A program made the translations under genes and the position numbers. DNA of 35,462 bases, from positions 1 through 35,462 of the forward strand of contig JANYGA010000246.1 of assembly GCA_025359485.1 (NCBI GenBank). Direction: 5' to 3'. Under the pieces are notes generated by a model, which did no database searches, had not been told where the DNA came from, and saw nothing but the letters and a program-made list of their open reading frames with translations. Positions 1-35,462 of this stretch are shown here, one piece after another. The stretch is from Rhodospirillales bacterium (GTDB taxonomy: Bacteria > Vulcanimicrobiota > Vulcanimicrobiia > Vulcanimicrobiales > Vulcanimicrobiaceae). Numbering within the stretch: the stretch's first letter is position 1; each line of letters begins with the position of its first letter.

Positions 1-235
1 GATCAAAACCGGTTGGTCCGTCGGCGGCGCGGAGCAATCTGCCGGCGGTTGCGAGCGAATACGCGTAATCGAAATGCGCGGGCTCGTCGGGTGATTGAAA
101 TGCGGGAACAAGATTTACCCAGATGCAGGCCAGCGCGACGAAACAGAACGTCAAGACGACGGCGCAACTCGTATACCATGCGCGACCCACAGCGGAAAAA
201 AACGGCAAGACGCCTACCGGAACCGAGATGCTCAT
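1..235 (-). CDS. Membrane protein, DUF2142/GT39-like, N-terminal part (runs off window)
   Basis: This gene is absent from the ORF track because it has no stop inside the window; I translated it by hand. The start is ATG at 233-235. The product begins MSISVPVGVLPFF, followed by one clear hydrophobic helix (about residues 20-42) and the segment 'FQSPDEPAHFDYAYSLA'. A first transmembrane helix followed by P-D-E-P-x-H-x-x-Y/A is the usual N-terminus of DUF2142 and related polytopic glycosyltransferase-like proteins, in which the acidic residues sit in the first extracytoplasmic loop. A purine-rich stretch (GGAAGGGA) lies about 12 nt upstream. It follows the GT4 gene by 42 nt on the same strand, so it is probably the next gene of the polysaccharide operon. 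Only 78 residues are visible; the family call rests on one motif. Confidence 0.6.
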   Translation of the reverse strand, partial: MSISVPVGVLPFFSAVGRAWYTSCAVVLTFCFVALACIWVNLVPAFQSPDEPAHFDYAYSLATAGRLLRAADGPTGFD

Positions 236-277
236 CGTGCGCTCGGTCCCTTCCTTTCGCGCTGTAACCGTCCTCTT

Positions 278-1465
278 TCAGGGCAGACACGCAAGCATCG
301 CGAGACGCGTCGCCGGCCACGTATAGTGCTCGGTGACGTACGCAGCACCGCGCCGACCGAGTTCGCCTGCAACACCGAACAGATCGCTCGCAAGGAGCGC
401 GACGAACTCATTCTCGTTCGCATACCAGAGCCCGGCGTTTGTGCGGCGACACTGCCCCACGAGTACCGACGAGGCGCCATTCGCAACCACGGCCTTCCCA
501 ACGGCCCACGCTTCGAGTGCGGCGAGCGAAAGGCTCTCATATGCCGATGGGACGATTGCGAAATCCGCGCCGACAAGCGCGTCCCACTTATCGGCTTCGT
601 CGACCGCGCCGAGTGCGACGATGGCATCGTGAGCCGGAATTTTCATCGACACGGGTCCGACGAGAACGAGTTTGCGTGGCACGGATCTCCGATCTCGCGC
701 ATTTGCCGCGAGAAAGAATGCTACGAGATCATCGACGCCTTTCGCGGCGTCCACGCGACCGAGATAGATTGCGTACGGTCCGTCGATCGCGTACCGGCGA
801 CGAAAGCGAGACGCATCCGTAATCGGAACATCGATTCCCGGCGCGACGATGGCGTCGCAAACGTGAGCTCCCGGAAAGCGTCGCGATACGAGACGGCGTT
901 CATCTTCGGAGACGCACGCCACTCGCGCACTCGACAAGAAGGTTCGGTCATAGACCGAAAGCCAGAACATCCACTCGTCGTGTGCGAGTGGCACCAGCAC
1001 GGCTTTGGCCGCTACGGACGGCAATGCAAAATGGGTCGTCGCGTACAAATACGAGTAGAAGAAGACGGCGTCGTAATCGTCCGCATGCGCTGCAAGATGT
1101 GCGGTCAACCCCGGCGCGTCGGGACCCTGGGCACGCAACCACGTCTCTTGCTCCGCAAGTGTCGCCCCTCCGCCCACGACGCGTCGCGAGTGCGCTTCGA
1201 ACGACGCGGCATCGCGCTCGCGAGCGACCGAAAAACGACGCGCATGCACGCCGCCGATCGTCGTCTCGCCCGCGGCAAATTCGTTACGCCACGTTGCGGC
1301 ATCGCGAGCGCACGTCGTTAGTATTTCGCAATCCCAATCGTCCGTCATGTGGATTGCGTGCTGAAGACACAACCGCTCTGCACCCCCGCGCACGTCGTCG
1401 CCGCAGCGTTGCACGACGAAGGCGACGTGCGGCTTGCGCGATCGAGTGGTTACGGCCGCGTCCAC
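278..1465 (-). CDS. GT4-family glycosyltransferase
   Basis: This is a GT-B fold glycosyltransferase of about 395 residues, likely transferring a nucleotide-activated sugar to a surface glycan on the cytoplasmic face. The N-terminal half starts 'PHVAFVVQRCGDDVRGGAERLC', the usual GT4 opening in which the GGAE segment lies near the acceptor/donor cleft. The C-terminal half carries 'AIYLGRVDAAKGVDDLV' and the E-x7-E-like 'YESLSLAALEAWAVGKAVVANG', which binds the nucleotide sugar. The longest ORF begins at 1543, but its first 26 codons lie inside rfbC; I prefer the GTG at 1465, which overlaps the rfbC stop by 16 nt and gives a normal family length. The sugar and acceptor cannot be told from sequence. 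It resembles the GT4 encoded two genes upstream in overall opening and may be a distant paralogue. Confidence 0.85.
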   Translation of the reverse strand: MDAAVTTRSRKPHVAFVVQRCGDDVRGGAERLCLQHAIHMTDDWDCEILTTCARDAATWRNEFAAGETTIGGVHARRFSVARERDAASFEAHSRRVVGGGATLAEQETWLRAQGPDAPGLTAHLAAHADDYDAVFFYSYLYATTHFALPSVAAKAVLVPLAHDEWMFWLSVYDRTFLSSARVACVSEDERRLVSRRFPGAHVCDAIVAPGIDVPITDASRFRRRYAIDGPYAIYLGRVDAAKGVDDLVAFFLAANARDRRSVPRKLVLVGPVSMKIPAHDAIVALGAVDEADKWDALVGADFAIVPSAYESLSLAALEAWAVGKAVVANGASSVLVGQCRRTNAGLWYANENEFVALLASDLFGVAGELGRRGAAYVTEHYTWPATRLAMLACLP

Positions 1466-2004
1466 TCCGGTATCTTCGCATCGGCAAAAAGCGGTGCGCC
1501 TCGGTCCTTTGCCGAGACATGTGGTGACGCCGCAAGGGGCCACGCGACCGCGAGCGTCGGATCGTCCCAGCGGATCGAACCTTCGCTGGTCGGATCGTAA
1601 TACGATCCGTGTTTGTAATTAAAGACGACGTCGTCCGTGAGCGCGACGAAGCCGTGCGCGAAACCGCATGGGATATAGAGCTGCTTATGGTTGTGTTCTG
1701 AAAGAATGAAGCCCTGATGCTTTAGATACGTCGGCGAACCGCTGCGAATATCGACGATGACGTCCCAGATGCGCCCGCGCAGCACTTGCACGAATTTCGA
1801 CATCTTGAAATCGTAATGCAGCCCGCGTACGACGTTACGGCTCGAAAACGAGACGCTATCTTGCACGAAGGTGTCGGTAATGCCGAGCGCGCGATAGCGT
1901 GCGATTTGGAACGTTTCCTTGAAGAAGCCGCGGTCGTCTTCGTACACGTCGGGCACGAAGACTTTCGCCTCCTCGAAATTCGTATCGAGCTTTACGATGG
2001 CCAT
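1450..2004 (-). CDS. rfbC: dTDP-4-dehydrorhamnose 3,5-epimerase family protein (RfbC/RmlC-like)
   Basis: A 184-residue cupin enzyme of the RmlC family, which epimerises C3 and/or C5 of NDP-4-keto-6-deoxyhexoses. The start is ATG at 2004 (MAIVKLDTNF); the much longer ORF listed in the track only extends into the preceding glycosyltransferase in another frame. Diagnostic segments are 'DDRGFFKETF' near residue 25, 'NVVRGLHYDF' with the catalytic-type His63, 'CGFAHGFVAL' near 115, and 'FNYKHGSYYDP' with Tyr130/Lys131. It overlaps the upstream GT4 gene by 13 nt and the downstream GT4 by 16 nt, so it is part of one operon. No rmlA, rmlB or rmlD is in the window, so its substrate could be dTDP- or CDP-linked; the name is a family call, not a proven rhamnose role. 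Confidence 0.88.
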   Translation of the reverse strand: MAIVKLDTNFEEAKVFVPDVYEDDRGFFKETFQIARYRALGITDTFVQDSVSFSSRNVVRGLHYDFKMSKFVQVLRGRIWDVIVDIRSGSPTYLKHQGFILSEHNHKQLYIPCGFAHGFVALTDDVVFNYKHGSYYDPTSEGSIRWDDPTLAVAWPLAASPHVSAKDRGAPLFADAKIPEWTRP

Positions 2005-3839
2005 GGCGATGCGGCTTCGTTCGGTGCTGGAAGCTCCCTCCGTCGGCGCTGCGATGCGATCACGCTCGCACGTAAGTCGCGATCGGTCACGAGCATATGC
2101 GCGAGTGCGGCGATCGAGAGGAGGTCGTCCTTGGAGCTCACGAGGATGCCGGCATCGGCGATGTGGCGCCTCGCACTCGCAGATGCGTACGCGAGAATCG
2201 GAACGTCGAACCACATCGCTTCGCGCAATGGCGAGCCCAACACGTCGGCTTCGTCGAGTGTAATGAAGAGGTCGGCGGCGCGGAAGATCGCGAGTTTCTG
2301 GCCGATCTCGATATCGCGCGCGACGAGGACCCGATCGACCATATCGAGTTTTCGCACTTCCTCGTAGAGTTTCGTATAGACGGCGTCGTCGATCGGTGCC
2401 GTGCCCACGATCGCGAGCCGCGCTTCGCGATCGATAGTTAAGAAGTGGAGGAACGTCAAAAGCAACTCGTTGATATGGCCGAGATCGACGATCGAGCCTG
2501 CGTAGACGAGGTTGAACTTGCCGTCGTGCAGGGCCGATGCGAGCGCGAGATCGGGAAGCCGATCCCATGCGCGTGGATCGACCGCATCGGCCTGAGGTGG
2601 ATGGCCGTTGCGTTCGGCGACGCTCGGGCTTGCGAAGACGCGTTCGTAGCGCGCGATGACGTTTGGCCACGATGCGACATCTCGAGCGTAAGCGCGGCCA
2701 TTAAGGCCGAGCCTCGCGAGATCGGCATCCGGCGCGAAATCGAGATCGTTGAGCGTCGCTTCCCAAGATGCGATCGAATCCGCTAGAAAGCCCCCTCCGG
2801 AACGCGAAACCGCCGTTTGCGTCGGTAAACAATTGCGGTGAACGATGACGGGTCGACCGTGCGCCCACGCTTCATAGATCACGCGCGAATAACTCTCGTT
2901 GAGGCTCGGCTGCGCGAGCGCGCGCGCGTGTGCGAGGAGGGCCGCCTTTTCGCGCTCGTTTACCGGGCCCAGATCGACGATTGCTTTTGTCGAATCGCCG
3001 TACGAGACGGGCCGTTCGCCCGCGAGCACGAGCTTCATTCGCGACGTTGGGTTGCGACGCTTGAAATCGCTAAAGGCCTGAACGAGCGTGCCGACATTTT
3101 TCGCCGGATCTTGACGGCCCAAATATAGGACGTATTTTTCGTGCTGTGGCACGAAGGCGCCCACGCGCGTGGCGAATTGCGTCGGATCGACGTGCAGATC
3201 GACGCCCTCGCCGACCACGGTCGATTTGCCGTGGATGCCCGGTCCGAAAAGTCGCAGCCCGAGTTCCAATTCGCCTTCGCTATTGAAGAGCACACCGCGC
3301 GCGGCATGCATGACGTCCTCGACGCACGAGAGATATGCGTAGGATTCGTCGTGAAGGCACGGCTGCACGTAAGCACGATCTGCGACGAGCGGTAAACCCT
3401 GGAGGGTCGTGCCGTAGAGATACGGCAAAAACACGAATCGATCGTACCGTGCGCCTTCGGTCGCGAGATACGCGTTGAGCGCGGCACTATTGATGTTGTT
3501 TTCATTGAACGTGCGCGCGTCATCGTCGCCGAGGGGGCTGACGGATCGATGGAGCTTCGTGACGTCGAGGCTCAGAAGGATCGCGTTGACGCGTTCGAAC
3601 GCTCGGCGATCGCGCGGAGAGACTTTGAAGCGGCGGATGCCGATTTTGCCCAGACGCTCGAGTCCGGGTGAGAAATAGTTACGCCCCCAATCGTGGTTGA
3701 ACGATTGGCTACACGTTGCGAGAACGTCGACTGTGTGGCCGTCCCCCGCGAGCTGATTCGCGAGTTGCCACGCCTGCTGTTCCGCACCACCATGGAGTTC
3801 GCGACCGAACCACGGCGTAACGATCGCGATGCGAGTCAA
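1992..3839 (-). CDS. Glycosyltransferase with one complete and one partial GT4 unit
   Basis: A 615-residue protein, much longer than a usual 380-420-residue GT4 enzyme. Residues 1-400 form a complete GT-B enzyme: 'MTRIAIVTPWFGRELHGGAEQQAW' at the N-terminus, 'YVLYLGRQDPAKNVGTLVQAF' around 240, and an E-x7-E segment 'NESYSRVIYEAWAHGRPVIV'. After a linker (about 400-430) a second nucleotide-sugar-binding half follows: 'NLVYAGSIVDLGHINELL', 'RVLVARDIEIGQKLAIFRAADLFI' and 'DEADVLGSPLREAMWFDVPIL'. This second unit lacks its own N-terminal acceptor domain. The start is a TTG at 3839 that overlaps the upstream gene's stop (TTGA), implying translational coupling. It probably assembles the same glycan as its neighbours. 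Whether the second unit is catalytic, regulatory or the relic of a fusion is unknown. Confidence 0.85.
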   Translation of the reverse strand: MTRIAIVTPWFGRELHGGAEQQAWQLANQLAGDGHTVDVLATCSQSFNHDWGRNYFSPGLERLGKIGIRRFKVSPRDRRAFERVNAILLSLDVTKLHRSVSPLGDDDARTFNENNINSAALNAYLATEGARYDRFVFLPYLYGTTLQGLPLVADRAYVQPCLHDESYAYLSCVEDVMHAARGVLFNSEGELELGLRLFGPGIHGKSTVVGEGVDLHVDPTQFATRVGAFVPQHEKYVLYLGRQDPAKNVGTLVQAFSDFKRRNPTSRMKLVLAGERPVSYGDSTKAIVDLGPVNEREKAALLAHARALAQPSLNESYSRVIYEAWAHGRPVIVHRNCLPTQTAVSRSGGGFLADSIASWEATLNDLDFAPDADLARLGLNGRAYARDVASWPNVIARYERVFASPSVAERNGHPPQADAVDPRAWDRLPDLALASALHDGKFNLVYAGSIVDLGHINELLLTFLHFLTIDREARLAIVGTAPIDDAVYTKLYEEVRKLDMVDRVLVARDIEIGQKLAIFRAADLFITLDEADVLGSPLREAMWFDVPILAYASASARRHIADAGILVSSKDDLLSIAALAHMLVTDRDLRASVIASQRRRRELPAPNEAASPWPS

Positions 3840-4261
3840 TGCTCGCGCTGGTCGTTCGCTGTCGCCTTGAGCGCTTCGATCTCACAACGTAAGAGTTGGA
3901 TTTGCTCGATGAGGTGACGATTGAGGCTCGTCTGTTCGCGCCAAGCGGCGACGAGCGCCGAATTAACGTGTCGCTGATCTTTAAACAGAAACGCGAGTAA
4001 CTTGAGGCTGAGATCTCGGATTCGCGGGACGCTGAACGGGAAGGTACTGCCGATATTCGAGGGCCACCGCGTGCGAATTTGGAGCTTTTGGTCCGCGATA
4101 TTGGTGTAGGCTTCGAGCTAATTAATGAAGACGCTCGAACGAAGCGAAAGCGCCCCGAGGGATACGTCCCCGTTGGGATTTTGGCGCAAGGTTTCGACGC
4201 GTTCCCGAAGCCGGGCCATCAAACTATCAACGTCGACGTTGGCACTGGCCGACTCGATCAT
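3836..4261 (-). pseudogene. Small polysaccharide-cluster protein interrupted by an in-frame amber codon
   Basis: Reading from ATG at 4261, 47 codons ('MIESASANVDVDSLMARLRERVETLRQ' to 'SLRSSVFIN') end at TAG (4118-4120). The same frame then continues with protein-like sequence for 93 more codons (LEAYTNIADQ..., 'FSVPRIRDLSLKLLAFLFKDQRHVNSALVAAW', 'EIEALKATANDQREH') to a TGA at 3836-3838. The N-terminal 'VDVDSLMARLRE' and the basic/hydrophobic segment before 'QRHVNSALV' resemble N-terminal extensions that I know from methyltransferases and glycosyltransferases in surface-sugar clusters. Both ends are coupled: ATGA overlap with the HD gene and TTGA overlap with the next glycosyltransferase. A single G-to-T change (GAG to TAG) would explain the stop. 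It may be a true nonsense mutation, a sequencing error, or readthrough; TAG is used as a normal stop elsewhere in the window. Confidence 0.75.
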
Positions 4262-5499
4262 ACCTCGGACTTCGTGTACACTGACGCAGCTTTCCCCTTT
4301 TGCGCGCCGATCAACCGACAAAGCTCGCGTGCAGCCTTTACATCGGCTCGCGACCGCTCGACATAGAGCTTGCGCCAGTGCGCGGAACCCGCCATCCGCG
4401 CGATAAGGTCGGAGACTTCGGTCGCGCTCGTCATGCCCGCGTAGGTTCCGACTCGAACCGTCGGCGTCGAACTGCCGAGCGACAAGGGCAGGCGGTGCAT
4501 GAGCTGCTCCTGCGAATCCGACCACACGGCTTCGCCATACCGCGCCCGCAATGCCGACGCGCAAGCATCGAACGTCGCGAGGTCGCTCTCGCTATTGAAC
4601 TCGGCGACGAGGGCGTAGAGGGTGTCGCGATCGCGGACGGCCCGCGCGGCCGGGCTCGTAGCGAAGCGAAACGATTCGAGCACGCGAAAATCGTCCCAGG
4701 TGAGGAACTCGCCGATCTGATCGAGCGCGCGCGGATCGGGCCACAGATCCCGAAGCGCCGCTTGCAAGATGCGTTCGAACTGGCGCGTCGTGTGGTGGAA
4801 ATACACGGTTGAAAACATGAGGTACCGCGCGAGCACGAACGATTCGAGCGCGACGACGCCGCGAATGTCGACGCCAAGTTCCAACGTGCCGTTCGTCTCG
4901 TAGATGCGGAGCGACGCGACGAGCTGCTCGCTATCGAACGATCCGCCCACGGCGCCGGTAAAATAGCTATCGCGAAGGAGATAGTCCATGCGGTCGGCAT
5001 CGAGGTTTGGTCCGCTCACGATCTCGCGTAAGACGGGGTAGCACCCGCGCGGATCGCCGACGACGAGTGCGAGAACGTCGGCTGGATCGACTTCGAGTCG
5101 CGCGAGCGCCGCGCCGATCTCAGGCAGAGCGAGAATTTCTTCCGTACGTTTTTCGTGCGGTAACCCGAGCACGGCTTCGCAGGCGTGACTGAACGGCCCA
5201 TGCCCGACGTCGTGCAAGAGAAGGCTCGCGCGTAAGAGCCGGCGTTGCGCGGCGAAATCGGCTTCGCTCGCGAAATACGACGCGCTCTGCGTCCGCAGCG
5301 TCTGAAAAATCCGCTCGCCCATCGCGAGCGCGCCGAGCGCGTGCCCGAAACGCGAATGCTCGGCTGCGGGAAATGCCAAATACGCGAGCCCGAGTTGCCG
5401 CAGGCGCCGCAAGCGTTGCACGGGAGCCGTATCGAGCAGCGCGATTTCGTTCGCATCGAGTTCGATAAACCGATGGATCGGATCGAAAATCCGCTTCAT
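4258..5499 (-). CDS. HD-domain phosphohydrolase (COG1078/dNTPase-like)
   Basis: A 413-residue cytoplasmic HD-superfamily metal-dependent phosphohydrolase. The N-terminus 'MKRIFDPIHRFIELDANEIALLDTAPVQRLRRLRQLG' is typical of the COG1078 group related to dGTPases. The metal ligands are visible as 'RFGHALG' (first His), 'LLHDVGHGPFSHACE' (HD pair) and a later Asp in 'NLDADRMDYLLRDSYFTG'. The C-terminal part is helical and less conserved. Known relatives hydrolyse dNTPs or related nucleotides; the substrate here is not predictable. It is the first gene of the minus-strand operon and overlaps the following small gene by ATGA. It diverges from argB across 56 nt of GC-rich sequence in which I see no convincing promoter hexamers. 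Its presence at the head of a polysaccharide operon is unexplained. Confidence 0.9.
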   Translation of the reverse strand: MKRIFDPIHRFIELDANEIALLDTAPVQRLRRLRQLGLAYLAFPAAEHSRFGHALGALAMGERIFQTLRTQSASYFASEADFAAQRRLLRASLLLHDVGHGPFSHACEAVLGLPHEKRTEEILALPEIGAALARLEVDPADVLALVVGDPRGCYPVLREIVSGPNLDADRMDYLLRDSYFTGAVGGSFDSEQLVASLRIYETNGTLELGVDIRGVVALESFVLARYLMFSTVYFHHTTRQFERILQAALRDLWPDPRALDQIGEFLTWDDFRVLESFRFATSPAARAVRDRDTLYALVAEFNSESDLATFDACASALRARYGEAVWSDSQEQLMHRLPLSLGSSTPTVRVGTYAGMTSATEVSDLIARMAGSAHWRKLYVERSRADVKAARELCRLIGAQKGKAASVYTKSEV

Positions 5500-5555
5500 T
5501 ATGCGCGCTCTTCGCGGACGCGGGCGCGGCCTCCGCGCGACCCGAAGGGTCGACG

Positions 5556-6344
5556 GTGCTCATCGTTCTCAAATACGGCGGCAACGCGATGGCGCCGCCG
5601 AATGTGCCCGACCACTTGCTCGACGATATCGCGGCGCGCGTCGCCGCGGGCGATCGGATCGTGCTCGTGCACGGTGGAGGGCCGCACATCGATGCCGCCC
5701 TCGCCGAACGACACATCGCGACCGAGCGCGTCGGCGGCCTGCGCGTCACCGATGCCGCCACGCTCGCCGTCACCGAACACGTCTTGTGCGGTACGGTGAA
5801 CAAAGCACTCGTGCGGTCTCTGTGGTCGCGCAACGTTCGCGCAAGCGGCATCAGCGGGCAGGACGGGCGGCTCATCGTTGCGCGGGCGGTCGTTCCGGTC
5901 GGCGGCGTCTCACTCGGTTTCGTCGGTGAGATCGTGCGCGTTCATCCAGCCGTCATCGAAGGTTTGCTCGTCGCGCACATGGTCCCCGTGATCGCGCCGT
6001 TAGGCATCTCGGAAGATTATTCGCACGCGCTCAATATCAACGCCGACACCGCTGCCGGAGCCATCGCAGGCGCGCTCGGTGCCGACGCATATATCGTGGT
6101 AACGAACGTCGACCGCGTGCGCCGCATCGTGAACGAGCCGAGTACCGGCATCGCGCACCTCAGCGCACGCGACGCGCGCGCCTATCTCGCCGATGGCACG
6201 TTCGACGGTGGGATGATCCCGAAGATGGAAAGCGTGCTCGATGCGCTCGAGCGCGGCGCGCGTCGGGCCGTGATTGCGGGCTCGGGCCCAGGTGCCTTGA
6301 CGCGGGCGCTCGAGGGCGGGGGCACGACGGTCACGAGCGCCTAA
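5556..6344 (+). CDS. argB: Acetylglutamate kinase
   Basis: A 262-residue amino-acid-kinase-family enzyme that phosphorylates N-acetylglutamate in the second step of arginine biosynthesis. The N-terminus 'VLKYGGNAM' is the nucleotide-binding Lys/Gly segment of ArgB. Further family signatures are 'IVLVHGGGPHID' (about residues 40-51), 'ALNINADTAAGAIAGAL' (about 160-176, substrate and ATP site) and 'FDGGMIPKMESVLDAL' (about 218-233, catalytic Lys). The start chosen is GTG at 5556. No other arginine genes are present. It precedes the SDR gene by only 10 nt, so the two are probably co-transcribed although they belong to different pathways. Confidence 0.93.
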   Translation: MLIVLKYGGNAMAPPNVPDHLLDDIAARVAAGDRIVLVHGGGPHIDAALAERHIATERVGGLRVTDAATLAVTEHVLCGTVNKALVRSLWSRNVRASGISGQDGRLIVARAVVPVGGVSLGFVGEIVRVHPAVIEGLLVAHMVPVIAPLGISEDYSHALNINADTAAGAIAGALGADAYIVVTNVDRVRRIVNEPSTGIAHLSARDARAYLADGTFDGGMIPKMESVLDALERGARRAVIAGSGPGALTRALEGGGTTVTSA

Positions 6345-6354
6345 CGTTCCGGCG

Positions 6355-7398
6355 ATGCGCGTTCTCGTGACCGGCGGTGCCGGCTATATCGGCGTCGTCT
6401 TGTGCCGTCAGCTCATCGAAGCGGGGCACGAACCGGTCGTCTACGATCGTCTCTTTTGGGGTCGCAAACCGCTCGCCGGTCTCGATGTCGAGATCGTCTC
6501 GGGCGATCTGCGCGCGTTCGACGTCGCGACGCTGGACGGGATCGACGCGGTTTGCCATCTCTCGGGTCTCTCGAACGATCCGACGGCTGAGTATAACACT
6601 GAAGCGAATTGGCAGATGAATGCCGTCGCGACCGAACGTCTCGTCGTGGCCTGCAAGGCTCGTGGAATCGAGCGATTCACGTTCGCATCGAGTGCGTCGA
6701 TCTACGACAGCGAAGGGACGACGCACGATGGTTCGCGCTCGCCCGCGATGTGCGATGAAACGACCGTCGTCGCACCGCGCGGAGCGTACTCGCTCTCGAA
6801 AAAATATGCCGAAGATGTGATCCTTCGCGAAACAAACGATCGCTTCGCGCCGGTAATTTTCCGGCAGGGAACGGTTTTCGGTTACAGCCCGCGCATGCGA
6901 TTCGATCTCGTCGTCAATACGTTTATCAAGGACGCGATTGTGAGACGTCGCCTCTTCCTCCATGGTGGTGGCTGGATGTGGCGACCACTCGTCGACGTCG
7001 AAGACGTTGCGGCCGTGCACGTGCTCGCGCTCTCATCACCCCTCGAAAAATTGCGCGGGCAGATATTCAACGTGCTGGAAGAAAACTACCAAGTTCGGCA
7101 GCTCGCGATGCTCGTGGCGGGCTCGCTCTCGCTCGTCGATCCGCCGATCCGCGTCGAACTCGAAGGGGCGCCGCAACCGACGCTCGTGCGGAATTATCGC
7201 ATGAGCAACGCGAAGCTCAGCGCGGCGCTCGGCTTCACACCGTCGCGAACGGTTCTCGAATCGATCGAACATATGCTCACGAAAGTGCCGCTCGATCGTA
7301 CGGACGATTTTGGAGATCCGAAATATTACAATATTCGTTGGATGTCGTTGCTCGAAGAATCGCACGTGGAACAACGTGCGTACGCGTCGATCTACTGA
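6355..7398 (+). CDS. NAD-dependent sugar epimerase/dehydratase (extended SDR)
   Basis: A 347-residue extended short-chain dehydrogenase acting on a nucleotide sugar. The N-terminal Rossmann motif is 'VLVTGGAGYIGVVL' (G-x-x-G-x-x-G). 'VCHLSGLSNDP' and 'FASSASIYD' follow, and the catalytic pair is in 'YSLSKKYAE' (Y-x3-K). The C-terminus 'FGDPKYYNIRWMSLLEE' is an extension shared by a subgroup of polysaccharide-cluster epimerases. It begins 10 nt after argB and its stop overlaps by 3 nt (7396-7398 against 7392-7394 within a 7-nt window) the end of the convergent methyltransferase. The exact reaction (C4 epimerisation, dehydration or reduction) is not decidable; the sugar-cluster context supports nucleotide-sugar processing. 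Confidence 0.88.
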   Translation: MRVLVTGGAGYIGVVLCRQLIEAGHEPVVYDRLFWGRKPLAGLDVEIVSGDLRAFDVATLDGIDAVCHLSGLSNDPTAEYNTEANWQMNAVATERLVVACKARGIERFTFASSASIYDSEGTTHDGSRSPAMCDETTVVAPRGAYSLSKKYAEDVILRETNDRFAPVIFRQGTVFGYSPRMRFDLVVNTFIKDAIVRRRLFLHGGGWMWRPLVDVEDVAAVHVLALSSPLEKLRGQIFNVLEENYQVRQLAMLVAGSLSLVDPPIRVELEGAPQPTLVRNYRMSNAKLSAALGFTPSRTVLESIEHMLTKVPLDRTDDFGDPKYYNIRWMSLLEESHVEQRAYASIY

Positions 7399-8660
7399 GC
7401 GTTCGCCGGCGCGCGGTAGAGACGGAGCGTCGGATTGGGGAGACGATACCTGCGTTCGATCGCATATGCGATCGCGGCATCGGAGTGGATCGATGCGATA
7501 ACGATCGGATATGACGGTGTGTCGCGCAGAGCCGTCGGTGGCACGATTTCGGTGCTTCCTACGTGCATGCCGTGCCGTTGCGGCGATGAATCGACGATCG
7601 CGACGACATTCTTCTTCGCGATGACGGTATCGCACATCAGTTTCATTGCGAGCTGGCCCGCACCCCAGAGGATGACGTTCGGCTCCGCGGCCAGCGCATC
7701 GCGAAGATCGCGATCGATTCGAGCCATTCGTTCGCGCGAGGCGACGACATAGCGCTTTGCTGCCCGAACGAGCGATTCGTCGCGTAAGAACGTTGTGGGC
7801 TTGGATTTCTGCGCACGTTTGCGCCAGAGTCCGTAAATCGCCGGGTATTCGTCGACGGGCGAACAGTACACGATCTTCGAACCGGCATCGATCTCTTCGA
7901 AGCCGCTTGCAGCCATCAGTTGCCGCAACACGCCGAGTGAGAAGTGGTTGATGTGCTCGGTATTAAAATCGTGAAACGGAGCGACGAGAAACCGATCGTA
8001 GCGCTCGGCATCGGGGACTTCAACGTACGCGAGGCCGTCGTTGCGTAAGAGAGCGTGGAGCGATGCGATCGCGCCGCGAACATCGGTGATATGTTCGAGC
8101 GTGTGTGAGAGGGTGACGGCATCGAAGGTTCCGATGTCGCTCGGTGGTGAGGTAAACGACCCGGTAACCGCCCTGGCGCCATTTTCGCCGATCGCTCTCG
8201 CGACCGCATCGGGCGATGGATCGAGGCCGATGGTTTCCGTGAAGCCACGCTCGCGCAGGAAGCGTAGGAACGTGCCGCTCGAGCATCCGGCATCGAGGAC
8301 GCGCGCGCTCGGTACGAGGCGTTCGTAAAGGTAATCTGCGACGCCCTCGAGTCGCTCGGCGTCCCAATGCGAATCGGTCGCTTGGGCGACCGATTCGTCA
8401 GGAGCCCCGGCCGCTCGCGAAAGATCGGTCGTGACGTTCGAAGCGTATTTCGAATGCGACTCGTAATCCGCATCGAGTTGCATTTGCGTCGTCCCTTGAT
8501 CGGCGTAGACGAACCCGCACCGCGTGCAGGCTACCACATCGTATCCGTTCGGAACGTGCAATTCGCGCGGCGCGACGAACTCTTGATGGTGCAACGCTTC
8601 CGCGTCATAGGAACCGCAGATCGGACACGGCCGCAGGAGCCGCGCGCTTGGGGCAATCAC
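7392..8660 (-). CDS. SAM-dependent sugar C-methyltransferase-like protein with zinc ribbon
   Basis: The domain order matches NDP-hexose C-methyltransferases. An N-terminal zinc-binding segment ('CPICGS' ... 'VACTRCGFVYAD') is followed by a class I SAM-binding domain ('VLDAGCSSGTFLRFL', 'TLEHITDV') and a C-terminal Rossmann-like Methyltransf_14-type domain ('VILWGAGQLAMKLM', 'PIVIASIHSDAAIAYAI'). Such enzymes add a methyl branch to keto-deoxysugars. The ORF is open up to an ATG at 8741, but that ATG overlaps the divergent gene's start, and the 27 codons between have a low GC third position (about 46%). I therefore favour the GTG at 8660 (422 residues), ten codons before the first Cys. The stop is TAG at 7392-7394, convergent with the SDR. 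It could supply a methyl branch to the dideoxysugar made by the rfbFGH genes. Confidence 0.85.
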   Translation of the reverse strand: MIAPSARLLRPCPICGSYDAEALHHQEFVAPRELHVPNGYDVVACTRCGFVYADQGTTQMQLDADYESHSKYASNVTTDLSRAAGAPDESVAQATDSHWDAERLEGVADYLYERLVPSARVLDAGCSSGTFLRFLRERGFTETIGLDPSPDAVARAIGENGARAVTGSFTSPPSDIGTFDAVTLSHTLEHITDVRGAIASLHALLRNDGLAYVEVPDAERYDRFLVAPFHDFNTEHINHFSLGVLRQLMAASGFEEIDAGSKIVYCSPVDEYPAIYGLWRKRAQKSKPTTFLRDESLVRAAKRYVVASRERMARIDRDLRDALAAEPNVILWGAGQLAMKLMCDTVIAKKNVVAIVDSSPQRHGMHVGSTEIVPPTALRDTPSYPIVIASIHSDAAIAYAIERRYRLPNPTLRLYRAPANAQ

Positions 8661-8739
8661 GTCGCGGTTTTTTGGCCGTCGACTCGCGATTCCTAGGGTT
8701 TGAGGATGAGACGGTGCGTCAAATCGTAATTGGACGCTC

Positions 8740-9687
8740 ATGCAAACCGTGGTTCGGACCGGCGTCACGTACGTACCGCTCGAGCGTTGCCGCGTATGCG
8801 GTTCTGGCCGATCGTCCATGTGCGAGTGGCTTTCGAACGTGCCCGATCTCGAATTTCCGGGCGATCGGTTCGCGTTACTGCGTTGTGCGACGTGCGGCTT
8901 GATCGCAACGGACCCATATCCGAGGGACGACACGATCTCGACCATCTATGCCACGGGTGATTCGTCGGATTACGAATTTCCAGAAGCCGGTCTCCTCGCC
9001 AAGGTTAAAGAACGGCTCGCTCGTCGGAGGATACGCACGATCGCCCGACTCGCGGGAATCCGACCGAAAGCGGTACTCGATTACGGCACGGGTGCCGGAC
9101 GCTATGCAGCCGCCGCAGCGCGCGCATTTCCGGATGCCGACGTCGTCGGGACGGATTTCGCACACGAACCACCGCCAGGCTCGTATTTCGAAGGCGCGAC
9201 CGCCAATCTTCGATATCGTGAGTACGCGACGTTGCTCGAAGGCGGTGCTCGGTTCGATTTAATTTTTGCGAGACACGTGCTCGAACACGTCGCCGATCCG
9301 ATCGCGATCGTGCGTGATTGGATCGGCATGTTATCGCCGGACGGCGTGCTTTACGTCGAGGTCCCGAACACGACGTCCGTAACCGCGCGACTTCTCAGGG
9401 AGCGATGGCCGTTACTTTACTTGCCGAAGCACCTCTCGCATTTCACGCGTGAGACGCTTGCGAAGATACTTGCTGCAGCCGATGGGACCGCGACGATAGC
9501 GTCGTGTGAGATGCCGATGATGGGCAATGTGCTCGCGATCGCATCAGGGCGATCGCGCTTCGATCCCCGGTTCCGTATTCCGGGAATGCTCGCGCATCCG
9601 GTGCAGATCGTTCTCGAAAGCCTCGGTCGGCAAGGCACGTGTTTGTATGCGTTGGTGCGAGGCGCCGGCGACGACGAAGAGCGATAA
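8740..9687 (+). CDS. Class I SAM methyltransferase with N-terminal zinc ribbon
   Basis: A 315-residue methyltransferase. The N-terminus has a four-cysteine zinc-ribbon-like segment ('CRVCGSG' ... 'LLRCATCGLIATDPYP'), followed by the SAM-binding motif 'VLDYGTGAGRYAAAAA' (about residues 107-122), 'VVGTDFAHEPP', and the post-I motif 'DLIFARHVLEHVADP' with 'GVLYVEVPN'. This is the layout of Methyltransf_23-type enzymes common in O-antigen clusters. Unlike its divergent neighbour it lacks the C-terminal Methyltransf_14 domain and ends in a shorter region that may contact a membrane or acceptor ('LAHPVQIVLESLG'). The start is ATG at 8740. It lies 72 nt before rfbF on the same strand and probably heads that transcription unit. 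It may O- or C-methylate a sugar of the glycan; the target is unknown. Confidence 0.85.
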   Translation: MQTVVRTGVTYVPLERCRVCGSGRSSMCEWLSNVPDLEFPGDRFALLRCATCGLIATDPYPRDDTISTIYATGDSSDYEFPEAGLLAKVKERLARRRIRTIARLAGIRPKAVLDYGTGAGRYAAAAARAFPDADVVGTDFAHEPPPGSYFEGATANLRYREYATLLEGGARFDLIFARHVLEHVADPIAIVRDWIGMLSPDGVLYVEVPNTTSVTARLLRERWPLLYLPKHLSHFTRETLAKILAAADGTATIASCEMPMMGNVLAIASGRSRFDPRFRIPGMLAHPVQIVLESLGRQGTCLYALVRGAGDDEER

Positions 9688-9759
9688 ATCGGAAAGGGGC
9701 GAGCGCTCGCAGTCGCCGAACGGCGTCGGGATGCTCCTAGGTCGACGGGTCTCGTTCGC

Positions 9760-10542
9760 GTGAAAGTTGTTATCCTGGCAGGCGGTCTGGGAACGCGGCT
9801 CGCCGAGGAAACGAGCCTCCGGCCGAAGCCGATGGTGGAGGTCGGCGGAAAGCCCATCCTCTGGCATCTTATGAACTTATATTCGCGAGCGGGCTTCGAC
9901 GAGTTCGTGATTGCGCTCGGCTACAAACAGGAAGTCGTCAAGGAATACTTTCACTCGTTTTATTCCGTCAATAACGATCTCTCCGTGGATCTCGCGACCG
10001 GCGAGACGACGATCCGGCATCGCATGCCCGAACGATGGAAAGTCCACCTCATCGATACGGGGCTCGCGACACAGACGGGCGGCCGCATCAAACGCGTGCG
10101 TGAGATCGTCGGCGATGAAACGTTTATGTGCACGTACGGCGACGGCGTCGCGTCGATCGACGTTAACGACGTCCTTCGATTCCATCGCGAACGCGGTCGC
10201 GAGGCGACGTTGACCGCCGTGCGTCCGCCAGCGCGTTTCGGTGCGCTCGATATTCGCGACGACCGCGTCGCCGAATTTATCGAGAAGCCGCAGGCGAGTG
10301 AAGGCTGGATCAACGGAGGATTCTTCGTGTTCGAACCGTCGATCTTCGATCGCATCGACGGCGATGCGACGTTACTCGAACACGAACCGCTCGCCACGCT
10401 CGCGCGCGAGAACCAACTCTCGTGCTACAAACACGAGGGGTTCTGGCAACCGATGGACACCGCCCGCGATAAGCGATTTCTCGAAGATCTTTGGGCGTCC
10501 GGCAACGCGCCGTGGGTACGGACCGATGTCGTTCTGGCGTGA
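9760..10542 (+). CDS. rfbF: Glucose-1-phosphate cytidylyltransferase
   Basis: A 260-residue nucleotidyltransferase that makes CDP-glucose from CTP and glucose 1-phosphate, the entry step to CDP-3,6-dideoxyhexoses. The N-terminus 'MKVVILAGGLGTRLAEETSLRPKPMVEVGGKPILWHLM' is the cytidylyltransferase signature (GGxGTR plus the RPKPM(V/I) motif that separates RfbF from thymidylyltransferases). 'GYKQEVVKEYF' and 'CTYGDGVASID' (metal-binding Asp) follow, then 'INGGFFVFEPSIFDRI'. Family length is about 257, so it is complete. The start is a GTG at 9760. Its last 17 nt overlap the start of rfbG, consistent with one operon, rfbF-rfbG-rfbH. Confidence 0.95.
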   Translation: MKVVILAGGLGTRLAEETSLRPKPMVEVGGKPILWHLMNLYSRAGFDEFVIALGYKQEVVKEYFHSFYSVNNDLSVDLATGETTIRHRMPERWKVHLIDTGLATQTGGRIKRVREIVGDETFMCTYGDGVASIDVNDVLRFHRERGREATLTAVRPPARFGALDIRDDRVAEFIEKPQASEGWINGGFFVFEPSIFDRIDGDATLLEHEPLATLARENQLSCYKHEGFWQPMDTARDKRFLEDLWASGNAPWVRTDVVLA

Positions 10543-11527
10543 ACGTCGCGTCCTCGTAACGGGGGCGACGGGCATCGTTGGAAGCCACCTCGCCCGCGCG
10601 TTACTCGACCGTGAAGCGTTCGTGGTCGCGCAAGTTCGTGACGACGATCCGCAGTCGTCGTTCTACCGCGACGCGACGGCTGTCCGGTGCTCGATCGTTC
10701 GTGGCGAATTGCAACGCTACGAAGATTGCGCGCGAGCCATCAACGCGCACGACGTCGAGATCGTCTTCCATCTCGGCGCGCAGACGCTGGTCGGAACGGC
10801 CGTTCGCGACCCGCTCGAAACCTTCGAGAGCAACGTGCGCGGAACGTACAACCTCCTCGAGGCGGCTCGGCGTATGGGCGGTCTCGTGAAAGCGTTCGTG
10901 GTCGCATCGAGCGATAAGGCCTACGGGGATTCGCCGATTCTCCCCTACACCGAGGACATGCCGCTCGCCGGGCGCCATCCGTACGATGTTTCGAAAAGCT
11001 GCACGGATCTGCTCGCGACGTGCTACGCGACGACGTACGGGCTTCCCGTTACGATCGCGCGATGCGGAAATATTTACGGTGCGGGCGATCTCAATTGGAG
11101 TCGCATCGTGCCCGGTACGATTCGTAGCTTGCTCTTGGGCGAGAGACCGGTGTTGCGGAGTAACGGCACGAGTATTCGTGACTATATCTACGTTGCCGAC
11201 GTCGTCGACGCGTATCTCGCGCTCGCTGAAGCGATCGAAAAGCCCGGGGTGCGCGGCGAAGCGTTCAACTTTAGTCCCGAGTCGCGCGTCGACGTTTTCG
11301 AGATCGTGCGAACGCTCGCGCGATTGATGGCGTCCGATCTCGAGCCCGTCGTGCTCGATATTGCGACGCACGAAATCAAAGATCAGACGCTCGATGCGAG
11401 TAAAGCGCGTACGGTGCTGGGATGGCGACCGACGTGGACGCTCGACGCGGGATTACGCGAAACGATTCCTTGGTATCGCACCATTCTCCAACAGGACGGA
11501 CAATCGCTCGACCATGCTATTCGATAG
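10526..11527 (+). CDS. rfbG: CDP-glucose 4,6-dehydratase
   Basis: A 333-residue extended SDR enzyme converting CDP-glucose to CDP-4-keto-6-deoxyglucose. The start is ATG at 10526 ('[26 protein letters not shown]'), 17 nt inside rfbF; the longer ORF in the track is read-through of the rfbF region in another frame. The NAD-binding motif [10 protein letters not shown] is near residue 13. '[36 protein letters not shown]' is highly characteristic of RfbG, and '[10 protein letters not shown]' with 'YDVSKSC' supplies the Y-x3-K catalytic pair. The C-terminal '[20 protein letters not shown]' fits the family. It is slightly shorter than the roughly 355-residue norm but has all core motifs. Its stop overlaps rfbH by 14 nt. 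Confidence 0.94.
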
Positions 11528-12875
11528 AAGCTCGTCGGCCGAAGCCGTCTCCCTCCGCGCGGAAGTGCTCGAGAAAACGCGCGCGTATTTCGATGCGGCG
11601 TACGGTCACCGCGCGTTCGTTCCCGGCGAAGACGCCACGCCCGTCTCAGGGCGTGTCTTCGACGAACGCGATATGATGTCGCTCGTCGATAGTTCGCTCG
11701 ATTTTTGGCTGACGACCGGTCGTTTTGCCGAGCGATTCGAACGCGAATTCGCGCGTTGGTACGGGATCCGCGAATGCGTGCTCGTCAATTCGGGATCGAG
11801 TGCGAACCTCGTCGCGCTCGCCGCGTTGACCTCGCCCGAGCACGAAGAACGTCGTCTCGAGCCGGGCGACGAAGTCATTACCGCCGCCGCGGGATTTCCG
11901 ACGACGGTCAATCCCATCGTGCAGCTCGGCGCGATTCCGGTTTTCATCGACAGCGAACTCACGACGTTCAATGCCGATCTCTCACAGCTCGAGAATGCGC
12001 TCTCGCCGAAAACGAAAGCGGTCATGCTCGCCCACACACTCGGTAATCCGTACGATGCCGAACGCGTCCGAACGTTTTGCCGCGAACACGGCCTTTGGAT
12101 GATCGAGGATACGTGCGACGCCGTCGGCGCGACGTGGAACGGCGTTCAAGTCGGAACGTTCGCCGATGCATCGACGGTGAGTTTCTATCCGGCGCATCAC
12201 ATGACGATGGGCGAAGGCGGAGCCGTGATGATGCGCTCGCCAAAATTGCGGAAGATCGTGGAATCGTTTCGTGACTGGGGCCGCGATTGTTGGTGCCAGC
12301 CCGGCAAGGACAACACGTGCGGCAAACGCTTCGACTGGCAACTCGGCGACCTACCACACGGGTACGATCACAAATACACGTATAGCCACATCGGTTATAA
12401 TCTCAAGCTGACCGACATGCAGGCCGCCATTGGCGTCACGCAACTCGAGAAGCTCGACGGCTTTATCGAGCGGCGTCGCCATAATGCGGAACTGCTAACG
12501 CAACTTCTCTCGCATGTCCCGTGGCTCGTCTTGCCGCAAGAATTGCCCGGCGGGAAGAGTTCGTGGTTCGGCTATGCGATCCGTGTCGCAGAAGACGCGC
12601 CGATCGCGCGCAACGCGCTCACGCAGGCGCTCAACGATCGTAAGATCGGGACGCGACTCGTCTTTGCCGGTAATCTCGTGCGCCAACCCGCGTATCGCGA
12701 GATCGAACACCGGATCGTCGGCTCGCTCGCAAATGCGGACACGATCATGAACGACGTCTTCTGGGTCGGCGCGTACCCGGGACTCGACGACGATCAAATC
12801 GCGTACATCGCACGATCGATCGAAGAGATTGGGGCCGCGTCGTCTGCGACCGGACGCGCGCTACCCGTATCGTAG
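11514..12875 (+). CDS. rfbH: CDP-4-keto-6-deoxyglucose 3-dehydrase (E1, RfbH)
   Basis: A 453-residue PMP-dependent, [2Fe-2S] dehydrase that removes the C3 hydroxyl from CDP-4-keto-6-deoxyglucose together with a reductase partner (E3). The start is ATG at 11514 ('[19 protein letters not shown]'). The fold is that of a PLP aspartate aminotransferase, but the usual Schiff-base Lys is a His in '[15 protein letters not shown]', the hallmark of RfbH/E1. Iron-sulfur cysteines are visible as '[11 protein letters not shown]' and '[20 protein letters not shown]' (C-x-C-x7-C). '[16 protein letters not shown]' is the cofactor phosphate site. It overlaps rfbG by 14 nt. No E3-type ferredoxin reductase is in this window, so electrons must come from a partner encoded elsewhere. 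Confidence 0.95.
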
Positions 12876-12895
12876 CGGCGCGGGACACGCGTCGG

Positions 12896-13567
12896 ATCTA
12901 TTTCGATCTCGACGGCGTCCTCGTCGATCCGCGCGTGGGCATCGTCGCATGCGTGAACGAGACGCTCGCCTCGTTCGGATACGCCCGGTTACCGGCGACG
13001 AGAATCGAACGCATCATCGGGCCGCCGTTGCAGGTCGGCTTCGCAAGTCTGCTGGGCGAACTGGGTGGTGACGCGAGCCTCGTCCCCTCGTGCGTTGCCG
13101 ACTATCGCGAGCGCTACGAACGGGTCGCCACGAACGGCGGCACGGTCTTACAGCCCGGTATCGCCAAGATGCTCGCGATCGTGCGACGAGATGCGACGCT
13201 TGCCGTTGCCACGTCGAAGTCGCTTCGCTTCGCAGAGCCGATCGTTTCGGCGCTGGGCATTCGCGACGCATTCGCCGTCGTCTGTGGTCCGACACCCGAC
13301 GTCGATGGCGAGTCGAAGACGGCGACGCTCGCCCGAGCGATCGCTGCGGTCGATGCCGTCGTCGGTTCGACCGACGTTTCGCAGGCGTTCATGATCGGCG
13401 ATCGTCATCACGATATCGAGGCCGCGTTCGCATGCCACGTCACGCCGATTGGCGTGACGTGGGGATTCGGGAGCGAGCACGAACTGCGCACGGCAGGGGC
13501 GACTGCGATTGCCCACGACTGCGGATCGTTGACGGCTTTGCTCGTACCGAACACGAGCCGCCGGTGA
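12896..13567 (+). CDS. HAD-family phosphatase, start codon not identifiable
   Basis: A haloacid dehalogenase-type phosphatase of about 220 residues. Motif I 'IYFDLDGVLVD' holds the nucleophile Asp; motif II is 'LAVATSKS', motif III is Lys in 'GESKTATLARAI', and motif IV is 'FMIGDRHHDIEAAFA'. The helical cap between motifs I and II is of the phosphoglycolate-phosphatase type. The first ATG/GTG/TTG of this frame is GTG at 12935, which lies after motif I and would remove the catalytic Asp. The frame is open upstream but contains no ATG, GTG, TTG or CTG as far back as I checked (about 12770). The coordinate given simply marks the residue before motif I; only ATC codons (12869, 12896) are available. 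An uncorrected indel is the simplest explanation. Its 3' end overlaps the next gene by GTGA. It could dephosphorylate a sugar intermediate of this locus. Confidence 0.75.
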   Translation: MYFDLDGVLVDPRVGIVACVNETLASFGYARLPATRIERIIGPPLQVGFASLLGELGGDASLVPSCVADYRERYERVATNGGTVLQPGIAKMLAIVRRDATLAVATSKSLRFAEPIVSALGIRDAFAVVCGPTPDVDGESKTATLARAIAAVDAVVGSTDVSQAFMIGDRHHDIEAAFACHVTPIGVTWGFGSEHELRTAGATAIAHDCGSLTALLVPNTSRR

Positions 13568-14592
13568 CTCGACTGCAACGCGATCTCGACGAGATTCTCG
13601 AGCGGTCGCGCGACGATTTCGAAACGCTGCGCGGTGCGCGGCTTTACGTTACGGGCGGCACCGGCTTCGTCGGTTCGTGGATGCTCGAAGCGTTCGTATG
13701 GGCGAACGATCGGCTCGCACTCGGCGCTCGCGCGTGCGTCCTCACGCGTGATGCCGACGCTTTTACACGACGCGTTCCGCACGTCGGCGGCGATGCATCC
13801 ATTACGTTCGTTTCCGGCGATGTACGTGACGCCGCGCGCGTCGATGGGACTTTTGATGCAATCATTCATGCGGCGACGCCGGCGAGTGCGCGAATAAACG
13901 CCGAGACGCCGAAGATCATGGTCGATACGATCGTCGACGGCATGCGTCATACGCTCGACCTGGCCGAACGCAGTGGTGCGATTCCCGTCTTACTTACGAG
14001 CTCGGGTGCGGTGTACGGGCGCCAACCACTCGACCGGCTCAGGGTTGACGAAACGTACGCGGGAGCGCCCGATCAGCTCGATCCGGCAAATGCCTATCAT
14101 GAGGCGAAGCGCCTATCCGAATTGCAACTCGCGATCGGCGCGCGCGTTTCGGGCATCGGCGCGAAAGTCGCCCGACTCTTCGCCTTCGTCGGACCGTATT
14201 TGCCGCTCGATACTCATTTCGCGATCGGCAACTTCATGCGCGACGCCATGAACGCTGCGACGATTGAGATTCTGGGCGATGGATCGCCGCTGCGCTCGTA
14301 TCTCTACGCGGGCGATATGACTTCATGGCTGTGGCGCGTGCTCGCGCGTGGCGAAAGCGGACGCGCGTACAACGTCGGTTCGGAACGCATCGTCAGCATC
14401 GCGGAAACGGCGCGCGTCGTCGCATCTTGTGTCGAGCCCCAGGGCTCCATCGCGGTGCGTGGCGTGCCGACGGGCGCCGCACCCGAGCGGTACGTGCCTT
14501 CGACGCATCGGGCGCGGGAAGAGCTCGGGCTCGCCGAGTGGACGTCGCTCGAGGAATCCATTGCGCGAACGATCGCGTTCGCGCGCGCCTAG
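13564..14592 (+). CDS. NAD(P)-dependent sugar reductase/epimerase (extended SDR)
   Basis: A 342-residue extended SDR protein. The start is GTG at 13564, sharing GTGA with the stop of the HAD gene. The protein has a 25-residue leader helix and then 'ARLYVTGGTGFVGSWMLEAF' (NAD-binding), 'DAIIHAATPAS', 'LLTSSGAVYGRQP' and the catalytic 'YHEAKRLSE' (Y-x3-K). 'LPLDTHFAIGNFMRDAM' and 'GDGSPLRSYLYAGDMTSWLW' are substrate-domain segments seen in sugar-nucleotide decarboxylase/reductase-like members. Following rfbFGH, a plausible role is the final C4 or side-chain keto reduction of a CDP-3,6-dideoxy-4-ulose, analogous to abequose/paratose synthases or YerF; this is inference. Its TAG stop shares the palindrome CTAG with the stop of the convergent GT2 gene. 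Confidence 0.85.
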   Translation: MTRLQRDLDEILERSRDDFETLRGARLYVTGGTGFVGSWMLEAFVWANDRLALGARACVLTRDADAFTRRVPHVGGDASITFVSGDVRDAARVDGTFDAIIHAATPASARINAETPKIMVDTIVDGMRHTLDLAERSGAIPVLLTSSGAVYGRQPLDRLRVDETYAGAPDQLDPANAYHEAKRLSELQLAIGARVSGIGAKVARLFAFVGPYLPLDTHFAIGNFMRDAMNAATIEILGDGSPLRSYLYAGDMTSWLWRVLARGESGRAYNVGSERIVSIAETARVVASCVEPQGSIAVRGVPTGAAPERYVPSTHRAREELGLAEWTSLEESIARTIAFARA

Positions 14593-15602
14593 CGCACCCG
14601 GTCAAGCGTCTCGGCGTCGCGGCGAACGATGCGTTGCGCGATCGAACGTTGTTCGCCGTCGACGACCGGATCGAGACCGCGTGCGTCGCGCACGACGAAC
14701 GTCGGTCGCCCGCGAACTTCTTCGAAAATCATGCCGACGTATTCGCTCATCAATCCCAATAGCATGAAGAGGAACCCGAAGAGCAAGAGATTGAGCGTCA
14801 CGAGCGTTCCGAAGCCGGCGAAGGGAACGCCGAAGAAAATGGCCCGAGTTGCATACACCGCGATCCCGATGAATGAGATGGCGGCGAAGGTCGCGCCCGC
14901 GAGCGGGATGACTTTGAGCGGCATGTACGAGCTCGAAAGGATTCCGCGGACCGCAAAATTTGCGGTGCGCAACGTATTGAATGCCGTCGTGCCGCCAAAT
15001 CGGGCCGGCCGTTCGTGCTCGATCCCGACCGATTTTCCGCCAACCCACGTCCACATCGAACGCACCATACGGTTGCGTTCGGGCATCGCGTTAAACGCGT
15101 CGACGAGTTTGCGATCGACGAGGCGAAAGTCGCTCGCGTTGCGCGGCACGGGATGATCGCTGATCCGATTGATCAGCCAGTAAAATATCTGCGCTGCGAT
15201 GCGTCGGAAGAGACTGTTATCCGTGCGCTTGGTGACGATTTGGTAGACGTTCTCGTAGCCGAGTTCCCACTGTTCGATGAAACGGGGAATGAGCTCGGGC
15301 GGATCCTGAAGATCGGATGCCATGATGACGCATGCGTCGCCGCGTACTTGCGCGAGGCCGGCGCACATGCCGCCTTCCATATCGAAGTTGCGCAGCAAAC
15401 GCACGACTTTGAAACGGTGGTCGGCATCGTGGATCGCCGATAGGCGCGCGTACGTGTCGTCGGCGGATCCGTTTTCAACGACGATTGCCTCGAAATCATA
15501 CCGATCGGCGTACGCGTCGAAAACGATCGCGAGACGGCGCGCCAATTCATCGACGCACTTGCCTTCGTTGTACGCAGGCGTCACGATCGAGATGAGCTTC
15601 AC
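14589..15602 (-). CDS. GT2 glycosyltransferase, GtrB/ArnC-like, membrane-anchored
   Basis: A 337-residue family-2 glycosyltransferase. The catalytic GT-A domain begins 'ISIVTPAYNEGKCVDELARRL' and has 'AIVVENGSADDT' and the metal-binding region 'IMASDLQDPPELIPRFIEQW'. Two transmembrane helices follow near residues 235-285 ('AAISFIGIAVYATRAIFFGV', 'LNLLLFGFLFMLLGLMSEYVGMI'), ending in 'EEVRGRPTFVVRD'. This architecture is that of GtrB/ArnC/DPM1 enzymes, which load a sugar onto undecaprenyl phosphate at the cytoplasmic face. The start is GTG at 15602, overlapping the stop of the ThDP enzyme by GTGA. Co-translation with the NeuB-like and ThDP enzymes suggests that it transfers the sugar those enzymes help to make. 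Confidence 0.9.
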   Translation of the reverse strand: MKLISIVTPAYNEGKCVDELARRLAIVFDAYADRYDFEAIVVENGSADDTYARLSAIHDADHRFKVVRLLRNFDMEGGMCAGLAQVRGDACVIMASDLQDPPELIPRFIEQWELGYENVYQIVTKRTDNSLFRRIAAQIFYWLINRISDHPVPRNASDFRLVDRKLVDAFNAMPERNRMVRSMWTWVGGKSVGIEHERPARFGGTTAFNTLRTANFAVRGILSSSYMPLKVIPLAGATFAAISFIGIAVYATRAIFFGVPFAGFGTLVTLNLLLFGFLFMLLGLMSEYVGMIFEEVRGRPTFVVRDARGLDPVVDGEQRSIAQRIVRRDAETLDRVR

Positions 15603-17422
15603 GCGCGCGCTTCCACTTTGCGAAGGTATCGCAAGACGTCGTCGGCGACGTCGGGCGCGAGATCGGGCGTCATCAGATGGAGCGGATTAGATTCCATACT
15701 TCCCGACTCGGTTACGCGACTCGCGATCTTTGGAAAGTACATCTGCTCGGGATCGATCGGCACGATAAACCCCTGTGGCCCCGGTGCGTTCATGCGCGCG
15801 TTGAAATCTTCGGATGCGAAAGCGTCGGGACCGGCGTCGGTCACGGGAATACCGTACGCCTCGAAAAGCTTGAGCCAATTCGGAAAGCCGAGCCCGGTTT
15901 TAACGTCGCACCCGACGTACGCGCCGCCGAAATAATTTCGCTGCGTCGTTCGGATCGACGCATAACCCTCGTTCGAGAAAATGAAAATTTTGAGGTTGAG
16001 TGCGTTGATTGCGACCGTGCCGAGTTCTTGCGCGTTTTGAATGAAGCCCCCGTCGCCTTCGACCACGATCGTGCGTTTGCTCGGCCACGCGAGTGCCGCA
16101 CCGATCGCGCCGGAAAGGCCGTAGCCCATCGATGCGAGCCCTTTATCCGTGACGATCAGCTGGCCGCTTTTCTGCGCGATCGTTTGCAGCGCGGTCGAAT
16201 TCGCGCCGCCGCTACTGCACGGCACCAGAATATCGTTTGTTGAGGCGAGCGCCGAGAGTTCGCTGTAAAAGTCGAACGGATTGACGTAACCCGAACGGAC
16301 CGCATTTGCCGGATCGTTGAGCGGCAACGTGTCGCGCACGTGCGCGCAAAACGAACGCCACTTCGAATAATCGCCGTACTCGCGTTTCGCGAGTGCGCGC
16401 AAGAACGTATTGGCATCACCGGCAATCGCGATATCGACGCGCGGATGACCTTTCCGTAATTCCGCTGGATCGATATCGACCTGAACGAGCGTTCCGACGG
16501 GCACGAACTGTTGCCAATTAAAGCCGGTTTGCTGAAGGCCCAAGCGCGTTCCCAGTGCGATAACGAGATCGGCTTGTTGGATCAAGACGTTCGCGAATCG
16601 TTGACCCCACGTGTTCGGACGGCCGGCGTAGATCGCTTCACCCGCATCGATGCGATCGATGCCGTTCCACGTCGTCTGTACCGGCACACCGATGCGACGC
16701 AGATCGGCCATGACGGCGGCCGCCGTCTCGCGTTCGACGCCCGCTCCGATCAGGACGATCGGACGCTCCGCCGATCGCAGTAACTCGGCAACTTCGTCGA
16801 TTCGCTCGAGAGCCGCGCGGCCGGCGTCGGCTCGCGCGGTTTCGACGGAGCGATTGGCGTCCGCATCATCGGGCGCACCGGACATTGCGGCAGGCGCGCC
16901 TTGCGCGTCGAGACAGAATTCCAGGAAAACGGGGCCTTTGCGGCCCCGTCGTCCGCGATCGACGGCAGCGACGAACGCAGATTTGCTCATTGGGCGCTCG
17001 ATACGCTCCGCATGGACGGAGATCGGTCGCACGATGGCCACGCCGTCGATTTCCTGAATTCCACGCTGCCGCAAACCGTCCGTTGCGATATCGGTGCTTT
17101 TGACTTGACCGCCGATAACGAGAAGCTCGCGACTTTCGAGGAATGCCCCGCCGATCGCCGTGACGATATTGGTCAGGCCCGGCCCGGCGGTCACGAGCGC
17201 AAAGGCTCGGCCCGGTGGCTCGACGGCATTGAAGTACTCCGCCGCGATACCGACGGCGACTTCGTGGACGAATGGAACGCACGTAAACCTACTGCGCGCG
17301 CCATTGAGGAAGTGCATGATGTTGCCGCCGGCAACGAAGAAGCAGTGCGTGTAACCGAGTTCGACGAGCCAATCCATGACCTCGTCGGCGTGACGCTGCG
17401 GTGCGGTCAAATCCGCCGTCAC
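15599..17422 (-). CDS. ThDP-dependent acetolactate synthase-like enzyme of a sugar pathway
   Basis: A 607-residue thiamine-diphosphate enzyme. The PYR domain has the activating Glu in 'CVPFVHEVAVGIAAEYFNAV' and 'ALVTAGPGLTNIVTAIGGAFLESRELLVIGGQ'. A central Rossmann domain follows ('RPIVLIGAGVERETAAAVM'), and the PP domain has 'VEGDGGFIQNAQELGTVAINALNLKIFIFSNEGYASIRTTQ', where GDG and SNEGY mark the Mg/diphosphate site. The start chosen is GTG at 17422, in GTGA overlap with the NeuB-like gene; the 719-residue ORF in the track is an upstream extension into that gene. Next to rfbFGH it recalls YerE, which transfers an acetaldehyde unit from pyruvate to CDP-4-keto-3,6-dideoxyglucose in yersiniose synthesis. 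True acetolactate synthase is less likely because no ilvN or ilvC is nearby. Confidence 0.88.
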   Translation of the reverse strand: MTADLTAPQRHADEVMDWLVELGYTHCFFVAGGNIMHFLNGARSRFTCVPFVHEVAVGIAAEYFNAVEPPGRAFALVTAGPGLTNIVTAIGGAFLESRELLVIGGQVKSTDIATDGLRQRGIQEIDGVAIVRPISVHAERIERPMSKSAFVAAVDRGRRGRKGPVFLEFCLDAQGAPAAMSGAPDDADANRSVETARADAGRAALERIDEVAELLRSAERPIVLIGAGVERETAAAVMADLRRIGVPVQTTWNGIDRIDAGEAIYAGRPNTWGQRFANVLIQQADLVIALGTRLGLQQTGFNWQQFVPVGTLVQVDIDPAELRKGHPRVDIAIAGDANTFLRALAKREYGDYSKWRSFCAHVRDTLPLNDPANAVRSGYVNPFDFYSELSALASTNDILVPCSSGGANSTALQTIAQKSGQLIVTDKGLASMGYGLSGAIGAALAWPSKRTIVVEGDGGFIQNAQELGTVAINALNLKIFIFSNEGYASIRTTQRNYFGGAYVGCDVKTGLGFPNWLKLFEAYGIPVTDAGPDAFASEDFNARMNAPGPQGFIVPIDPEQMYFPKIASRVTESGSMESNPLHLMTPDLAPDVADDVLRYLRKVEARA

Positions 17423-18543
17423 TTGACTTCGACCGAGCCTACCCCGTTCGTATGGTGCGGGAGGCCGCGCATCGTGATGCGCGCGCGCATCGAGGGATTG
17501 CGCGAATACGGCGTATCGACGTCGTCGAGCATGACGGGTTCGGATCGCTTGATCGGCTGCGCGAGGATCTCGCCATCGATCAATTCGCGACAGGAGAGCT
17601 GACCTTGGATCAGCGGGATCGCCATGAAGTAATCGCCCTCGCGAAGTTTGTGTCCGGCGGGGAAATCGGCGTTCGCATAAACTCCGCGCAAAAGAGCCTC
17701 GAGATATTCGACCTCGGCTGGCCCGGGAATGCGTTTCGCAAGTCCGGGGGCTCCGCACATTTCGCGCGCTTTATTGTACGCGCGGAACCACGTGTCGCAT
17801 TGATCTGGAAGCGTGCAGTAGGGCGAGACGGGAATGCCGTCGGCTTCGATGTCGATATGGCGTTCGAACGTGCGTGCACCCTTCGCATACGCAATCATCA
17901 CCGACGAACTCCAATCGTTGTGCTCGTGTGTCGAAAGCCCGACGGTGATGTTGGGATAGCGGTGCTTGAGAAAGTCGATTTGGTTGAGTTCGAGATCGCT
18001 GTCCTCCGAAGGATACAGCGAGACGCAGTGATTGAGTGCCAGCGGAATCGAACGATTTTCGAAAAACGTCACGAGATCATCCATGTCCTTGAGCGACGAT
18101 CCGCCGGTCGATGCGATAACCGGTTTTTTCGTCGTCGCGATCTTTTCGATCAAAACCCAATCGTTGATATCCGAGCTCGCCAACTTGATGATCGGGAGGT
18201 TGAGTCGAACGCAAAAATCGACGGACTCTTCGTCGAACGGCGTCGCCATCGGAATACAGCCGGATTTGCGAATGTGCTCGACGAGCGTCGCGAGGTCGGC
18301 TCGGGACATTTTCGTGTCCATCGTCTTTTTGACGTATCGAATATCGGTCCGTTTCTGCGCCTCGGGATGGACGAAATTGTCGACGTCCCGAAATTGCAGC
18401 TTGATCGCCGCGCGAACGTTGTTGTACCGCACGACGCGCGAAAAATCGGTCGCAATTTGCATCCCGCGCTCGAGTCGTCCCCAGTGGTTATTGGCCATCT
18501 CGAGGACGAAGAGTTCGTCGAAAATATCGCGGTTGATTGACAA
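17419..18543 (-). CDS. NeuB/SpsE-family sialic-acid-synthase-like protein
   Basis: A 374-residue TIM-barrel PEP-condensing enzyme of the NeuB family with a C-terminal SAF/antifreeze-like region. The N-terminus 'LFVLEMANNHWGRLERGMQIA' matches the E-x-x-x-N-H motif. 'AIKLQFRDVDNFV', 'IIKLASSDINDWVLIEKIA' and 'PVIASTGGSSLKDMDDLV' are barrel strands, and 'TVGLSTHEHND' with 'FERHIDIEADGIPVSPY' carry the two metal-binding His. The SAF-like tail lies near 'AGHKLREGDYFMAIPLIQG'. The start is TTG at 18543, supported by GAGGA nine nt upstream (18553-18557). Known homologues join PEP to N-acetylmannosamine or related 6-deoxy sugars. No NeuA (CMP transferase) or NeuC (epimerase) is present, so the acceptor sugar is unknown. 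It overlaps the ThDP gene by GTGA. Confidence 0.88.
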   Translation of the reverse strand: MSINRDIFDELFVLEMANNHWGRLERGMQIATDFSRVVRYNNVRAAIKLQFRDVDNFVHPEAQKRTDIRYVKKTMDTKMSRADLATLVEHIRKSGCIPMATPFDEESVDFCVRLNLPIIKLASSDINDWVLIEKIATTKKPVIASTGGSSLKDMDDLVTFFENRSIPLALNHCVSLYPSEDSDLELNQIDFLKHRYPNITVGLSTHEHNDWSSSVMIAYAKGARTFERHIDIEADGIPVSPYCTLPDQCDTWFRAYNKAREMCGAPGLAKRIPGPAEVEYLEALLRGVYANADFPAGHKLREGDYFMAIPLIQGQLSCRELIDGEILAQPIKRSEPVMLDDVDTPYSRNPSMRARITMRGLPHHTNGVGSVEVK

Positions 18544-18552
18544 GTCGATTGT

Positions 18553-18557
18553 TCCTC
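18553..18557 (-). promoter_or_regulatory. Shine-Dalgarno for the TTG start of the NeuB-like gene
   Basis: GAGGA on the minus strand ends nine nucleotides before TTG at 18543. It is what supports the rare start codon over any other choice in this frame. Confidence 0.6.
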
Positions 18558-18633
18558 AGGCGGCGTGGCTTGGAGTTCGCGAAGGGAATCCGGTTGGCGT
18601 GAAGCATCGATTAGGTAATGGCGATCAAAGATT

Positions 18634-18655
18634 CCCGCACTGATCTCACTGCGGG
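18634..18655. promoter_or_regulatory. 22-bp near-palindrome CCCGCAcTGATCTCAcTGCGGG
   Basis: The arms CCCGCA/TGCGGG are perfect and the centre TGATCTCA is nearly symmetric, with one C/C mismatch per dyad. It lies about 90 nt upstream of the neuB-like start. It could be a dimeric-repressor operator or a hairpin in that operon's leader. No T-run follows on either strand, so it is not a classical terminator. Confidence 0.4.
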
Positions 18656-18715
18656 TCTCGTACATTTCGAACGTGGTTGCGATACCGATCGTCCCGTTTT
18701 CGTATTTCGAGCGTC

Positions 18716-18734
18716 TTCGAGCACGTTGCTCGAA
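18716..18734. repeat. Perfect 8-bp inverted repeat TTCGAGCA-CGT-TGCTCGAA
   Basis: Eight-base arms flank a 3-nt spacer, about 170 nt upstream of the neuB-like TTG and about 195 nt upstream of dnaG. It is a candidate operator or leader hairpin; no U-tract follows it on either strand. Confidence 0.45.
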
Positions 18735-18928
18735 TTGGGTTCTCAAATGCCGAAAATGATACGTCGTGGTGAGGGGATCGCGTCGTCCCACCTCCCTTCT
18801 CATGTAATCGGCACCCTCGGCATGGGATTCCACTCGCGCGGAGATGGAGCCCCGGAATTCTCGGCGGGTGCCGCCGTCCGGGAACGTCGCGGCCTCACGA
18901 TGCGCGGCATCACCGCAGCGCGCCCGTA

Positions 18929-20740
18929 ATGCGCATCGACCAAACCACGATCCGCGAGATTCTCGCGCGAACCGACATCGGCACCTTCATCGGCACGTAC
19001 GTCCAGCTGCGTAAACGCGGCCGCGATCTCGTGGGGCTGTGTCCCTTTCACGGCGAGAAGTCGCCGTCGTTTCACGTTCATCCCGATAGCGGCTACTTCA
19101 AATGCTTCGGCTGCCAGAAGGGCGGCGACGTCATCAAGTTCGTGATGGAACTCGAAGGCTTGCCGTTCCCCGAAGCCGCGCGTGTCCTCGCTCGGCGCGC
19201 GGGGGTCGAACTCGCCGAAGAAGATCCCGCAGCGGCGCGCGTCCGCGGCGAGAAAGAGCAGATCCACGCGGTGAACGAACTCGCCGCGTCGTTTTACCAC
19301 CGCACGCTCCGACTGGGAGCCGGAGCCGAAAACGCACGCGCCTACGTCGCAAAGCGCGGCCTGCGTCAAGAAACCGTCGATGCGTTCAAGATCGGCTACG
19401 CGCCCGACACGTGGAACGCACTCGTCGCCGAACTCCAGAGCAACGGCATGGATCTCGCGATTGCGGAGAAGGCCTACCTCATCAAAGCACGCTCCGGCGG
19501 CAACGGGTACTACGATTTCTATCGCGATCGCTTGATGATCCCGACCTATGCGACAACGGGCGAATGCATCGCCTTCGGTGGCCGTTCGCTCGATGGTCAA
19601 GAACCGAAGTATCTCAACACGGGCGCGACTCCCGTCTATACCAAAGGCCGCGGTCTCTATGCCCTCAACGTCGCTCGTCGCTCCGCGGTCGATCGCGAAG
19701 CGCTCGTCGTCGTCGAAGGCTACCTCGACTGCATCGCATTACACGAAGCCGGATTCACGAACGCCGTCGCGTCGCTCGGTACGGCGTTCACGCCCGAACA
19801 AGCCACCGAGCTGCGCAAATATTCCGAACGCATCTTCGTCTGCTTCGACGCCGACACGGCGGGTAGCAACGCGACCGCGAAATCGATCGACACGCTCGGC
19901 GCGGCCGGTTGCGTCGCGTTCATCGTGCAACTTCCCCCGGGCGAAGACCCCGACACATTCGTGCGCACCAACGGCGCGCCAGCATTCCAGAAAAAACTCG
20001 ACGACGCGTTACCTTGGATTCAATTCAAACTCGATCGCGAGATCTCGACCATTCTCGCGAAGCGCTTACCGCCCGCGCAAGCGGCGCAGACCGCCGAGAC
20101 GCTCGTCTCCGCGTTGCCGCGCGTCGAGTGGGATAAGTGGCGCGTCTACGTGGCGGGCAAACTCGGTCTCGCAATCGACGACCTGCGCGCCAACCGCTTC
20201 GTGAACAATCCCGCCAATTTCGCGCCGCGCATCGGTGGGGGCGCGGGCATGGTGCGGCACGTCGCGCCGACGGCCGAACCACCCTCGGTCGATCGCGAGA
20301 TTCTCGCCGCACTCGTCGACGAGCCCGCGCTCGTCGCAGAGTTCGCGCCGCTCATTCCGAGCGACGTTTTTACCGACGAGCGCTATCGCGAAATCTACCG
20401 CTCGCTCTGCGCGGCTGCGGCAACGCTCGTGACCGCGAGCGACGTCTACGCTGTCCTGGGCGACGATCGCGATGCCGTCGAACGCGTGGTCGCGCTACAG
20501 AAGACGGACCGGTCGTCGCAGATTCGCTTCCCGGACTCACCCGCACGGCGCGCATATCTCGAACGCGTCGTCGAACGCCTCACCGAAGACGACCTGGAGC
20601 GCCGATTCCGCGAACTCGACGCTCGCATCGATGCGGCATTCGCATCGGGCGCGGCGATTTCGACCGAAGATCGCGACGAACACCGTAAGCTTTCAACGGA
20701 CCGGGAATCTCGAAAACGAAAAAGGCTGGGCACGCGCTAA
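18929..20740 (+). CDS. dnaG: DNA primase
   Basis: A 603-residue bacterial primase that synthesises RNA primers at the replication fork with DnaB. The N-terminal CHC2 zinc-binding domain is 'LCPFHGEKSPSFHVHPDSGYFKCFGCQKGGD' (Cys38, His41, Cys59, Cys62). The catalytic core contains 'FGGRSLDGQEPKYLNTGATPVYTKGRGLYAL' and the TOPRIM acidic motifs 'VVVEGYLDCIALHEAGF' and 'IFVCFDADTAGSNAT'. The C-terminal region from about residue 450 is the helicase-interacting helical domain and diverges from model species. The start is ATG at 18929. It is followed within 40 nt by a toxin-antitoxin cassette and then rpoD; dnaG-rpoD adjacency is common in bacteria. Confidence 0.96.
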   Translation: MRIDQTTIREILARTDIGTFIGTYVQLRKRGRDLVGLCPFHGEKSPSFHVHPDSGYFKCFGCQKGGDVIKFVMELEGLPFPEAARVLARRAGVELAEEDPAAARVRGEKEQIHAVNELAASFYHRTLRLGAGAENARAYVAKRGLRQETVDAFKIGYAPDTWNALVAELQSNGMDLAIAEKAYLIKARSGGNGYYDFYRDRLMIPTYATTGECIAFGGRSLDGQEPKYLNTGATPVYTKGRGLYALNVARRSAVDREALVVVEGYLDCIALHEAGFTNAVASLGTAFTPEQATELRKYSERIFVCFDADTAGSNATAKSIDTLGAAGCVAFIVQLPPGEDPDTFVRTNGAPAFQKKLDDALPWIQFKLDREISTILAKRLPPAQAAQTAETLVSALPRVEWDKWRVYVAGKLGLAIDDLRANRFVNNPANFAPRIGGGAGMVRHVAPTAEPPSVDREILAALVDEPALVAEFAPLIPSDVFTDERYREIYRSLCAAAATLVTASDVYAVLGDDRDAVERVVALQKTDRSSQIRFPDSPARRAYLERVVERLTEDDLERRFRELDARIDAAFASGAAISTEDRDEHRKLSTDRESRKRKRLGTR

Positions 20741-20770
20741 TTGACCCCACGTGGGGGCGCGCGCTATAAA
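20741..20770 (+). promoter_or_regulatory. Predicted sigma-70 promoter of the toxin-antitoxin cassette with CCCCACGTGGGG operator
   Basis: TTGACC (20741-20746) and TATAAA (20765-20770) are separated by 18 nt. A perfect 12-bp palindrome CCCCACGTGGGG (20745-20756) sits across the end of the -35 and the spacer, where a ribbon-helix-helix antitoxin would block RNA polymerase. The predicted +1 falls at about 20777, which is the A of the antitoxin ATG, so the mRNA would be leaderless. The promoter begins immediately after the dnaG stop. Confidence 0.65.
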
Positions 20771-20776
20771 GATGGC

Positions 20777-21019
20777 ATGGCCGATCTCAAAGTTCGTAAT
20801 CTCGACGACGTTCTCGTCGATGCTCTTCGTAGACGTGCCAAGCAGCATGGCGTATCGCTTGAAGAAGAAGCACGCCGCACGCTCGCTGAATCTTTCGAAG
20901 CGCGGCGCGAAAATTTTTTCAGGCGAGCAGCCGCAATTCGATCGGCGATTGGCGAACCTGGCGACCCGAGCCTCGACAGCGCCCTGATTATTCGTGAAGA
21001 ACGCGATGCCTGGGGCTGA
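20777..21019 (+). CDS. FitA-like ribbon-helix-helix antitoxin
   Basis: An 80-residue antitoxin. The N-terminal 'MADLKVRNLDDVLVDALRRRAKQHGVSLEEEARRTLAESF' is the FitA/Arc-type ribbon-helix-helix DNA-binding fold: one beta strand, then two helices. The C-terminal 'DSALIIREERDAWG' matches the family's toxin-binding tail, which normally ends D-S-x-x-(L/I)-I-R-E-x-R-D. I prefer ATG at 20777 over the TTG at 20741, because the latter lies on the -35 box and adds residues foreign to the family. It overlaps the PIN toxin gene by 14 nt. It probably represses its own promoter at the palindrome just upstream, alone and with the toxin. Confidence 0.88.
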   Translation: MADLKVRNLDDVLVDALRRRAKQHGVSLEEEARRTLAESFEARRENFFRRAAAIRSAIGEPGDPSLDSALIIREERDAWG

Positions 21020-21449
21020 GCGCCTCGCACTCGTGATGCTCGATGCCTCGGTTGCGGTCCGTTCCATTATTCCCGAGGTTGGCACGGAGCGTGCAATCGA
21101 AGTAATGCAGCTCGCGCGCTTTTTGATCGCACCGCGCCTTCTCGCCACCGAGTGTGCCGCAGCGATTCGTCGAAAAGTCGTCGGAGGCGAACTTACGCTC
21201 GAGCTCGCCGATCGGGCGATCTCCGCTCTCTCGTCGTCGTTTTCTGAAAACATTATTCGACTTGCAGAAGACGAGACGTTCGTTGCTTCGGCATTCGCAA
21301 TCGCGATCGCGATCGCACATAAGCTTCCGGATTGCATGTACCTCGCGCTCGCAGAGCGCGAGAGCGCTCCGCTGGCTACCGCCGACGAACGATTGGCGCG
21401 TGTTGCCGAGCGTCGCGGGATCACCGTCCTCTTCGTTGCAAACGACTGA
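21006..21449 (+). CDS. VapC-like PIN-domain toxin
   Basis: A 147-residue PIN-domain ribonuclease. The acidic active-site residues are visible in order: Asp in 'VMLDASVAVRSII', Glu in 'LLATECAAAIRRKV', Asp in 'HKLPDCMYLALAE' and Asp in 'LATADERLARVAE'. VapC toxins cleave RNA (tRNA or rRNA sites in characterised cases); the target here is unknown. The start may be ATG at 21006 or GTG at 20994; either overlaps the antitoxin gene, as is normal for the pair. It is followed by 166 nt with no recognisable feature before rpoD. Intact motifs suggest an active toxin. Confidence 0.88.
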   Translation: MPGAERLALVMLDASVAVRSIIPEVGTERAIEVMQLARFLIAPRLLATECAAAIRRKVVGGELTLELADRAISALSSSFSENIIRLAEDETFVASAFAIAIAIAHKLPDCMYLALAERESAPLATADERLARVAERRGITVLFVAND

Positions 21450-21615
21450 GCCGCGCGTCGCCGCGAAACGCAACCATCGAGCGTCCGTCGCAGTCTTCAC
21501 ACCGCCCGACAAAAGACATGACCGTTCAAGCGCGGTGGAATTTCACGTCGGGTTGCAGAAGAGCGTCGGCTCGCGCCCATGAGGCGCACGTCGAAAGGGG
21601 GTGAGGTCAAAACGT

Positions 21616-22791
21616 ATGGCACGAAAGAAAGCGGCGAATAATGGCTCGAACGGCGAGGCGGCGGCACCGGCATTGCCACTCGAAGAGCAGATCAAGAAGC
21701 TCATCGAAAAAGGCAAAAAGCGTCAGTCGCTGACGTATGAAGAAATCAATGCCGTCTTCGATAATGTCGAAGAAGTCGATCCCGAGCGCATCGACGCGCT
21801 CTTCGAAGAGATCGCGACGCTGGGCATCGAGGTCGTCGAAGAAGCGAAAGACGAGAAGCCCGAGGAAAAAGAGGGCGGCGCCGAAGCGGAAGTTCCCGCA
21901 GGCCTCTCCCTCGACGATCCCGTTCGGATGTACCTCAAAGAGATCGGCCGCGTGCCGCTCCTCTCGATGGACGAAGAAAAAACGCTCGCGATGTCGATCG
22001 AAGCGGGCGAACTCGAAGGCCAGAAAAACGGTCAGGCGCAGGGCCGCATCGTCGAAGCGGGCTTCGAATCCAAACGCAAACTCACCGAAGCGAATCTTCG
22101 TCTCGTCGTCTCGATCGCGAAGAAGTACGTCGGCCGCGGCATGCTCTTTCTCGACCTCATTCAAGAGGGCAACCTCGGTCTGATCCGCGCCGTCGAAAAA
22201 TTCGATTATCGCAAGGGCTATAAATTCTCGACGTACGCGACGTGGTGGATCCGTCAGGCGATCACGCGCGCGCTCGCCGATCAGGCCCGCACGATCCGCA
22301 TCCCCGTGCACATGGTCGAGACGATCAATCGTCTCATCAAGATTTCGCGTCAGCTCTTGCAAGAACTCGGCCGCGACCCCACGGTCGAAGAGATCGCGCA
22401 CGAGATGGGGCTCACGCCCGAGAAGGTTCGCGAAGTCATCAAGATTTCGCAGGAGCCGATCTCGCTCGAGACGCCGATCGGCGAGGAAGAAGATTCGCAT
22501 CTCGGCGATTTCATCGAGGATCAGGAAGCGATCGCGCCCGCGGAAGCGGCCTCGGTCATGCTGCTCAAAGAGAAGATGGCCGACGTTCTCAAGAACTTAA
22601 CCGAACGCGAACGCAAGGTGCTCGTCCTCCGGTTCGGTCTCGAAGACGGCCATCAACGCACGCTCGAAGAAGTCGGCCAAGAGTTCGGCGTCACGCGCGA
22701 ACGCATCCGACAGATCGAAGCGAAGGCGTTGCGCAAACTCCGCCATCCCTCGCGCGGCAAAGCGCTCAAAGATTATTGGTCGAGCGAATAA
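21616..22791 (+). CDS. rpoD: RNA polymerase primary sigma factor (RpoD/SigA)
   Basis: A 391-residue group 1 sigma-70 factor. A compact region 1.1 ('[27 protein letters not shown]') is followed by an acidic linker and region 1.2 ('[25 protein letters not shown]'). Region 2 includes '[30 protein letters not shown]' (-10 melting and recognition), region 3 '[25 protein letters not shown]', and region 4 '[33 protein letters not shown]' (the -35 helix-turn-helix). These near-consensus regions imply recognition of TTGACA/TATAAT-like promoters, in line with those seen before the toxin-antitoxin cassette and the tRNA. I chose ATG at 21616 (MARKK), with a GTGAGGT purine-rich site about 9 nt upstream, over GTG at 21601. 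Confidence 0.96.
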
Positions 22792-22819
22792 CGCGACGAG
22801 CTGCCGTTTTTCGTTTCCA

Positions 22820-22845
22820 TCCGGCCCTCGTATGAGAGGACCGGA
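22820..22845. terminator. Hairpin between convergent rpoD and secreted-protein genes
   Basis: Inverted repeat TCCGGcCCTC...GAGgaCCGGA: nine pairs with one mismatch and a 6-nt loop. It lies 29 nt after the rpoD stop and 10 nt beyond the end of the convergent gene. No long T-run follows on either strand, so it may be a weak or factor-assisted bidirectional terminator. Confidence 0.35.
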
Positions 22846-22854
22846 CCGCCCGAG

Positions 22855-23580
22855 TTACATCGACATTTCTTTCGGCGGATTTACCGGCTTGACGTCGGGA
22901 TTCTTATCAGCGAAGGCGCCGCTCGGGTTTGGTACGAGCCAGATTCCGAGATCCCAAATCGCGGGGAACGTGAAGACGAAACGCACGTCGGCAAGCTTCT
23001 TTGCGACGCCCGCTTTGACGAGAGCTGCTTTGGTCGGTTTCGCGACCGTCGCGCCACCTTTCGTCATCACTTTTTCGCCCGCGCCGCCGTACGTCGAACC
23101 GGTTGCCGTCGCGAGCCCGTAATGTACGTGTGCGCCGAACTTCTGCCAGCGTGATGGCGTGACGCCGAAGAGTTCGGGTGGCTTCGTCGACGTGACGGGC
23201 ATCGAAAAGTCGGCGCCGATCAACCGATTCTTCGCGTCGTACCAAAGCTGACTCGGATGTTCGGCGTCGATGCTCGTCCATTTACGATTCGCATAGCTGA
23301 TCGCGCCCGTGTTGTCCTCATCGGTGTAGCGGAGGTAGCCCGCCTTGCGCGCGAGCTCCGGCGTCGGGAAGCGCGCCGTGAGATCGGCCGTTACTTTTTC
23401 GACGAACGGCTCTTCGGCGGCCGTCGGTTTTCCGGAGATCGGTTTTGCGGACATCGCGGCGTCGGGTGCCATCATCGCACTCGGCGACGGCATCGGAGCG
23501 GCGGGTTCGGCCGCGCGACTGACGATCGGCGCGAGAACAAACATTGCGGATAAGAGCGTGAGGGTCGTACGTCGCATCAT
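22855..23580 (-). CDS. Exported protein of unknown function
   Basis: A 241-residue protein with a Sec signal peptide: 'MMRRTTLTLLSAMFVLAPIVSRAAEPAA', with cleavage likely after the Ala-rich segment. A low-complexity Met/Pro/Ser/Ala linker (to about residue 55) is followed by a globular part with 'ADLTARFPTPELARKAGYLRYTDEDNTGAISYANRKW', 'HPSQLWYDAKNRLIGADFSMPV', 'PSRWQKFGAHVHYGL' and 'VFTFPAIWDLGIWLVPNPSGAFADKNPDVKP'. I do not recognise a named family. Conserved-looking Trp, His and Asp positions suggest a folded extracytoplasmic domain. It is the last gene of a minus-strand group, 42 nt after the next exported protein gene and convergent with rpoD. Confidence 0.8.
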   Translation of the reverse strand: MMRRTTLTLLSAMFVLAPIVSRAAEPAAPMPSPSAMMAPDAAMSAKPISGKPTAAEEPFVEKVTADLTARFPTPELARKAGYLRYTDEDNTGAISYANRKWTSIDAEHPSQLWYDAKNRLIGADFSMPVTSTKPPELFGVTPSRWQKFGAHVHYGLATATGSTYGGAGEKVMTKGGATVAKPTKAALVKAGVAKKLADVRFVFTFPAIWDLGIWLVPNPSGAFADKNPDVKPVNPPKEMSM

Positions 23581-23622
23581 GCTCGCATCTGCCGCTTCGG
23601 TCCGCGCGCGTCCTCTTCGCGG

Positions 23623-24426
23623 CTACGGCGTGGGCGAAGTCGCGGGAGTCACGAAGGCCGTCGCGGTCGGCGTGGGTGCAGGCGTCGGCGGCAGCGTCGG
23701 CTTGCCGCGCGGCAGCGGTTTGGGTCGTGTGGGCGCTGGCGTAAAGAGCGGTGGCGCGGTGAGTTCGGAGTGCGGCGTGTCGTAGTTGCTTACGAACGGC
23801 GGCGGCGTCGAGAGCACCACGTGTCTCGGGTCGCTCGCATCGATCGTCGCGGCGGTCTGCGCCCGCAGGACGCTCCCGACGGGCAAGACGAGTTGACGGC
23901 CGCGGCGGAAGGCGTGATAGATGGCATGATATGGAATGAAAATATCGGCGACGGTATCGGTCGTGGAGCGCGTCGATTGCTGGCCCGACGTCAATTCGAT
24001 GTTGAGATATTCGTGATACGCGCGGATCGGAAGCGGCGGCGCCCCGCCCGAGAGTGCGAGCGGATCCAGATGGATTTGGACCGCGCCATCGATGTCGCCG
24101 CTATGAGCGCCCTGGGTCGTGACGATCGCGAGCGTCGCGGGCGCGCCCGCCGGTGCGACGACGGTGCCCGCGACGACCAGTGCATCCTTGAGGTGCATGT
24201 GAATGACGGATGCGGGCCGCGTGGAACCGGAGTCGATCTTATCGTCGAGCACGAGGAGCAGCGTCGAGCCGTAGGGCAGCGTCGCGCCCGTCGCAGCGGC
24301 CGCTGCCGTCGCCGTCGGCGCCGTACGCGGCGCGACGGGGGGCGGGATCGCACGCGCGGCCGGAGCGATCGCCACGAGGGTCGCTGCGGCGAAGAGACCG
24401 GCTGCATACCCTCGGCCGAGACGCAC
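23623..24426 (-). CDS. Exported protein of unknown function with Pro/Thr-rich tail
   Basis: A 267-residue exported protein. A signal peptide ('MRLGRGYAAGLFAAATLVAIAPAARA') leads into a Pro/Ala/Thr-rich linker. The folded region (about 50-215) includes 'LPYGSTLLLVLDDKIDSGSTRPASVIHMHLKDALVVAGTVVAPAG' and 'VLPVGSVLRAQTAATIDA', beta-rich segments alternating with glycines. A Pro/Thr-rich C-terminal tail (from about 215) resembles a wall-spanning or disordered extension. The 'G-T-V-V-A-P-A-G' type repeats are loosely like beta-barrel segments of surface or secretion proteins, but I cannot assign a family. It starts 5 nt after the KGG-repeat gene ends, so the two are probably co-transcribed. Confidence 0.75.
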   Translation of the reverse strand: MRLGRGYAAGLFAAATLVAIAPAARAIPPPVAPRTAPTATAAAAATGATLPYGSTLLLVLDDKIDSGSTRPASVIHMHLKDALVVAGTVVAPAGAPATLAIVTTQGAHSGDIDGAVQIHLDPLALSGGAPPLPIRAYHEYLNIELTSGQQSTRSTTDTVADIFIPYHAIYHAFRRGRQLVLPVGSVLRAQTAATIDASDPRHVVLSTPPPFVSNYDTPHSELTAPPLFTPAPTRPKPLPRGKPTLPPTPAPTPTATAFVTPATSPTP

Positions 24427-24431
24427 GGTCG

Positions 24432-24782
24432 TTACGACGCCTTCTTGGCGTCGATTTCGAGCGCGGCTGCGGCAGCGGCTGCGGCCGCTTTTTTCCCCTC
24501 TTCGATCAACGCTTTGACCTTCTGGCCGCCTTTTTGGCCGATTTGCTCGTAAAAGGACGGTCCGTATCGGTCGCGAGTCGCCTCGCCACCCTTTTTGCCG
24601 CCTTTTTTCCCGATCTGCTCGTAGAATTCGTGGCCGTGCGCGAGTTTCGTCGCCTCGCCGCCCTTACGACCGATCATCTCATAGAATTCTGGGCCGTACT
24701 TAGCTTTGACGGTTTCGCCGCCTTTTTGTCCGGCTTCGCGAACGCTCATTCCGGTACCGGGCTTCCGTTTTGGGGTCGACAT
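24432..24782 (-). CDS. KGG-repeat general stress protein (GsiB/YciG-like)
   Basis: A 116-residue, very hydrophilic protein built from repeats of about 23 residues of the form G-x-KGGE-x-x-K-x-x-(Y/H)G-x-x-FYExIG: 'GQKGGETVKAKYGPEFYEMI', 'GRKGGEATKLAHGHEFYEQI' and 'KKGGEATRDRYGPSFYEQI', then a final 'GQKGGQKVKALIEEGKK' and a poly-Ala tail. KGG repeats define the GsiB/YciG family, induced by starvation, heat or desiccation in characterised bacteria. The start is ATG at 24782 ('MSTPKRKPGTG'), with GGAAGG about 11 nt upstream; the longer track ORF extends into the promoter region. It heads a minus-strand group with two exported proteins and diverges from the HEAT/cyclophilin gene. Confidence 0.92.
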   Translation of the reverse strand: MSTPKRKPGTGMSVREAGQKGGETVKAKYGPEFYEMIGRKGGEATKLAHGHEFYEQIGKKGGKKGGEATRDRYGPSFYEQIGQKGGQKVKALIEEGKKAAAAAAAAALEIDAKKAS

Positions 24783-24891
24783 GTGGAGTTCTACCTTCCC
24801 AGGGGGCGCATGCCGGATCCACAGAGGGTCGGGCCAGCGGCCTGCCATACGGTAACGTAACTCTGCAACGGAAAGTTGGTCGGTCGAACCC

Positions 24892-26340
24892 GTGAAGCTC
24901 TTCGCGCTATTGACGATGCTCGTCGCTCTGCTCTCGACGTTCGCGGCAGCGAGCGAAGAGACCGATGCCGTCCGCGCGATCGAAATCGCCGAAGCGCATC
25001 GCCAACTCGACCAGGTCCTCGTGACCGACCTCGATGCGTCGCCGGCGCTAGCGGCTCGCGCGGCGCTCGCGATCGGCCGGGTGAAAAATATCGACGGAGC
25101 GCCGCCGCTGCGCGCGCATCTGCACGCGAAGGGCGCGGGCCTTCGCGCGATGGTTGCCTACGCGCTCGGACTCTTAGCCGATCGTGCGTCACTGCGCGAT
25201 CTCATGATGCTCGCGCGTACCGACAAAAATTCCGCGGTGCGCTATGCGGCGATCGATGCCGTGGGGCGCATCGTCCTCGTCGATCCGCATCTCGCGACGG
25301 CGGCGCTTGCGAACGACGCGCTCATCGTCGCGCGTGCCGACGCCGATCCCCTCGTGCGCGCGCACGGCGTCGCGCAACTCGACGCGTTCCGCAGCACGCC
25401 GTTCGCGCGAACGATCGCGGCATCGCTCGAGCGCGCGCTCGATCAAGAGCGCGACGAAACCGTGCGCTGGCACACGGCCTGGGCGATCTTCCGCGGCTTC
25501 GCAAACGCGGTCGACGCCTCGTTTTTGACCCGTGCGCTGCACGATTCGAACGAAACGGTACGTGTCGAAGCCGCGCGCGCGTGGGGTAGGCGCAGCGACG
25601 TCGCGGCGGCCGCGATCGTTCGTACGGGGCTCGACGATCCCTCATGGCGCGTGCAATTCGAAGCGCGCGAAGCGCTAAGGCGGATCGGCCGACTCACACC
25701 GACGGAGCATCTCGTTACGATGCCTCGAGGCGTTCGACTGCCGAAAATCCCCGCCGTTGCGGCGCGACCGAGCGTGTCGCCGTCGCCACGGTCCGGCGTG
25801 GCTTTGCAGGCGCCCAACCCGGCGACGCTCGCACTCGTGGCACCCGTGTTGCCCGCCTCCGCAAGCGATCTCGCCCGCCCGCAGCCGGGAGCCCATCCGC
25901 GCGTGCTCGTGACGACGACGAAGGGCGACGTGGTCGTGCGCATGTTTCCCGAGTGGGCGCCGGGCACGGTTGCGAATTTTCTCAATCTCGCCGAGCGCGG
26001 CTATTTCAATGGCAACCGCTGGTTTCGCATCGTTCCCGATTTCGTCGTGCAGACGGGCGACCCGACCGATAACGGCGAGGGCGATGCGGGCTATACGATC
26101 GGCGCCGAAGAGAATCCGCTCGAACAACGGAGCGGCATTATCGCTATGGGACTAAACTATGTCGACGGCAGCGCGGTCCGCGATTCGGCGGGGACGCAGT
26201 TCTATCTCACGCTCTCGCCGCAGCTCCATCTCGATCGCGATTTCAGCGTGTTCGGCGAAGTGTCGAGCGGGTTCGACGTGCTCGCGAATCTCATTGAAAG
26301 CGATCGGATCACGTCGGTTTCCCGAATCTCCGACGGCTAG
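24892..26340 (+). CDS. Exported HEAT-repeat/cyclophilin fusion (peptidyl-prolyl isomerase)
   Basis: A 482-residue two-part protein. A signal peptide ('MKLFALLTMLVALLSTFAAAS') is followed by HEAT-like helical repeats through about residue 270, for example 'LRAMVAYALGLLADRASLRDLMMLA' and 'VRVEAARAWGRRSDVAAAAIV'. A Pro-rich linker of about 60 residues leads to a C-terminal cyclophilin domain: 'VLVTTTKGDVVVRMFPEWAPGTVANFLNLAERGYFNGNRWFRIVPDFVVQTGDP', with 'GSAVRDSAGTQFYLTLSPQLHLDRDFSVFGEV'. The FRIVPDFVVQTGDP segment matches the F-H-R-x-x-x-x-F-x-x-Q-x-G-D active-site motif, but the usual His is replaced (WFRIV) while the catalytic Arg is kept. It probably acts outside the cytoplasm on folding of exported proteins. 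The start is a GTG. Its TAG stop shares CTAG with the proline dehydrogenase stop. Confidence 0.9.
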   Translation: MKLFALLTMLVALLSTFAAASEETDAVRAIEIAEAHRQLDQVLVTDLDASPALAARAALAIGRVKNIDGAPPLRAHLHAKGAGLRAMVAYALGLLADRASLRDLMMLARTDKNSAVRYAAIDAVGRIVLVDPHLATAALANDALIVARADADPLVRAHGVAQLDAFRSTPFARTIAASLERALDQERDETVRWHTAWAIFRGFANAVDASFLTRALHDSNETVRVEAARAWGRRSDVAAAAIVRTGLDDPSWRVQFEAREALRRIGRLTPTEHLVTMPRGVRLPKIPAVAARPSVSPSPRSGVALQAPNPATLALVAPVLPASASDLARPQPGAHPRVLVTTTKGDVVVRMFPEWAPGTVANFLNLAERGYFNGNRWFRIVPDFVVQTGDPTDNGEGDAGYTIGAEENPLEQRSGIIAMGLNYVDGSAVRDSAGTQFYLTLSPQLHLDRDFSVFGEVSSGFDVLANLIESDRITSVSRISDG

Positions 26341-27230
26341 CGGCCGACGAGCGACCGCAAGACGAAGAGCGCGTTCTCTTTGCGCTCGGTAATCCGGCGA
26401 TAGAAATAGCCCGCCCAGTGCGTGCCGAAGGGCACGTAGACGCGAACGTTATAGCCGTCGCGTGCGAGTTGGAGCTGGAGATCGGGCCGCACCCCGTACA
26501 ATAATTGAAACTCGAAGCGATCTTTTCCGATGCCTTGTTCGCTCGCATAGGCCTTTACCGCCGCGATCACGCGCTCGTCGTGCGTTGCGATGCCGGGGTA
26601 CGTTCCGCGCGAGAGAAGCGCTTCTGCCATTCGAAGATAGGCTTTTCGAATCGTGGGCATTTCCGGGATCGCGATCGTTTCGGGCTCGCTGTAAGCGCCT
26701 TTGCAGAGGCGCACGCGAGCACCGAGCGCGATCGCGCGTTCGACGTCGGCGGGCGATCGTTTGAGATAGGCTTGAATCACGGGGCCGACGTTGCGGAAAC
26801 GTGCGTAGGTGCGTTCGAAGACGCGAAGGGTCGCCTCGGTTACGGCGGAGCCTTCCATATCGATCCGCACGAAGGGGTCGGGAAGGTGTGACGCCCGCTC
26901 GACGATCGTCGAAAGATATTCGACGCAGAGATCCTCATCGACGAGCAAGCCTAGTGCCGTGAGTTTCACCGACACGTTCGTTCGCGCGGCATCGCGTTCG
27001 ATTGCAGCGAGCATTTCGAGATACGTATCGCGCGTGTGCGCGGCCTCGGCGATATCGGTGACATCCTCGCCGAGGAAATCGAGCGTGGCCGTGAGGCCGC
27101 AAGCGTTGAGCTCGCGCACGGCCGCGAGCGCCGCGACGACCGTCTCCCCCGCGACGAAGCGCTTCGCCAAAAAGAAGAATCGCGTCTGGAACGACGAGTC
27201 GGGCGCGAGGAGTCGATCGATGACAGCCAT
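26337..27230 (-). CDS. Proline dehydrogenase
   Basis: A 297-residue monofunctional, FAD-dependent TIM-barrel enzyme oxidising proline to delta-1-pyrroline-5-carboxylate. Family signatures are 'NVSVKLTALGL' (about residues 85-95), 'VRIDMEGSAVTEATL', 'VIQAYLKRSPADVE', 'RVRLCKGAYSEPE' (flavin and substrate region), 'FEFQLLYGVRPDLQLQL' and the C-terminal 'VYVPFGTHWAGYFYRRITERKENALFVL', where paired Arg bind the proline carboxylate. The start is ATG at 27230. No P5C dehydrogenase follows it, so the next step is encoded elsewhere. It may contribute to amino-acid use along with the nearby Kce-like and permease genes, but it is convergent to its neighbour and not in their operon. Confidence 0.92.
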   Translation of the reverse strand: MAVIDRLLAPDSSFQTRFFFLAKRFVAGETVVAALAAVRELNACGLTATLDFLGEDVTDIAEAAHTRDTYLEMLAAIERDAARTNVSVKLTALGLLVDEDLCVEYLSTIVERASHLPDPFVRIDMEGSAVTEATLRVFERTYARFRNVGPVIQAYLKRSPADVERAIALGARVRLCKGAYSEPETIAIPEMPTIRKAYLRMAEALLSRGTYPGIATHDERVIAAVKAYASEQGIGKDRFEFQLLYGVRPDLQLQLARDGYNVRVYVPFGTHWAGYFYRRITERKENALFVLRSLVGR

Positions 27231-27363
27231 CGGTATCTTGTGGTTCGGGCCGGGTCGAGACCATCCTGGAAGCGCTTGCCTCCTCCGCTTGCAAAGGAAA
27301 ATTTACAACGTGAATGCTCGCCAACGCGAGGCCGGGGCATCGGTAAGCCGAAATGTTACGAAG

Positions 27364-27777
27364 ATGGAAGCCGCGCACGCTGGTTTATCCGGCGCACGGA
27401 AACGCGTCCTCGTCGCCGACGACGACGGCGATGTCTGTGCCTTGCTCGTGGCTGTCCTCGAGCCGATTTGCGACCTTACGATCGTCCACGATGCCGAGAC
27501 GGCCTTGCGCTACCTCGAGGCCGACGAACGCTACGATGCGATCGTCTCCGATTTCATGCTTCCCGGAATCACGGGCGTGGAGCTCGTCGAACGCATTCGC
27601 GGCACGGAATCGCAGAGTCGCGTACCGATCCTCATGATCAGCGGCCATGGAGCGCTCGGGATCGGCAAAGAAGCCACAGCCGCCGGAGCGGACGCTTTTC
27701 TCGATAAGCCATTCACGCTCGCGCAACTTCGCAACGCCGTCTCGGCGCTATTGGGGCGCTCGCGCAGCTTCGCCTAA
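27364..27777 (+). CDS. Stand-alone response-regulator receiver domain
   Basis: A 137-residue CheY-like receiver. It shows the acidic pocket 'VLVADDDGDVC', the phospho-acceptor Asp in 'YDAIVSDFMLPGITG', the switch Ser in 'ILMISGHG', and the conserved Lys in 'AFLDKPFTLAQL'. No output domain follows, and no histidine kinase is in the window, so it probably acts through protein contact or as a phosphorelay intermediate. The start is ATG at 27364; the longer ORF of the track extends antisense into the proline dehydrogenase gene. The preceding 133 nt separate it from the divergent proline dehydrogenase and should contain both promoters. Confidence 0.9.
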   Translation: MEAAHAGLSGARKRVLVADDDGDVCALLVAVLEPICDLTIVHDAETALRYLEADERYDAIVSDFMLPGITGVELVERIRGTESQSRVPILMISGHGALGIGKEATAAGADAFLDKPFTLAQLRNAVSALLGRSRSFA

Positions 27778-27813
27778 GAAGCGTTCGCGCGACCAGCGGC
27801 GTACGAGGACGAC

Positions 27814-28377
27814 GTGTCTTCCGCCGTTTTTCGCGTCGCGCTCGTAGCGATTTCGCTCGCGCTCGACGTTTTTGCCGTGAGCGTCGGCGTCGGCATCCGC
27901 GGCGTGACGACGGCGGCGAAAGTGCGGATCGGCCTCGCATTCGCCGCAGCCGAAGTCTCGATGAATCTCGTCGGTGCCGGCATCGGTGCCGCTGCGGGCC
28001 GTGCGATCGGCGACGTGGCGGGCTATATCGGATTCGCGGCGCTCATCGGCGTCGGCATCTACATGATCGTGGAATCGATCCGTGCCGAAGAAGAAAATTT
28101 CGATCTCTCTCACGGCTTCGGGCTCTTCATCGCGTCGCTTTCGATAAGTCTCGATTCGCTCGGCATCGGATTCTCCATCAATTACATCGGCGTGCCGCTG
28201 CTCGTGACGCTCACCGCAATCGCGATCGCCGCGCTCGGTTCGACGGCGCTCGGGCTCGCGTTTGGCTCGCGCTTCGGGCCGATCGTCGGTGAGCGAGCCG
28301 GTATCATCGCGGGCTTCGTGCTCATCGCGACGGGCGCGCTCTTCGCGGTGCTAAAGTTTTTGCATATCGGCATATGA
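27814..28377 (+). CDS. MntP-like manganese efflux pump
   Basis: A 187-residue membrane protein with six predicted helices. Two conserved acidic helix motifs, 'ALVAISLALDVFAVSVGVGIRG' and 'FIASLSISLDSLGIGFSIN', are the paired repeats of the MntP/YebN family, which exports Mn(II); the Asp of each is in the transport path. The length matches the family (about 185-190). The start is a GTG at 27814 with GAGG just upstream. It overlaps the DUF2079 gene by ATGA. In several bacteria MntP is controlled by a manganese riboswitch, but I see no space for one here, since the gene starts only 36 nt after its neighbour. Confidence 0.87.
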   Translation: MSSAVFRVALVAISLALDVFAVSVGVGIRGVTTAAKVRIGLAFAAAEVSMNLVGAGIGAAAGRAIGDVAGYIGFAALIGVGIYMIVESIRAEEENFDLSHGFGLFIASLSISLDSLGIGFSINYIGVPLLVTLTAIAIAALGSTALGLAFGSRFGPIVGERAGIIAGFVLIATGALFAVLKFLHIGI

Positions 28378-29723
28378 CCCCGACGCAGCGCGTGTGGTTC
28401 GCGACGCTCGCGTTCGCCGTCGTCTACACGGTTCTCGGTGCGATCCGCTACGCGACCTATCATGCGGGCTCCGATCTCGGGCTCTTCACGCAGAGTATCG
28501 CGACTGCGTTCTCGGGCTTTGCGAATACGCCCGAGGGCGGTAACCATTTCACGTATCACTTCTCGCCGATACTCTTCGCGTGCGCGCCTCTGTTACTCGC
28601 GACGCATTCGCCGCTCGCGCTCGTCACGTTGCAAGCGATCGCGGGCGCACTCGTCGCACCGCCGCTCTTCTTTATCGCGCGAGCTCGCATCGAGGACGGT
28701 CGCGCGCTGGCGGTTGCGGTCGTGGCGCTTCTCTATCCGCCGCTCGCAGGCCTGACGTTTGCCGATTTTCACGAAAATGGATTCGCACCGGCCGCGACGC
28801 TCTGGCTCTTGTGGGCGATCGATGCGGGCCGTTTGCGTACGGCGGCGTTCCTCGCACTCCTCGCGCTCGCGATCAAAGAAGATCAGGGTGTGCTGCTTGC
28901 GGCGGCGGGCGTCTTTGGTGCGCTCGCCTATTGGCGCGACGGCGATCTCCGGCGCGCGCGATTCTGCGCGGTGGGAACGCTCGTTTCGATCGCGACGTTC
29001 GTTTTGTTCTTTACCATCGTGCGGCACGCGGCGGGTGCGACGATGCCATGGGCGCCGACGCATTTTTATGCGTGGGGACCGACCGACGCGCTCGGTCAGG
29101 CACCATGGTATTCCATCGGCCGACCCGCCTACGGGCTTGAAGCGTTCCTTCCGCTCGCCTTCGTCGCGCTCGCGACACCGGCCATTGCGCTCGTGTTGCC
29201 CGGCCTCGTCGAGGTGCTCGCATCGCACGAATCGATCACGTACACGATGGGCCAACATTACGCGGGCGTGTGGATCGGCTACGCGCTCTTCGCCTTCGCG
29301 CTCGGGATCGCACGCGCACACGCGCGGTCGCCGCAGCTGAGCTCACGGTTACTGCGACTCTCCGTCGGGATCTGCGTGCTGATCCTTGCGTTCGCGAGCC
29401 CGACGCATTGGGGCCATAACCTGGGATTACGAAACGCGCACGATGCCGCACGTGACCGCGCGCTCGCGCGCCTCGACTTGGGCAGCGAGGTCGGTGTTTC
29501 CGACGTGCTCTTCGCGCATCTCGGCTTCGATCCACACGCCATGCTCGGCCTCGATCGCGCGCCACGTTTCGCGCTCGTCGATACGCGCGATCGGTCGTCG
29601 TTCGTCGACGAGCGTTGGGCACCGATCGTCACGCGGGGCGTGGCGACGGGCGCGCTACGCCTCTTGTGGGCCGAAGATGGTGTAGGACTTTACGAACGGC
29701 GCGCCGCAACGTGGGGCGGCTGA
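28374..29723 (+). CDS. DUF2079 polytopic membrane protein
   Basis: A 449-residue integral membrane protein with about nine or ten hydrophobic helices. The N-terminal 'HAGSDLGLFTQSI' and 'GNHFTYHFSPILFACAPLL' carry the Asp and His pattern typical of DUF2079. This family is distantly related to GT-C glycosyltransferases, in which an acidic residue in the first loop is catalytic; 'ADFHENGFAPAATLWLLWA' is a second family motif. The last 100 residues form an extracytoplasmic soluble domain. It overlaps the mntP-like gene by ATGA and the next gene by 1 nt (TGATG). Its substrate, if it is a transferase, is unknown. Confidence 0.85.
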   Translation: MTPTQRVWFATLAFAVVYTVLGAIRYATYHAGSDLGLFTQSIATAFSGFANTPEGGNHFTYHFSPILFACAPLLLATHSPLALVTLQAIAGALVAPPLFFIARARIEDGRALAVAVVALLYPPLAGLTFADFHENGFAPAATLWLLWAIDAGRLRTAAFLALLALAIKEDQGVLLAAAGVFGALAYWRDGDLRRARFCAVGTLVSIATFVLFFTIVRHAAGATMPWAPTHFYAWGPTDALGQAPWYSIGRPAYGLEAFLPLAFVALATPAIALVLPGLVEVLASHESITYTMGQHYAGVWIGYALFAFALGIARAHARSPQLSSRLLRLSVGICVLILAFASPTHWGHNLGLRNAHDAARDRALARLDLGSEVGVSDVLFAHLGFDPHAMLGLDRAPRFALVDTRDRSSFVDERWAPIVTRGVATGALRLLWAEDGVGLYERRAATWGG

Positions 29724-30610
29724 TGGACGTCGCACGCGAGATCCTCGCACGCGCTCGCGCGGTCGGATCGCGATCGATTGCCGTGGTCGGCACGAGTAAG
29801 AACGCCGGTAAATCCGTCGTCGTCGCTGCGTTGACGAGTGCGCTCGTTAACGAGCACCGCGTCTTCGGTCTCGCGTCGATCGGGCGCGATGGCGAATCGT
29901 TCGACGCGCTCGTCGCGGCGCCGAAGCCGCGTTTTTTCTTGCGCGAAGGCGCGGTCGTCGCGACGGCGACCGTGCTCCTGCCGCGGACGCCCGGGCTCGA
30001 GATCCTCGAAGTCACGGGAGAACGTTGCGCGCTCGGCCCGATCGCAATCGCGCGCGTGCGCGCACCGGGATACGTCGAGATCGCGGGACCGCCGCAAGCC
30101 TCCGCCGTGCGTCGGATCGTCGCGCGGCTCGCGACGTACGCACCCTTCGTCGTCGTCGACGGGGCCGTCGATCGTATCGCGGCCCTGCGCGGCGGTGACG
30201 ATGCGATCGTGCTCGCTGTCGGTGCGGCGAGCGCGCCGACCTTCGATCGCGCGGTCGAAGATATCGCGGCCCTCGCCGCGCGCCTGGCCTTACCACTTCA
30301 CGACGGCTCGGGCGAGGCGATCGTCGTCGTGGGCGCGCTCACCGCACGCGCGGCCGCGGAACACGCGCGCTCGTTCGGCCGCATGCCGATCGTCGTGGCC
30401 GATCCGACGCGGATCGCGTTTGGCGGGCGCACGTTTCTCGAGTTGCGCGAGCATCTCGATCTGCGTTGCGAGCATGCGTTGCGGCCGGTTGCGTGCACCG
30501 TCGCGCCGATCGGTCTCGAGCGGGCCTTCGAGCCCCGCGCCTTCGCGCGTGCGGTCGCGCAACGAACGGGATTGCCGACGTACGACGTCTACGCGCAGGC
30601 GGTCGCGTGA
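29723..30610 (+). CDS. KamB-like P-loop protein
   Basis: A 295-residue protein with a P-loop 'SIAVVGTSKNAGKSVVVAALTSAL' (residues 18-41, G-T-S-K-N-A-G-K-S) and a Rossmann-like core ('YAPFVVVDGAVDRIAAL', 'GEAIVVVGALTARAAAEHA'). It is directly followed by a MutS-like ATPase and then a Kce-like enzyme. That order recalls the kamB-kamC pair in lysine-fermentation clusters, whose functions are not well established but are suspected to serve the B12-dependent aminomutase. The start is ATG at 29723, overlapping the DUF2079 stop. Its reaction is unknown. Confidence 0.7.
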   Translation: MDVAREILARARAVGSRSIAVVGTSKNAGKSVVVAALTSALVNEHRVFGLASIGRDGESFDALVAAPKPRFFLREGAVVATATVLLPRTPGLEILEVTGERCALGPIAIARVRAPGYVEIAGPPQASAVRRIVARLATYAPFVVVDGAVDRIAALRGGDDAIVLAVGAASAPTFDRAVEDIAALAARLALPLHDGSGEAIVVVGALTARAAAEHARSFGRMPIVVADPTRIAFGGRTFLELREHLDLRCEHALRPVACTVAPIGLERAFEPRAFARAVAQRTGLPTYDVYAQAVA

Positions 30611-32211
30611 GCATGCCCTGGAACGCGGCGACCGCAGAAGCGATCGGCGCGACGTGGCTGCTCGATGCGATCGCACCCGCGGGCTCGTTCGGTCGCCGTG
30701 CTCTCGCGCGCGAACGACCGTTTCTGCGTGGCGATGAAGATGCGGCGCGTGATGCGATCGCTCGCGTCGCGTCGCTTGCGGCGAAGATGTCGGCGGGCGA
30801 TCTCGCCGCGATGCGCGCAGCAATTGCGCGCGCGCCCGATTGCGCCGACGTCTTCGTGCGCGCCACCGCAGGAGCCACGCTCGACGATGTGGATTTCTTC
30901 GAACTCGGACGCCTCATCCGCGCGATCGATGAGGTCGCGCGTTTCGTCGCACGTGAGTCTTTTGCCGCGCGCGCGATCGCGGAGGTTCGCGCGGCGCTCG
31001 AACCCGGGACGACGAACGGGTACGGCTTCTATCTCGCCGACGCGTTCGATGCGACGCTGGCGCGCGAACGCGCGCGCGCGAATGCCGCGCAGGCCGCTTT
31101 CGATGCGGAGCGCAGTCGCATCGGCGAGCGCGTCGCAAACTTCGCCGGCATCGAACACGTGCGCGATGGTGAGTTCGTGTTGATGCGCGACGCGATCGCA
31201 AGCGTGCTCCCGCAGGAGATCCGTGTGGTGCGCGAGGCTCCGACGTATTTCTTGTGCGAGGTCGCCCTCGATGACGCCGCGCGTGATGCGCTCGCGCAAC
31301 GTGACGATGCGATCGCGTGCGTCTCCGCAGCGGAAGAAGCGGTGCGCGCGCGGTTGTCGCGTGCCGTTGCCGATGCCGCCATGGCATTGGAATCGGCGTG
31401 CGACGCGCTCGGCGACCTCGATGCGCTCGTGGCGCGCGCGCAGTTCGCGCTCGCGCATGCGTGCGTCGTGCCCGAGATCGCGAGCGATGGTGGCTACGCG
31501 CTCGTCGATGCCTGCTTCGTGCCGCTGCGCGATACGCTCGCCGAACGCGGCCGCACCTACGCGCCGATCTCGCTCGAGCTCGATGGGATCGGCGTCGTCA
31601 CGGGCCCGAACATGGGCGGGAAAACCGTCGCCTTGCGGACGCTCGGATTCGTCGGCGCCTGCGTCGCACTCGGCGTGCCGGTGCCGGCGCGCGCCGCCCG
31701 GGTCGTCTTGGTCGATGATATCGTGTGGCTCGGCATCGGGGCGAACGCCGATCCCGACGACGGCTTGCTCTCATCGTTCGGTCGTGAAGTAATCGGCTTG
31801 CGCGCGTTCCTCGCGCGCGACCCGCGGCGCGCGATCGTGCTCGTCGATGAGTTCGCGCGCACGACGTCGCCACGCGAAGGTCGCGCGCTTTCGATCGCGC
31901 TCCTCGAACGCTTGCGCGAGCGCGGCGCACTCGGGCTCGCGGCGACGCATCTCGCGGGAATCGCGACGGCCGCGAAGGTCGCGCACTTTGCGGTCGGCGG
32001 ATTGCGCGCGTTTGCGGAAAGCCCCGCGCCGCTGGATTTCGATGCCGCGCTCGCGCGCATCGCACGCGCGATGGATTATCGCATCACGCGCGGCGATGAA
32101 GATGCCGCCGCGTCTTCCGATGCGCTCGAACTCGGCGCCGCGCTCGGTCTCGATGCGGAATTCGTCGCACGTGCGCGTACGGCACTCGGAGACGCGCGGA
32201 CTCCGGACTGA
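30607..32211 (+). CDS. KamC-like MutS-family ATPase
   Basis: A protein of about 534 residues with the ATPase half of MutS but without the mismatch-recognition domain. Walker A is 'GVVTGPNMGGKTVALRTLGFVGACVALG'. Walker B with the switch is 'RRAIVLVDEFARTTSPREGRALSIALLERL', and the following 'LAATHLAGIA' is the MutS H-loop. Helical lever-like segments precede it (about 100-330). The missing domain I and the neighbourhood (P-loop protein upstream, Kce-like enzyme downstream) match KamC of amino-acid fermentation clusters rather than DNA repair. The start may be GTG at 30607, in GTGA overlap with the preceding stop, or ATG at 30613. It may remodel or reactivate an enzyme; this is inference. Confidence 0.82.
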   Translation: MSMPWNAATAEAIGATWLLDAIAPAGSFGRRALARERPFLRGDEDAARDAIARVASLAAKMSAGDLAAMRAAIARAPDCADVFVRATAGATLDDVDFFELGRLIRAIDEVARFVARESFAARAIAEVRAALEPGTTNGYGFYLADAFDATLARERARANAAQAAFDAERSRIGERVANFAGIEHVRDGEFVLMRDAIASVLPQEIRVVREAPTYFLCEVALDDAARDALAQRDDAIACVSAAEEAVRARLSRAVADAAMALESACDALGDLDALVARAQFALAHACVVPEIASDGGYALVDACFVPLRDTLAERGRTYAPISLELDGIGVVTGPNMGGKTVALRTLGFVGACVALGVPVPARAARVVLVDDIVWLGIGANADPDDGLLSSFGREVIGLRAFLARDPRRAIVLVDEFARTTSPREGRALSIALLERLRERGALGLAATHLAGIATAAKVAHFAVGGLRAFAESPAPLDFDAALARIARAMDYRITRGDEDAAASSDALELGAALGLDAEFVARARTALGDARTPD

Positions 32212-32231
32212 GCGCCGAGAACGCGTCGGCG

Positions 32232-33071
32232 ATGGAGCCGCTCGTCATTACCGTTGCCGCCGTCGGCGCCGAACTGAGTCGCGATCAGACGCCGCATCTT
32301 CCGCTCACGCCGGCCGAGCTCGGCGAGACCGCGGCCCTCTGTCAGGCGGCGGGCGCTTCGATGATCCACGTGCACTGTCGCACGGATGCCGGCGCCAACA
32401 CTGCCGACCCCGCGCGTTTCGCCGCCGCGCGGGATGCGATCCTCGAGCGCAGCGATCTCATCGTGCAATTCACGACGGGTGGTGCGATCGGCATGACGGC
32501 TGCCGAGCGCGCGGCGCCGCTCGCGATGCGGCCCGAGATGGCGACGCTCACGTGCGGCACCGTCAACTTCGGCGACGACGTCTTCGAAAATAGCTTTCCG
32601 ATCATGCGCGGGATTCTCGCGGAGATGGCGCGCTACGAGGTGCGGCCCGAACTCGAAATCTTCGATGCGGGTCATCTCGCAAATGCCAAGCGACTTGCGA
32701 GCGAAGGCCTTCTGGCGTTTCCGCAGCACGTCGATTTCGTTCTCGGCGTTCCAGGCGCACTCGAAGCTTCGGTGCGCAACCTCATCTTTCTCGTCGACGC
32801 GTTGCCGCCGGGATGTACCTGGTCCGTCGCGGGCATCGGCCGCTCGCAACTCGCCTTGGCCGCCGTCGCGATCGTCATGGGCGGACACGTCCGTGTCGGC
32901 CTCGAGGACAACATCTACTTTGCCAAGGGTCAACTCGCGCGAAACGACGAGCTCGTCGCGCGGGTCGCCGCGCTCTCGGCAACGCTCGGGCGCCCGGTCG
33001 CCTCGCCGACGGAAGCTCGCACGATTCTGGGACTCGCACCGCGCGCGGCGGTGGCGCACGTTGGACGGTAA
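32232..33071 (+). CDS. BKACE-family enzyme, Kce-like (3-keto-5-aminohexanoate cleavage)
   Basis: A 279-residue TIM-barrel metalloenzyme of the beta-keto acid cleavage (BKACE, DUF849) family. It opens with 'LVITVAAVGAELSRDQTPHLPLTPAEL' and has the metal-binding 'SMIHVHCRTDAG' (H-x-H at about 46-48). 'LIVQFTTGGAIG', 'TLTCGTVNFGDDVFEN' and 'VRVGLEDNIYFAKGQLA' (metal/active-site Glu-Asp pair near 225) follow. Characterised relatives react a beta-keto acid with acetyl-CoA to give acetoacetate and a CoA thioester; Kce does this in lysine fermentation. Placement directly after KamB- and KamC-like genes favours a Kce-type substrate, but the family is broad, so the substrate remains open. Confidence 0.87.
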   Translation: MEPLVITVAAVGAELSRDQTPHLPLTPAELGETAALCQAAGASMIHVHCRTDAGANTADPARFAAARDAILERSDLIVQFTTGGAIGMTAAERAAPLAMRPEMATLTCGTVNFGDDVFENSFPIMRGILAEMARYEVRPELEIFDAGHLANAKRLASEGLLAFPQHVDFVLGVPGALEASVRNLIFLVDALPPGCTWSVAGIGRSQLALAAVAIVMGGHVRVGLEDNIYFAKGQLARNDELVARVAALSATLGRPVASPTEARTILGLAPRAAVAHVGR

Positions 33072-33091
33072 CTTATCGTCCACAGGGGCAC

Positions 33092-34117
33092 GTGGTCGGC
33101 GCGCCGTACGCACGCACTTTCCCTATCGCCCCCGGGGGCATCGCACTGTTTAGTTACATCGTCCGACGGTCGCTTCAGGCCATCCCGCTGCTCTTGCTGA
33201 TCTCCGTCATCCTGTATTGGATTCTCAGCAATGCTCCGGGCGGTCCGCTCGCGCCATACTTGCAGAATCCGCATATCACGGCCGCCGACATCGCGCGGCT
33301 CAAGCATAATTTCGGACTCGATCAACCGTTGCCCATCCGCTACGTGCGTTGGCTCGGAATGGTGCTGCAGGGCGATCTCGGCTATTCCAATTCCAACAGC
33401 GAGAGCGTCACCACGGCGATCGTCGAGCGCATCCCGGCGACGGTGCTGCTGAGCGGAACCTCGCTCTTTCTCTCGCTCGTCATCGGGATTTCGATCGGCA
33501 TCTTCGCCGCGATCAAACCGTATTCGACGGTCGATTACATCGTTACGACGCTCGCGTTCTTCGGGCAATCCATGCCCGTCTTCTGGTTCGCGCTGATGTT
33601 GCAGCTCGCGTTCGCGGTCGGCGGCATCACGGCGTTCGGCTATCATTTCGCACTGCCGTCGGCCGGTATCTCGGCAAGCGATGAATTCGATCTCGGCGAT
33701 CGCATCGCGCATCTCATTTTGCCGACGGTCGTCTTGAGTTTTCTCAATATCGCCGTGTGGAGTCGCTTCACGCGAAGCTCGATGCTCGAAGTCGTGAAGA
33801 CGGACTACATGCGCACGGCCGCGGCGAAAGGCCTCGATCGCTCGAAGATCATCTTGCGCCACGGCCTCAAGAACGCGCTCATTCCCGTCGTCACGATCAT
33901 CGCGCTGAGCTTGCCCGACCTCTTCTCAGGTGCGGTCGTGACCGAAACGATCTTCGCATGGCCGGGAATGGGTCGCTTATTTTTCAGCGCGCTCGGACAG
34001 TTCGATTTTTCGTTGCTCATGGGCTATCTCGTGATCGTATCGTTCCTCGTCGTGTTCTTCAATTTGGTCGCCGACGTCGCGTACGCATACCTCGATCCGC
34101 GCGTGAAATACGACTAG
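33092..34117 (+). CDS. ABC transporter permease, DppB/OppB type
   Basis: An integral-membrane subunit of a peptide/nickel-type ABC importer. The N-terminal helix is 'FSYIVRRSLQAIPLLLLISVILYWILS', followed by the conserved periplasmic loop 'APGGPLAPYL ... LKHNFGLDQPLPIRYVRWLGMVLQGDLGYS'. The coupling (EAA) motif is 'YMRTAAAKGLDRSKIILRHGLKNALIPVVTIIAL', and 'ETIFAWPGMGRLFFSAL' is typical. Six helices are expected. The GTG at 33092 (341 residues, AGGGG 4 nt before) is the only ordinary start; a CTG at 33146 would give a more typical N-terminus. It is followed by a DppC-type gene after 9 nt. No substrate-binding protein or ATPase is seen, so these should lie outside this operon or beyond. Confidence 0.88.
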   Translation: MVGAPYARTFPIAPGGIALFSYIVRRSLQAIPLLLLISVILYWILSNAPGGPLAPYLQNPHITAADIARLKHNFGLDQPLPIRYVRWLGMVLQGDLGYSNSNSESVTTAIVERIPATVLLSGTSLFLSLVIGISIGIFAAIKPYSTVDYIVTTLAFFGQSMPVFWFALMLQLAFAVGGITAFGYHFALPSAGISASDEFDLGDRIAHLILPTVVLSFLNIAVWSRFTRSSMLEVVKTDYMRTAAAKGLDRSKIILRHGLKNALIPVVTIIALSLPDLFSGAVVTETIFAWPGMGRLFFSALGQFDFSLLMGYLVIVSFLVVFFNLVADVAYAYLDPRVKYD

Positions 34118-34122
34118 GAGAA
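34118..34122 (+). promoter_or_regulatory. Shine-Dalgarno of the DppC-type gene
   Basis: AGGAG lies six bases before ATG 34127 and directly after the DppB-type stop. It is the clearest ribosome binding site in the window. Confidence 0.6.
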
Positions 34123-34126
34123 GACC

Positions 34127-35053
34127 ATGGCCATCACGCTCGTTCCCGGCGCCATCGCCGCACCCAACGCCGACGACGATTTCGTTCTCGAACGCCGCGG
34201 CGTCTGGAAGCGCTTTCGCAAACATAAACTCGCGCTCGTCGGCGCGTTCGTGCTGCTCGCGGTAACGCTCATCGCCACCTTCGCAAAATTTCTCGCCCCC
34301 GCCGATCCCAACTTCATCGATCAAGCAAACTGGTCGGGCTATCCGCTCGCGCCGGGCGTTGCGGGCCACATTCTGGGCACGGATGAGAACGGTCGCGATC
34401 TGCTCTCGCGCTTGATGTACGGCGCGCAAATCTCGTTGATGATCGCGTTCTTCACGGTGTTTTTGCAGCTTACGATCGGAACCGTGATCGGTGCGTTCGC
34501 GGGCTACTACGGCGGCCTCGTGGATTACATCCTGATGCGGATCACGGACGTGTTTCTCTCGATTCCTTTGCTACCGTTGCTTCTCGTGCTCACGGCGATC
34601 GTCGCCGCGTCGTCGAATAAGGCGTCGCTCGGACTCGGCGTCATCGTCGTAATCATCGGCGGGCTCTCGTGGCCGGGCGTCGCGCGACTCGTACGCGCTT
34701 CGTTCTTGAGTCTGCGCGAGAAAGAGTTCTGCGAGGCGGCGCGCGCGCTCGGCAATCCCGACCTGCGGATCATCTTCCGGCATCTCTTGCCCAACGCCAT
34801 CGCACCGATCATCGTGCAGGGCACGCTCTCGGTGGCAACCGTCATCATCGTCGAATCGACGCTCTCGTTTCTGGGCTTCGGCATCCAGCCGCCGACGGCG
34901 TCGTGGGGCAACATGCTCGCCAACGCCGAGTCGAACATGGCGATCGCGCCGTGGGTCGCGATCTTCCCGGGCCTCTGCATCCTCGTCACCGTGCTCGCGA
35001 TCAATTATCTCGGCGACGGCCTGCGGGATGCGATCGACCCGAACATGAAATGA
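34127..35053 (+). CDS. ABC transporter permease, DppC/OppC type
   Basis: A 308-residue partner permease. The N-terminal 'RRGVWKRFRKHKLALVGAFVLLAVTLIATF' is the OppC leader helix, followed by 'HILGTDENGRDLLSRLMYGAQISLMI', the family signature. The EAA loop is 'FCEAARALGNPDLRIIFRHLLPNAIAPIIVQG', with 'STLSFLGFGIQPPTASWGNMLANAE' and 'GDGLRDAIDPNMK' at the C-terminus. The start is ATG at 34127 with a strong Shine-Dalgarno (AGGAG, 6-nt spacing). It forms the heterodimeric channel with the preceding gene. This is the last protein gene before the tRNA. Confidence 0.93.
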   Translation: MAITLVPGAIAAPNADDDFVLERRGVWKRFRKHKLALVGAFVLLAVTLIATFAKFLAPADPNFIDQANWSGYPLAPGVAGHILGTDENGRDLLSRLMYGAQISLMIAFFTVFLQLTIGTVIGAFAGYYGGLVDYILMRITDVFLSIPLLPLLLVLTAIVAASSNKASLGLGVIVVIIGGLSWPGVARLVRASFLSLREKEFCEAARALGNPDLRIIFRHLLPNAIAPIIVQGTLSVATVIIVESTLSFLGFGIQPPTASWGNMLANAESNMAIAPWVAIFPGLCILVTVLAINYLGDGLRDAIDPNMK

Positions 35054-35077
35054 TGACGGGCCCCGCACCGTTGGGGC

Positions 35078-35106
35078 TTGCCTTTCCGGCGTCGAGTCGG
35101 TACTAT
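35078..35106 (+). promoter_or_regulatory. Predicted sigma-70 promoter of tRNA-Leu
   Basis: TTGCCT (35078-35083), a 17-nt spacer and TACTAT (35101-35106). The start would be at about 35113, leaving a leader of about 35 nt before the mature tRNA. Confidence 0.6.
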
Positions 35107-35148
35107 TCTCCGGATGTCGCCTCGATGGTGGCATCGATTCCCTCTCGT

Positions 35149-35235
35149 GCGCAAGTGGCGGAATTGGTAGACGCACTAGCTTGAGGGGCTAGCGCTCGCA
35201 AGGGCGTGCTGGTTCGAGTCCAGTCTCGCGCACCA
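35149..35235 (+). tRNA. tRNA-Leu (anticodon GAG)
   Basis: A class II tRNA of 87 nt including an encoded CCA. The acceptor stem GCGCAAG/CTCGCGC has one A-C mismatch. The anticodon arm is CTAGC-TTGAGGG-GCTAG, so the anticodon is GAG (reads CUC/CUU). A long variable arm (GCTCGCAAGGGCG region) and a T-arm with TTCGAGT between GCTGG and CCAGT confirm tRNA-Leu. A predicted promoter precedes it and a strong terminator follows it, so it is probably monocistronic. Confidence 0.96.
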
Positions 35236-35241
35236 TATTTC

Positions 35242-35279
35242 AAACCCCCGGAGGCACGCCGCCTGCCGGGGGTTTTTTA
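35242..35279 (+). terminator. Rho-independent terminator after tRNA-Leu
   Basis: CCCCCGG (35245-35251) pairs with CCGGGGG (35266-35272), with further pairing inside, followed by six T (35273-35278). The AAA before the stem makes it partly usable from the opposite strand as well. Confidence 0.88.
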
Positions 35280-35303
35280 TTGTACGTTCGGGTTCAGGCG
35301 CGA

Positions 35304-35462
35304 TCAGCCGATGAGCGGCGTCCGCTCTTCGCGTAGTTTCGCGGCAATCGCATCCGGGAGCGCGTTTATCGCGGCGACCATGGTGCGATTGGTGTGTCCA
35401 GAGCGTCGATCGCATCGAGGATCTCGTTCTTGCCCGCCTTGCCGCTCTCGTAAAATTGACCC
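35304..35462 (-). pseudogene. C-terminal end of an unidentified gene, apparently frameshifted (partial)
   Basis: Entering from the right edge on the minus strand, one frame reads 'GQFYESGKAGKNEILDAIDAL', then runs into TAA after 'DTPIAPWSPR'. A second frame takes over at the same place with 'SGHTNRTMVAAINALPDAIAAKLREERTPLIG' and a TGA stop at 35304-35306. The two protein-like pieces join at about 35401-35404 if one base is re-read (-1 shift), which suggests one gene with an indel, sequencing error or programmed shift. I do not recognise the family. The ORF track misses it because it lacks a start inside the window. Confidence 0.5.

Follow-up and report, generated by a model that had tools for sequence, protein, structure and literature searches.

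A NeuB-family synthase as the probable donor maker for a YerE-like carboligase in a CDP-3,6-dideoxysugar locus

What does a NeuB-family synthase contribute to a locus for a branched CDP-3,6-dideoxysugar, where its gene overlaps that of a YerE-like ThDP carboligase? The window, i.e. the whole analysed stretch of 35,462 nucleotides, contains two convergent operons, RfbF-RfbG-RfbH-HAD-SDR on the forward strand and NeuB-ThDP-GT2 on the reverse strand, with a 4-base overlap between the NeuB and ThDP genes and another between the ThDP and GT2 genes. RfbF (9760–10542, +) is a glucose-1-phosphate cytidylyltransferase (TIGR02623, 377 bits, equivalog cut-off 300). RfbG (10526–11527, +) is CDP-glucose 4,6-dehydratase-like; its best NCBIfam match, TIGR02622, scores 199 bits and thus lies under the equivalog cut-off of 278, and its best solved relatives, 1wvg and 1rkx, are CDP-glucose 4,6-dehydratases. 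RfbH (11514–12875, +), the CDP-4-keto-6-deoxyglucose 3-dehydrase (E1), scores 682 bits with the equivalog NF011936 (cut-off 423) and ~520 bits with 3bcx/3bb8, has the dehydratase histidine in place of the PLP lysine (FYPAHH motif) and carries the iron-sulphur cysteines in a C-X57-C-X-C-X7-C motif read off the sequence. Together with a reductase encoded elsewhere, these three enzymes would convert glucose-1-phosphate to CDP-4-keto-3,6-dideoxyglucose; no E3 reductase partner for RfbH was seen within the window.

Downstream on the same strand are a HAD-family phosphatase (PF13419, ~12896–13567) and an extended SDR (PF01370, 13564–14592), which is a candidate ketoreductase for a new branch. The start of the HAD gene is approximate, as the catalytic DLDG is encoded 5' of the first start codon on the list and no ATG, GTG or TTG precedes this motif. 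The reverse strand encodes the NeuB-family PEP-dependent synthase (PF03102, 17419–18543), which belongs to a 3g8r-like subfamily (3g8r, 214 bits) and has a TTG start preceded by GAGGAAC, the ThDP enzyme (15599–17422, GTG start) and a GT2 of the GtrB/ArnC type (14589–15602), a candidate undecaprenyl-phosphate sugar transferase with GtrB 5ekp as best solved relative (208 bits; ArnC, 119 bits). All genes named in an earlier list for this region are present, except that the sugar C-methyltransferase-like gene (7392–8741, −) lies just outside the interval given there. Its product has a Zn-type N-terminus and a weak match to TcaB9 (3ndi) as sole solved match, and the gene is a recurrent accessory of related loci.

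The ThDP enzyme contains the three TPP domains (PF02776, PF00205, PF02775) and the catalytic glutamate; H53 E54 and G456 D457 G458 are invariant in the alignment with its relatives. Its best solved relative is JanthE (8rph, 244 bits, ~31% identity), the sole solved YerE-like structure found, in which a CDG motif corresponds to the GDG of the window enzyme; acetohydroxyacid synthase (AHAS) follows with 171 bits. The first NCBIfam matches are acetolactate synthases, as would be expected if an acetolactate synthase of branched amino acid synthesis had strayed into this locus, but all of them score far under their cut-offs (AHAS equivalog TIGR00118, 209 vs 538 bits). A YerE-like profile scored 878 bits with the window enzyme and at most 451 bits with the AHAS proteins of a Gammaproteobacteria survey. 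In the tree, ten IlvB outgroup sequences, among them three other full-length ThDP candidates of the window genome, were placed on their own side (SH-aLRT 97), and the window enzyme grouped with JanthE, the single characterised YerE-like reference, apart from AHAS. The presence of those three further candidates in the genome also speaks against a role in amino acid synthesis; on scores and tree we rejected the acetolactate synthase reading, to which we attach next to no probability. By all these comparisons the enzyme is YerE-like, a putative carboligase, and not an AHAS, as the original prediction had proposed.

A scan of ~85,000 species genomes recovered at least 508 relatives of the window NeuB among the sampled matches, of which the 80 best were analysed. 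A ThDP gene was present in 70 of these 80 loci and in 37 of the 38 with full flanks. Among the latter, a His-type RfbH was encoded within 10 kb in 26, and nine of the 11 genomes of other loci encode RfbH elsewhere; L053 was left out of the RfbH count because its matches are Lys-type aminotransferases. Base rates of RfbH were 18/149 and 9/274 genomes. Co-occurrence with RfbH was significant for NeuB (Fisher P, 1.6e-4 and 9.7e-5) and, in the window's own phylum, for the YerE-like enzyme (P, 2.6e-12). As a control, 45 genomes of the class Gammaproteobacteria that encode canonical synthases of the PseI/NeuB type were examined, and none had RfbH or a YerE-like ThDP enzyme. In the 68 NeuB-ThDP pairs analysed from the 80 loci, both genes were on the same strand in 65 and less than 100 bases apart in 42; in seven loci, a HAD gene was the single open reading frame that separated them. 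Homologues of the accessory genes were found in part of the 80 loci (HAD, 27; SDR, 37; GT2, 56; C-methyltransferase-like, 21), and several related loci encode a GtrA-type membrane protein. The cassette is found again in Acidobacteria, Verrucomicrobia, Proteobacteria, Elusimicrobia, and further groups, and one of its cultured carriers is Acidocella sp. KAb 2-4 (L072); the same gene combination in dozens of species is not due to chance. Plasmid records contained no NeuB or ThDP match at E-values of 1e-25 and 1e-50. The majority of the loci derived from metagenome-assembled genomes. The NeuB-ThDP pair thus occurs mainly with CDP-dideoxysugar genes. Together with the separation of the ThDP enzyme from IlvB, this means that neither of the two outcomes named as refuting the original prediction was observed.

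The linkage also bears on a simpler role of the ThDP enzyme, in which it would do no more than remove CO2 from the NeuB product, so that the aldehyde formed is a chain-extended deoxyaldose that is never joined to the CDP sugar. Any reaction of this kind begins with a decarboxylation and the overlap of the two genes would suit this, but the strong linkage to RfbFGH and the kinship to ketone-accepting carboligases would be left unexplained, which makes it very improbable.

The window NeuB shares the NeuB fold and the PEP and metal residues with sialic and pseudaminic acid synthases and with C. violaceum 3g8r; E15, K48, Q50, T101, K120, S123, S204, H206, E227, and H229 are conserved in all 83 sequences compared. 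It differs from the sialic and pseudaminic acid synthases in scoring below both equivalog cut-offs (TIGR03569, 104 vs 400 bits; TIGR03586, 109 vs 340 bits) and in lacking the N-acyl-binding arginine (Arg314 in meningococcal NeuB), which is replaced by isoleucine or valine in 81 of 83 sequences; N74, E134, N184, and D247 are also altered. A NeuA-like gene was near NeuB in one of the 80 loci, with a weak match, and the window genome has one very weak CTP_transf_3 match (27 bits) on another contig. A sialic or pseudaminic acid synthase was therefore rejected as an identity for this protein. More distant NeuB relatives of ~500 residues can be encoded in a conventional NeuB-HAD-NeuA locus (L250); donor supply is therefore not the exclusive task of the wider subfamily.

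A ThDP-centred survey of 22 genomes showed that the gene beside the carboligase is exchanged. The partner was a window-type NeuB in seven genomes, an HpcH/HpaI-type aldolase in eight, another NeuB-family protein in two, and a DmpG-type aldolase with acetaldehyde dehydrogenase in one, while four genomes of one genus had no partner. No HpcH was found in NeuB loci, and neither NeuB nor an aldolase was encoded in any of nine RfbH loci without ThDP. The tree forces at least three independent HpcH changes; in other YerE-like loci, NeuB is, by this tree, replaced by the HpcH/HpaI-type aldolase at least three times independently. All three kinds of partner, i.e. NeuB, the HpcH/HpaI-type aldolase, and the acetaldehyde dehydrogenase with 4-hydroxy-2-oxovalerate aldolase, would form 4-hydroxy-2-oxo acids. 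For the HpcH-type proteins the aldolase role is itself putative, because their Pfam scores are low (27–39 bits, one without any) and no relative is solved. The closest relatives of the window ThDP enzyme are HpcH-associated, and its donor could equal theirs or differ. A JanthE homologue with 56% identity is encoded in locus L215 with RfbF, RfbG, a His-type dehydratase, GtrA, GT2, SDR, and DmpG/DmpF-type genes; the donor there would most simply be 4-hydroxy-2-oxopentanoate, formed from acetaldehyde and pyruvate, whereas the window has NeuB instead.

These exchanges have to be weighed against the yersiniose A pathway of Yersinia pseudotuberculosis, which shares with the window the genes for the CDP-4-keto-3,6-dideoxyglucose acceptor, a ThDP carboligase of the same subclass, and an SDR as candidate ketoreductase. 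It differs in that YerE acts on pyruvate (PMC12247030) and the window ThDP gene is coupled to NeuB. If the window enzyme were a plain YerE, it would use this published donor and add a yersiniose-type two-carbon branch, and the ulosonic acid made by NeuB would be a second, independent component of the glycan; loci L144–L146 and L161, which have RfbFGH, SDR, and ThDP and neither NeuB nor an aldolase, are consistent with this. However, NeuA-like genes are nearly absent around this NeuB, NeuB is coupled to the ThDP enzyme and not to a CMP pathway, and aldolases take its place beside ThDP. In addition, the partnerless ThDP enzymes form a separate branch of the tree, except that of L164, whose genome carries NeuB elsewhere. 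We thus regard a plain YerE with a separate NeuB product as unlikely.

The most likely source of the 2-oxo acid that the ThDP enzyme would use as donor is NeuB. The formation of a 3-deoxy-2-ketoacid by NeuB and its transfer by the ThDP enzyme are suggested by the aldolase swaps, the missing arginine, the near absence of CMP-synthetase genes in the neighbourhood, and two known systems: the donors of ErwE are 4-hydroxy-2-oxo acids, not pyruvate (PMC12247030), and caryophyllose is a 4-C-(1,3,4,5-tetrahydroxyhexyl) sugar, i.e. 2'-deoxy (PMC5706390), which fits the side chain predicted for a NeuB-made donor. Erwiniose (ErwE) and caryophyllose (MMAR_2332) resemble the proposed product in their YerE-like enzymes, long 4-hydroxy-2-oxo-acid donors, and a branch that is deoxygenated next to the original carbonyl carbon; the one review consulted makes no mention of a NeuB-family donor enzyme for either.

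In the proposed pathway, NeuB would condense PEP with an aldose, either free or phosphorylated, to a 3-deoxy-4-hydroxy-2-oxo acid, from which HAD may remove a phosphate. The ThDP enzyme would decarboxylate this acid and attach the resulting acyl anion at the ketone on C4 of the CDP-linked sugar. Reduction of the branch ketone would fall to the SDR, methyltransferases may decorate the branched sugar, and the GtrB-like GT2 would transfer it to undecaprenyl phosphate. The sequence of reactions cannot be read from gene order alone, and NeuB might instead follow the ThDP enzyme and elongate an aldehyde that originates from the branched sugar; yet a branched CDP sugar offers no free aldehyde for PEP condensation by established NeuB chemistry, and pyruvate-type aldolases in place of NeuB fit the supply of a donor better, so that we find this order highly improbable. 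With NeuB as donor maker, the product of the locus is probably a rare surface sugar of the caryophyllose/erwiniose class: a 3,6-dideoxyhexose, activated as its CDP derivative, whose 4-C branch is long and hydroxylated. The initial idea of a higher-carbon sugar is thereby strengthened and, on sequence evidence, made specific as a sugar with a 2-oxo-acid donor that most likely comes from NeuB.

We found no description of the NeuB/ThDP/CDP-glucose combination in the searchable literature, and an earlier mention of an aldolase or NeuB partner is possible in the primary literature on ErwE, on JanthE or on a survey of 200 YerE-like enzymes. The chances appear even that NeuB and YerE-like ThDP enzymes constitute a general, phylum-spanning route, in which NeuB would convert an aldose to a 3-deoxy-ulosonic acid that, after loss of CO2, is spliced onto CDP-4-keto-3,6-dideoxyglucose. 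Such C10–C14 monosaccharides, with a branch set by the NeuB substrate, would represent a sugar class not seen before, spread over hundreds of bacterial species, most of them uncultured. If true, this would give a genetic answer to the source of the long 2-oxo-acid donor in caryophyllose/erwiniose-type sugars, and it predicts that relatives of sialic acid synthase act as donor makers for ThDP enzymes. It further flags a recurrent, uncharted glycan pathway and may offer new enzyme pairs for chiral tertiary alcohols.

A single scan across roughly 85,000 species genomes yielded at least 508 relatives of the window NeuB, and the best 80 were kept. These 80 loci derive from Acidobacteria, Verrucomicrobia, Proteobacteria, Actinobacteria-named MAGs, Planctomycetes, Elusimicrobia, Bacteroidetes, Myxococcota and others; many of the related loci are metagenome bins. 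Unsupervised clustering of the neighbouring ORFs returned ThDP enzyme (n = 70), GT2 (n = 56), RfbF (n = 46), RfbG (n = 43) and RfbH (n = 41) as the commonest neighbours, followed by SDR (n = 37), HAD (n = 27), FkbM methyltransferase (n = 24) and the C-methyltransferase-like gene (n = 21), a near-exact match to the gene list of the original prediction. Both flanks extend 8 kb or more in 38 loci, of which 37 carry ThDP enzyme, 28 RfbF, 26 RfbG and 27 RfbH, the last falling to 26 without locus L053, whose matches are Lys-type aminotransferases. RfbH is encoded elsewhere in the genome for 9 of the 11 loci that lack it nearby, although only 18 of 149 genomes from the window's phylum and 9 of 274 from the class Gammaproteobacteria have this gene. 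The genome of the sole ThDP-less locus (L023) has a ThDP gene beside RfbG/RfbH elsewhere (L164). The proposed association of the ThDP/NeuB pair with CDP-dideoxysugar genes thus holds, and the NeuB-ThDP-RfbFGH cassette is conserved. Fisher tests gave 1.6e-4 and 9.7e-5 for NeuB versus RfbH, 9e-5 and 2e-5 for NeuB versus YerE-like ThDP enzyme, and 2.6e-12 for the latter versus RfbH in the window's phylum, values that are indicative only as genomes share kinship. As a control, the 274 genomes of the class Gammaproteobacteria included 45 with canonical pseudaminate/neuraminate-type synthases; neither RfbH nor YerE-like ThDP enzyme was found in any of these 45.

The window is one of 296 contigs of a 2.95 Mb draft genome. 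RfbF, RfbG, RfbH, the HAD phosphatase and the SDR follow one another on the plus strand (9760-14592), and NeuB, ThDP enzyme and GT2 on the minus strand (14589-18543), where consecutive genes overlap by 4 bases. RfbF and RfbH pass curated cut-offs; the nearest family of RfbG is CDP-glucose 4,6-dehydratase, with a score under that cut-off. RfbH has His for the PLP lysine and, on direct reading, the cysteine pattern C-X57-C-X-C-X7-C known from E1 dehydrases. GtrB and ArnC are the closest matches of GT2. At 12875-12935, the HAD gene has no ATG, GTG or TTG 5' of its catalytic DLDG motif, and its translation likely starts at a rare codon or by coupling to RfbH. The sugar C-methyltransferase-like gene (7392-8741, minus strand; nearest relative TcaB9, a weak match) is one of two divergent methyltransferase genes with starts back to back (7392-9687; minus 8741-7392, plus 8740-9687). 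One flank (278-5499) encodes GT4 glycosyltransferases, an RmlC-like epimerase and an HD-domain protein, the other (18929-35235) DnaG, a sigma-70 factor, cyclophilin, proline dehydrogenase, an Mntp-type pump, a MutS-like domain, an ABC permease and tRNA-Leu.

By sequence comparison, the ThDP enzyme (15599..17422) is YerE-like, as originally proposed. Its top solved relative is 8rph (244 bits), the YerE-like enzyme JanthE (PMC12188165), followed by AHAS I (171 bits). A profile built from ten relatives scored YerE-like proteins at 616-906 bits (one further copy 534) and AHAS proteins of the Gammaproteobacteria survey at no more than 451 bits. Ten IlvB sequences form one side of a 103-protein tree (SH-aLRT 97) in which the program flagged long branches.

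NeuB (17419..18543) belongs to a 3g8r-like subfamily (214 bits to 3g8r versus 82 to meningococcal NeuB). In an alignment of 83 subfamily members with meningococcal NeuB, E25, K53, Q55, T110, K129, S132, S213, H215, E234 and H236 (meningococcal numbering) are invariant, N74, E134, N184 and D247 are altered in the subfamily, and the R314 position is I/V in 81 of 83 members. The meningococcal reference chain 4ipi has Ala at position 314, consistent with an R314A variant of NmNeuB. Since the PEP and metal residues are kept and R314, N74, E134, N184 and D247 changed, PEP chemistry should be intact and N-acyl-sugar recognition absent, the residue roles being those known from NmNeuB structures. NeuA-type CMP synthetases are near-absent around NeuB (one weak match in 80 loci). 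An exceptional NeuB relative in L250, a locus with no RfbH or ThDP enzyme, is adjoined by HAD and a NeuA-like gene. Relatives of about 500 residues occur in L015 (9783-11303), L153 (10961-12484) and L250 (9351-10880); that of L153 has a C-terminal cupin domain (Pfam) and that of L015 looks similar.

Three sequence findings support a putative role of NeuB in making the 2-oxo-acid donor of the ThDP enzyme: NeuB adjoins the ThDP enzyme, it is replaced there by aldolases, and NeuA-type genes are nearly absent from its loci. Pyruvate is not accepted by the erwiniose enzyme ErwE, whose preferred donors are 4-hydroxy-2-oxo acids, and the caryophyllose enzyme MMAR_2332 is similar in donor use (PMC12247030). 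A 4-hydroxy-2-oxo acid is exactly what the NeuB reaction yields. In 68 pairs, NeuB lies directly beside the ThDP gene or one gene away from it; the gap is below 100 bases in 42 of them, and HAD is the sole separating ORF in seven. In a ThDP-centred survey of 16 genomes of the window's phylum and six of Gammaproteobacteria, the partner was window-type NeuB (n = 7), an HpcH/HpaI-type aldolase (n = 8), another NeuB-family protein (n = 2), or DmpG aldolase with DmpF-type acetaldehyde dehydrogenase (n = 1); none was recognised in four genomes of a single genus. HpcH and window-type NeuB never shared a locus among those compared, and the ThDP tree requires at least three independent HpcH changes. 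The HpcH-type proteins have weak Pfam matches and are without solved relatives. The DmpF/DmpG locus serves as a positive control: the ThDP enzyme there is 56% identical to JanthE, which reportedly accepts 4-hydroxy-2-oxovalerate (PMC12188165). Neither NeuB nor aldolases were found in nine inspected RfbH loci without ThDP enzyme, some of them short.

Related loci vary further. A 3-dehydroquinate-synthase-like cyclase, usually adjoined by a short-chain SDR, lies beside ThDP enzyme in L068, L078, L081 and L082 and in L141, L206, L209 and L213, and it accompanies NeuB as well as HpcH-type partners. The branch or the donor could conceivably be carbocyclic. A second dehydratase class with an FYGSHVI motif, His for Lys and no iron-sulphur cysteines substitutes for classical RfbH in some cassettes (L063 14246, L069 6744, L213 12326, L215 15253). 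The more divergent ThDP locus L136 has an HMGL-like protein between ThDP enzyme and RfbH. A 1153-residue fusion of ThDP enzyme, short-chain dehydrogenase and FkbM methyltransferase (L212 1002-4463, minus strand) is predicted to combine carboligation, reduction and methylation in a single chain.

Caryophyllose is 3,6-dideoxy-4-C-(1,3,4,5-tetrahydroxyhexyl)-xylo-hexose (PMC5706390). It lacks a 2'-hydroxyl, as would be expected from a 3-deoxy-2-oxo acid after decarboxylative transfer. Because this absence fits such a donor, we predict a caryophyllose-class sugar as the product of the locus. The HAD suggests a phosphorylated intermediate. The aldehyde used by NeuB would fix the branch length, the SDR would then reduce the branch, and the sugar, perhaps methylated, would be transferred to undecaprenyl phosphate by GT2.
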